From Ascidia mentula (taxonomy: Eukaryota; Chordata; Ascidiacea; Phlebobranchia; Ascidiidae): a stretch of DNA of 64,000 nt. Below are positions 1-64,000 of this stretch, piece by piece. The notes under the pieces are model-generated. The model was not told the DNA's origin. It was given only the letters and a program-made list of their open reading frames with translations, and did no database searches. The DNA lies in contig OX387199.1 of assembly GCA_947561715.1 (NCBI GenBank), forward strand, positions 1,183,001-1,247,000. The letters are read 5' to 3'. The position numbers were made by a program, and so were the translations under genes. Every line of letters begins with the position of its first letter. The stretch's first letter is position 1.

Positions 1-580
1 TCTTTCGGCGCCCTATCACAAAACTGTGTCGCATCGTTGATTCTGATGAGACCTCCTCAACCTTTCCGAGCGATGTCAGCTCGGTTTGCTAGATAAACTC
101 TGGGTAACTGCTCGGTTTTCTGAAGATACCTTTGGACACTCATTTCTCGCCGCGATACGCACGATATTGGCGATGTGTTTGTAAAAATGTTTCATGTCAT
201 TCCCACATTTTGGGGGGGAGTGTTACATCGCCACTGTTTTATGTGATGTATTGATAATTGACGTCAGCACAATGTACCGTTGTTACGTCACAAATACCGT
301 TGTTCCCGTAGAACCCCAGTGCCTGCCTGTACTGTTGTTGACTGAGTTTTGCCCTGGTTAGTTTTCTGCTGTATGAAACTAATATTATGTTCTATTTGAA
401 TAAGATAAATTAAGGCAATTTAAGTGCAAGTTGAATCTGCTAAGGTTGTTTCCTGCTGTGTTATTGTTTGGGAAGAAGCCTATATTTTTGTGACTGGTTC
501 CAAAATAGTTCGAAACCGCAGCGTCTTTGAATAAAGTTGAACCGTTTCTTTTGAAGAAGAAGCGTGTGCGTTAAGAACCA
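1..580 (+). mobile_element. 3' end of an LTR retrotransposon (fossil)
   Basis: The window opens inside what looks like the last part of a retroelement coding region. This is followed by a purine run ending in a G tract (about 204-219) and then a TG-initiated segment at about 220. That order, polypurine tract then LTR start, is the usual 3' end of a Ty3/Gypsy-like LTR element. A polyadenylation-like AATAAA lies near 531. The 3' boundary is not certain and could lie anywhere from about 575 to 690. Only one LTR is in the window, so the element is seen in part. It looks old and broken. Family assignment is inferred from layout, not from a recognised protein domain. Confidence 0.4.
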
Positions 581-719
581 TTGAGGAAAACCCGTCTGTT
601 GCACTGTCCGGGCGCAACCAGTCACGCCCGTCTGACTGCCAAGGGCAGCGCAACACCGATTGTGATACTCATGCTTTTTCCTGGCAGCACGAAGTTTTGT
701 AAAGTATTTGTGCGAGTTC

Positions 720-960
720 ATTTTTGAACCCGACGAGTTCATGGTTGAATTTAAAAATTAACTCGTTCAGTCTGGTTGAGTTTATAAACGGAATTTTTGA
801 AAGTTCGTTTTTGGTCAAAGTGTTTATTGTTCGTTCGTTCCGTTTCAAAAAATAGAATGCTCATTTCTTATTGAACTCGGCTGTGTTTATTTAGGGGTCA
901 ATGAGTTCATGGTTGATTTGTTCTTTTTGAAAAACGAACTCATTGACTCCGTTTTAGTTT
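720..960. repeat. Degenerate inverted-repeat patch with a 12-bp stem
   Basis: A short AT-rich stretch in which variants of GAACTC and its complement GAGTTC recur many times. The clearest pair is a 12-base perfect inverted repeat at 897-908 and 936-947 with a 27-base spacer. No coding potential or known family was recognised. From here to the first galectin stop codon at 1398 nothing else was seen. Confidence 0.4.
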
Positions 961-1397
961 ATTTACGTAGTCATTAAGTGCTGACCGTCGCGCTATCTAA
1001 TTTTTTTGCAGTGTGTGATTTTCCAATACTGCAACGTTGGAGACATTGATGGTGTTTTTTGGAGCTGTCTGATGATAAAAACATTTTTCACATAATAGAT
1101 TTATTGAAAACATGAATATTCAATACGCCAGCAACGGGTACAAAATTACAGATGAAAAAATCGTTCTTATTGTTCTTAACATATTTATCATTTACTATAT
1201 ACAATCACAGGAATTCCAAAGGTATCCAAAACGCTGAATATGTTGGGCATTTTCCAAAAATCGTTTTTTATTTATTCATAACAACAATAAAGCCATTTAT
1301 ACATTGGTCATTTATACACTCTTGTCAATGCAATAGAATAGTGAGAATTATAAACAGCTGCTTAATTTGAAACTTATAACGTTTTTGTGAAACTCTG

Positions 1398-4119
1398 CTA
1401 CCCCAACTCAATTGATTGTATGCACCACCCGCACATCTTAAGACCGACAACAGCAGTAACAGGAGAAGGACGGTCGAATGAGAAAACTTGCTCGTTTTTC
1501 CACACGCAGTAAATGCGTTCGTCGGCCACGTAAAAGTGCAACTGAAAAGGAAGTGTTTAAATTTTTATAAGAAACTTGGTAAGGTCAGATTCGTTGGAAT
1601 TTGAATAAAAAAGTCAGTTGAAAATTGTTTTATGCGTTGCTGGTTTGTTTGCAAAATGTTTTGCAATAATTACTAGTTTATTTAGTCTCCACTTCATACT
1701 GACAATGAGTTTCGTATTCCGTTAAACTGAGATAAAAATGTGGAAATTACATAAATATTACACAAGGGCTCAATTAACACCCTTTTGCAATTGTGGCACA
1801 GAAATGCAGTCTTAAGGCAGTCAGTCGACAAGAGATTACAAATACTTTTATTACACTAGTTTTCTTGCACACTCAAATCTTCAAACCCACCAATAAAATC
1901 CTTTAGCTCTGGTCACTCGGATATGACCATCAGTTGTTCTCAACATTTTATGCTTTGTGGTCACCAAGTAAATAAACTGACCAAACAAATCCATGAATAT
2001 TTATGTAACGTAACCAGTGTAAACTCTTCTCGTGACACGGGGCCATTAGCTTGAATATGGGGGTTGGGGTTAGGTGCAGACATATCACGTACCACGTATA
2101 GGACGTTTTCTTTCCAACGAAATCCGTCGCTCAGTTTGGTTTCTTTTTCCTTCCCCTTCACGTTGCTGGCCAGGATGAGAATCTTTTCGTCGAATCTCGG
2201 GTTAAAGTGGAGAGCGATGTCGTCCGGACTTTTGTTCACCAAGAAATTGATAGCGGGCCTGGAATAAGCGAAATTTGTCGTAGGTAAAGGTTTCTTTTTA
2301 TCTTGTTATTGTGTTTCGTAACATCATACGTTAGACTCTTTATACAATTGTTTTTTGTTGTATTTTTGTATTTACAAAGCATGAGTCGACGCCACGCACA
2401 AATTAAGACTGTTAAAGAGAGGATATTTTGGAAAACGAGCAATTTCTATACAATAAGCGTTGGATTGTGTCACAGGTTGCGTAACCAACGAATATAGGGC
2501 AAAAAAATATCACACTTCGCCGATCACAATAATTTTGTTTCATTGCTTTTTCACTGGAACAAATGTCGTTTTATGTTGGTTTAAAATTGCTAGTTTACAG
2601 GAAGAGCTCATAGAACATAATTCGGCCTAAATGTGCTCTTGCTACGAAAGTAGTAAAAAGAACAGAATTTGCTGACCTGGGTAGCATTGACTTCGCTTTC
2701 ACTGTCAAGTATTTTCCTTGGAAAGCAAAATCATTTAATTTGAGGTCGGTCACCTGTAGATTTCATTTGAGAAGATAAGTACGAGGTCAGAATTACCAAG
2801 GTCAAAATTAGGTTACAACTGAAACTAATATCTTGGTATTATTACACCAATAAAGTCACACACAATAATCAGTCAATGCCATACACTGCCAAAGTTTTCT
2901 TCGATGAAAACAATCTTTGATAAATATTTGACTGGAACACATTCAGAGCAATTTCCACATAAACAAACCACGTCCGTCGCATCATCTTCGTCGTGCTTGA
3001 CAAATTTAATTTTGCGTATTTCTATTCCGCCGATGTGCAACCCGGCATAATCGGCCACTTTCACACGATGTTTGAAGAAACAATCCTTTAGCACTTCCCC
3101 ATGCCAGTAACTTCGTATCCCCTCGTTGGTAACTTTAAATTTCAGCTGCATTTAAACGAACGTCTTAGAAATGTCATCTAACTTGAAAATTACTCATATA
3201 TCATGTTATTATGCTGACTATATGTTGGTTGGACAAATAAAAATATCAATTTGCATTCGGAAATAGAGGCTCAGAGATGTATTTAATCGTACCACTTGGT
3301 GTCGCTACATGTGATTTATTTATTCACATCACTGGGTGTCGCTACAAGTGTATATTTAATCACCTCCCTCACAATGTGCTTATCCAAGCAGAAAACCTTA
3401 TTGCGCGGGATTTGCGTCTTGGACAACCTGGATTATTTGTCTCTTGAGGTAATAGATAAAAATTAAAATAACCATTCAATATTTTCGTCAATTGTCATTT
3501 TTAAAAGTATTTGATTTTACCATTGGTTTATTCTCAACCACATGTTGTTTTAACGTAAAATAAAGACTCACGGCTACGATTGATCCTTTCTGCCACTTGA
3601 AGTGGTCACCTTGTTCACACATCTGCTCATGCTGCCATTTCCAATTCACACAATTATTCATCACAATCATTTTCTCGTCGTAACGTGGATTGAAGTGGAA
3701 TCCGATCGTGCCCGTCTGGTTTTTGACCGGCAGATGTACGTACGGCCTGTGCATGACAATTGTCGATAAAACTACAGTAAAAAAAATCGAACAGATTGGT
3801 TTAATTAGGTTATATTGAAAACTGATTCAAAAACAGTCACTTTTCATTCAGTTACTTTTCTTTTCCGAAAATCAAATCGTTAAAACACATAATTTTCTAG
3901 TGTATGCTTATCATTCAGCGGGAGATACTGGCTATGAGAACCATATTTATCGTTAGCACCCTTACCTGTCATCTACAGCTGCTCCTTTGACGCAGATTGT
4001 GTAACCAAGAGGTTTAAAGTTTTCAATGAAAAATTTCTGCATCAGAGAAAAACATTATGAGGAAGTACTTTTCCACTCAAACAATCTTTCAGGACCATCT
4101 TGCTTACCTTGTCAACCAT
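1398..4119 (-). CDS. Two-domain (tandem-repeat) galectin, copy 1
   Basis: Predicted cytosolic or non-classically secreted beta-galactoside-binding lectin of about 272 residues, with no signal peptide. Exons, 5' to 3' on the minus strand: 4119-4108, 4036-3966, 3746-3572, 3145-2972, 2753-2677, 2258-2093, 1541-1398; all reading phases agree. Each carbohydrate-recognition domain (CRD) is split over three exons. CRD1 carries HFNPR, an Asn pair and a Trp region reading WKWQHE. CRD2 carries HFNPR, but the segment that should hold the conserved Trp reads ASNVKGKEKE, so the stacking Trp is missing and CRD2 may have changed or lost sugar binding. The exon-4 donor is weak (GTGGTT) but gives the same exon length (174 nt) as in copy 4. 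The start ATG is followed by only three codons before the first intron, as in copy 4. Family certain; ligand unknown. Confidence 0.88.
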
Positions 4120-4587
4120 TTTGATTTGTAAGAATCCTATACAAGTTGTGTTACCTAAACAATTGACATAAAATACGAAACTCTGAGCTAATTATTTACG
4201 TTGTTTCGGACAAACTTGCAAGATGAGTTATTTTTGTGAAATTTTATTGAATTTCCGGAGACTTTACCAACGCATTACACTGTGCGTACGTGTCTTGTCG
4301 TTTGAACTTAATTAAGACTCTTCTGGCCAATCAACTACTTATTATTTTCGTCGATGTTTCAGTTACTTGAAACAGAGAATATGTTCAATGCACGATTCAA
4401 CTGAAAACAGAGAATACTTCGTGGAAACGACTTGTTTTCAACTGAGGAAAAATGCCAATTACAACAAGTTTACCCCTTCAAAATAAAAATTTTAACTTGT
4501 TTCTTCTTCTGATCAACTCGTTCTTCTAAGAGTGATTTCCATTACAGACAACCTGGACTTAAACAAAGAATTCCTTGCAACTGACCA

Positions 4588-5440
4588 CAACAAGCTGCGC
4601 ACTTGTCTACAGCATAATTACCTTTTGCCCGAAGCCAGCGTCTTTGCACGTGAATGCTAATTGCATTAGCGGTCTGCAGAGGGGCGAGCGATGGGCATTT
4701 TATAACAATACGCTTACTTCACTTTATGTTCATCGATAAATTGCAGGTTACAGAAGCAACAGGCATGAAACCGCTGAGTTGTATATGTTCAATGCCACAA
4801 CAAACTGCGCACTTGTCTACAGCATAATTACCTTTAGCCTGAAGATGGCGTCTTTGCACGTGAATGCTAATTGCATTAGCGGCCTGCACGGAGAATCAAG
4901 CGATGGGCATTTTATAACTTCACGCTTACACCACTTTACGTTCGTCGATAAATTGCAGGTTACAGAAGCAATAGGCATGAAACCGCTGGGTTGTATATGT
5001 TCAATGCCACAACAAACTGCGCACTTGTCTACAGCATAATTACCTTTAGCCTGAAGATGGCGTCTTTGCACGTGAATGCTAATTGCATTAGCGGCCTGCA
5101 CGGAGAATCAAGCGATGGGCATTTTATAACTTCACGCTTACACCACTTTACGTTCGTCGATAAATTGCAGGTTACAGAAGCAACAGGCATGAAACCGCTG
5201 GGTTATGTATGTTCAATGCCACAACAAACTGCGCGCTTGTCTACAGCATAATTACCTTTAGCCTGAAGATGGCGTCTTTGCACGTGAATGCTAATTGCAT
5301 TAGCGGCCTGCACGGAGAATCAAGCGATGGGCATTTTATCACAATACGCTTACTTCACTTTATGTTCATCGATAAATTGCAGGTTACATAAGCATTACGC
5401 ATGACACCGCTGAGTTGTATATGTTCAATGCATGCGCATG
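4588..5440. repeat. Tandem array, four copies of a 212-bp unit
   Basis: Four head-to-tail copies of a unit of about 212 bp. The same CAAACTGC landmark (CAAGCTGC in the first copy) recurs at 4591, 4801, 5013 and 5225, spacings of 210, 212 and 212. The middle copies are nearly identical and the outer two more divergent, as expected for unequal exchange. The array sits between galectin copies 1 and 2. Each unit has a short open frame, but 212 is not a multiple of three and the frame is not conserved as protein across the array, so it is a minisatellite-like repeat rather than a coding array. The flanks (4120-4587 and 5441-5867) hold nothing recognised. Confidence 0.9.
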
Positions 5441-5867
5441 TAAGCAAATCCTGTTTCCCATGTGAACTGCTAAGTGCTAGTCCATGTTATAGCGTGAATT
5501 ATTTCCTCTGCTCCGGACCGCCTGCGTTGCAGTCTGGCGTTTGTTCGTTCTAATTCTGATTCTAATTCTATCGTTTGCCATGAAAACTGCTTATGTAAAA
5601 AGAATTTAGGAGTTAACGTTCCCTGCCTGGGTCCACATTAAGGACCGAGGTTAGGCATAATTTGAGAAAATACAATAATATGTTCAGTGGAAACGTTGCA
5701 GCATCTGATTATTTTCTTGGGTGTTAAATGTTGTAGCTGAATGTACATGATAAGAAAATTATAACACGAACTGTATATGTTTATTATTAACACGCCTAAT
5801 TAACATCGATATCATATTTCTGGTTAGGCATGAATGAGTACGCGGTTATAGGTATGGTGGTCTGTTA

Positions 5868-8066
5868 TTAGTTTGCGTTTCCCACTGTGATGGACTCGAC
5901 GCAAAAACCCTTGGTTAAAAGTCCAACAAATTCCTGGGCTGGCCCCAGATGCCGGAGGTAGTAGACATTCTTTTTATTCCAGTGGCAGAACGTGTACTCC
6001 GGCGTAATTTCAAACCTTAGCTGAAAAGATGATAAGTGTATGTTATTTCTTGTTAGCTTTATGACCAACAAAGGCTTTTGTCACATCTCTTTTCGTCCAA
6101 CCTCGGGTTGAAATAGTGGCAAAATTTTTCCGTATTATTCTGCACAAGAAAGTCAATTGCAGACCTGGGAAAATCAAAATAATTGTGTTTGAAATTCCTG
6201 TTGCTGCCAGGCATATTGCATTTAAAAACGTACTGCTCTTCTGGCATAAACGTATTGTATTTTACGACGTTTCGTCTGCCATGCGGCGAGACTTCACCAG
6301 GTACGTCGTAAAATACAATACGTTTATGCCAGAAGAGCAGTACGTTTTTAAATGTAATTGTGTTTGTATTTTGTGCATCGCTGTATAGTTTAATTAGACA
6401 ACATACAAAACTAAAAGTATATGTGGTCGCAAAGTTCAGATGTACAATATGGACCAACAAAAAACAAACAAACAAACTTTGTTGCCAATGGCTTTGCTTC
6501 ACAACTTTTCCTCTAAATGCTTGATCTTTTATAACCACGTCAGTAATCTGAACAATATCCACAATTGTTAGCACGTAAAAATGAATAATTATTAAGTTCT
6601 GTCTTTTATTTCCTTCGAAATTTAAGATGAATAAGTGTTTCCGGCTATTATATATCGTGGATAGTGCAGTGCCAGCCGAAAACACTTTATGTAGGTAGTT
6701 ATGTGGGTTTAACAAACTACAACAAGCTTGATCCTTTAGCGATTTTCAACTCTGGACTGAGGTTAAGTTGACTCCCTTAGGACATTAAAAACATTTTTTA
6801 ACCTTTAGTTGCAAGTTTACCCTGTACGTTAAATATGTTTGTGACAATTAAGCCCCCTAATCTTTACAGCAAAAGTTGAATCAAGTACACGCATTGGTTT
6901 AAAAATATGACGCATTAAACGCAGAAAAAAGTCCGCTTTATCGCATTGGGCTGGGGTAAGATGGTTTACTTCTGCATTACGTTCTGCAATTAAGGTAAAA
7001 CATAATATTCTATTTCAGTGTTTTTTTACTTACTTCGTCAGTTACGTTTGAATCGAGTTTCGCAAATCCTACGCTGAGAATCTGGAAACCCATTATTTGT
7101 AAACCAGAGTAAGTGGAAGGATCGGGCACAAGGTGACCAAAGAAGCAATCCCCCAGTTCCTCTCCATCCCAGTAACATTTAATACCAGCAGAAAGGACTT
7201 CGAACTTTAGCTGCAGCAAGAACATTAAAATGTTTTTGATTGATTCAAACTACTTTGATGCTACAATAAACGCGACTTGATTAAACGCGATGTGCTTTGT
7301 GTGCATATTTCCATTACGGAAGGTTTACCTCAACCACCGCGCCCTTTTCCCAACGGAATAAGTCCCCCTGTCGACAAATTGTTTCTTCTCCCTACGTTTC
7401 GTCCAGGCGGCTGTTCAACACAATTGTTTTCTGGTCAAAACGTGGGTTGAAATGGTAGCCGATCGCCGATGTGTCATTCCCAACCAGAAGGTTGACCTTC
7501 ACTCTGTAAAGGGTCTAAGGTGGTTTTACTTTTGTTTAGTTCCAATATTTCGATATACGCGATGCTTGAAAGGTTGCAATAACCATAACTTTTGACAGGA
7601 CCACAGTTAAAATAAAAAACAACAGTTAGAAAATTTGATCGCAACTATTTTAGGTAACAGTCTTTTCTATATGACCCATAGAATCGAAATTATTCGCAGC
7701 ATACACAATTAAAAGTCTGTTTAATTTTCACCCTGCGTGCATGGGTTGTTACCTGTCTTCCACCGCTATTCCTTTTATCGAAATCGCTCGGTTGAGGGAA
7801 TGGAGGTCGTTCACGTGGTACGAGGTTGCCTTGTGTAAAAATATAATACATTCAAAAAATATGCAGAAGACTTTTATGCGATCGCACGACTTTAAGGCAG
7901 GATCGCCCCACTGAGCATATGCTCTTGGCCATATCAGCTCTCGTATTCTTCACGGGCGTAACAGCCGAGCTGGATCAACCATTGTTACCAACTATATAAG
8001 ATGTTTATATATTTAAAATACTATAGGAAGCATTGTGGTAAACAAATTCCCCGTCATCCTTACCAT
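5868..8066 (-). pseudogene. Two-domain galectin, copy 2, probably dead
   Basis: Same seven-exon layout as its neighbours: 8066-8064, 7829-7753, 7503-7329, 7210-7034, about 6547-6478, 6164 to about 6072, and 6020-5868. CRD1 has HFNPR, but the codon at the conserved sugar-stacking Trp is TAG (7394-7392): the context reads LDET-stop-GEE where relatives have a Trp. In CRD2, the fifth exon runs out of frame near its end compared with copies 1, 3 and 4, and the sixth exon stops soon after HYFNPRLDEK, losing the second half of the sugar site. A perfect hairpin repeat lies in the intron just before that exon. The last exon is still recognisable (FCHWNKKNVYYL). Several independent lesions make a pseudogene the simplest reading; a recent null allele is possible because CRD1 is otherwise well kept. 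Confidence 0.75.
6219..6354 (-). mobile_element. Hairpin repeat A with hammerhead-like loop
   Basis: Perfect inverted repeat: arms 6219-6270 and 6303-6354, 52 of 52 bases complementary, spacer 32 bases. On the minus strand the junction and spacer (6300-6266) read CTGGTGA, a stem GTCT...AGAC, then GAAACGTC, close to the hammerhead ribozyme core CUGANGA / stem II / GAAAC-GUC with one core change. It lies in the intron before exon 6 of galectin copy 2. A segment just outside the left arm (about 6186-6218) matches, on the opposite strand, sequence at about 49475-49500, which marks it as part of an interspersed family. No protein is encoded. Confidence 0.6.
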
Positions 8067-10535
8067 TTTGCTGCTTGTTTAGTGTTTGATCTTTTTGCTG
8101 CAGTATTCCTATACAAACTTTCAAGAAAACAGAAACATTAAATTGGGGTCAGAAAAAACCTTCTTTGGCCATTCCACTTTAATACAAATTATTTTGCACA
8201 CAAGAAAATTTGCCAACGTGAAAAAATATTTCATTGGCAAAATATCTTTCGTGCGCGGTTAATACCAAAAATTGCAATGATTTACGTTAAAACACTGCAC
8301 TGAAAATACGACGATAAACTGAATTAGATAAGATAAGGTAACGCTACCGTTGATAAAACAATATCATAGGGCGTTACTTTTGTCTGTTTTTGGTTTAAAC
8401 GCGACTACTTGAATAATCGAACCCTGTTATACCCCTTGGCTGGCTATGTTTGTACGAAGCGTCGACCCAAGCAAGTTGCTATAATGTCGCCATATCATGC
8501 CGTCTGTCACGCAAAGGTCTTGCGAAATGCTAACCAGTAAACTAATAACATCTGTTCATACAACAATTTGTGTCGGTTCATCTTCTGATGTAATTGCCGA
8601 CGTTGCTTGTGATGCTAATTTACTGAAAGGTATTGGCGACATTTTACCAGTAAACTAACAATTTCCGTCTTTATATGCTACATATTATAAAATAAGCCTT
8701 GCGTAATTTTATCAGTAATTTGACAGTTTCCGTTGGTAACATTTGTTTTCACAACGCAGTGTACAACGCAACATGGCGCGTTTTCTGTCATCCCGGTACA
8801 GGGTAAATTTTTGTTTGTGTTACTTATGAGTGCTGTCATCAATTATAATAAACACATTGTTTCTGTTAGGTGCATTTAGCTTTGTGCTGTTAAACTTTGC
8901 AATTGTCGCGGGCATTGTTAAGTGAAACTTTTAATGCCGAGTAAAACACGCCCATAGCCACTCACAAATAGAATGAATTGTGGATAATGACGTTCGAATA
9001 TTGTTATTAGTGACTCTATTACGTCCAAGCCTAGTTACTGTTTATGCGTCAACAACACATGTAAGTATGTACAAAATATAATATTTCCACATTATTTTGC
9101 CAATTATTATTTTGCATATTGAGTTGCATGCGACGCTGCGAAAAAACGACCCGTGTTTGAACTAAGCGTCAATTGCACGTCGAACCTGAGATGTTTCGTT
9201 ATAAATTAGAAGTGCAACCATTCCTGTTTGGAAAGCTGTTTTGATCGAACCGGAAACTTTGCAATGAATACACAGTGAGACAAAAAATGTCTGGTCACAT
9301 GACTAACAGTTATTATTATAGTGTGGACACCTGTCTGCAGCTCTTATTGACTATTATGACTCTTTTGAGCATATTGTAGTGGTTATTGAGTGTATGTACG
9401 ACACTGGTTGCAAATGTTTGCACAAATCTAAGAAATAGCACGGCATGGAACCTTGGCCATACTCCATGCTTTGTAGCACGGTTATGAGAGGAAAAACAGC
9501 AAGAGAAACCCATGGGTAGTTTGCCAACTATTTGCAACTATTTTAGGGACAAAGATATTACGGATTCAATACTTGATTTACATATCCGCACGAGACCAAG
9601 TTACGTGATCAACATTATGATACGTGTGTATATATTCTGTGCTGTTACGCAGAAAGTTGCGAAGCTGCGTGAGGCGCTGACGTGCCTTGGAACGTAGAAG
9701 AGATGTCACTGACGATAATGAAAATGTCAGCAGGATATGTCGTTAGTTCAGTGGCTCCTCACCCCAATACCTCTGTCTAATTAAAATGATGGTACACATT
9801 GAATAACAGCTTGCACAAAATCCATTCCACAGCACCAGGTGCCATTTGCTAAAGAGCACAAAAATACCCATGGTAACATTTCTATGGTAACATTTCATGG
9901 GTGATCTGCTTTACGTCACAAAGAAACGGATTGAACATTTAAATATCTGGGTGTCATTTTGAAACAGCGCCAATCGAACAAATGCACGTTTGCTTGCCGT
10001 TTTTGCTTGTTAGATTGAAATATAAAGTACTTCTATGAATTGCATATCTTCATTGGTGGAGCCTGTCTTTTCTGTTTTAGGGGAATGCTCACTCCATAAC
10101 ACGCTTCTGTTTGTTACGACTTGTTTAATAATATTTGAAATTACAGTTTGTTAAAAACCTCCATAGATAAAATTCGTTACTTCGCGGTATGTTTTAGCAA
10201 CAATGTACGACACACGTATTCTTTAAATATGGTCTGATGGTATATAATGTTTGTTGGCTCGAATACTTATGATGATCCTGGCTTTCTAAAAGTATTTTTA
10301 CTTTATTGCTGTGTCCTTACCAAAGTTTAAAACGCCATGCTTTAAATTTTTTTTAATAAACATCTTAAGATGTTTGGCCCAACTTGAATTCAGTGAATTT
10401 GCAAAAAAATCGACCCTTTAAGATAATGTTTTTTCACAATTCAGTTTTTCGTGAAATAAAAGCATCAACACAAGACTATCAGTTAAAAACAGGAAACCTG
10501 CATATGAAAGGAAATACACCATTCTATTCCATCGG
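8067..10535. other. Intergenic region between divergent galectin copies 2 and 3
   Basis: About 2.5 kb between two head-to-head genes, so it should hold both promoters. I see only short open frames with no family resemblance. A 20-base string at 7894-7913, in the second intron of copy 2 just outside this region, recurs exactly at 58861-58880. No RNA gene was recognised. Confidence 0.5.
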
Positions 10536-10598
10536 GTGGGCGTTTGCGGTCGTCGCGCGTGTTTTGTAAAGTGGGCGTTTTTCGTCGCGCATATTTTG
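10536..10598 (+). repeat. Two GC-rich direct repeats upstream of galectin copy 3
   Basis: Two imperfect direct repeats, about 10536-10566 and 10571-10598, each beginning GTGGGCGTTT and containing CGTCGCGC. They stand out as GC-rich in AT-rich surroundings and lie about 70-130 bp upstream of a TATA-like box. A paired promoter element is possible; this is inference from position only. Confidence 0.45.
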
Positions 10599-10666
10599 CA
10601 TGACTAATGCAAACTTGCGTGCACGCTTTTGCGTAAGTGCGTGAGATGTCAGCGTGTGTGCATGGA

Positions 10667-10673
10667 TATAAAT
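10667..10673 (+). promoter_or_regulatory. Possible TATA box of galectin copy 3
   Basis: TATAAAT at 10667-10673, about 190 bp upstream of the predicted start codon of galectin copy 3 at 10863 and downstream of the GC-rich direct repeats. Position and sequence fit a TATA box, but TATA-like strings are common in AT-rich DNA. Confidence 0.35.
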
Positions 10674-10862
10674 GATGCCAGCGACGTTGAGGAGTTTGTC
10701 AGCGGTATTCTTCTCAGTGAGTGTTGTAATATGGTCTGTACGATCAGGATAAGTTTTTAGTGTAAAAAACTTTCGGCCTGAATATTTTGAAACGTTTAAC
10801 GTTTGTCCGTTTTAGCAGATCGCTTGAAGGAATAGAAAATATTCGAAAAACTTGGACGCAAC

Positions 10863-12653
10863 ATGACGGTAAACACGCATGTAAACGATTTCGTTTAAAC
10901 ACTTTTACTAATGCTTATTACTGTGTCTGATATAGAAAGCAACTCCGTAGTTTGTCAAAGACATCTGTCCCCTTTATCGTTCGGTTACCATAAAAGGGCT
11001 GGTAGCGGAAGATAGGTAAGTTATAAATATTTCGTTACATAAATTTAATGTGATTCATAAAATAATAAATATATGGCTCAAGAATGTGAACATTTATTTT
11101 ACAAAGTGATTATAGTTTAATACGAATATTTTTAGATAATTATTATTTGAGATAATTAATTTAAAATTTAGAGTATACTAAAGTATACAGTTCTTAGGGT
11201 AAGGGTGAACTTTCTTGTGGACAACCAAACCTCTACAATCGGTTTGCATTTCAACCCGCGCTTCGACCAAAACAAGATCGTTTTTAACAACTGCGATAAT
11301 GGGGTGTGGCAGGAAAGTGAGACAAGTCGCGCCATGAACATAACGAACATGCAATCTGTGTCGGTAAGAATACGAGAGATTAAGAAGCGTGTTTGAATAT
11401 TCACACACATGCCGCCTATTTAAGGCAGCGCGGCGATCCTGTTGTGACAGTTTGTTCTAAACTAAAAATAATAAAAAAAAACTAATCTCCATGCAAGACC
11501 ATTTTCAAAAAAATGACAAAAGGAGTAAGAGATGTTTGCGGCAATAAAAGAGAACGATGTTATTTGTTGTAATTACTTGATGCTCATTTTTTCATGCAGA
11601 TCAACCTGACATTTTGGCCTGACGCTGTATGGTCTTATTTGAATGGACAGGAATTGAGGGATTGCTATTTCATGTACCGTGTAGACCCCCAAACTTACAA
11701 GGGTTTGGAAATCTTTGGTTTACAAGTTAGCGAAGTAATCTTCGAAGAAACCAATCGTCCAGCAAATTCAGTAAGAAAAAGCCTTTGGTATAACAAACGT
11801 ATAGGTTTTTAAAATAAACAACTCATATTTACGTTATACAAACTGCTACGTAAGGTTAAGTTTAAAAGTGTGAATTAACTACTTTGAAACCTTTTCCAGA
11901 CCGATCTTCTAATTCAGGATCAAAAGTTTCGAGGTACAAAGGTGACCTTCAAAGCTAAGCCAATCGACCCAAGGTTTGTTTGAAAGTTAGGTGTGCATGT
12001 ACGGGCCTTGGCGCAGCGCAACACTGCTCCCTCCCTTATAAGGCCTGACAAATCAATATTTACAAACTCTTTTTCAGGCCTGTCATTAACTTTCTTGTGG
12101 ATAACAACACGGAGGAAATTGCCCTTCATTTTAGACCAAATCCTGACGTTCACTCAATGGTTCTTAACAGCAAACTTAATGGGAGTTGGCAACAGGAGGA
12201 CATCGGACAATATTTTCCTTCGGACTACGTCGAAGTACATAGAGCTGTTGAAACTTCGTTGTTTTGAATTACGATTTAACTAAAACCTTTTGGATCAATT
12301 TGCATGAAGATATCACAAATAAATTCCAATGCCAATGATCCAACCTTGTGAAGATCAAGTTTATTTTGATTTAGTTTTCATCACTTCCAGTTTATTTGCG
12401 AATGAATTTAACCCACTGTTTTATATTGCACATGTTACTCCGCTTTGGGTTACCTTCTATCCGATTGCACGCTGCCAAAGTTTGAAAAGCTTTTCTTTTT
12501 CAGTTCATCTTCAATGTGCTCGAGGATTCCATCGAGTGTCAGCGCAAAGGAAAGGTTTTGTTTCGTTTCTTTAATCGTGCGCCGGTTTGGAACTTCGTCG
12601 GTCTTTCCACTCGGGGTTGGTCGATTATTTCAATTGCGGTGGAGCAACCATAA
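10863..12653 (+). CDS. Two-domain (tandem-repeat) galectin, copy 3
   Basis: Predicted galectin of about 262 residues, the only plus-strand member of the cluster. Exons 10863-10868, 10951-11015, 11198-11363, 11600-11770, 11900-11973, 12078-12234, 12504-12653; total 789 nt with consistent phases. Exon 2 must begin after the AG at 10950, since an earlier acceptor would bring a stop into frame. CRD1 is canonical: HFNPRFD, an Asn pair, then VWQESE. In CRD2 the signature reads HFRPNPD instead of HFNPRFD, with Asn and Arg exchanged, while the later VLNS and SWQQED segments remain. The Arg of HFNPR normally contacts galactose, so CRD2 may bind poorly or differently. The last exon ends in AVEQP. No signal peptide, as usual for galectins. 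Confidence 0.88.
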
Positions 12654-13661
12654 CCAATACATACCTGTAGCCAACATATACTCTTACATATAAACCCGAC
12701 GTATTTAATGATATCATTTGTCATGTACACTGTTCATTATTGCCTCTAATATTGGACATGGTTTGTTGTGTTTCATTGCATTTTAACAATAAATATATTT
12801 GGTTCATGTGAAGCAAGAGGTCATGCAAGACCACATGGAGCAGTCTCCACTACTTAGTGTTGCTTAAGGATTGTTTGTCGGAATCCACAACCGAGTGAAT
12901 GCCGAAAACGACCAGATGAAACAAAATTGATTTTAATAAGAATGAGGAGAAAATAAACGTTACAAAAATCCCAGAGGTACCTTTGGGGTCCCGGAGAACC
13001 ATTACACTTGAACCCCTGGACGCCTTGGCATTTTTGCCCCTTTGCAAACCCACCCGGCTACGTCAACGGTTCACAAAACTAAAAAACGTGTAGGAGAAGA
13101 TTATATTTTAGAATAAAATCGGAAACAAGCTTGAGGTTAACATAGAAACGCCTGCCACTGTGTCACCACCTGCACTCTGTACAACTAACTGATCAAAACA
13201 ATATTCTTTTACTCGCTCGCTATTATTTTGCCCAAAACAAACAAGAAACAATAATACGGAGAATCTGGCGGACATTTTCTTTCACCAACCATGGTTTAAA
13301 TATATGGGCAAGAATAAATACTAGAGTTCATTTGTATTCTTTCCATGTCTAGTTTTATAATATCTTTTTTCTATTTAAATTTGTTGCGTTGTCACAGAAA
13401 TTTGCAGTGGACAAGGCCGAGCTGAGTTTATTTATTTTCGACAAATATTAAAACAAATAAAATTTAAAAAACAAAATACGAGCTGGACGACTTCAATTTC
13501 CGGGTTAATTCAGCCAAGTCCATGTTTCTAGATTATTTAGCATAATATACAAAGCGCTTGTTGCTTATAATATTTACACACAAAAAAACAACTGTTTACT
13601 CCTGATTATGCTTGAGTATATTGGGTTATATGTTGTGTTATACAGATGGACATTTTCGGCG
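12654..13661. other. Intergenic region between convergent galectin copies 3 and 4
   Basis: About 1 kb between the stop codons of two tail-to-tail genes. It should contain both 3' untranslated regions. AATAAA-type signals occur (for example near 12788), but no gene or repeat was recognised. Confidence 0.5.
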
Positions 13662-15907
13662 TTACTCAATCGCAATTGAACGCACTGTGAATCCATTGAC
13701 GCAGAGACCAATTAAATCAGCCACTGGTACCCGATGTTCGAAACGACAAACAACTGAATCGTTCCAAATGCAGTAAAATCTGTCGTTCGTGACCATGATG
13801 CTTATCTGAAAGTATATAATTATGGTATTAAAGATGTTAGATGGGGTAGTGTGCGATACATACAGTATGTTGTGACTTCGCCGTATCGATCAATTATCTG
13901 TTTCTGAACCACAAACGTGGCCATAAAATTGGTCCTAATTTTTGTGACTATTCGATCTGTAATAGTTTGTTGCCGAAGTATCAAGCAATTCTGGTAAAAC
14001 ACGTACTTGAAGGTCTTCCGCCATATTCCAAACGATTTGCCTGAACAGTCCGAGTTGCCTTTCTTGCCATCTGCCATTCAGTTTGCTGTTGCGAACCAAC
14101 ATTTTTTCGTCAAATCTTGGGTTAAAATGCAGAGCGTAGTTGCCCTTGTCGTTGTTTACCAGGAAGTTAACAGCAGGCCTGAAAGAAATTAACCGTCATT
14201 TATTTTTGTAATCTTACATAACTTCTTTACGTGATTCAATTGAAATACAAGTAACGTGCTTCAATTTCTGAAAATAGCTGTTGCATCTTAACAAAATAAA
14301 AACTTTTAAGTTTGTTTTTTATGGTCAGGTATGGCTTAGCAGCCAGTTACGCATTGCAGCCAGTTGGTCCAGCTGAGATTGCCAAGAAAGGGCGTGCACA
14401 GTGGGGTCACTCTGTCTTGCCAATGTGACTTCGTGTTTGTTTTCGTGAATTTCGAAATAAAACTCAACAAACCTTGGTATGCGAGCTTTCCCTTTGAGAG
14501 TCAACGTCTTTCCTACGAGTGACAAATCGTCTATTTCGATGTTTGTTTCCTGAACCGTTTTTAAACTTGTTATTTGGAATTCGCAACGAGCAACACAGAC
14601 ATTATGTTAATGTAGGGTTAAAACAGGTTTAAATTGTTAAAATCTTTAGCTACGTTGTAATATGAGAACTTTATATCCAACAATTTAGATTTTGTTCGAG
14701 AGCTGCGGACAGGGTGTACACACTGTTTCGATCTGCAAGGTCTCAATGAATATTATAGGTCTTTTGCACATATAGATTTAGTTGATTTGGCAGGTTTAAC
14801 AAGTTTACTTGATCTGCGACAGCTGATACGTTCTTGGTGACTTCAACTTTGCGTGTTTTCATTCCAAGAATTTCCAAACCGGAATATGAGGCCGGGTTAA
14901 TACGGTGGGGGAAGAAGCAATCCTTTAATTCCTCCCCTTGCCAGAAACATCTGATCCCCTCTCTTTCGACCATGAACTTGAACTGAAAAAAAAATGGAAG
15001 TTATTTTCTAGTTCTCCAGAATTGCGAGAAGAGTGCAGTTTCGTAGCCAGTTTAAAATGTTGGTGGAGACCAAATATTTCGTGGGACGTGGCCACACGAA
15101 ATAACAAACGACGATACGCGTGCTTGACAACAAATGAATAGGATTGTACAAGCGTAAGCAAAATAGAACCAATAATGTCTTTTTGTGAGGTGCAGACAGT
15201 TTTCAGTCAACCAAAACTGTACTAATAAGATACTGAAATTATGATTTTACATTTAAATCAACCCAAACTTATGAAACTTGAACTTAATATATTTGGGAGC
15301 CTTTACTTCTCTCTGGTTACACAAATTGAAGACTACAACGGCTATTACATCAAATTAGTCTAAAATTGTTGAACGTTTCTTAAATAAAAACAAGTTAACA
15401 TACCTCAACGAACGACCCACGTTGCCACTTGAAAAAATCCCCTTTTCGTTTGACTTCTCGCTCTGGAAGCCACCTTCCATACTTACAGCTATTCAGAAAG
15501 ATCGCTTTTATGTCATAACGAGGATTGAAATGGTATCCAATAGATCCCTCCTCATTGGCCACGAGGAAGTTAACCGCTATACTGCAAATGTTTCAAAAAA
15601 TTTAGACAAACACTACAGCCCAAATAACTGCTCTGAAATTCATTAGCAAACGTTTCGACACCAATATTGTTTGTCTTAAAGATTCACAAAACCGTAAGTC
15701 ATGTTCCTAAGTTTAAATTTTACAACACGAGGGATAAAAAAAACATATTTACTTTGGGTCTACAGAAAACCCTTTGACTGAAATCGTGTGGCCATAAGGC
15801 TTTATGTTCTTCATAACAAAACGAGTTGCTTTCTGCAATAAAAATAAGAACGTGAGTCATTGTTAAAATTAATTGCACATTGTTTCCAAGCTTGCCTCGT
15901 CAGACAT
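13662..15907 (-). CDS. Two-domain (tandem-repeat) galectin, copy 4
   Basis: Predicted galectin of about 278 residues with the best-kept binding sites of the cluster. Exons 15907-15896, 15832-15753, 15581-15404, 14982-14809, 14549-14473, 14178-14007, 13805-13662; total 837 nt, phases consistent. CRD1: YHFNPRYD, LNS, then RWLPERE. CRD2: LHFNPRFD, an Asn, then RWQERQ, matching the galectin consensus His-Asn-Pro-Arg ... Asn ... Trp-x-x-Glu-x-Arg. The first intron starts with GCAAGC, a GC-AG intron, since the four-codon first exon (MSDE) fits copy 1 (MVDK). Probably the functional reference copy of the cluster; sugar preference cannot be told from sequence. Confidence 0.9.
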
Positions 15908-18783
15908 TTTGATGCTGTTCTTCACTAGGGTTGAACAACTTAGCGTTTTCAGGATGTCTGCGAAAAGAAATGTAATTAATATAACAAAAATATTTGCAAA
16001 AGCGTTGAAGGTTACGAATCATAAAAGCATCGTACAAAAACAACCCCTAGATGCCATTTACCAAAGAAGACAAAACACACATAATCATTCAGAAAAATAA
16101 AAGCGTTTATATAATGAATGCACAGTGATGTCATACGCGTTATTGTTTTGTGTTTGTTACCTCACTACTGACACTCCCCCTTTTGCAATCGGCCAGACTG
16201 CAATCATAATATTGGTAATATGACAACAACGTTATACGCAATATTGCGAGTTTGTTTTGGGCCTAAATAATTAGTGCTGCATGAAATGTGTTGAAACCTG
16301 AAAATGCATTATTGGTCGACTGACTTTGAATAAAACGAATCAAACAGTTTACATGTCTTTAAATTATGAATTAATAATTTTTGCAACTCAACCGTTTGGT
16401 GTAAGTTAACCACTAACAAATTCCGTTAATAAAACTTGTATTACTTTACATTGCGTTTTCACTGCAATGCAGAATACAAAGAAGTTTACTTTGTACAAGC
16501 AACAGAGTCAATATTGTTGTTTTCAGTAACTTGCAGACACGGCCAGCACTGTTTAGACCTTGTGGGACTTATCAAGGCAGCAAGAGCCAACACTTCCATT
16601 ATTAGTGAATACAGACAACCGCCAGGGGTGTACAGCCTTCAGGGGTCGCCCCATACCACAAACCTTTCCGGTGGGTTAAAAAAGTCATGCAATCTACCAT
16701 GATAATTTGGTGAAACAGCGATTTGTTAGCAGAAAGTGATGCGATGGCGAAAACACTAAAACAGGCCTACGGTGCACAATGAGCTTGCATCAGTCCGGAA
16801 AGAAGCTGTGGATGACTGGCAACGGTCTTGACAGCTAAATAGACAATTGTGGTCGCCGTCAAATGTTTCGTAAAATCTTCGTTATTCAAACTTGTTGCGT
16901 TGTTAAATAAGGATACCTCGTGTACATTGAAATATACTTTTTTTTGTTTCGCAGCAACTTGTTTCGCAACATTTAACGTAAATCCAAGGGTCAGCTTCTA
17001 GACAATCACTTTTTGTTGTAAGATCGCCCATCCCGTTAATATAAGGTGAAATCTGTTTGTGTCGCTATTTGGCGGGAAAATAAGTTATGTTTTGTTAATC
17101 CGAGCTTGTTACGTTGTCGAATAAGGTTGCAATCAAGGCTGCAATTAAGGAGCATGGTTGGAGGTAAATGGCCTGCAATATTGCAACGAATTTGTAATTA
17201 AACAATGGTAATAGCTGGCTATGCTGCTGGTTATTCATCGCTGTGCACTGTGCTGATGCAGGGGAATACGACAGCATTGCGACGGGTTTGGCCTATGCAT
17301 AAGCTGGAAATGCGTGTGATGACTCGGTCCTGTTATTCAATTTGCGCATTAAGTGACGCCCCATTAATTATCTGTTGCGCTTTGTCTACGTCACAAGAGA
17401 TAAATAATCGTCATTTTCTAAAACATTGTGTGTGGTGTGACTTATATGATCCCTTTTTTCGGAGGCGAACAGCGAAAATGTCTGTAAATTTGTTCTTTTA
17501 CTTGGCTGGTCCATCCAAAAACGCAATATCATTTCTAATTCATATTAAATGAAAATTAATCACGTTAAGAAGAGAAAACTAAACATTTCTTCGAAATGGG
17601 CACATTTGTTTTATCCAAGACACTGCTCGCAATAATAAGCACGGTATGTTAATTCTGTGTATGGGTTAGTTGTATTTATCAATGTTACCATTTACCCCGC
17701 TTAATATAAAACTGGTAGCATTTTCGCCACCTTGTGACAGCGCTAGCTTGTTTCATTTCAGTTGCCAAGACAATGGATGGGAATTTCAATTTCATTACTT
17801 TTTAATTTTGTATTACTGGGAATCTAAAACAAATTTGAAATCCTTCAGAGTTGAAATTATAACTTGCAACTGTTGGCTTAAAATCGTGTGGTACGCAATT
17901 CGTTTGTTTTTAATGTGTGTTTATTTAAGTTACTTTTACGAAAAGACTAAAAGGCTTCAGTGTTGCGACAAGGTCTAATTTGAAAAAAAGGTGTATGATA
18001 AGTGTGAAGTACAAGCTATACAAAGGCGTTAATAATAACAATAGACTTCCAGATGAGAAATATTGATGGTGTAAATTTAGCCAGGACAAACCAACATTTT
18101 TTATTTCTTATCTGTTAATTTTTTTCGCAGATTGCTGATAAAATTGCTAACAAATAATTTTATGTCTTTCCTTTCAATCAGGCTAACATGAGTCAAATAA
18201 TAAATCATATTTTGTGGTTATATATACCATGTTTTAAGCATAAAACAACATCATTTTACATCAAATTCGTTGACGAATCTTTTGTGAAAATCAATTGTAA
18301 TTTTTTGTTAAAAATGCCTCCCCCTGTGTGAATTTATTAACAAGGATAAATTCAATGAAATTTCTTTTAGGCAAACTGATTTTCCAGAAAAATGGGCCTC
18401 TGTGTTATATATATATACAATATAAAAACATGTTTAAACTAATGTTTGAAACTTAATTAAAGTAGATTACTCTAAAACTAATTCCAATCTTTTTGACAGA
18501 TGCATGTTAGATTTTATTTTAATTCTTGACAATGAAACTTAAATTTCTTTGAGAGATGTTAGTAACATTTATTTTGTAAATTGTGTTGGACAAATCTGTG
18601 GTCTTGGTTTCTGTCTCACAATACAGATTGGTGTTTTACCAGCCTTTTGGTTGTTGTTATGTGCAATAAAATTATTATCAATCTGGCAAAAATAGAAAAT
18701 TTGTCTATGGGTAAGTGTCAATCACATGCTAATCCTGCAATTTTATTGCTTCAACAGGAAATAGTCGTTGTGGTAAAAACAAA
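15908..18783. other. Gene-poor stretch between galectin copy 4 and MNS1
   Basis: About 2.9 kb with no convincing exon. The longest open frame (17205-17552, plus strand) has no domain, no splice context and a composition like the surrounding DNA. A short string near 17500-17525 resembles one near 52535-52555, suggesting a degraded dispersed repeat. An AG acceptor near 18757, just before the MNS1 start codon, may close a 5' untranslated intron or be a spliced-leader trans-splice site, which ascidians use. Confidence 0.45.
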
Positions 18784-20277
18784 ATGTTGGCCTCACAACG
18801 CCGCACTGCTCTTACTCATGCGCAACAAGAAAAACTGAGGGTTGAAAATCGACGAAAAGAAAACCTTCGTGATGATTTCATAAAGAACCTCCGCGATGAT
18901 GAGCTAATTAAGGCAAATGTGGCAAGTGAAGACCGCGTCTCGGACAAGAGATTCATCAGACGTCTTCAGCGTGAGGAGCAGGAACGTTTGATGGAGGAAG
19001 CGATCATTAAAGCCGAGCAAAACAGAAGACAGCGGGAAGAACAGGTTGAACAGGAGGAGAGACTGGCAAAGGAGTTGGAAAAAATTAAATTGGAGAAGAT
19101 TCGGGATGAAAAGATGCGACAGCAGATTCGAGACAACAGCCTCGAGCTTCGGGAGCTTGAGTCTAAGCTGAAAGCGGGCTACATGAATCGAGAACGGGCA
19201 GCTCAAATTGCTGAAAGGGAGGCAATTAAACTGCAAGGAATGCAGAGAGATGCCACGATTGCAAAACTGATGATGTCTGAACATGAAAGGGCGGAGAAGG
19301 CAGAGCAACAAAGAGAAATGGAGCGGTGGCAGGAAAGTGTCCGTTATCAACAGGAGTTGGAACGACAACTGGAGGAAAAAGAGCACAAGAAACAAGAGGC
19401 TTATGAAGAATTCCTCAAAGAGAAGCTCATGATCGATGAGATTGTAAGAAAGATTTATGAAGAAGACCAACGGGAGCAGGAAATGAGGTTTGAAAAGCAA
19501 AGAGCCACTCAGCGTTTCATTGAAGAGTTCAAAGAGAAGAGGGATGAATGGAAACGACTCGAGCGGGAAAGATTGGAGGAGGAAAATCGCAAAATTCTTC
19601 AGTTTGCTGACATGCAACAAGCCAGGGAGAATGACAGGATGGTTAAACAACAAGAGCAAGAGAATGCAAAGGCACTCGTACAACAACAACTTGCAGACAA
19701 GATTGCTCAGGAACAGAGTAACAAGGAGGAACGTGAGCAAATACTTCTTGATCTTTATCTTGAGGAGCAAGAAGAAGCGGAGCGAGAAAAAGAAAAGTCC
19801 GAACAAGAGAGAAAGCTCAGACAGAGAATCGAGCTCCAGGAGACGCATCGAAATCAGATGGAGTTCAAAGAAATGCGCATGGAAGCAGAGAGGCAAGAAG
19901 AAGAAGAGTTCAGAAAACAGATGCTCGCTAAATTTGCTGAAGATGATCGCATCGAGCAGATGAACGCTCAGAAGAGAAGGATGAAGCAGTTGGAGCATAA
20001 GCGAGCAGTGGAGGCCCTCATCGAAGATCGTCGTCGCCAATTCGAGGCAGATCGTGAACGTGAGATCAATGAGCTTCGCGAGGAGAAGATGATGCAAGCC
20101 ATGAGAAGACAGATCATCGAAGAGGAAAGGCAGAGGCTGCTTAGAGAGCATGCCACAAAGCTGCTTGGATATCTACCAAAGGGCGTTCTAACCAGTGACA
20201 GAGACCTTAAGATGTTTGATGAAGCGTTCCAAAAGGCTTACGAGAAACGACAAGTTGACCCTTTTGGCGACGAATAA
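18784..20277 (+). CDS. MNS1: Meiosis-specific nuclear structural protein 1 (MNS1)
   Basis: Ciliary and flagellar coiled-coil protein of 497 residues, close to the vertebrate length. In the family it lies inside axonemal doublet microtubules and helps dock outer dynein arms; it matters for motile cilia, sperm tails and left-right asymmetry. The whole protein is one charged coiled coil rich in Glu, Arg, Gln and Lys. The C-terminal block RLLREHATKLLGYLPKGV (about residues 456-473) is the strongest family signature. The start at 18784 gives the natural N-terminus MLASQRRTAL, with an in-frame stop close upstream. The coding region is one uninterrupted 1.5-kb exon, unlike all its neighbours. It is tail-to-tail with CCHCR1, 738 bp apart. 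The long antisense open frame across it is a by-product of its codon composition. Confidence 0.93.
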   Translation: MLASQRRTALTHAQQEKLRVENRRKENLRDDFIKNLRDDELIKANVASEDRVSDKRFIRRLQREEQERLMEEAIIKAEQNRRQREEQVEQEERLAKELEKIKLEKIRDEKMRQQIRDNSLELRELESKLKAGYMNRERAAQIAEREAIKLQGMQRDATIAKLMMSEHERAEKAEQQREMERWQESVRYQQELERQLEEKEHKKQEAYEEFLKEKLMIDEIVRKIYEEDQREQEMRFEKQRATQRFIEEFKEKRDEWKRLERERLEEENRKILQFADMQQARENDRMVKQQEQENAKALVQQQLADKIAQEQSNKEEREQILLDLYLEEQEEAEREKEKSEQERKLRQRIELQETHRNQMEFKEMRMEAERQEEEEFRKQMLAKFAEDDRIEQMNAQKRRMKQLEHKRAVEALIEDRRRQFEADREREINELREEKMMQAMRRQIIEEERQRLLREHATKLLGYLPKGVLTSDRDLKMFDEAFQKAYEKRQVDPFGDE

Positions 20278-21015
20278 ATGACTTCGGTTTTGCGTTGAAA
20301 TAATAGGAAGCACGGTTGGCAATTTTTTTTCCATTTTTTGTTTTTTAAACTTTCCCAAAACGTTTCTTCATTCACGGTGGCTAAATTTTGCTCGAAAGTA
20401 CATTTCTGTAACTGCGCTTTATATAATTCGCCAACATGCGTATTTATTCGACCATGTTATGACTGTGCCGTTATCCAGTAAGTCGGAAATACTTGCACTG
20501 CGTGCAAAAGCGTCATATTTTGTGACTAGTTGTTCATCTGTAATTAAAAGGTTTATGCTGTGGGTTGCATTTGTTTTTCCTGTGGTCAAGACGTTACAAA
20601 ACACACACTTTGGCCTTAACTGACCGATATTTTAAAAGGGCGCCTTTAGCCAATTTATAGACGCCCAGTAGATATTAGCTCTGAAAGACCAGCCACATTT
20701 TATCCAAGTTATCTTTGTGCGTCTGTTTAATTGTTCCATTGTTTACAATTTTCATATTTTAAGCACCTCGGGACTGCACCACAACACTTGATTAATGTTT
20801 GTTTTCGGTAAGCCGTCCTCGGAAAACAGCTTTTCGTCATTTTAAAAAAAAATTATGAAAGTCAGCTCGTGAAGCAAAATTTCCGCCACTTTTTTGTGTG
20901 GAAACGTCGGCTTATAATTTTCTTTGTTGTTTTACCAGCGCACAGATCCTCTTGTATTGGGTCAAAAATAAATCTAGTACAAAATAAATTTGAAAAACAA
21001 CAAAAACGGCAGCCC
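20278..21015. other. Spacer between convergent MNS1 and CCHCR1
   Basis: 738 bp between the stop codons of two convergent genes. It should hold both 3' untranslated regions. No other feature was recognised. Confidence 0.5.
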
Positions 21016-24000
21016 TCAATCGCTCTCTGATTCGTTGAGAACATTTTCACTCAAATTCGTCAAATCCTTGAGCAGCTGATTCACATCGGTTGACGGTGGA
21101 CTCGGGTCGTTGTGAGTTTCAAAATGTACCCGTTTCGGAGGATCAAGTGACGGAGTGTCAACTACGGGTTTTCCCCGTGCTGCCTTGTAAGCTGCAACCA
21201 GGCCTTCCTGGCGCAATGTTGTCTGCAATAAAGTAGAGAAATGTAAAAAATGACTACAGGAATCAGCCTGTGTAGGTCGGTGACTGGCAGATCTGTCTTC
21301 ACGAATAAATATGTTATATTCCTGGGAATCAAAAAGGAGTAAAAGACGATCAATGCCAGTATACTGCTACAATAAAGCAGTTTAGATAAAATTATTCGTT
21401 TAATTTTGTTAATAAACGTTTTAGATTTCATGAATAGTTCATACTGACCAACATCAGGGCGTTGTCTTTTTGTAGTTGGCACATGTCGTGACGTAATTTC
21501 CTTTCTTCAGTCAACCATGACTCCCGCTCTAATTCAAGCTGTTCATTAAAGCGTGTTTTCTCTCGGACTGAATTTCTGGGGGAAAAAATTAAATCAAACT
21601 CAATAATTTGTTGAACACATCGCAACATAGTTGGTTGGTTTCCGGCGGGTTGCACCTCATATGATTTGGCACTAAATTGGTTAACGGTGTCTGCATTGTC
21701 ACCACAAAGTGGAAGTCTTGCTTGGCTATTTAGCTGACAAAACAGTTGCAAGTCACCATAGCTGCACTAATGAGACCTATAAAGTCGAAACAGTGGTCCT
21801 GGCTGCAGTTCACTATGTTTATTGGCTCTACATGTTGAGAACATTGTGAACAGGCTGTTTTGGGCGTACACCGGCACCCAATATACGCGATAAGACCCAA
21901 CATATTTTTACGTTGGTTGTTCTACACAAAGAACCTCTGCATCAGAATTTATACCGGGTACAACATTGTGTGTATGCTCTAGTGAAAAAGAAACTATTTC
22001 ATCGACGCTTGTGTAGCGAAAAGCAAGTAGAGTTAACGTGCAATGACACGAATCCACATATGTGGTGGTCGTAAGTGTGTAACTTGACATACCTTTCCGT
22101 TTGTCGCAGTGACACAACAGACTTCGTCAGCTCACGTTTTGCTTGTTTTAATTTGTTTTCCATTTCAGTCATGTCGTTTTCGTGTTTCGCGTTTTCTTCG
22201 GCAACCAGACGATCAATTTCTGTGAAATAATACAGGTTACTGCCAGTGCTGAATTAAGGCTCTGTTTCCAGGGCAAATTGTAACAAGTCGGCCTAACATA
22301 CACATAAAAAAACTAAAACACACAACGACAAATTCATAATTTTTCGAAAGTCACGCTTGTGAAGGAATTAAACTTTCGATGTGTTGACCGTTTTCTTCTT
22401 TAAACCATGAACATAATTTTACGCGCGTGGTTTAGTGTTAGCAGAGACACAACGAAACACAGATACAACTTTAATTTAAATTCATTGCCCCTTTTTCAGT
22501 ATTCGATATAAAAACATGATACAAATGGTAAAGAAGAATCGCCTTCATTTACTTCAAAGCTAAGTAATTTACTATTGTTAATTTGGCCGCAGTTACTTGG
22601 CGGAGTAAGCTTCAAAACATGTATTGAAATATTTCTTTTACCCGATTGTTTTTCTGTCCTTGCCTGCTTTAATTTATCATCTAATTGTCCGATTTTTACG
22701 TTCCTCTCCTCCAGAGTATTTTCACAGTCTTCCAAGTTTGACTTTAGTTCTTGTATTTCCTTCAAAGAAATCCCAAGCAATCGGTTACAACAGTGGTTCC
22801 CAAACCTTTTCGCGTGCGACGCGTTTGGAAAGATTCACGGCATCTTACGATGCAGAAGTGAAAATTTATCAGGTGATTTGCTCCAATGTTTACAATTTTC
22901 AATCGAAGAAGTCTAACTTAACTTTTAATTTTCCCCAATATTTTCCAAAAATTAGGATTTTTGTTTAAGTTGTCACGTGACGCCCTTGGAAACTTAAACA
23001 ACGCACCAGGGACGTAAAGGCACACACATTGAAAACCAATGACTTGCGCACAGTTTTACTAGCCACGGTACAAAACAACTGTATTCGTATGTTAATTCAC
23101 ACAGTAGTTGCGTACCTCTTCATTCCTAACAATGCACTTTTGAAGTTCCTGATTGGAACGTTCCAATTCATTCTCCCGTCGTTTGGATTCCATCAGCGAC
23201 TTTTCAAAATGTGCAGCGTCATGGGCCAATCTGTGACTCAGCATATCCCGTTCTTCCATCAGCTTTACAACTTCCACTGTAACTTCAGGCCTAAAACAGT
23301 CAACTATGACTCACAATACTGTTGTTCCATTTTTCTCTTTAAAGTAAAAACTATTTTGTACCTGGCCTCATCAGTTTTAATTGGTTGATCTTTGGTCACA
23401 TGACTTTCCTTTATTCGTTGGACACGAATCCGCCACATGGTGTCTCTCCTCAGCAGGAGGTCTTGCAGTGTCCTCAATCTGATAAATTATTGGTTTGACC
23501 ATAAATGTTGGGTTGGAAAAGTGAATTTACGACACAGCACTTGGAATGTTGGATATTGGAATTTTTTAGGACCAAATATCACTAGAAAATATTTGCATGT
23601 CATTTGAAACACCAAAATCTTCATGAATAATATAACACACAAAAGCACTAACATAAACCACCTTAATGACATTTGATTCCAAGTCAGCAACATGCTTTTT
23701 AAGGTGTCAACAATAACAAGTCTGAGGCAAGATTTTCTACCTGTTATTTGCGAATGCAAGTCGTTGTTCAAGTCTGAGCAAACCCTCCATACACTTGGAG
23801 AAGTTTGCCTGATAAACAAGTTGACAACCTTCACTCGCTCGGTGAATAGCATTCTTCATTTGTGCCAGCAAAAATTCTGCAACGAAATTATTGAAAGCTG
23901 TTACTTTTCACAAATACTTTTAATGTATACGTAAACTTCATGTTTAGTTTTTGTCTTGTTTTTAAATCCATATCAATATTTTTAAATGCATTTTACCATT

Positions 24001-27000
24001 CTGTTTTATTGCAGTTTTAAGATCCTCGTTTTCGATTGTAATTTTCTTATTGCTGCCCTCTAGTGTCTGTTGTATGTGTTCCTTTAACTGAAGTTGTGCG
24101 GATACATCCTCCACACGACTGGAAAGAATGCTGGATTCACGTTTCTGCTCTGTAAACCCAAAAGTTGGAAACTAAAATATTTCCTAAACTAACAATTATT
24201 TTTTTCTAACTTTTACCTTCCAAGTTGGTGTTTAGGCCTTTGATAATAAGTTTGTATTTTGATGCTTCGTCACGAGTTACTATCTCCTGTGACTTGCATT
24301 GAACCATTAATTCAAACACTTTAGCTCTCCATTCAGAAGTGACGACACCTGCTTTGTTTTGTCTGAAACAACAATTATAACTTGATATTGAATGGAAAAA
24401 AAAAGATTTGTGTGTCTGGTGTTTCATATTTAAAAATATAGTGGAAGTCCCAGCACTAAATATCGTAATCTTATATTTACCACTGAGTTATTCAGTCACA
24501 CATTATGATTTTGTTGGTTTATGCCATTTATGGATTTACAGGATTTTTTAATTACAGGCCCACCAATTTGTTACATGGCAAAAATCCAACATGTACATGT
24601 AAGATATGTATGCCAGAAAAGAAAAAAAACAAATCAGTAAATCATGACTAATTTATTTTCAAGGGGTTTTAAATTTTTCTTTGGTTTCCACACCTGTGAA
24701 CATCTGGGATTGCCCTTGTGTGGGCATTTATTGAGGCTTCTTGTGTTTCAAGAATCTTTGATACCGAATCAAATCTGATTTTCATCACTTCCAACGTCTT
24801 GACAAGTTCAACCTTCTCACCTTCCACAATCTGAACAGGGTTTTATTAAAAAAGTGTAGAAGGAAAAAAGTCAAGGTCATAACTAAACTAAACAACTGAA
24901 ATTGTTGCCAGGAGGTGCAGATGCAGTAACTGAAGACAGCAGTTAAAAAATCAAAAACATTCTAGTATATATTACAGGATGTTTTCTGGGTTAAAATCTA
25001 TTGACTTTCGTGTGGAACAAATATATTTCGCTATAAAGCATCTTCAGCGTCTTATTCAAATAGAATTAAAAGGGTGGAAATCTTTGCAACTATGGGTCAG
25101 GTATGGGGAGTGATTACCGGAATCGGTTATCAGGAAAATTCTAGTGTATTATTACAGTCCTCACAGTCAATCAAGGCAGTTTGTGAAATTGTACAGTTAT
25201 AGCAGTTACAGTCAGACCTCGTTAAACAAAACCCTGAACAAATCTAACTTCTCAAAACAAATCAACAGTAGAACCTGATTTCTTTTAATGCTTAGGCTTT
25301 GTTATTTTTGGTTTGGTAATCTAATTACCCAACATTACTTGACAAAACAAAGTAACCCAGTGGTCCAGATTAACTGTATTTTACTTTATTTTTTTACGTA
25401 CTTGTCAGATAGTTAGGCACAGTTAAAAACAACTGCTCTTTTGGAAGAACAGTGGCCTAAGATATATCTCAGTGTGCAAGAAACTATTTACAGACAGTAA
25501 CAATTGATCCAGCTATGGTTGCGTTGTAAATTAACCCAATCCTTGATATAAAAATGGGTTTTAATGAAAAAGTTGGAAATTTGTTTTTTACCTGGATTTT
25601 ATTTAAAAGATTCATTTTGTCTTCTTTCCACTGGCTGTTGGCTAAATTGTCTGCTTGTATTTTTGCCACATACGTCTTTAGTGTGTTTGTGTTTTGTTGT
25701 TCTATGTCAAAGTTTTTCTGAAGTTGATCACATTCTGCTTGTTTTTTGTTAAAAAGGTCAAATGAGTTCTGCAATCATATGAATTTCTGTGATGAATTCT
25801 GACAAAAAAACTTGAAAGAAACACCACAGATGAATGCTTTGTCAATAAATATGCCATCTAATACTAGGAATATTAACAAATATGCTATCTAATATGAAAA
25901 AACTAAATCAAACTGGAGTCTCGCCAATTACATCCTACTAAAAGCAATTTAAGAACCTTTTCGTCACCTGCAGCTCAGTTTGTAAATCGGTGTTTTGATT
26001 TTTTAAGATTTGCACGTTTTCACTTTCCCGCTCCACCAGCTGTCTTAGCCTCATGATGTCTTGATTGGATTTGGAAAGCTCTAATTTCTGTGCTTCCAAG
26101 TGTTCTATGTGTCTTTGATTTGTCTCATCCACAGACTGGTTTATCTGTATGCAAAGAACTGGGAAAAGTTAGATAAATTGTGCGTTTTACTTTTTAGTCT
26201 TCATATGAATTAAAAAATCTATATGCAATCGGGCAAATAACCGTTAGTAGTTTTGAAAAGAAAATTTTATTACCCACCTTGACTTTACAATCATTTTCCA
26301 ATTGTGTTTTTTCTTTAGTCCATTCGTCCCTTTCTTCATTAAAACGTTTAATCATTTCTTGCTTGATGGTTTGGAAATTCTCCTCTATGATTTTGATCTT
26401 TTCTTCATGGTCCGATTTTAAGTGCGCAATTTCCCGGTTGTGCCTGATAACACGCGAAACCAGAAAGTAATTCGATAGTTTCCACACGGTCAGTCGGTGA
26501 TCTCACCTTTGTTCCTGTTGCTTTGTTTCCATGTTCACATCTTGAATCTCTGTTTTAAGGGCATCGATTGATGCCAGGAGTCTCATATTTTCTTCTCGTG
26601 CAGATTTTTCTTTGGCAGCTATCAGTCTGCAATCTTCACGCTGGTTCATATTTACTTGTTTTTCTTCTTTTAGCTGTTTATCGGTGGTTGCAAGTTCCTC
26701 AGTTCTATAAATGACAAGGCAACAATTTTATGTGCTCAACACACATACGGGCTGCTAATATTCAAGACATTTAAAGTATCAGTTTGTGTTACCAAATGCC
26801 ACAAAACGAACTAAATTTTTGGAACTTGAAGGTGAATCACCTTTTATTGAGCTTGATGGTTAAATCTGTAATATCAATTTGCAGACGTTCAATAAACTGT
26901 ACTTGATGAGTGATAATGTCCAAATTGGAAGTTGAGGGTTTCTATAAAGTAACAAAAAAAGTTTTGCAACTGGCCGAATGCAATTGCATTCAATTTAGGC

Positions 27001-27538
27001 ATCATAACTTACAACATTTACCCACTTCTAAGTATGTTAGTTTCATAAACCAAAATTTAATAAAATATAAACAGCCACCAGCATAAATATTAAACTTCAT
27101 CTTAGCAATCAAGAGCCGCTTGGGTTAAAGAATAATCTTTATTCAACATACTTCCTTTTGTGTCAAGTGTGACTTTGCTTTGATGATGCTTTTTAGAGCT
27201 TTATTTTCTTCTTCCAACTCTTCAAGTACAGCATGTTGATTATCATTACCAGGTTCTGAAAATCTACTTTGCTTCATCCAACCATACCCAGAGTCAAAAC
27301 GTGAAGCACTATGGCTTCTTGGCTGGTGGCAGAATCGTCGACTGACATTTGAAATGCCTCTTCTAGGTGCCAGTGATGGTCCTGCTTCAACACATTTGCG
27401 TGGATCAGGTTTGATAAGAAAATCGTCTGGTGTCTTGAGCACAGCCACAGGATCCTCATCTAAGTTTTCTTCTGGTTCAGAATCATGGGAACCGTTTGAT
27501 GGAGGGGAAGAAAAATGAGAGGGTGGAATTAAATCCAT
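21016..27538 (-). CDS. CCHCR1: Coiled-coil alpha-helical rod protein 1 (CCHCR1)
   Basis: Centrosome- and P-body-associated coiled-coil protein. Sixteen coding exons, all phase-compatible, give about 883 residues: 27538-27152, 26941-26841, 26704-26507, 26443-26278, 26145-25967, 25768-25592, 24830-24694, 24362-24217, 24149-23997, 23876-23740, 23478-23362, 23290-23116, 22759-22642, 22219-22093, 21575-21449, 21222-21016. Three places tie it to the vertebrate protein as I recall it: the N-terminus with LIPPSHF, the middle EWRAKVFELMVQCKSQEI (human RWREKVFALMVQLKAQEL), and the end, where VVSLRQ, DNALMLTTLRQEGLVAAYK parallels VVSLRQ and NLMLATLQQEGLLSRYK. The first 120 residues are Ser/Pro-rich; the rest is heptad coiled coil. 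The last exon adds a short Pro-rich tail. A MULE transposon sits 685 bp upstream of the ATG. Confidence 0.9.
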
Positions 27539-28213
27539 TAAAACGACCTGTTTGGTTTTACAAGTTGCTGAAGTGCCCTAAAACACAGAAGAACACCTAA
27601 ACAAGACCATGCAAACATACAAACGTTTTACAATTGTCTGTTGTTTATCTTAGCCCAAATTGGAAAAAATGTCATGCACAGTGGATATAATTTAGATAAT
27701 GCATTACATATGAAAACTATTCTGATAATCAGTGCTTTTCTGCACAATCGACAGCCACTAAAAAATCTCCCACATAAATTACAAACTCTCCAATCTGGAT
27801 CTTAGTCGAGAATGTCCAGATTTGACCAACAGCTTAGAAAAAATGTTACATTTTTGAAATTTTATTTGTAATCTGTATAAACCAATACATTATATTTTTC
27901 ACATGCATACATTAAAATCATATTTTTTTCAATTTATATTAGTTAGGTTGTGCAACTGCAAAAGTACATGACACTTGTTGCCCAACCAACAGGTGCAACT
28001 AACTTGGAGTGAACCTTAACTACATGAAGATAAAACAAGAATAACCTAAAGCTACTGATATATCCAAAACGCTTAGGATTTTTAAGATCTTCCCGCAACT
28101 TGCTTTTAAAACTAGCACACGTTTGTTTTTTGTTGTCATTCGAAAGGTTAAAAGGTCGCAGTAAATGAAGCTGTAAAGTTAGAACTTTGAACAAATTTCT
28201 ATGTTTTTAACAG
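27539..28213. promoter_or_regulatory. 5' flank of CCHCR1 up to the transposon
   Basis: About 0.7 kb between the CCHCR1 start codon and the target duplication of the MULE. It should contain the CCHCR1 5' untranslated region and core promoter. On the minus strand a possible splice acceptor near 27575 could end a 5' noncoding intron. No clear TATA box was picked out. Confidence 0.35.
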
Positions 28214-28222
28214 ATATTTTTT
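28214..28222 (+). repeat. Left copy of 9-bp target-site duplication
   Basis: ATATTTTTT directly abuts the outer end of the left terminal inverted repeat. The identical nine bases follow the right end at 35443-35451. MULE elements typically duplicate 8-11 bp of target. Confidence 0.85.
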
Positions 28223-28508
28223 GGTTACCACACTTACACCTAAACTGAAAGTCGGGCGCAGATTCGACGTAAGCCTGGTTTGTGAGGTCACAAAGGCTAT
28301 TGTCGTGCGTCGGTGCGTCAGTGCTGCTGATGATTTCTACTAGCTGAGTTTGTACTTCGCTGTGTGGGCACTTTAGGCAGTATTTGCTGCATAACACATT
28401 GGAATATTTGTAAATAAAATTAATCGTTCAGTAAAGAAGTTAAATAAGTCAAAAAGAAATAAAAAAATGTGGTAAATGCTGCAATTAACATTTTTATGCG
28501 CAACTGGT
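28223..28508 (+). repeat. Left terminal inverted repeat of the MULE
   Basis: 286 bp, the reverse complement of 35156-35442 apart from one substitution (near 28375) and one single-base length difference in a T run. It contains, on the minus strand, an open frame of about 60 codons framed by an AG acceptor-like and a GT donor-like signal (see findings). Confidence 0.93.
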
Positions 28509-28693
28509 AAAACTGTGCACGTGTGTAGGATTGTAAAGCAGAGGGCAACTGATATCTGCTTATTTTTTAGGTAGAGTTTGTCACTTTTACAATGTTGGCT
28601 GGTTTACCTATAAGGCAATAATCTTTCAGTAATGTTCTTAACTGTTAATGCAGGTTTTTCTACACATCCAACGGATTTCGTGCTAGAAATAAC

Positions 28694-31600
28694 ATGTATT
28701 TTTGCGGAAAAAGTTATTGTCTGTTAAAAAATATTGTTGACGCAAGTAAGTTTCGGTCGTTTCGGCATTGTGTGCCAATGCCGAGGCATTTGATGATTTC
28801 TGAGGATATTCCTCAAACGTCGTAAGTTGTATTTTGTATAGTGGGCCTGTAAATTTGTTGAGGTTTAAGAAAATGATATATAACTTGCTTTAGCAGCAAC
28901 GACCAAGAGACATTTTATGAAGTGGATTTTGCACACTCTAATACGGTGGAAAAGGTTAGTAATCTTTGAAAAATCGCCTTTTATGAAAGAGCAAATTTTT
29001 CCACTAGAGTTAATTATGAAATCCTGTGTTCAAAACAAAATGGAAAAATATATATATATATGTTAATGTTATGGGCAATAAATTAGGTTTGCATTTTATT
29101 GTTGACAGTGGTTTGAGTCTAAATGTGAAGCAAAAAATATGCTACACAAATTTGAAAAATCACTTACACTAACCTTGAAGCCCCCTTCAGTTAAATCTCA
29201 TGGTGAGTTTTAATGGATTTACCTACTAAAACTCTTTTTTGATACTTTAGTGTTTTTTGTTTCATTTTTGAAGATTTATGTGAAAGCTATGTGCACTGGA
29301 ATGATGCTGACATTCCATATATTGTTACTCAGTCAGAGTGCTGTGAATCACTTTGGCATTTTAACGGAAGCAACATTTGTCAATATGTGATCACCATTTG
29401 CGATGTTTTGGTTTTTCCGAAGTTTAAAAGAATGGTATTATATATATATATATATGCTTACTTAAATTTTGTCATGGCTGTATCATTGCCTTGATGTCTA
29501 TGTGGTATGCCAATATGTTATGCACAGAACAAGCAAACACAGTACAACCTTGGAAAGGCAAGTAAAGCAATAAGAAACAGCCTCAATATCCAAAGTTCAA
29601 TTGTATCACATGAAACAAGATTTTTTGTGAAACTTGTGAAGAATGTGTTTACACCAGAAACTCATTTGAGTAAAATGGTTAGTGAATAGTTTAGGTTAGC
29701 ACAGTTACAGCATATGTGTATGTTTTAGTTAAGTAGATCAGAAGCAGCAGAGAAGAATACCAATCAAACTGTGCAGGTTGTTAAGACTTGATTGGCGCGA
29801 TTAACATGTTGAAGTAAATCTAACTATTGTTGCAGTGGGCTTGTTCAATGAATCAAGCAAAACATTTAGTTGAGAAATTTGAAATCTCTACAATGACAAA
29901 GTTTATTACACTGTGGAAGAGGTCGTTTGGTATGACTTAGAAAGCAATAGAACTATATTGTCATTCAGTGTTCTTTTATGGGTCCTACAAAAAAGTTTAT
30001 TGGGGTCAAATTTTTTCGTAGTGTATTTATTTGTATTTTTTCAGACATTTCAAAAAGTCGTCTAAATTGGGACAAAAGTACCAACACTCCTTATGTTATT
30101 TTACAAACTAAGGTGCTGGAATGTCAACATTCAAAAGACCGTAACATGGTAAAAAATCAAAGACGTCGTGTCTCAACTCCTGTACAGGTATATTTGACTT
30201 GTGGAAAATATTGTGATCCTCTTCTGTAATGCTTCCTTCTGTTTTTAGTTACAAGATCACCCAAATCCTTGCAAAAGGCATTTGTGTATTCAGGGAACAA
30301 AAAAAAGGAATTGTGGGGCAAATATTGTAATTCAGGAAATTTTAAAGTTCCCACAATTTCAGGTATTTTTAATTAGTTGGAAATGAATTGTTAGATGTAC
30401 AATTACTTTAACACAACAAATGTTTAGATGATTTCAAAGTGTATACCCAAAATGAAAAAAATTAGTGTTATTATAAAAGATTTGATACGAAACAATGACA
30501 AGCAGTTGATAAAGGAACAGACTTGCAGTGTTTGCTTCCCCAAGGAGGATGACCATACAGGTCATGTTTTAGGGGAAGTAAGTTGTAGTGAAAGATTTGT
30601 AAAATTGTTAATATATCTAACTCAGCTAAATAAACATGATCTTGTATTTATTAGGCTGCCGGATTCCTTCAACCTGTTGATCAGAAAATAATTACCAAAA
30701 TAGATCAATTGGTTACAGAAGGTGTAAGCAGTATCGAGGAAATTCTAAGAAGCCTAAAACATTATGTTGCCCATGAACTTTTTAAAAATGATACCCCACC
30801 ATCTACTTCAAACAGGAGATTTTATCCAACGAAAAAGGACATTCAAAGTCATTATTACCGGGCATTTTGTAAACACAGATTTGCAAAAATTGATCAAACT
30901 AATGTCCAGTGCTTGGTGGATGAATGGGTGAAGTCAGGAGATGGTGATGACAATATATATTTCCGGCCATATATTGCAAACATGAAACCTGAAGTGATTG
31001 ATGGAGAAACAGCACCAGTCATTAAATCTGAACAAACAATGCTGTTAATTCACCAGTTTGCTTGGCAACGTAGATTGCTTCTGCGTTATGGCCAAGAAAT
31101 TTGTTTGATGGATGCTACCTACAAGACATCCAAATATGCACTTCCCCTATTTTTCGTCTGTGTGAAAACAAATGTTGGGTACCAAGTTGTGGCCAGCTTC
31201 ATTACACAGAATGAGAGACAAATGGACATTGAAGAGGCACTGATAATATTAAAAGAATGGGCTCCTCAATGGCAACCATCATTTTTTATGGTTGATAAAT
31301 GTGATGCTGAAATCCATGCCATTGAAAGTGTTTTTGCAGGTTCAATATCTTCATAAAACATGCATACCATATATGTCATTGTATTTTTTTATAGATGTCC
31401 GTGTCCTTATTTGCGATTTTCATCGTGAACAGGCATGGGAAAGATGGGTTAAAAAATCTGAAAATCAAGTAGGCCCAGACAAGGATGAAGTTTTATCATT
31501 TATGAGAGGAATTGCTAATGCTGAATGTGAGGAAAGCTGCGACAGAGCATTACATCTATTTCAGTCCAGTTCTGTATGGATAAACAATGTGAAACTGCAA

Positions 31601-33751
31601 AAATACTTCACAAATGTTTGGCTTAAAGAAAAAGAGGTAGATATATTTACAAAAGGTATATCATAGTGTCAGCTGCAGGTAATGAAATATTTTATGTAGC
31701 GATGGATGTGGCTCTATCGGGCAGACCAGTTAAAGGTTTTGATTCGCACCAACAATGGTGTCGAGAGACAAAACCGAGTTTTAAAAGAATGCCATGTGCG
31801 ATTCAGGACAGATAAAACTTTGTCTGGCTTGATCACAATTCTGCACAAGGAATTCCTCCCTAATGCTTACGAGAAGTAAGTTACCTTACCTACAAACAAT
31901 TACAGAATTTTTTTATATGTGAATGAAAATGGCAAATTAAATCCCATATCATAAAGATACAAGCAAGAAAACATGAGATCTTCTGGCGATTACAGAAGTT
32001 ACAATACAGATGTTCCCAATTTTCTACGAAACCGCCCAAGGAAGTTGGTGAAACATTGCATTAAACGTATTATAGAGTCTGCAAACATTCAGGCAAGTTT
32101 AATATGTAAGAAAGAAGACCTGTTTACTGTGGTAAGCAGTTCATCTTCTGAAACATACACTGTGAAATTTGGCTCTAACAGTGATTTTCCAAATTGTACA
32201 TGCCATGATTTTTTGCACAATTTTTTACCATGCAAGCATATGTTTGCAATATTTAATAAGTATGCAGATGTCGGATGGCATAGTCTGCCGGAATGGTACA
32301 GCAACTCTGTTCACATGGTTTTGGATCCTGCTGTTGTAAACAAATTGTCAGCTGAAACAGTTTCCAATTCTGGAGCTCAAACTGAAGAAATCATTTTTAC
32401 CACTATGGACCAATCAGATTCCAACAAACCTGTAAACATTGAAGTACCGGAAAAAAACAGCAGTCACAAACAAAGTCATCAAAAGTTTATTGATGTGATA
32501 AAACATTTAATAGACCTTTCTTATGATGTCAATTCCCAAGTTATGGACGAAGGCATTTCTGATGCCAATGCCATGGTGGCTAAGTTTTCTAAAGCATGTT
32601 CTTATGATTCTGGGTTTAGAATAACTCAGCCTGTTCCTCTTAAGTCTTTGAAAAGGAAGCGGAAATCACCATTCTCTGAAAAAGGTTCCTGTGATAAATT
32701 GCCTCGCAAGCGACCAAAAGCGAATCCATTTTCTTCTCGAGTCGGGCAGTTTGCAAATCTCATGCGACCACTGCATCAAGTGGCCACTTTGTTTCCTATG
32801 GTGAAGAAAAGTGTAAAACAAAGAACATCACAGACAGCAAAGGCCTGTAACAAAAATGAATCTTCTGATGAGGATTTTATGGATGGAGTGGAGAACATAA
32901 AACCAGTGGTGCAAAAAAACATCACAGCTCATATTACATCAAATAAACCTACGAGTAGGATTTTGAAAAACGGCCCTCATTCAATTTCTCTGTTAGAATT
33001 GAAATCACTGGATGATGCGTTGCCACCTGCTGAAGTTAGTGAACTTAAAAAGCATGACAGCAGATTTAATGTTGGTTGGCTTTACGATGAAGTCATTAAC
33101 AGCTACTTATGGCAAATAACCAGCATGTACCAAGACACACTGTATGTTTGTTCTACTGTGGCTCAAACATTGCAGAGAAAGGCTTCAATTAAAAAAATTT
33201 GGGAAGGTGTAACGTTTAAGGGCAAAAAAACAATTTTTATACCATGGAATCCTTCCGGGTTTCATTGGGTTTTACTTGTCATTGACATCTCCAACCACAA
33301 AATGCTTTATATAGACCCTTTGACAATGCCTGATGTAGAAACTGACAACAATGTTCGGACTGCACAAGATATGGTGAATTATCTTTTAACAACCAAATTT
33401 GGTTGGAAAATTTCCACTTTGGAAACTCCACAGAGAACAAAACAGCCTGATGGATCAAGCTGTGGAGTTATGATCTGTATGTACGCTAAATGGCTGGCAA
33501 CTGGAGAAAGTATCAAACAAATTGTTTGTACGCACAGCTACAGATCAGAAATGTTAAAAGTAATCGTTGGAAAGTGCCTTGATGGCACAAATGATAAAGA
33601 AACCTGCAAAGCATGTGAATCTGAAAACAATGACCCAATGAATACTCTTTGGGTTGAGTGCACTCGATGTGGACAGTGGTTTCACATTAAATGTGTTGGT
33701 TTATCACAGAAACGTGCAGAAAATGATAAACATTTTGTGTGCAAACTGTAA
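28694..33751 (+). CDS. MULE transposase with CARF-like, DDE, SWIM, Ulp1 protease and PHD modules
   Basis: Predicted protein of about 1,329 residues from 13 phase-compatible exons: 28694-28821, 28897-28954, 29109-29202, 29274-29434, 29528-29677, 29836-29929, 30045-30187, 30249-30362, 30428-30577, 30655-31339, 31395-31636, 31700-31875, 31957-33751. Residues 1 to about 360: a Cys-containing region resembling the CARF/ALS2CR8 family (ECQHSKDRN, CGANIVIQEILKFPQFQ). MULE core: LMDATYKTSK (Asp about 517), FMVDKCDAE (Asp about 578), the CDFH pair, and TNNGVERQNRVLK (Glu about 695). SWIM finger CxCx...CxH about 811-830 (CTCHDF...CKHMF). Ulp1/SENP-like protease: His in GFHWVLLVID (about 1167), Asp in YIDP, Gln in KQPDGSSCGV and Cys about 1233, so the catalytic set is present. 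C-terminal PHD finger from about 1282. All modules look intact. It should excise and insert the element; roles of protease and PHD are unknown. Confidence 0.88.
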
Positions 33752-33782
33752 ATCGATGTTTACATCATAATTGTTTATGTGT

Positions 33783-33835
33783 ATAAGCTGCAGCTTATAC
33801 ACAAATTCATATTATTGGCTCCACATTGCTTATAA
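33783..33835 (+). repeat. Short dispersed repeat inside the MULE 3' noncoding region
   Basis: AAGCTGCAG followed by a segment containing TCATATTATTGGCTCCAC and TTGCTTAT. The same succession of blocks occurs at about 59116-59185 in an integrin intron. This suggests a small interspersed repeat, perhaps nested in the transposon. Identity outside the blocks is low. Confidence 0.45.
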
Positions 33836-35155
33836 TTGTTTATATTTGAAACTTTCTTTCTGGAGGTAACGGCCTAGTTGAACGCAAGTGTGGTCAACCA
33901 ACCAAATAAGTCTAAAAAGGCTCAACGTTCTACACAGGGTTGAGTTTCTGATAAAAATAAAACTCCCCTAATGTATGAATGTGGTTGACCGTTAGGCCAT
34001 TACTTTGTGATGTGCCTGAACGCTTTGTGTGGTTGCCGACTAGCTAGTATGGGGTAACCCAATGCTAGCTGAACGCTTACATAAGTGTGGCTTACCTTAA
34101 CTGGCCAAAACCAAAACTCCACCTTTAAGCTTTTTTTATTTAGTGAGCATTTTTGTTCACAATTGCCGAGCATATGCAATTTTATACTAATACTCAGTTT
34201 CATATGGCTACTGGCGAGGCGTCTGGGTTGAATCAAAAATGCCAACGATCACAAAACAGGATGCCTCTTTGGGCGTGATGGGAAATCCTGTGTTAACTTA
34301 CAATAGCTGAAATCTAACAAGTTGATTTACAATTTTTTTTATAGGTTGAGACTTGGGGAGTATTTCTCTTCTTGAAGCACATGATTCCTTTTCGTATGTA
34401 CAGCAAATGACCTGTTGTATTAAAATATTCGGTTTTAAACCTCAACCCATGGTAATCACAAGTAACCTTTCACTGGATCTGTGAGTACATTTTTGTTTCA
34501 GTTGAAATTACCGAAAATACTATTTTATGTATTGTCATAGTAACGCATCTGCACCTACTAACATATCTGTGCTGCTTTGACTTGTCACTGTGGAAATATG
34601 AAAATGTTTTAAAAAACCCAACTAAAGTAATCTAAATTATTTGCGAGTTTGCCATCTACCCTGCATTTAAAAAAGATAGCATGGCTTGTATTACCAGTTT
34701 TTTTCCTTCCTCAGGAGTGAAGCATGAACCGACAAGTTCATCCGAATTGTTGTTATCCTGCAATTGAAATAAAACAAACATTCCAATTTGTTTTTAAATA
34801 AACCAGTTGTAAACCTCGAATAACTTGTGCCTATTGAGTGTAGTATTTTGACCTTGGTATGCAGGCTTTGAAATAGCACGACGTTTGACCGTAATTAAAC
34901 ATTGACAAATGTAAAGGTTTTTTCCACAAGAACATACTTTTACAGAAAGTTAACAAATTAGCAGATGAAGCTAAAAGAAGCTGGAAACGGAATTGCTTTT
35001 AAAGTAATGGCTTTATATGAGATTAACCGTGTTTTAAAACGGTTAACCGGATTCGTTCGTAAGTTTAATTTTAAGACATTACTTCTTCTACACATACAGC
35101 ATTGCGTCCTCGGCGATTTTATGCAACAAAGCGAGTTATTGTTAAGACACTGCAA

Positions 35156-35442
35156 ACCAGTTGCGCATAAAAATGTTAATTGCAGCATTTACCACATTTT
35201 TTTAATTTCTTTTTGACTTATTTAACTTCTTTACTGAACGATTAATTTTATTTACAAATATTCCAATGTGTTATGCAGCAAATACTGCCTGAAGTGCCCA
35301 CACAGCGAAGTACAAACTCAGCTAGTAGAAATCATCAGCAGCACTGACGCACCGACGCACGACAATAGCCTTTGTGACCTCACAAACCAGGCTTACGTCG
35401 AATCTGCGCCCGACTTTCAGTTTAGGTGTAAGTGTGGTAACC
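35156..35442 (-). repeat. Right terminal inverted repeat of the MULE
   Basis: 287 bp, pairing with 28223-28508. On the plus strand it carries the same outward-facing open frame as the left copy on the minus strand: acceptor-like TTATGCAG just before 35280, coding-like segment with YCLKCPH near its start and FRCKCGN at its end, and donor-like GTGTAAGT at about 35426. Confidence 0.93.
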
Positions 35443-35451
35443 ATATTTTTT
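35443..35451 (+). repeat. Right copy of 9-bp target-site duplication
   Basis: ATATTTTTT immediately after the right inverted repeat, identical to 28214-28222. Confidence 0.85.
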
Positions 35452-36598
35452 GGGGGTCAAAAATGCGCAAAATGCCAATACACCGGGACACAGCCAGGTC
35501 CCAAACCCTGATCCACCTATACTGTTCACGTTCGAACATATGTGTTCTGCTATTACCGATTTATTGTTTATTTATTGACAACCTACTAATATCGGAATAA
35601 ATCGTGAAATAAGCCAATGTATTTTTATTGAAGAATTTTACATGATGTCAAATTTTTGTGCGATCTCGATTGGAATAGTACGTGAATATATCACGGGCTT
35701 TGACATACGATGTGCGCACAACTTCGCAGATAAGTGTGCGACGGTTCTGCATCGCTGTCAAGTTTCGCACCACTAGCATGAAACATGACTTTGCACACCG
35801 CAAACCACCTTTAAAACGATCACAAATCGCAAGGATCCAACGCCACCCATTTTTGCAATCACGCAAAAAATTAACCCCGTTTAGTAACTGACAAATGACT
35901 CACTTTATCAACCAACACATGCGTGTGATCACGGGACTTTACGTTCAAGCCCGTTAAAAAGGAATGACGTCATGCAGAGAGTTGCCAGGGAGATGTTTTC
36001 TCTGCTTAACTTTGGTGCCGGGCGGAGGCCTCGTACTATCGGACGGATGTAGTTGTCACGAATCGGCGGCAATGTGGCATGCTGACGTGCCTTAATTTTA
36101 CAAGGGTGTTGTTTAGTCTGCGTGGTAACATGGTCTAAAGCGACAGCAGAATTGTATGTTGTAGAGATTTGCCGCGTAGTGTGATGAAATTTAGGTATAA
36201 TATTATGTGAATCATGTTTTAACAGTTTGCGTGGTGGATAACTAAAATTCCTCCCACATACGCCAAATTTAGCCTACATATCAGATGAGACTGCCCAGAC
36301 AATTAACTGTGCAAAATACACAATTAAATGTAAAAAAAGTCTTTGAGGCATATGGGCAGTCATGCGGTTTGTCAATGTGTAACTAACCTACGTGTCCATG
36401 CTTGTTTTTGGGTTATAGTCAATGTGGTTGGTTTATTTCCCCATTGTTACTTTCTTTGCTAGATGTATTTGTGCTAAAAGGAAAGTGCTGGATTAAAACT
36501 TTAAATTTTGTTTTTAACAATTGAATTTTGTTCTCAATTTAGGTTTAAGATTCAAGTAATTTGTGCTTAAATTGTTTTAGTGCCTGTCCATTGATAAC
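35452..36598. other. Intergenic region upstream of the scramblase gene
   Basis: About 1.1 kb between the MULE and the scramblase start codon. A short open frame at 35682-35891 has no recognisable domain. The region should hold the scramblase promoter; no specific motif was identified. Confidence 0.45.
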
Positions 36599-39500
36599 AT
36601 GGCCCAAAATCCAGGTGTGTGTTCGCATTTTGAAGTTAATTTAAAAATAATTTTATATCATGTAAATTCACATTGTTTCAGGTTATCCTCCACCGCAAGG
36701 TGGCTATGCACCTCAGCAGGGCTACCCACCCCCTCAACAAGGGTATGGTCAACCAGGGTATCCCCCACCACAGCAAGGGGGTTACGCCCCCCAACAAGGG
36801 TATCCCCCACCCCAACAAGGATATGCCCAACCTGGGGGTCAACAACAGCAACAACAGTGGATGACCCAACCAACTGGTGTTTCTGGATGCCCCCCTGGAT
36901 TGGAGTACTTAACACAGGTGCAGCTCTCAAAACAGGCATCATCAAACTTGGGCCCGATGGCGATTTGGGTCTTTCTTTTGAAATCATGACCAAAATGCTT
37001 ACTAAGATTTTGGGCCTGCATATTGAAAAGTTTGCCAACCCTGGTGTAAACAAATTAATTTTTTCTTTTAGATGTTTGTATAAAAAATACTATCTTTGGG
37101 ATGAACTGTTGTTTATCATCAATGAAAAATGCTCACCTATAAATATGAAGCACTTTTACAAAATATATGTTCATCTTTCCCAGGTTGACCAACTTCTGAT
37201 TCATCAGAAAGTAGAATTGTTGGAAGGTTTGTGATTTTTTGCTTTGTAAATGTAGATTGCAAATCATGATGTTAATAAATGATTTTTTATAGCTTTTACT
37301 GGATTTGAAACGGCAAATAAATACCAAGTGAAGAACAGCCTTGGACAGAAAGTGTATTTTGCTGCAGAGGACAGTGACTGCTGTACAAGGTCAGATATTT
37401 CCTTGTATATTTATATATATATGCAGTATTGTATGGCTGTGTTTTGAGTATTTGTGCAAACAGTATATACATATATTTTTTAAGTATGGCAAACAGTACT
37501 TATATTTTTTAAGTATGGCAAACACTACATATATTTTATGAGTTTGGCAAACAGTACATATATATTTTAAGTTTGGCAAACAGTACATATATATTTTGTG
37601 TCTTGTTTTCCCACTTTAACTTATTGTGCATTTTTCTTCAGACAATGCTGTGGGCCATGCAGAAACTTTGACATGAAAATTCTTGACAATTCACAACGTG
37701 AAGTGATCCATCTTGAGCGACCATTGAGATGTGCGTCCTGCTGGACTCCATGTTGTTTACAAGAGGTAAATGCCAAAAAATATGAAAAAAATGTGCCATA
37801 CAAAAATCAAAGAAAAATACAATAGTATTATATCCTTATAAAATGGTATATATGGGTTGTGTGTTTTCCATTGTTGACTTTGGTGTAGTCATGTGGACTG
37901 AAACGTAGACATAGTAACATAACCATGTCTACCTACATGTCAGTTGGGAAATGCCCTCAAATTCTTCTATTGTTACGGTAATGCTGGCTAAATTTAGGTT
38001 AGTTTACAATTGGGTATTGAGCAATAAGTTGTAGCTATAACAACAGCAAAGCAATTACAAATACTTCATGTGTGAAATGATTTTCAATAGCTGCTCACGT
38101 GCTGAGGTATTTTAAATTGGTCAATAAAAACTCGCTTACCACACCTTTTGTACCAGCCTAAGTAAGTGTTTATTTAATGGTGGGTTAATGTGTGCCTTAG
38201 GTCAATCAAACAATCCCAGTCAAGCACCATAAACCTTATGCTAACACTATTTGCTTGTCGTGCACTCTTAGTTAACTTTAAGGTCAATGATTTTAAAGAT
38301 TGTTAAACAACCACTCAACATGACTTAAACTTGCTTTAATATTAATTTCTCAAATATTGGCATAACCTGATGATAACTTTCACTTGATGGAAGATTTGCA
38401 TACACTTCTGTGAAACATAGTCTTCTATGTGTTCCAACACAAGTAATCAACCTGGTAATATACCTATATTCCAATAAAAATATTATATTATATATAATAT
38501 AAGAGTTTTAATCATAATAACCACACTTTAATAATGTAGATGACTGTCTCGTCACCCCCGGGGACTGTAATTGGATACATCGAACAGAAGTGGGATCTCT
38601 TTCTTCCCAAATTCGACATTCTCAACGAACATAAGGAAGTTGTTCTGAAGGTTGAAGGTCCCTGCTTCACTTGCAACATGTGTGGCGATGTCGAATTTAA
38701 CGTAAGTTGGGTTTCGGAAATTATCGCAATGCTTGCTGTGAGCTAGAAAGCAAATTATTTTCATTATTTGCACTACGATATTTTGTATTTTATCTAATTT
38801 CAAGTGGGCATAGTAATGTTTTCTACTGAACACTCACATGTGTAACATTGCATGGGTTGCCAATAGCAACAAAAATTATTGTTGCTTCATTTTTGTCAGG
38901 TTCTGACGAAAGATGAGCAGAAAGTTGGGAAAATCTCAAAACAATGGTCTGGCTTGGTGAAGGAATATTTTACTGATGCAGACAACTTCGGTGTCCAATT
39001 TCCAATGGATCTTGATGTCAAAGTAAAGGCATCCTTGTTGGGAGCAGTTTTCCTCATTGTAAGTTATTACAATTATTCCCCATGTTATTGTCTGGGAACT
39101 GGGACGCAATATTAAAAACTTACAATATGTGAATTAAGCAAGATGTTAAAATTCTTAGAATAAAGAGACTGACTTATACTATTGTTAACATATTCATGTT
39201 TCATGTAAGAATTATGAGCAAATCTGTAAACAGTGGTCCTAAGATGTTGAAAGTTGTGTAGATTAATTAGTGTACACATCCTATTGAGTTCGGGCTAGAA
39301 CAGGAACACTGTTGTGTCATTATTTTGTCATAATTAATTTAATCTGCTGCTTTTTCATTTTTGATTAGAAGAATTTTTTTAAAAGTAAATTTAATAATGA
39401 CTTTATAATGCGTGACCGCAGGTAAGCTGGTGGGAGACGACACCTCCACAGAAAGCAGAAACTTATTCCGATTCACTTTTGCCGTGAATTAATGTTCGGC

Positions 39501-40628
39501 CAGCGGTCTGTTACGTTTAATTAAATAAAAACTTTCTTAGGTTAAAAACCACAATCATAATGGGCACATGACGAGCGACAGTGACGTCTAGTCTGTAGCC
39601 TATATATGCTTGGTTTGCATGTAACTTATATCCTGAAAGACAAAGGACATCCTTGCTTTTCAGTTAGCATTTTAAATGCCCTTTAAACATATAAGCTAAT
39701 AAATATATACTGTGAAAACCAGATTTTAATTGCACAAAATTCAAGCCTTTAGTTTTTTTGGAAAACATTTGTTTCTCAAACTATTTCTGTCTCAACATAA
39801 AATTTTACCAACAATCTTTTACATATTTGATCACTTTTACACCAAACATTAGGGCTAAAATGTGGTCAACTAGGTGTTTGCAAACTCACCCAAAACCTTT
39901 ATGAGCTAATATGTTAAACAGCTTTTTAGAAAGCATGGCATTGAGTTTGATTGCTATGCCTGTGTTTTGTGTGTTGTGGAGTTAATAGCAGGCAAATCTT
40001 TTGATAGAAAATTGTTCCTGAGTATGTTTTGTTCACCATCTGTCATGTATTGAGTTTAGCCCTTGCTAAACAGAGGGGTATTGTTGATATTAAGTAGGTG
40101 ATCTTGGCAAATACATGATTTTGTTGAACTAACACACTAGTGTTTAACAAATTATTTCTCCTTTTATAGCATCTTTATTTTAACAATGGTTTAACGCTAG
40201 GATTGACAAAGCTCCCATATTGAACTATTGATGGTTTAAAGCATTGTGTGTGACTTTTAAAGGTGGTAGCTTCAATGTTTACTTTGTATCCAAACCATTT
40301 TGCCGTGTCATAAAAAATTAATGAGTTGTGGATCGTCACCTGTGGGAAAAATAAACTGGGACTTACGAAGACATGCTGGGACATAAAAGAAATTTATGTG
40401 TGGACATGTGTAATTTGCTCAATATTTTATGGTCACTGTCACATAGATTCAGTGATTCTATGACAAACCAAAATGTTTGATGGTTACTTTTGTTTTTGTT
40501 TTCATACAACCAGATTTTAACAAAAATAAAAAACAAAAATTTTTAATATTTTTTACTTTTTTTAGGACTTCATGTTCTTTGAACAGACCAATAACCAGGA
40601 CAACCAACGAATGGGAGTATGGCAGTAA
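36599..40628 (+). CDS. Phospholipid scramblase (PLSCR family)
   Basis: Calcium-responsive membrane protein family that moves phospholipids between leaflets and has nuclear and antiviral roles in vertebrates. Eight coding exons, 36599-36614, 36682-36917, 37184-37226, 37293-37389, 37642-37765, 38540-38701, 38900-39058, 40566-40628; total 900 nt, 299 residues, as usual for PLSCR1. Order: Pro/Gln/Gly/Tyr-rich N-terminus of YPPPQQGY-type repeats (residues about 6-60); conserved start [20 protein letters not shown]; Cys clusters CCGPC and CASCWTPCC that are palmitoylated in relatives; the calcium-binding segment [16 protein letters not shown]; a C-terminal hydrophobic segment around [13 protein letters not shown]; end RMGVWQ. 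The second and third exons join after LEYLTQ. An array of 29-bp repeats lies in the intron before exon 5. All key features look intact. Confidence 0.93.
37457..37598 (+). repeat. 29-bp intronic tandem repeat
   Basis: Four to five copies of a 29-bp AT-rich unit containing TGGCAAACAGTACATATAT, with the GGC landmark at 37488, 37517, 37546 and 37575. It lies wholly in the fourth intron of the scramblase gene. No function suggested. Confidence 0.85.
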
Positions 40629-42776
40629 AAAAAATAACTTATGTGGTTGAAAGTACAGAAAAATACAAAACTACTCACTTCAGAGCATAATCTAACACCC
40701 ATTGCCTTATTTCTTGAATATGTGCTAATTACTCTCATTGTTATACTTACAAATTACTAGAGATTACATTCTCCTAGTGATCTTAGTACCAACATGTTAA
40801 TGTACAATACGTTATATGTAGATGTGTTTTGATTGTATATTTGTTAAATTGTTCATTGCCTTGTTTTTGTTCCTAACTTTGATAATAGCCATACAGAGAG
40901 GAATTTGACTGAAAAATTAACATAGAAGCTGTTACTGGTTGTCTAAAATGTATGTGATGGCATGCAAAAATATTGCATTTTATCTGTCAACATTTCACAA
41001 TATCTTGCATGCTTAACTACTGTAGTAATAACTTAGTTTGGCAAGTGACGTAACAGTAACAATTTATTGGCAAGAGACGTTGTTTCCTTTTCATACTTAC
41101 ACAACATAAAAATCTCGGCATCTGAGCACTTCCTATTAATTTGACAGGTTCCTTGTCATTTATTTGCAAAAGACATGCAGCACATATTATATTGTCCAGG
41201 TGTAGTGTATTTAACATAATGCATTCAAATTAGTTACTGTCCAGGATCGTTTTGTGCTATCTACCCTATAAAAAAAATTGTACAAAATTGTAGTATGACT
41301 TTGCCTAAAAACCTCACCACCATATTGTGATTAATGTTATTTTGTTCCGTTACTGTTTGCAGTAATTTGGCTCATTCACTCTTTCAATTAACATGAAGCA
41401 GCTGCAACATCTGTTCCGATAAACATTCCCAAATCCACTGTCTATCAAATTTTTCCTGTTTTAACTGTAGAGTTACTAAAGTCGATTACATAGATGTGCA
41501 TGAATAAATGTTCTAACCAATGTGTATGTGCATTTCACACCATAGAGAACCAGTGGTTCATCAACTTTTTGTCGAAACAGCCTACTTTTGATTCTTCATA
41601 TTCATTGCTTCCTACCACAATTTCAAGCCTTTAAATAAATCTACAACACAGGATTAGCATTTATTGGAATTATGGCAGTGCTAGGTGGGCAAATGACTTT
41701 ATTCAGGTTCCAATGAACACATCCACAGTTTGGATCCTGAATGTTGTTCAATTTTATTTACTGTTAAGGAGGAAAACTGATTGCAGAAATAGTTTCAGAC
41801 AATGGCTTGTATAATTATATTCTCCTGTATTAAAATTCACAGCACACCAGGGCCTGTTTCCTGTGGTATAGTTTAAGAAACCCTGTCACAGACGTGGATC
41901 CCAACACCTATTTCCATTCCAATGTGTGTTATGGTTAACAACTTTTTATTAGCTAGTGAAAAGCACAGGCACTGCGCGGTTCAATGCATACACAACACAA
42001 TGATGTATGCGAAAGGTTAAGCACGTGTTAACTGAGACAATCTGTGAACATAACAGAAATAACTTTGAAGGCCAAACAGATCAAACTGCAACACACATAT
42101 ATATGGCACAATTGTAACATGCTAGAGAACATAAACAACATGGCACTTATATAGTTAGTGGAAGGACCTTTTATACAGAAGTTTGCCAGGTAATACAATG
42201 TTGAATTTGCTACAGATCGTGGTTTGGTCGCTTGTTTAGTCACAACTGCAGCAAACCAATCGATGTTATAATATTTTAGTTACTTTTAACCATTATCAAC
42301 TCATTCAAGGGCAAGTGTTTAAACAAAGCATTTTTTGGCAATATAACAATACAGATATGGTTTTAAACACCTTGTTTTCAGTCATTGTTATCATATGCTG
42401 AGGTGTTGTTTTGCGGCCTAAATGTTGAAACTGTAACAATTTCGGAGTGTTTGTACAAAAATGTTAATGTTTTGCAACTGGTTTCAAGGTGTTCAAAAGA
42501 GAGGAAAGGTTTAAACAGTGTAATATCCCACTTTGAGTCATCCCACTATGTTTAGCAACATATTTTATACAAGGACTAAATAGAAATGCTAAATACGATC
42601 ATCATAGTGTTCAAGCATAAAAAACGGAATACTGTCAAAGACGAACAAAATGAAAGGGTGAAAAATGTTTGCAACTTTAAAACTTATTAAAAGTTCATTC
42701 AACTAAGTACAAGCCTTTCATGCTAACTGCAAGTATTCATGTTAACAGCAAATGAAATATTATAAATGTGATTTAG
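40629..42776. other. Spacer between convergent scramblase and STK40 genes
   Basis: About 2.1 kb between two stop codons of convergent genes. It probably includes both 3' untranslated regions. Only short open frames without domains are present; no RNA gene or repeat family was recognised. Confidence 0.5.
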
Positions 42777-45700
42777 TTACACAATAAATCCTGATTCATC
42801 AATTTCATCATCACTCAGCAGTTTTCGTTCAAATGCGTAAGTAAGTAGTTGTTCATGCCTTTCTTTTTCCTGTTTTGAGAGGATTGCTGTTGCCTAGATA
42901 ATATAAAAAAAGGTTCCAATGCATTATTGCTTGATACAAAAATATTAAAGTACTGTCAAAAAACATGTAAATTTCTTTTTTTTAAATGTCCAATCCGGTT
43001 AAACGTAGAGGTGTAAGTTCCAAATCGTGGCCTGTCTATCGTCAAGAAAATAGGACTCTATTACTTTCTACACGGTAACGTTGGGAGCTTATTTCCGTTT
43101 CCTGCATAGTCAATGGGAACAATCTTTAATTGTCTTAGAACAATACAGTCGCTTTTGTTGCGCTTCCGCGATGCAAAAGCCTCGTCATCTCCAGTCTCAG
43201 TAAATCTTACAAACAATGATTATGATGAATTCGTTATTGGTACCGCACTGTAACATATCCGCTTTGAGACCAACCCGACTACAAAAGAGAGAGAATGCAT
43301 CTCAGTTGCCATTGATAAACGTATTAACAACGTTGTCGTTGATGGGAAAAAAAATGCACCTCTGACAACAACTATACTGCTACTGAAAATAGGTTGTGAC
43401 CACCAGGTATCATAACGAATTATGAATCTGACGTTCTTCTGGTGAAAAACAACAAATATACACCTTTTGTTTAAAAAATATTTTCGCTATACTGTGTTTG
43501 TTTTATTCTCTGAAGAAGCCTAGTCGTGCGTACAGGCGAAACGTCAGAAAATACAATCTTTTTTAAACAAAAGGTGTATATTTGTTGTTTTTCACCAGAA
43601 GAACGTCAGATTGATATACTGCTACTTCCGGATATTCGCACAAACAAAGGCTTCGCAAATTAACCGTATTCGTTTGCATCCGGATAATCGCACAAAAAGT
43701 TCGAACCATTAACCAGATTCGTCAGTATTAACAGTTTGGTAAAATTTTTTCATCGACATGAGATGGGAATTTGCCACAAACCTCATCTTTGTGTTGGTTG
43801 TCTTCATCATCAACATCCGGGACTACTTGCGCAGGAGCTGAATGTGCACGATAATGTTTCCATGACGACATGCTCTCGGTAAGTTTGGCCAAAACGTCAG
43901 CAGCCGTCAGACGTTGTTTTGGATCGAGGGTTAAAAGCCCTTGAATTATTTCGTTCGTGTTCACAGACACGGTTCCAGTTCTGAAAAAACACAAAAATTA
44001 GGATTGGTAATCGTTTTCTAATTGGCAAATGCGCCATTCAGACCCAAAATACGACATGTTGACATGCATATCTGAAAGTTTTCTGTATATTTTGAGCAAT
44101 AAAATGAGTTACATATTTACTTTTGTAGTTTACATAATACTGCACATGCGAAAAAAAGCAAAATTCTTGTCTTTTGGTAACAATGGGAGGCAGTGAGAAC
44201 AACTATTGAAAATTGATTGTTTTTACTTACACGGGTATCGAAAATTTCGCATGCTTAATTTTGCTGAAAAGAACTTTCGGTTTTGGATCGTAAAACGGAA
44301 ACTGTCCGTAAAGCATTGTGTACAGTACGACACCTAGTGACCACATATCACTTGCCTTGCCAGAATAAGGTTTTCCTGAAATAAACAAAGCGAAAGTTAA
44401 CAGGCGTACCCAATGAAGAGCAACATATTTTTTCAAAGAGATGTTATGATTTTTGCTATAATCTGGAATTGCGCAACAGCAATTCTTTGAAACGCCAGTG
44501 TTTCAGGGTGTTGCGAAATACTTGTTGCGCAACAGACCTGGTGAGCAAACAAAATTGTCTGGTTTCGCGCATTGTCGAAACTCCAAGGACCCATGTGGTT
44601 GACAAATCATATAAACCTAAAACACCCGATAGAATTTGAACGAATACGTGACCTTCGTATGAATACGTAAGGTGAACATCGAAAATATGAAGTCTGTATG
44701 GTATGGTTCAGGTAACCCGAGATTAGGAAATCGTTTAAAGTCTTTCATACCTAATGTTTGTTTCCAACGAAGATCACGGTTGTGCGTAACTTATGCACAG
44801 GATTAGCGACGTCAGATCGCGAGAAAAAATCGATTGACCGAAACTCACCGCTCAATACATCAGGGCTTATGTAAGCGGGACTTCCCCTTTGGTCGGTCAG
44901 CATTTCTCGTTCGTTGCTAAGGTGACAGCCGAGGCAGAAGTTGGTGAGGGTGACGCGGCGAACTCGCTTGTCCAAAACCATGTTGCCCAGCTTCAAGTCG
45001 CGATGGACGACGTTGATCTGCAAAAAGGAAAGGTTTACTGTATACGCCCCCTGTAGTATATGTTCACACTTATGTGGAAGCCGAATGGACGTCAAAGGAG
45101 AATGCAAACTGATAGGCGTAAATGCCATATGTGGGTGGGAAATAGTATCGCCAGCCACCAGACTGTTAATGTAGGTTCGCGCTATATGTTAGTGTAAAAA
45201 CAGAAAATCAAGACATCGAAATTGCTCCTGCATGTGATGTTTTTCATGTTTTGGGCCTGGTGTGATGGATTTTGTTTGAAATATTAATGTCTCCTGTTCA
45301 ATTATGCTGCTTGCCCAAAAAATGATTACATTGGTTATGGTGCTTGCATTCAGTGGAAACGGGTTGGTAATGTTATGCAAATGCTAGCTTGTTCACATGT
45401 TTTTTGGGGGATGTGTGCCACATCGAACATTCCCAGTTTACATCAACTTAATTTTGGGGTAAAACCTAACGTTGTAAAAATTGTGAAATAAAGGAATCTC
45501 ACCAAATTTTTCAACTTAATTCAAATTTTATTTTTGCATGGGACAAAATGAAATGGCTTCATCAATGAAACAGTTTGTGATTGGGTAAAAAAACACCTTT
45601 TTCATTTTGTTGGAAAAAACTTTTTTATGAGTTGGTAAAGATATCGCTTAATCTCACAACTTTATGGAGTGTATAATACTTGCATTGGTTTTGGTCCAGA

Positions 45701-48510
45701 TCTTGTAAACGTATATTATAACACAACTGTTGCCTCACAGCTTTCAATGTCAGTGGTTGCAAGAATTCAAAGCTTTATATACGAATATTTTAAACAAATG
45801 TAAATTACCATCATTCACGTTGTCATAGCAACAGCTCACCTGATGCAAGGAATAAACGACAGAAACTATAAGATAAAATATTCTGGTGGCTTCACGTTCA
45901 CTCAGCCTCTTCGACTGGATCACATGTTGCTGGAGGTTGAGGTAATTGTTGGTCGTTGGATCCTGCTCGTGCTGCACCAAACAATCTAGAATTAATCCCA
46001 CTCGAGGGATGACCGTTCCACTCTCTTCACTGTAAGACGAGTCCTGAGGACAAATTTCACATGCATCTGTATGAAGATGTTTATATGAAAAGGTATAAAG
46101 ATGAACAGAGACAATACTCCTACACGTTGAAAATATGAACATAATAAATGTTAAGTGTGAGATGACCAAACATTTTCCTAAATTGAAATTTTTGTGCATT
46201 TCTCTAAATAATAAATCCCCATATGTAAAAGGGTTTCATTAACTTTGTTTTATAAAGGTAAGTTGAGACATCATGTTGTTTAATTAATATGTTCTTTTGT
46301 CAAATTTTAACATATAATTTATTCACCAACATTTTTCCCGCTATTGAACTAGACTTCATCGACATGAAGCTTCAGGTTTCTGTCAGTAAATAATGTGCAG
46401 GTGCACAGGAAGTCTTGGCATAAACTAGCACACTTTCAGAGTTGTTTCAAGAGAGTTTACCTTGAACAATCCGTGGTGCCGTATGACACCTGGGTGTGAA
46501 CTGAGCAGAGTGAGAAGACTGTGTTCATTGTGAAGGAGCATTTTACCACTTCGCACTTCGCTTGTGTTCGAATTAATGCTCAGCAGCTGAATAAAGAAGA
46601 AAATTTAAATCGTTCTGTACAACTACACATACCCTCTCGGTTTGGAATGCTGCACATTTATTTTCCACATAACATTTTCAAAAATTTTTGCTTTACCTTA
46701 GCCATGTAGTATGTGCTGGTGTTGGCTTTTCGAACAAGATATTGGGAGACACATTTTACAGGGCATGGCCCTAATTTAGGACCTAAAAATCAGTTCAAAT
46801 TTCTTCCCTTGAAAGACAGCAATAATATAATAGTAACTGCTAATAATGTATATAGTTATGTTACAACAGTTGCACAAGCATTGCACATGTAAAATTATTA
46901 TTTTTTACCCACCAATGAGATAAGGACCAATTTTGTTTCTTTCAGTTTGTGGTTTTTCTGTCAGAGCAGGCACTTCGATGTGAACAGGTTCAGAAACAGT
47001 TTCAGTTTTTGTATTATCTGGTTGGCCATCATCTAAAAAACACACATAAATTTGACTAGCCTCATCTACAGATGGGTTAAGTCCTGAAATGTTTACAGCA
47101 ATATTTGGTTATTTACCGGAACCGGAAGATGGTTTTTCATCTTCATTTGGCAAATCATTCCATATAACCTTTTTCTTGACTGCATTTGAGCGATTTGTTG
47201 CCAAGGATGATTTTAAAACACCAGGTACTGTCCCATTAGACACTGAAACTTTTCCTGCCGTTGACTGCAATACAGATGTAAGGTCTTAACTTTTGTAATA
47301 CAATTTTAGCTACTTGTTACTCTTTTAATGAACCAATAATGCATCAATTTGCTTTGAAACATGAAACTTACAGGTTCGCCTTGAAGAGGTGGAGTTTCAG
47401 CAATTGTTTTGCTTGAAGCTGCAAAAATAAATACAAATTTAATATTTTCTTTTTCAATGTGATTCATATTATTTTTCATGCTACAGTTACTAATTATAAT
47501 TATTGCTTTGCACTGAACCATACACTGTTAAATTCATTGTCATGGAAAACTTACATTGAAATTCAGCACTAGGTTTTGCAGCAGTTGATGTATTTGAAAC
47601 CTCAAGACATTTCCGCTTAGTTGGGGGTTGTACTTCGGCAGCAAATTCCGTCAAAGAACTTCTTGCTTTTCTTTCCTGGGTAACAGTTACACTACAGTGG
47701 TTATTTTTAACTTCAAACGGAGAAGGTTGCAACGGAGAAGGCGAGGGCAAAGATACACCGAACATATTCCGCATTTGGTTTGAATATCCTGCACCCATCT
47801 CCCCCGCACTTCTCGCTCGCTTTCGACGTTCGTGGTGTAAAAATGAGTTCAATGCTTCGTTGTGAAAATATTGTGCTGCAGTCGAAGGGGCTGTAGAAAA
47901 AACATCATCATCGCCATCGTCGTTTTGAATAACTTGGGGGACTGTTTCTGACCCAATTCTGCCACGTTCAGGTAGCGGACAGTAGTTGGGTGGCAACTGA
48001 GGTGGATAGTAATAGGGTATGTGTGGAGCAACCATGGGAACACCTTGTATAAAAACTGGATGATACGTAGCGAGACTGTATCGTCGTGAATAGGGGTACG
48101 GAGGGGGTGCATAGCTGTTGAAGTTTACTTGGGCATTCACTGGATGAGAGCAGGGATATGGTTGATGGACAGACTGCAAAAGATTAACAACATAAGAGTT
48201 TGAAACCCAATTCCTTTTACTGTAGGTATGACAACATGGAAATCTTATGCGTTGTGGAGATAAAATATTAGGATAAGCGTCAATGGATTTGACAACAGCA
48301 ACTTCCCACCTGCGCAAGTATGTTGGGATGAACAGCTTGTGAACATGTAGCATGTTGCTCATTGTGAGGTGCAGCAGAATTATGATCCTTGCCATCGTCT
48401 CCTATAAGTTTAACTCGGAAACGATTTCGACGGCGCAGCGACTTAAGGTGGTTCATTCTGGCCTCGTCCATGTTGCCTGGCTGCTCTCCGTCCCCGCCCT
48501 GGCTTGCCAT
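42777..48510 (-). CDS. STK40: Serine/threonine kinase 40 (STK40) with long N-terminal extension
   Basis: Twelve phase-compatible coding exons: 48510-48310, 48173-47555, 47418-47372, 47264-47117, 47032-46913, 46782-46697, 46586-46461, 46043-45840, 45017-44849, 44375-44231, 43980-43782, 42893-42777; total 2,181 nt, 726 residues, against about 435 in human. The kinase-like domain (about residue 375 on) starts [13 protein letters not shown] and includes [80 protein letters not shown] and [12 protein letters not shown], a near motif-by-motif match to human STK40. As in the human protein the DFG motif is replaced (NFC), so activity may be weak or absent. Residues about 1-370 are Pro/Tyr/Ser-rich and low-complexity, with a basic [12 protein letters not shown]-like start, and are not part of vertebrate STK40. 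The end is EIDESGFIV. Confidence 0.9.
43425..43612 (+). mobile_element. Hairpin repeat B with hammerhead-ribozyme-like loop
   Basis: Perfect inverted repeat in the last intron of STK40: arms 43425-43478 and 43559-43612, 54 of 54 bases complementary, spacer 80 bases. The spacer holds CTGAAGA (43510-43516), a stem GCCT...AGGC (43518-43521 with 43534-43537) and GAAACGTC (43538-43545). This fits the hammerhead core CUGANGA, stem II, GAAA, a palindromic ACGU that could act as a dimeric stem III, and cleavage after C; flanking TTCT and AGAA can pair as stem I. The arm sequence differs from that of hairpin A although the core and the following AAAATACAAT are shared. No protein encoded. Confidence 0.65.
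43628..43722 (+). repeat. Two 45-bp direct repeats beside hairpin B
   Basis: Imperfect direct repeats at 43628-43673 and 43680-43722, each starting CCGGATA and containing TCGCACAAA and TTAACC. They sit between hairpin B and exon 11 of STK40, in the intron. Probably remnants of a dispersed repeat. Confidence 0.6.
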
Positions 48511-49631
48511 ACTTCGAAGCCGGCGGCCTAAGGCTAAAAGGCTTTGTGCACAAACAAAACAAGACCGAATTCCTCACATTTTACAGTAACTTTACAACTA
48601 AGCTTTACCACCACACTTTTACAGAAAACATAGAAGGCTTGCCCACAGCAGAAATCACAGCCTTTATTTTCTGTTGATGATGCAATTTATGATAGGATAG
48701 CAGACTAAAATTTATTTAATGCTAGAACATTTCCCCATTTTGTGAAGAGCGACATAAGTTTCCCTTTCGGGTCAAATATGCAAATTTCCCACATCAGTAC
48801 GCCATATGAAGTATGCTAATTTATTTTAATAGAAATATCCTGACAAAATCTCCACCCTGAATTAGCCTATCTTCCATTATAAAACAACAAATATTTTAGT
48901 CCTTTTGCAATTAAGCTATTGTTTTAATCACCTCACGCTACAAACAATTGAAACATATTTTGAAAAAATTACCCGAAAAAAAACAGCAAAGAATCATTTG
49001 CATTCATCAGAAAGGTTTACAATTGTACACAACAAACAATACAATTGTGGTAACAATAGTGGCACTCCAGGAAATAAAATGCTGTTTATTGGTCCCGCTG
49101 GTGGTGGTTACAGGAACTATCGTTGGGCATTCTGACATTGGACCAGACTGGGTTAATCCGGTGGATGGCGCTGTACAATTCAAAGGCTCATCCACGTAGG
49201 GACGCGGGATGCCTATTGGTGTAGTAGAGTACGTCTAAAGACACAAATCACAAGTTTACTGGTTCGAATAAACTATAAAATTATCCGATATGTAGTGATA
49301 CAATTAGGTATAGAAAATCGTGGTCTAAAAAATGCCGGCAAAATATTAGTTTAGAAGCCAGTTAACATTTATTGTACTAGAAAGTTCTTGAGGAAGCCCA
49401 GTTGGATAGCAGGCGTAACATCGGTGAATACAATTTACGTTTTCATGTGCCAGAAGAACAGACTATTAAAATACAATATGCCTGGCAGCAACAGCAACAT
49501 CATAGGCTATTACATTTAGATCGTCCACAGGATGACACAAAACATAAGCTTTCATTCTTCTTGCTTCTTTCTCCAAGTTTGCAACCATCGCGGTGTTCCA
49601 TGGCAACTGTAAGGTAACGGACCACATTAAG
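48511..49631. other. Region between STK40 5' end and the DBH-like gene
   Basis: About 1.1 kb that should contain the STK40 promoter and the 3' untranslated region of the DBH-like gene. At 49386-49500 is a decayed copy of the hairpin-repeat family: GAGGAAGCC, then GTAACATC in place of GAAACGTC, then GCCAGAAGAACAG and ATGCCTGGCAGCAACAG. Nothing else recognised. Confidence 0.5.
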
Positions 49632-52600
49632 TCACAGCGAGGGTTCTATTTTTTTTACAAAAATCATTACTGAGTTCAAATTTTCCATGGCTGTCTTTCC
49701 AGCGTACTCGTCTGGAGCCGTTACCATGTAGTCGTTCAAATCAAGGTAGGAGAAGCTATCGTTTCTAATCTGTCTAAAATAAGCGGGAAATCTATTAGTC
49801 GTCCTAGGACCAACATCCCACAGTACATATATGACTGTAAAATGTAAAAGAAAAAAGTTAATTTTAACACGCAATTTTAATACATAATGTGACGTAAATT
49901 TTAAATTCCTTAAATTCCTATGTGGATTCTAAAATTTTGTAAATTCTGATGTAAATTCCAAATTACGTAAAATTTGACGTTAATTCTATCTAAAATCGCA
50001 GGTTTTAATTTACTCATATGATGTAAATCCGAAGTAGTTCATTAGCATGTCGAAATCAGGAGAAGCTTCGCAAAAGGAGAGTGACAACTTCGGATAAAAA
50101 AACACGAATGCCGTACACATTTCTTTGGTCGTATCCAATCCACCCTGTGTACATAAACACCTCGTGACGTCAATTATTAACTTAGGCTCACAAAGGGGTA
50201 GCACTTTATAAAAAAAGGGATTGATTGAGTTTTATTCGCTGGAAATGTCAAACTGACTTACAACTGTAATGCCAGTCATGTGTTTGGTTTCGTAATTGCA
50301 CATCATCTGCAAGGTGTCGCCCTTTCGCACCACTCTTTCCTCTTGTAGAAACCTCGTTTCCTGGAAGTTGAAATCGTAATTTTTGTCGACCGCTAGCGGC
50401 GCAAGTTCTGTGTCATTTCTGTTGAAGGATAATTGCACTTTAAGTGGGTCAAAATGGATCTTTATTGCCCCTTTTAGTAAGCTGATTACAAAAATCAACA
50501 AATATTTCGGTTAAGAGTTTTACAAGATTTTACTTGCGCTTTGTAAACTTAAACAAACCACACACACTTATCGAACCCAAAAGTCACGTGACCTGATATG
50601 CTTTAATATAAGCTGACGTGGAAGCAAATGACCATGAAGGAGAACAGCGAACAGATTTATTGAATCCAAGCCCTGGCTATCAAGGACCTACAAACAAGTT
50701 ATATCATAAACACGACAGCGGTAGTATTGATGAACGTATGAACAATGTTTACTGTTTTAGTTGCTTGCCCAAAACAAAAGGTTTACCCCACTGGTTCAAA
50801 AATATCTCTTTAATAAGGAGCTTTAAAAATTGCTACTCTCCCACACAAGTCGGTCTAAGCTTTCAAATGCCATAAAAGGGAAACTCCCTCAACCTTGCAT
50901 AATAATGAAATAAAACCCTTTTCGCCACTGCACTTTTTCACAAACATTTGCTTAGTCACCTACGTGGTCAAGGCAAACTGTGGGGCATTCCCCGTAGCTC
51001 GTGTATGACTCAGCATTTGGGGGAATGACGTGGGAGATTCCGGAAACTGAGACACCGACTTCCATAATCCCAGCATCGTATTCCCGTAGATCGGGGGTGT
51101 AGACTAAACGAAGCCCGGATGAGTCAACGATATCTGAAAATAAAAATGTATTTTTGGGGGAAATTTTGTCCCCTCTGTCACCATTTAATACCCTTTGTGA
51201 CGTAATAACAAAAATATTCATCCGCCAGTCATTTCCTCGTGGCTGGCCAATATACTTCTCTTCCTCGCAGTTTTGGGTGCAAGTTTTTGTTGCGCCATTT
51301 ATCGAAGTAAGAAAAAATAACCCTGGTTCACAGCTGACAAGTTTGTTTAACTTTTTACGTTTGTATTCTTTTTTTTTGGACGATTTTTTTTCAGAAAAAC
51401 CAACAAGACGAACTAGTAAAGAAACGGATATAAAACAGACTTCAATGATTTTTAAAGCCTATTTTTCTAACACGTTGGGATTGCGCGCATACAGAAATTA
51501 TTCAAATTGAGGTCATTCACGTAACTACTGGAAACATACCGTCTTTTATCATTGGGTTGTCGTAGTGAATTTCCACCACCACATATTTGGGAGAATCTGC
51601 CATTCCGATCGGATATCCCACATGCTCCGGATAATAAAAGGCCTGCGAGAACAACAAGTAGTTTACTACGACAAAAATCACCATATAGAAAAGCACACAG
51701 TTCTTTGTTATTGGAAATTGCAACTCGCCCTGTTGTTTGCTTGTGGATACGGCCTTGTTGAAATACTAAATACTACAAACCCAAACTTCACTTACCCCGC
51801 CCCCTATATTCCATCCATGCATCATAAAAGAACAACCGGCAAAATCTGGCGGCATGTCGCTGCCCTGACATCTAGTGTTCGTTCCAACAGTTGATTCATC
51901 CTAAAATATTTTTGTCTTGAGTTACATGATGCAAAATTAATACCATTTAAAATTAGGATATATTTGTCACAAGCCCTGATCTGTTTCCAAAGTAAACTTT
52001 AACATGTTCTTATTCATCTATGCGTATGTTTGTTCTCCAACATTATGTTGATCAGATGTGACTTACCAAGTTCGTGTCGGGACAAGCGTACAAGATCATG
52101 TGATGAACATTTAGTTCGTTTCCCTTTTGAATAACTGGCTCAATCTATAGAAATAATATGTCGGTTGAATAACCACTGAATGTCAATGCCTCCAGTATAT
52201 GGTGTATTAGGCATACCATCACAATGTGGTGTTTTCTGTCCAGTTGAGGTAACTTCAAAAACCTGCAGTTGTAGTAGGTCTTGACTGCAGGAACGGCAAA
52301 ATTGTCGTTGAGCAGATCTGCGTGCAAATATGTTTCCCCACCAGGAAGTTTTGCTTCGTCTGAATTCGCTTGGTTCAGTAACAGCATGCTTTTAGTTCCT
52401 GCGAAAAGATGGCAAACCACAATTAAATACGACACTCGTAGACGATTTTGAAGGACACTGAGAGGTGTGTGTAAATGGGGTGATGAACTATTTTGGTTTA
52501 CAAAGCGATAAATTCTGTTTTATTCCTGTAAAGGGCGACTGGTCTGTCCAAAAACGCAACATTACCAATGATCCGTATCAAACGAAGAAATAAATTCGTT

Positions 52601-53953
52601 TACACAAGAAAACACAAGCACACAAGCCCAAAATAAGCTCAAATGTTTGCATAAATAGACACAATTAATAAACAAGCACTGTATTGTAATCCGGTTACAC
52701 CTCTTCTTTCCTGATGGTAATCGTTTGGTTGTAAATCGTCTTCAGCTGGATCTTGCAATCCCCAGGCATAAATCAACTTCACTGTGTCGGTCTGTAGATG
52801 ATCAGACGTACCATGGTTATGGTAAGAGTGAAATAGTAAAAGTCGAATACAAAATGTTATATATATTCGGAAACAACCCGTTTTTCTGTTTTGGGCCACA
52901 TATACAAGCTCGTAGGTATATATACCATGTCATAAATGCCACGTAATAACATCTGTGATTTTTGTACATAATGCAAGTAATTTGTTCAACGTCATTGAAT
53001 TTATTGGCAGTAAAACCATTTCCCTACCGATATTTCCTGGTCCTGATTGTCACAAGCAGCCAGTTGTCTGCGGAACTTCAAAATCGTCCAACCATCACAT
53101 TCACTTCCTGCAAGCAACTCAACATTCTCCACCGCGTCCACAGGAGGGTATGAATTACCGTTTGCACCGAATCTATCCTGCAGTTCAACAACGCAATTTT
53201 ACACAAGTTACAATATTAAAAAAAGGGAATTTGATTTCTGGTTGGAATAGAAAACATGTAACCATGGATGTTAGGGACAGGTCTTTCCAAACCAAACACT
53301 TTTATTCGCTCTGGCTCTAGAAAACATTTGATCCCCCCTAAATTCCCAGGCTGGCAACGCCATTGGGTGTGACCCGGAACAACCATATTAACGATCAGCA
53401 TCTTACAATATCTTAAACGTGAATCGCAACAAATCATGTAAAACAAATATGCGAGGCACTTGGCATTGCTAAACACACCCAATTTTGTTGAAGTAAGTAC
53501 TGATACTGTAATGACAGAAGCGACTGGTAAACACAACTTCAGAAATGTACATAACACGGGCGATCAACCCATGCGTTTCATGTTGCAGTTTAAGGTATAA
53601 TAGAGCAATACCTGATCACTTTACCACTTACGGTGATCATTGCCGTTCCGTCTTTAACCCAACCCACATTTATGTCTGCGTTTTCCATGGAACCAGAAGG
53701 GGAAATCCCTATTCCAACCCATCCGACGGTATTTCCGTGAACCTGTGACATCATAAATACCCTATTGTGTGACGTCACGCAACAATAAGATAACACTCAC
53801 CTCAAAGGTGATGTGGGTTTCGTTAAACTTCCAGTAGAGGTGGATTTGTCCGTTCGGATCCAGAATTGCATCGTGGGAGAATTCCTCGCTTGGAGGAACT
53901 TGGGCGTTTGTGGCAGTCAAGATTATGCTTGCCAGCAATGGAAACCAATTCAT
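49632..53953 (-). CDS. DBH-like copper monooxygenase (MOXD1 family), one join unresolved
   Basis: Secretory-pathway copper type II, ascorbate-dependent monooxygenase family. Twelve exons seen: 53953-53801, 53742-53632, 53177-53028, 52791-52701, 52398-52217, 52144-52067, 51900-51796, 51642-51540, 51133-50964, about 50481-50262, 50144-50014, 49773-49632. Signal peptide MNWFPLLASIILTATNA, then a DOMON domain (ILDPNGQIHLYWKF ... TVGWVGIGIS ... DINVGWV), a copper site NVHHMILYACP, VVVEIHYDNP (His), DFNFQ, and TTKEMC (Met ligand). Between exons 9 (CPTVCLDH) and 10 the phases do not agree, and the HxH copper ligand pair expected there (HAHLAG in human) is not seen: the aligned residues are KIHFD. 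Either an exon is missing or the gene is defective at the CuM site. Confidence 0.85.
49875..49990. repeat. AT-rich degenerate repeat in last intron of the DBH-like gene
   Basis: Variants of TGACGTAAATTC and AAATTCC recur several times over about 115 bp. Degenerate simple repeat, with no coding or known family signal. Confidence 0.5.
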
Positions 53954-55912
53954 CCCTTTAGTTTTTGTCTTCCTTGAAAGTATAAGAGCATGGAATTGCT
54001 GTAAATGAAGTTTTAATTTAGATCAGAACATTTAAACAGATTTTTGGAGTAAGTTAACAAAATCTGAAGAATTGGCAAATTAACAAGCAAAGCTGTTACA
54101 GACATACTTGAAAATACGTGATAAAATGCACCCTGTTTTCTGTGAAATGACGAAATAAAACTATTTACTGTGAAACTATTTATCAACATTTTGGCAATAG
54201 AAGCCTATTTCAGTTATTAACACGCCTGACAGTTTCAATACTAGATCGTGTCTTGTTCTACCCTGGCAAACCTCGTCAGTGATTAGCACCAAACGACATC
54301 ACGTTCCGGAGACGAGGTTGCAACGATCAGATTTTACTGCAGTTCTGGACGACAGTTTAACGAGTTGGCAAACAAATAAAACAGCGCTTTCAATGCTATT
54401 TTCCCGACCTCGTCAACGGTAAAACACACCAAGCAAACGTAAATTGTAACCTTTCGTTAGTGGAATATTTGCTCATTGTGTCATTGTTTTGTTTTTTAAC
54501 AAGGTCACGCTCGAACTCCCAGAGGTCAACGTTCTTGACATCACCGTTTTAACGACCTCAGCTATATGACAATGTTTGGAGAGACGGCTCATGTCGAACA
54601 AGCACGCCCGCACAACCAGTACAAAGATATGTGTCGCTGGAAACGCAAACACTGTGTGGGTTACGACATGTTTGAAACCCACTTGGAATCAATCGTAAAA
54701 ATTAGCTCATAGAAATCGTAAAATGATGAAGTAAAAACAATAAACTTACCGTCATCCAAGTGTTTGAGTTGCCTGTGAGATGTGATTTGTTTACTGCCAT
54801 AAGTAAATAAAGTCCTGCATCATGGACTACACTTCCATTGTTACATTGTTAAAAGTTTGCAATGAAATCGTCACGTCGATTTAAAAAAAGGCAAAAAAAT
54901 ACCTCGTGTTTGTTAAACTGTGACTTGTGTTGGTTTATGGGATGGGATTCTTAAACGTTAAACAGCAGGAAAACGTAGGTAGACCGGAACTTGTTGACGT
55001 CCCTCAACAATGCTGCAACAAACAAGGATTCCGCCTACACGAAGCGTGTGAATTGATCAAGTCTCAAAATGCAAACCAGTGCATGAGGGGTTCCCTTGCT
55101 TCAGCTACTAAAGAACACTAGAACGTCTTTTCTCAGACGTCTAACCTGCTTTACATGCACTTATCTATTTGCATCGAAAGAGTCTTGTGGGTCGATAGAA
55201 AGAGGCCTCCTTGTTATCCACGGTTCGGAGGGAGAACGTTTAGCACGAAAATAACTTTGAGGATGTTTAAGTAAACTTTAAACCACTGTTTTGTATGTTA
55301 CCGTACTGTAAAGGAGACAGTTCGGAAAGGCTTGAGCAGGTTGACAGGGTCGCGTTTTGTTTATTTGTTGTGGGTTTTGCATGTACAAGTCAGGAAAGCA
55401 TTTGCGTTGCACGCCCATTGTAACTTGTCATTATCACGCCAGCCATACGCAGAGAGATAGTTCGGATATATGCGTTTTGTGCCAAGACGTTTGTTTTTTA
55501 CATCTAAATAGACGAATTTTCACCCTATAGAATACATTAGCGAGTCGGATATTCGATTACAGTAAATCCAAAAAACGCGTGTTTCCGGCATTGCATTATT
55601 ACTGTGCATTACGCCTTGTACGACATCCAAAAAACCCTGACAATTAGGTGTTACGTCACGCACGCACGCACGCAGTGATAATGTCTGTCCTGTGATTATA
55701 AGATGTAATCATGAGGTCATGATGCAGTGAATCATCTAAAACTTGTTATGTATAAACAAAAAATACACGTTCTATTGTTTGAGGAAGTGTAGTACTTGTG
55801 CAGTCAAATAGTTTCGTCTGCAAATAACTTGATTTTTCAACAGAGATAGAAATAAATAGGAAATTGCACTTGACTATTCTTCAGCAGTAAGGTTTTAAAG
55901 CAATACAGAGAT
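53954..55912. other. Shared upstream region of the DBH-like gene and integrin alpha
   Basis: About 2 kb between two head-to-head genes, so both promoters should lie here. Only short unrelated open frames were found. A CACGCACGCACG run near 55660 is simple sequence. No clear core promoter motif. Confidence 0.5.
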
Positions 55913-58900
55913 ATGCAAGTCTGTGTATTTATATTGTGTTTATGCCTCCTCGCAAAAAACGCCTCAACTCAAAACATCGAAACCAGATCGGTAACTTTGA
56001 TCAAACCGATTGGTTCGGCCAAAATCAACTTCGGGACGTCGATGGTCGTGACGTCAACAAGGTAAGATTAATGTTGGGCGAATGTCTGTCAAATCTGCTT
56101 GATATATGCATTATGCATGTATATACAGAGAGAGAGAGAGAGAGTAAAATTATGGTTGAAACTTGTGTTTTTTCGATTTCCTTAAAAGAACTGTCCATAA
56201 CCTAAAAGGTTTATTGCAGTTCCAGTTCCCAAATTTACATCGGCGCTCCTCGGTACGGGTATTCCCCTAAATCGGTGAGTCCCGGAGCAGTTTTCAATTG
56301 TGTGTTCGGCGCTTTAAACCCTGGAGAAAAGATTTGCTCGAACAAAATCAACACAGGTTAGTTGACAACCGATTTTCGAATTGTCTGAATTTAAGACATT
56401 CTTAATTTTAAAATAGTTGTTTCGGAAGAATATGAACGACTTCCCGGCTTCTCAGTTATTGCCAATGTGTGTTTTGGACAAAGCGGTGGTCATTTCACAA
56501 TAGAAAAATGTGCAAATGTAGGAAAGGAAAAATAAGTGTTAACAAGGGCATAAATAGGATTTGTTCGAGTCATCTCAACATCCTTGCGCATTGTTTATTT
56601 TCTCCAACGTTAGAAGCCATTTATGGCAATTGACTTGGGTGTCTGAGAATGGAGACGTGAAAATGCTATTGAAAGATGACTCAAACAAATCTTAGTTAGG
56701 CTTTTATTAACATTTGTTTGCATATTTTTTTTTCTTTACACATTTTTCTGACCGTTGTGAAATGATCACCACTTTTTTGATACTAATAAATTTATTTGAA
56801 ACTATTTCAGGTAGAAAAGATTCCTTCGGATTGTCCATGACCAACACATTACCCCCGCTGGGGGCGCTGGTAAGTTGTACGAAACGTATTTTAACAATTA
56901 GGTTCGACGGTCAGAATGATTTTTGTGTCCATTGGTTGTTTGTATTCGCATGCTTTTGCGCCACTGCAAAGAACCAAACACAGCACCCACGAAAACTGTA
57001 TATTTTACGTTGGTCGGCCCACTGATGCTGATTACAAAACTACTGTCTCATATACAGGCCTGCGCGCCGAGTTACACCTATGAGTGCCGACATGGAAATG
57101 CCCAAATCTGGATGCTTGGATCGTGTTACCAGCTGATGGGAAATATTATAAGGGAAGTAACCAACCCTTGCGAAGCAGGTTCGAGTCTTACTTACTTTAG
57201 CTCGAAAGTAACTGAGATTTTAACGCGTTTATTGTGAAAATCTCCCAAGTAAACAAAAACACACAGAAACAGGCTAACTTGTTGTAAATTCTCATTTTAT
57301 TTGCGCTCATCTTAATGCAAGAAAGGCGAAGGAATATATAATATATATATTTTCATTGATTAACAGCAGCATTATTAACAGCATCTTAGCTTTGGCTTTT
57401 TTGTTCAAAGTTATTAACTCCACTCATTTTGCACCCAAGTATATTTTCATTGATGACTGTTTTTTGTTTGATTAAGGGATTATTGCTCGGATTAATTTCT
57501 TTGACAAGATTTTACCGGGTGATTATCCTGGTCCACATTTTAATTTTGTTTGCAGAAATCTCATGCCCGACGGCCAAACCTGGCAAAACAGTTGTTGATA
57601 TCGTGTTTGTGGTCGACCATTCAGGAAGTGTCGGAAGCAAAAATTTTATAATAGGCCTGGAGTGGATAAACAAAGTTCTCGCTGGATTCAAGTAAGCGAA
57701 AGGTTTCAAGAAATTTGAAGCGTAAATTCATAACATTCATTGCTGAATACTGCTCTGGTAAATTTTATTGATAGCAATAAGTATTCAGCAATAAAACATG
57801 CCTGGCAGCGCCAGTAACAATTTACATAACATTAATTTGCGTTTTAGTGCTATTATGCAAACACGGAAAAAGCGTGTTTAATTAAACAAACCTGCTTCCA
57901 GCGCTTCCATTGATGCCGGAGACATAAGAGTTGGTGTTGTCAAGTACGGTTCAAAGGCCACAGTTTCTATCGGAATCCAGACCCAACCTTTTTCGGCATT
58001 AACAAGTATGTTCTAAACATTGTAATTCAGTTCGTTCCAAATTCCACGAACCGGTAACGCACTCATCCCTCACAAAACACTATACGATGTACACAAATAT
58101 TCACGTTTAGAATTGAATTAGAGCGATTCGCTTGCTGGTTGCGATATATTAAATTCAAAGATATAAGTTATCTATAATAATATAGCGTTATCATCTTTTA
58201 GTGAGACGTTTACGTTTGGGATTTAAACAAATCGACAGTTATATTTTTAAATGTGAAGCAGCTTTACCTACAAATCTTTAATGCTGCCTGTTTTCAACGC
58301 TTCTTGTTTAAATTTTGACTTTTCACTGGATGATTTATGCACTAAAATCATAAAGAAATCTCCACACTTTTTTACTGACCATGAGTGTCGTTGTCATGCT
58401 TCTGTGGACCTGAGACTATAGAGATTGTCCACATAGTCACAAAACTATATATTCCTATTCACTCGCGTGCATTGGCAACGTCCTGGACCTAAAAATACTT
58501 TTTTAACGAGATTTAAACAAAAAAATTTTAATCATCTTTCAACGAGATCGTTGGTATCGCATGTTTGTGACCTGTGTTCGAATTCTCAGCCGTAACAAAT
58601 TTAACAGTTTTTGGCGTTTGTTGACGTCAGCTTCGGTTCTGGATATTACATATGGAAGTGGGGGAACCGCAACACACTTGGGAATCGATTTAGCTGTGAA
58701 TGAATTCAAAACAAAAACAAAAGCCTTCGAACACATTCCACGACTGATGATTATAATGACCGACGGTTACCCCAACAGCAGGAGCCTTGCAATAACTTCC
58801 AGTCAAAACGCCAGGTTTGCATTAATTAATTGCAGAAGTAATACCATACTTTCGCATAGCAAGGCAGGATCGCCCCACTGCGCAGAACCTTTCAGCATAA

Positions 58901-61900
58901 TTAAAAGTTTTTAATAATGTGAAACATTTCAATTTAGGGACTGTTAAAGCTATAAAACGTACAAGTTAAAATCAGAAGCAATAACTTCTATTTAATTTTT
59001 TTGGCCTCATTATTGATTTGATAACGCTCCACGCTGTTGTATAAGTTTTGTGAATAATGACAAAACTTGAGTATTTTACATCACCCAATATTTCTTAAAC
59101 ATTATTTGGTATTGTGTAAGCTGCAGACAGATGGCTACTGTTTCGACCTTCATATTATTGGCTCCACTTTGCTTATTATTTGGTATGTCTCCCTAGGAAT
59201 CAAGGAATAACCATAGTAGCTGTTGGTATCGGTAGTGGAGTGAAGCGGGCCCAGCTACTTGAAATGGCAAATAACAACGAAACACACGTATTGGAAGTTA
59301 GCGATTTTACAAAATTGGATACGATTCTTGGAACTTTGAAAAGCGTCATTAAGCAAACTGCTTCTGTGCAACTGGAAAGTAAGCAGTGAAGTTATTGCTT
59401 GTTACAAATACCCTAGCCAACACTAAATACTAAAAAAACACTAAAAAGGTAAGCAATGTCTAAATAAAAAAGTACAATTCTTTGGGCCAAATTGCCCAAG
59501 GTTCAGCTTGTTGTGGTCACGATCAAAAAACGCTACAGTGGCAGACAAAAAGATTGCTTTACATTTGATTTCCTGTCTTCACAAGCGTATTTTTGTCGAA
59601 GGCGCATGGCTATCGCCTCGTCTAACGACCAAAATTGCTATTAAAATGCCCCACAGTAAGGTTTTAACAATAACCGAACCCACTAAAGAACATATCCGGA
59701 TCTTTTCCTGTTCCTGTTAATGTAAGTGTGGAAGGAACCTCTGGTCAATAATCTCTGTGTCTTGAAACACGTCTAAATTTCTATATTTATGATCAAGGTT
59801 CTGTGAGCAACCAAACGTCGAAATTCACCAGCTGCATTTTTGGCACCGCAACTTCTTCGACACCAGTAAGCAGTGTTTTTTTCAAGTTGTGACTAAAAAT
59901 CGTATTTAAAATCATTTATTTGCAAAAGAAAAGAGTTTACCAGAAGAAAAAGTTATCTCGTGTATTTGCTGCAAAAGGGAGATATAATAAAGTTGTTGTT
60001 ATTGTTGTCATTGTTGTGGGATTGCCTAAACCAGTGGTTTTGTACCTTTTATGCTTCGTGCTGTACGGTAACGCTCACCAGCTAATCTTAATTGCAACGC
60101 AATTAGTGCAGATTCCCCTTGAGTCCTACTGGGGCTTAGGCCATAGGATTTCCCTTTTAGGTTGCAGCAAGACACCAAAAATATACACCTTAAAAAATAA
60201 AAGTACATATTGTGCTACTCTGAGGAAGTCTCGTCGGATGGTGGACGTTGGTTTCAATAAACACTGCCAGCAGAGCAATTCATATTAATTAAAAGTACAT
60301 GTTTTAAACTTCTCAGGACGGTTACGTGGCAACGGGGATGGCGGGATCGTACGACAGAGCAGGATCTTTCGCTTTCTACAATTCAATCTCTCGTCCAGCC
60401 GATCTTCTCAACCTCACCGGTCTTGAAACAATAATGAGTCCAGAGAACATCACTCACCTCAGGGATTCCTATCTGGGTAAGCAGCAGAAACCGAAACAAG
60501 TGCAACACAACGAAGTTTCAAGTATAATCGTTAAGATGTGTTTTTGTCCACAAACTGGAACCCTACAGATCTTCATAACACGAAGCTAAATAACCCAAAA
60601 CCTTAACCAACCTGAAAGCTTGATATTTATTTAACAATCGACAGGATACTCAACAACAATTGGAAATTTTTCCGGCGGTGCACCGAGATTTGTTGTCAGC
60701 GGATCGCCAAGATATCATTCAAAAGGACAGGTGATCTTAAACATTTTTGTTATTACCTGTCAACTTTTCAAACAATAGCATACTGAAATACCACAATAAG
60801 TTGCAATTCCCAACAATAACAATATTGTTCCTTTTAAATGTTTACCAACATTCTGAGCTTGACTTTATATATTTTTGTAAGATTAACCTCTTCGTGGTAT
60901 CAACATACATTTAGCAAATTACATATCAAAACAGCCTTCTTAAGTAGAAAAATACATTTTCGACAAAACACATCACTAAACTTGACTTGAAGGTCATCAT
61001 CTTGGCGTCATCCGATATTCAAAATCCCACACATTATCACTTCTCCATCCATCCCCATGGAAGAATGTGGCAGATAGGAGCTTACTTCGGTCATTCAGTG
61101 TTGGCGTCAGATGTTAACGGTGACGGTTACGACGATCTCCTTGTATCAGCTCCTCTCTACTCTGAGCAAGTTAGCTATGATCAAGGACGTGTTTTCGTGT
61201 ATATGAACGACCCAGTCAGTCCGGGTCCAAACAAATGGGTAAGTGCTTGTTTCAGTGGAACAAATTCCTCAAAGTAGACTTTAGATTTTGGGATTTTGGA
61301 GATTTTTTAGTGAGATTTTTGTATCATAAGAAAACAACATGTTAATAATAAAACCGCAGTCTTTTGGTTAGGTGGGTTCCAGCACGTTGATCTTGCATGG
61401 CAGCAAGGTTAATCGAGCGCGCTTTGGGTTTTCAATGGAATCCGTCGGTGACGTGGATCTCAACGGTTACAATGACGTCATCGTCGGTGCACCGGGTGAG
61501 ACCATGACGTCATCCGGAAGTGGAGCAGTTTACGTTTATTATGCAAGCGCGAATGGGTTGTCCGACGCTTATAAACAGGTATGATTGAGTTTGTGAATTT
61601 TGTTAAGTATTAAAGACACTAAAAACACACGCACAAAATAATTTCGAAGTCACTTTGCATACAACTTGTACGTGGTTCGTCTTCTTTATGTAGAGAATAG
61701 AGGGAAGCTCCGTTGCGCCATCACTGGTGAACTTTGGTTACTCTCTGGGGAAAGTGGAGTCACGTGGTTCTGACTTTGACCACAACCTATACCCAGACGT
61801 GTTGGTTGGAGCTCCATCCAGTGACAGAGTAATCGTGCTGCGAGCCAGACCCATTGTTGACGTCACAGGGAGAGTTACAGTGCGCCCGGCGACAATCGAC

Positions 61901-64000
61901 GTTAATAAGTGTCTAAATGACGTCACTAAACCATGTGCTGTGTTTGAGACGTGCATAAGGGCGTATGGAAGAAACAGAACATCGGCAGGGAGTTACGGTG
62001 AGGGGTCGGCTAATTTTGGGTTATATTTGAACAAACACCGACCAAGGTCGCATTGATACAATGTCTGTTTTGTGACGTCACAGAGTTATTTACGTCATAA
62101 CGTGATTCACAGTATGTTAGTTCTATGCAAACGAACGTCAGGATATTCTGCGGAGATGAACAAATATCACCCTTTGTCATAACAATTGTTTTAGACATGG
62201 TTACGACGCTTTCGTTGGACAGTCTCAGGGGAAGCACCGACTCTCCGAGACTTGTGTTGCTAGGCAACGACACCACTTCATCACAAGTGTATGTGACGTC
62301 ATCGGAACTATGTCGGAGTTATAACGCTCGACTCAATGTAAGTTTACTTTGTGTCATGCTGGTTGCTTGTAATTGGTGCGCATGTGAGTAAAGTCGTTAT
62401 TTGCTTGATAGCTTTGTGCTCCTTCTTTAGAGTTTGGTTTCATAAAGGTGTAATAAAACTACTGACTACGTCTCATTAGTACAGGTTGTTGTTTCAAAAA
62501 CGTTCTTCTGGTGTTGTGTTCATCCTGGAGAAATGTTCACCTGGTTATTTAGTTGTCAAGGTTTTGTTTAACTTCATTAATTGTTTTGGACCAGGTGGCT
62601 CAGCTTCTGAGAAAAGGGGGCTTAACCGACCCCATAAGAGTGACTTTTTCGTACGACTTTTCGAGTCAGCACCAAAACCGTCATATGTCACCAGTCATTG
62701 ACCCACTTAGCGATAAATCTGCGCACGCTGATTGGCTAATCGACAACGGTTGTCATGGAAACAACTCCACGTGCACAAGCGACCTGACATTGGACGTAGC
62801 ATACTCGTGAGAACTCGATTGTTTGTTAAGATTTAACCCGAACTAACGAGTTACAATCGTAGGATTCAACCGAGTAGTGAAGCCTACGTCATCAAAACTG
62901 GGGAGGACGTATTATCTGTGAGCGTTACCATTAGCAACCGCGGACCAGATCACGCGTTTTCCACAAAACTTGAGGTTGATTCTCCCATGATAAGAGTGAG
63001 CCAGGTAAACATTAAAACATTTAATAACTCGGGACCGAAAGTTGGACAACTTTTAACACTGAATCTCAACTTGAATCAGATTTTGCAGAAAATTTCACTC
63101 TAACATTTATTTTAAATCTGTGCAGATTATCTCTGCCTGCGCCCAGCTTTTAACCACAGAAAGCATCAACGGAAAAGCGGTGGTTACCCTTACGTCATCA
63201 GGATTAGTTATGCCTGTTGGCAGTAAGGTAGATATAGGCTACGTAGCAGAAGCGTGTATATAACAACACAAGCTTATGTCGGCAGTAATTAAAAGATACC
63301 TTCTGGCTGTGCTAACGACAGTCATGATTAAAAGTTAATATCTTGTTGGTTTTAGTGCTTGGTTGAACTACGTTACGCTTTTCAATCTCTGACCCGCAAA
63401 GCATCAGTGGACAAACTCGTTATACAAGGACAGGTTTTATCGGGGTAAGTTGACCAACATGCAAATTGTCGTTGTTACCTTTTTACTTACATACGTCACG
63501 CTTAATGCCACACACCATTTACATTCTCTATTTTAAGATTCATGAAACCCTTCGAAAATCTTCGAAACAAGTGTTTGGGAAATATATGTGTAAGAATATT
63601 TAAAACAAGAAGTTTTGTTTTTTAGATATGAAAACTCTGTCGATCCAAACCCTTCCAACAATAACTTCAACTTCGAGAGAAAATTAAAATACGACGTTAA
63701 TCTCATAGCCAGCAGGTGAGGATTTGTTTTTAATTGTTCAAATGCAATACCAACTGCAAAGAGCATACATTGAATATATCCATATCTTCTTGTTAGCGAC
63801 TGCTGCATAAAAACGAATAGTTGTTTATAATAAACGGCAACTTCACCACACTTATCATTAATTGCAGTCAAACCTCAACCGACTCCGTGATTTTTAATCA
63901 CACAAGATCCCGAAAAATCATCAACTTCATCCACGATCCCGTGTTGCCGCCGGTCGAACATAAATTTACGGTATGAATGTGAACATTCGATGACTCAATC
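55913..64000 (+). CDS. Integrin alpha subunit with inserted I (A) domain, partial
   Basis: Cell-surface adhesion receptor alpha chain; the 3' end lies beyond the window. Signal peptide MQVCVFILCLCLLAKNAST, then blades of the beta-propeller. Exons: 55913-56061, 56220-56356, 56417 to about 56509, 56811-56869, 57058-57178, 57556-57691, 57902-58005, 58631-58814, 59197-59378, 59798-59865, 60317-60476, 60645-60730, 60993-61238, 61372-61578, 61694-61997, 62195-62337, 62595-62806, 62863-63004, 63126-63227, 63356-63444, 63626-63715, 63868-63970. The I domain (about 57556-59378) has a full MIDAS: DHSGS, the Thr in GSGGTATHLG, and Asp in MTDGYP. FG-GAP calcium loops: DVNGDGYDD, DVDLNGYND, DFDHNLYPD. Thigh and calf regions follow. 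The donor of exon 3 is uncertain: GT at 56510 keeps the frame, whereas the next one does not. Confidence 0.9.
57796..57820 (+). repeat. Fragment of the hairpin-repeat family
   Basis: ATGCCTGGCAGC followed by AGTAACA, matching the outer part of the family seen at about 6186-6215 (opposite strand) and 49478-49500. In an integrin intron. Too short to classify alone. Confidence 0.35.
59116..59185 (+). repeat. Second copy of the short repeat seen in the MULE 3' region
   Basis: AAGCTGCAG, then TTCATATTATTGGCTCCAC and TTGCTTAT, in the same order as at 33783-33835. It lies just before the acceptor of integrin exon 9 (59197). Confidence 0.45.
60220..60285 (+). repeat. Decayed hammerhead-like copy in an integrin intron
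   Basis: CTGAGGAAGTCTCGTCGGATGG followed by GGACGTTGG where GACGAAACGTC would be expected, then TGCCAGCAGAGCA. The order matches hairpin A (minus strand) but the catalytic-like core is degraded. Confidence 0.4.

Follow-up and report, generated by a model that had tools for sequence, protein, structure and literature searches.

We found that the 7,220-bp element at positions 28223..35442 of the window (the whole 64,000-nucleotide stretch of Ascidia mentula DNA that was analysed) appears to be a MULE DNA transposon that was active recently, and that it probably encodes a 1,330-residue transposase combining CaRF-type DNA binding, a DDE core, a SENP/Ulp1 protease and a PHD finger. Judged by its match to the Pfam ALS2CR8 profile, the predicted protein carries at its N-terminus the domain conserved in the transcription factor CaRF. 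This identity, which an earlier sequence-only reading of the same DNA had listed and not developed, is the point of most interest here.

The element and its borders are as follows.

28223..35442, gene on the + strand: whole MULE element, 7,220 bp (from the terminal inverted repeats, the flanks and copy L009)
28214..28222: left target-site duplication, ATATTTTTT (flank reading)
35443..35451: right target-site duplication, ATATTTTTT (flank reading)
28223..28508, + strand: 5′ terminal inverted repeat (repeat comparison)
35156..35442, - strand: 3′ terminal inverted repeat (repeat comparison)

The inverted repeats and the exact 9-bp duplication described by the sequence-only reading were both found. 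The repeats, about 287 bp long, are a feature of the MULE superfamily, and they pair as arms 28222-28467/35198-35443 (99% complementary) and as a second segment, 28451-28508/35156-35213 (95% complementary). The duplication lies inside the 8-11 bp range of the MULE superfamily and is 9 bp long in all three copies with both ends readable (the window copy, L009 and L010). L009, a full-length copy nearly identical to the window element, and L010 are each flanked by a 9-bp duplication of their own; for L028 we could not define a clean pair of ends.

The predicted gene was modelled as 13 exons.

28694..28821, + strand: exon 1 (exons 1 to 6 from the splice model and comparative splicing)
28894..28954, + strand: exon 2
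29109..29202, + strand: exon 3
29274..29434, + strand: exon 4
29528..29677, + strand: exon 5
29836..29929, + strand: exon 6
30045..30187, + strand: exon 7, start of the CaRF/ALS2CR8 domain, first Cys of the C-C-HxxH set
30249..30362, + strand: exon 8, CaRF domain, second Cys (NCxA)
30428..30577, + strand: exon 9, CaRF domain, HxxH
30655..31339, + strand: exon 10, end of the CaRF domain, then the RNase H/MULE domain with DATY
31395..31636, + strand: exon 11, RNase H continued, CDFH (CxxH)
31700..31875, + strand: exon 12, NGVERQN, which we take to hold the catalytic Glu
31957..33751, + strand: exon 13, SWIM, basic linker, protease, PHD and stop codon

Spliced together, these exons give a coding sequence of 3,993 nt and a protein of 1,330 amino acids with no internal stop, close to the 13 phase-compatible exons and about 1,329 residues proposed earlier, and all 12 introns are GT-AG. 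Copies L014, L018 and L021 keep every intron border and the full frame, again with 12 GT-AG introns, whereas the introns themselves are down to 41-78% identity; copies from two other families differ from the window in 15-19% of their coding DNA. Because L018 and L021 differ by 0.6%, the three copies represent two independent lineages, so that the full gene model is backed by only two lineages besides that of the window. Stops occur in the joined frame of five of the nine aligned copies, some of them perhaps due to misplaced borders.

In the spliced protein, Pfam profiles above their cut-offs were found for ALS2CR8 (E 5.9e-36, profile positions 6-228 of 235), ZSWIM1-3 RNase H (PF21056, E 1.6e-12), MULE (PF10551, E 8.9e-12), SWIM (E 2.5e-4), Peptidase_C48 (E 7.8e-12) and PHD (E 3.9e-6). 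The profile search suggested by the sequence-only reading therefore brought no refutation, and together with the kept intron borders it bears out the claim of one intact MULE frame; that the CaRF-type, RNase H, SWIM, SENP-like and PHD parts belong to one predicted gene is thus supported. The same order recurs across the genome (79 contigs, 195.8 Mb scanned). In 31 of 54 MULE hits, Peptidase_C48 follows 1,496-2,130 bp downstream in the same orientation, and none of the 54 has it within 5 kb upstream or on the opposite strand; ALS2CR8 lies within 3 kb upstream of 32, and both domains accompany 27. Furthermore, dN/dS for three pairs drawn from three families indicates purifying selection on the RNase H (0.05-0.10), SWIM (0.12-0.13), protease (0.14-0.18) and CaRF (0.16-0.22) regions.

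The features of exon 13 and of the sequence downstream are the following.

32180..32263, + strand: SWIM zinc finger (residues 76-103 of the exon frame)
33197..33532, + strand: Peptidase_C48/SENP-like protease (codons His 33263, Asp 33314, Gln 33443, Cys 33461)
33605..33745, + strand: PHD finger, seven of eight metal ligands
33748..33753, + strand: GTAAAT, splice-donor-like, overlapping the stop (in 15 of 17 copies tabulated, seven of nine groups)
33779..33831: stretch of about 53 bp with a palindrome, present in the window copy and missing from L009, L010 and L011
34195..34229, + strand: near-invariant 35-bp motif with GCGAGGC (comparison of element copies)

The His/Asp/Gln/Cys protease set, claimed from the letters alone, is present in the window. 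In an alignment of 17 rows spanning protease and PHD, from which copies broken there and L045 and L046 (C48 frames with no visible PHD) were left out, His, Gln and Cys occur in every row and Asp in 15, the other two having Asn; the window copy keeps Asp. The protease matches SENP2 in sequence (E 1.6e-6) and SENP5, Ulp1 and SENP2 in fold (E 1.0e-9 to 3.3e-9). Its residues and dN/dS would fit a working enzyme, and it may carry out deSUMOylation. A search of viral contigs with the protease/PHD alignment found no relative.

We considered the N-terminal domain in 12 assembled CaRF-domain sequences out of 17 (the window and 16 loci; L049, L051, L052, L053 and L054 were left out). The C, CxA and HxxH residues are invariant in all eight aligned sequences, and the C...CxA...HxxH pattern is common to the elements and to CaRF-domain loci without a nearby MULE hit, which form 34 clusters in the genome, four of which were read. 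Two of these loci, L034 and L037, show mild constraint only (dN/dS 0.52, 0.30-0.84). The zinc fingers of the WRKY-GCM1/FLYWCH/FAR1 type have the ligand order C...CxA...H(x)H, with shorter spacing, and this order is present in the CaRF-type domain. A structure model of the domain from L036 was of middling confidence (pLDDT 64.6) and its fold search gave no match, and the alignment profile run against PDB sequences returned one weak match only, to a bacterial YajQ protein (E 0.017). According to the part of PMC2877716 available to us, CaRF binds DNA directly through a region mapped to coding exons 6-7 and is called unique among transcription factors.

The GCGAGGC within the 35-bp motif fits the end of the published ChIP motif of CaRF, and the motif may have a role in the element. 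CaRF consensus sites were not enriched in the element as a whole (cCaRE, 1 vs 2.2 expected; chCaRE, 2 vs 3.2; CaRE1, 3 vs 3.0; YGAGGC, 4 vs 2.6). CGAGGC occurred three times vs 0.4 expected, a count reached in none of 60 shuffles, which is weak evidence, the string having been chosen after the motif was seen. We dropped a coding interpretation of the motif, as variation among its 19 distinct variants does not clearly favour a codon position, whichever frame is read, and also a hairpin, as the two copies folded did no better than shuffles. An Rfam search gave a single match far below the cut-off (E 0.091), and a tRNA search found none.

How might such a protein work? We propose that the N-terminal CaRF-type (ALS2CR8) domain would bind the DNA of the element, which the RNase H-like DDE core would cut and insert, leaving 9-bp duplications. 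The C-terminal SENP/Ulp1-type protease would probably strip SUMO, or a relative of it, from the transposase or from factors of the host that act in repair or silencing, and the PHD finger, if complete, would probably read H3K4-methylated chromatin, so biasing insertion. The predicted transposase, if expressed, may bind DNA and cleave such a substrate, and the element may act on chromatin or SUMO marks, as the sequence-only reading had suggested.

The PHD-like tail might instead be a degenerate remnant without histone reading, which we regard as unlikely. A PHD finger has a C4HC3 arrangement of eight metal ligands. The C-terminal finger proposed earlier holds at the level of the profile (27.2 bits vs a cut-off of 24), but none of the 17 copies tabulated, the window included, has the eighth ligand in exon 13, and dN/dS values of 0.27, 0.50 and 0.77, the interval extending past 1 for two of the three pairs, do not clearly indicate purifying selection. 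Against degeneration, 15 of the 17 rows retain the full set of seven ligands (of the other two, one has lost the integrity of its PHD and one is short of a ligand), and 16 keep both aromatic positions, presumably those of H3K4me3 readers; the splice-donor-like site at the stop also hints at a further exon. PDB matches include ALFIN-like 3, BPTF and KDM5A, and the predicted finger may read histones. We looked for an exon 14 bearing the last ligand at downstream AG-N-TGY acceptors (four copies) and in conserved blocks (six families), and no consistent exon emerged; a candidate in the window copy was dropped, as it sits in the stretch of about 53 bp missing from three copies.

For the N-terminal domain, we tentatively suggest, at rather less than even chances, that CaRF arose by domestication of, or otherwise shares, the N-terminal DNA-binding domain of an ancient MULE lineage of animals in which transposase, SUMO protease and PHD are fused. 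The domain would be a divergent zinc finger of the C-C-H-H kind and would still recognise the GCGAGGC-bearing motif kept almost unchanged downstream of the gene; CaRF genes and the MULE transposase would then have a common ancestry through domestication. There is close to an even chance that the element is an ordinary animal MuDR with Ulp1 and PHD, of the kind found in hydra and lancelet, whose usual, unnamed N-terminal DNA-binding domain is of the CaRF type, so that only the host is new. The 2010 Ginger paper (PMC2836005), as far as its text was available to us, reports Mutator elements with Ulp1 from hydra and lancelet, as well as an Ulp1/PHD alignment that includes Mutator transposases. The union of these two domains in animals, part of what had been presented as novel, is therefore not new, and the same architecture stands at many loci in this genome. 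These MuDR elements share with ours the superfamily, the C-terminal Ulp1 and, at least in some, the PHD finger; a CaRF-type N-terminus is not described for them in that portion of PMC2836005. Against the ordinary MuDR, our literature search, in the sources and extracts accessible to us, found no paper pairing CaRF or ALS2CR8 with MULEs or a transposase. Capture of a host CaRF gene segment by the transposon, rather than the rise of CaRF from a transposase, seems improbable. MULEs tend to pick up host gene fragments (PMC6446971, in the part seen), and CaRF-domain loci without a nearby MULE hit exist in this genome; yet the domain begins in exon 7 and ends in exon 10, where the RNase H core starts, ALS2CR8 and C48 recur in the same order in half of the MULE hits, and the domain is under purifying selection between families. 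The CaRF-type domain is therefore a working part of the transposase now, which does not settle the original direction of transfer.

If the domestication of CaRF from this MULE lineage is true, it would provide an origin for a neuronal calcium-response factor described without relatives, by a route like that of plant FAR1/FHY3. FAR1/FHY3 are, in the sources at hand, likewise transcription factors from a MULE transposase, and differ in being from plants and in having another N-terminal family. Kaonashi is a plant MULE with an Ulp1-type protease; it and other plant MULEs of this kind share the MULE and protease parts with the element and differ in their hosts, and we know of no CaRF domain in them. 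The animal MULEs of this one genome, intact in appearance and recently active, would allow direct tests of the part played by the built-in SUMO protease and histone-reading finger, and the near-invariant cis motif could be used as bait.

Further comparisons rest on the portions of the cited papers available to us. Plant Ulp1 MULEs are cited in PMC2836005, where Ginger1 also has a transposase with C-terminal Ulp1, and PHD in one listed family; Ginger1 has a Gypsy-type integrase core and a 4-bp duplication, in contrast to the MULE core and 9-bp duplication here. CaRF shares the ALS2CR8 domain across nearly the full profile, but no transposase core is described for it in what we have of PMC2877716, whereas the predicted gene has an RNase H core. 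Phantom is an animal MULE with a similar duplication length, but typically has an N-terminal FLYWCH finger (PMC3169594, PMC6446971), which the window protein lacks: the FLYWCH profile gave no match to it up to E 1, and a genome search gave none, as did its controls. Rehavkus resembles the element in its 9-bp duplication, inverted-repeat length range and PHD finger; Ulp1 and CaRF are not mentioned in the available part of PMC6446971. It differs in a minisatellite before the 3′ inverted repeat, of which a scan of the window element revealed none. Minisatellite arrays were seen beside the gene in some relatives, near L014 and L016.

The element at window 28223-35442 is a DNA transposon of 7,220 bp and a MULE. 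It is bounded by inverted repeats, each about 287 bp long, and the 9-bp duplication ATATTTTTT stands on both sides of it, as the sequence-only reading had described. In the genome that contains the window (195.8 Mb in 79 contigs), at least 41 places match a probe taken from the protease/PHD part of the element. The full-length copy L009, which is 99.7% identical along its longest aligned piece, and the copy L010, which has two ends and an internal deletion, carry 9-bp duplications of their own, GATAATAAC and GGTTGATTA. Thus, such a duplication was found in all three copies with both ends readable; a search of a further locus, L028, for a clean end pair gave none. The near-identity of L009 to the window element suggests that the element has moved recently.

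Do the 13 predicted exons form one gene? The model has GT-AG introns and 3,993 nt, encoding 1,330 residues with no internal stop, and we judged it by the divergence between copies, aligning nine exon by exon. L009 is nearly identical to the window. The coding sequences of L014, L018 and L021 are 15.2%, 18.4% and 18.6% different from that of the window, and yet these copies keep all 12 intron borders, with only frame-keeping changes in length, and full frames of 1,328, 1,337 and 1,337 residues. Because L018 and L021 are only 0.6% apart in coding sequence, the three represent two lineages. The introns in these comparisons have diverged to 41-78% identity with many gaps while borders and frame were kept, which is good evidence, from aligned sequence, that the 13 exons, including the last (SWIM, protease and PHD), form a single gene, much as had been proposed from phase compatibility (about 1,329 residues). 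In the remaining five aligned copies the joined frame is interrupted by stops, of which misplaced borders may account for some. Exon 11 (window 31395-31636) is 98% identical to that of L014, whereas exons 10 and 12 are 89% identical; recombination or gene conversion between families is possible there.

Pfam profiles run on the spliced predicted protein recovered every domain that the sequence-only reading had named:

Residues 232-432, ALS2CR8, nearly the full profile (E 5.9e-36)
ZSWIM1-3 RNase H (E 1.6e-12)
MULE (E 8.9e-12)
SWIM (E 2.5e-4)
Residues 1147-1258, Peptidase_C48 (E 7.8e-12)
Residues 1283-1329, PHD (E 3.9e-6)

This architecture is a property of a lineage and not of a single copy, because 27 of the 54 MULE matches listed (at least 54 exist genome-wide) have both ALS2CR8 and Peptidase_C48, the remaining 27 being without one or both. 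In 31 of the 54, a same-strand Peptidase_C48 match follows 1,496-2,130 bp downstream, and none of the 54 has such a match upstream of it, or on the opposite strand, within a distance of 5 kb; ALS2CR8 lies upstream within 3 kb in 32. Selection keeps the protease and the CaRF domain along with the transposase, since dN/dS, from the three pairwise comparisons of the window, L014 and L018, was 0.14-0.18 for the protease and 0.16-0.22 for the CaRF domain, beside 0.05-0.10 for the RNase H, 0.12-0.13 for SWIM and 0.25-0.33 for the N-terminal 231 residues. For the PHD finger the figures do not show such constraint (0.27, 0.50 and 0.77, with a bootstrap interval extending above 1 in two of the three pairs). 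The L018-L021 pair has few changes and carries little dN/dS information.

In the protease, His, Gln and Cys of the proposed catalytic set are invariant in 17 of 17 aligned copies; 15 of them keep the Asp, which L039 and L040 replace with Asn. The closest solved sequences are SENP2 (E 1.6e-6) and SENP1 (E 2.5e-5), and a predicted model of the region (mean pLDDT 68.6) matches SENP5, Ulp1 and SENP2 with E from 1.0e-9 to 3.3e-9. Peptidase_C48 frames at G000:C71:14516200-14517250 and 15047560-15048600 (L046 and L045), in which no PHD was seen by eye, differ from the MULE-linked frames.

The C-terminal PHD finger is a more divided case: the Pfam match stands, but an eighth ligand is encoded in exon 13 in none of the 17 copies tabulated. 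The full set of seven ligands is found in 15 of 17 rows, the Trp three residues ahead of the third Cys in all 17 and the QWFH Trp in 16. PDB sequence matches include ALFIN-like 3 (E 4e-6), BPTF and KDM5A, which are H3K4me3 readers. The finger ends in Cys-x-[L/V/I/M/S]-stop. In 15 of 17 copies (seven of nine groups, by our own grouping; L038 and L047 are the exceptions), an NTG codon comes last and runs into TAAAT, TAAGT or TAGAT. The stop thereby coincides in part with a splice-donor-like GTAA or GTAG, although the encoded residue varies among L, V and M; this overlap hints at a further exon beyond the PHD. Searches downstream for such an exon, by acceptor sites in four copies and by conserved blocks across six families, did not find a consistent one. 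At L023 (G000:C1:15009000-15018900), the protease/PHD end is repeated three times in tandem at 1,677-bp spacing, and a Gln codon replaces the stop, still with no Cys in place.

Pfam ALS2CR8 takes its name from the CaRF gene, and here the domain forms the N-terminal part of the predicted MULE transposase. CaRF itself binds DNA directly and is said to lack relatives among transcription factors (PMC2877716). Cys, Cys-x-Ala and His-x2-His are invariant in a spliced alignment of eight sequences, namely the window, L058 (with C48 downstream), L056 (69% identical to the window's CaRF domain), L034, L035, L036, L057 and L059, the last six having no MULE or C48 match nearby; the order is the same in 12 of 12 assembled sequences. 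This pattern resembles that of the WRKY-GCM1/FLYWCH/FAR1 fingers found in other MULEs and in FAR1/FHY3. A fold comparison using a middling predicted model of the domain gave no match. Among the matches listed, 34 ALS2CR8 clusters have no MULE or C48 match within 4-kb linkage, although some may be fragments. L034, L035, L036 and L037 have long frames encoding portions of the domain, confirmed by Pfam in joined L034 and L035. ALS2CR8 loci without a MULE match at G000:C2:1090678, 1099217 and 1108206 (L037 among them), spaced 8.5-9.0 kb apart, may make up a tandem family of CaRF-like genes.

A conserved 35-bp motif (window 34195-34229) lies about 0.44 kb downstream of the stop codon. The 35-nt window containing it is 91% identical between L009 and L014 and 94% between L009 and L018, against 17-66% and 0-74% for other post-stop windows. 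Allowing up to three mismatches, it occurs 55 times genome-wide, and its reversed pattern does not occur in the same search. Thirty-nine of these occurrences are downstream of a same-strand protease-region match, at most 4 kb away, and none precedes one on that strand; 16 lack an anchor of this kind, and three have a protease-region match on the other strand. A codon-position test on 19 distinct variants gave no clear sign of coding, and folding of two copies was no better than that of shuffles, which does not favour a hairpin. The motif includes GCGAGGC, kept in 16 of the 19 variants (collected by whole-motif similarity), which fits RYGAGGC, the 3′ portion of the published CaRF ChIP motif RRARYGAGGC (PMC2877716). 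The element shows no enrichment of full CaRF consensus sites, and the correspondence is therefore only a lead.

We consider it fairly likely that the whole represents a recently active MULE. Its gene would be transcribed and spliced; the CaRF-type domain, by homology to CaRF, would bind element DNA; the DDE core inserts with the 9-bp stagger shown by the duplications; the protease would probably act on the transposase or on host factors, stripping them of SUMO or a relative; and the PHD, if complete, might tether the complex to H3K4-methylated chromatin, the weakest step. A more tentative reading, less likely than not, is that CaRF is a domesticated or shared N-terminal zinc-finger domain of an old animal MULE lineage, still recognising the GCGAGGC motif. 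We rate neither proposal higher, since support for the gene model comes from two independent lineages, not three, and since the correspondence of ALS2CR8 to CaRF's DNA-binding region, assigned to coding exons 6-7 with a second conserved region noted (PMC2877716, in part), is putative.

The CaRF link is the part of the finding with reach; Ulp1 and PHD in Mutator transposases are already published. Excerpts of a 2010 paper (PMC2836005) report Ulp1 in hydra and lancelet Mutator elements and a Ulp1 and PHD alignment taking in Mutator transposases; those of PMC6446971 record PHD fingers in Rehavkus, term the chordate MULE evidence limited (one Ciona sequence) and list Phantom for Tunicata. We found no paper joining ALS2CR8 and a transposase in the open-access literature. 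Among the papers listed, those that pair CARF with transposase concern other subjects, judging by title and the opening of the abstract (the CARF of Wnt signalling, a CARF protein of CRISPR systems and the safflower genome), and the one with ALS2CR8 is on serum proteomics; the main text of a survey of animal transposon-derived transcription factors (PMC10027918) contains neither CARF nor ALS2CR8.

In a related family, L016 (G000:C70:20311900-20321750), the gene lies between two arrays of one 57-bp unit set in opposite orientation (L016:1-1266, about 22 copies, and 7839-9317, about 26). Judging from these sequences, it is probably a foldback-type MULE with this type of transposase; MULEs of that type have been described (PMC3169594, in part). 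At L014:7305-9386, a 97-bp minisatellite of about 21 copies lies downstream of the relative's gene, like that described for Rehavkus. Within the window, an open frame at 27143-27577 (-), with no Pfam match, resembles on visual inspection the opening exon of a gene on the minus strand; as it is about 0.65 kb from the element's left end, the insertion may be promoter-near. Three further loci are ordinary host genes:

18736-20274, plus strand, TPH-domain protein (E 1.7e-89)
44754-45188, minus strand, protein-kinase exon (E 1.2e-8)
58507-58911, plus strand, VWA exon (E 3e-5)
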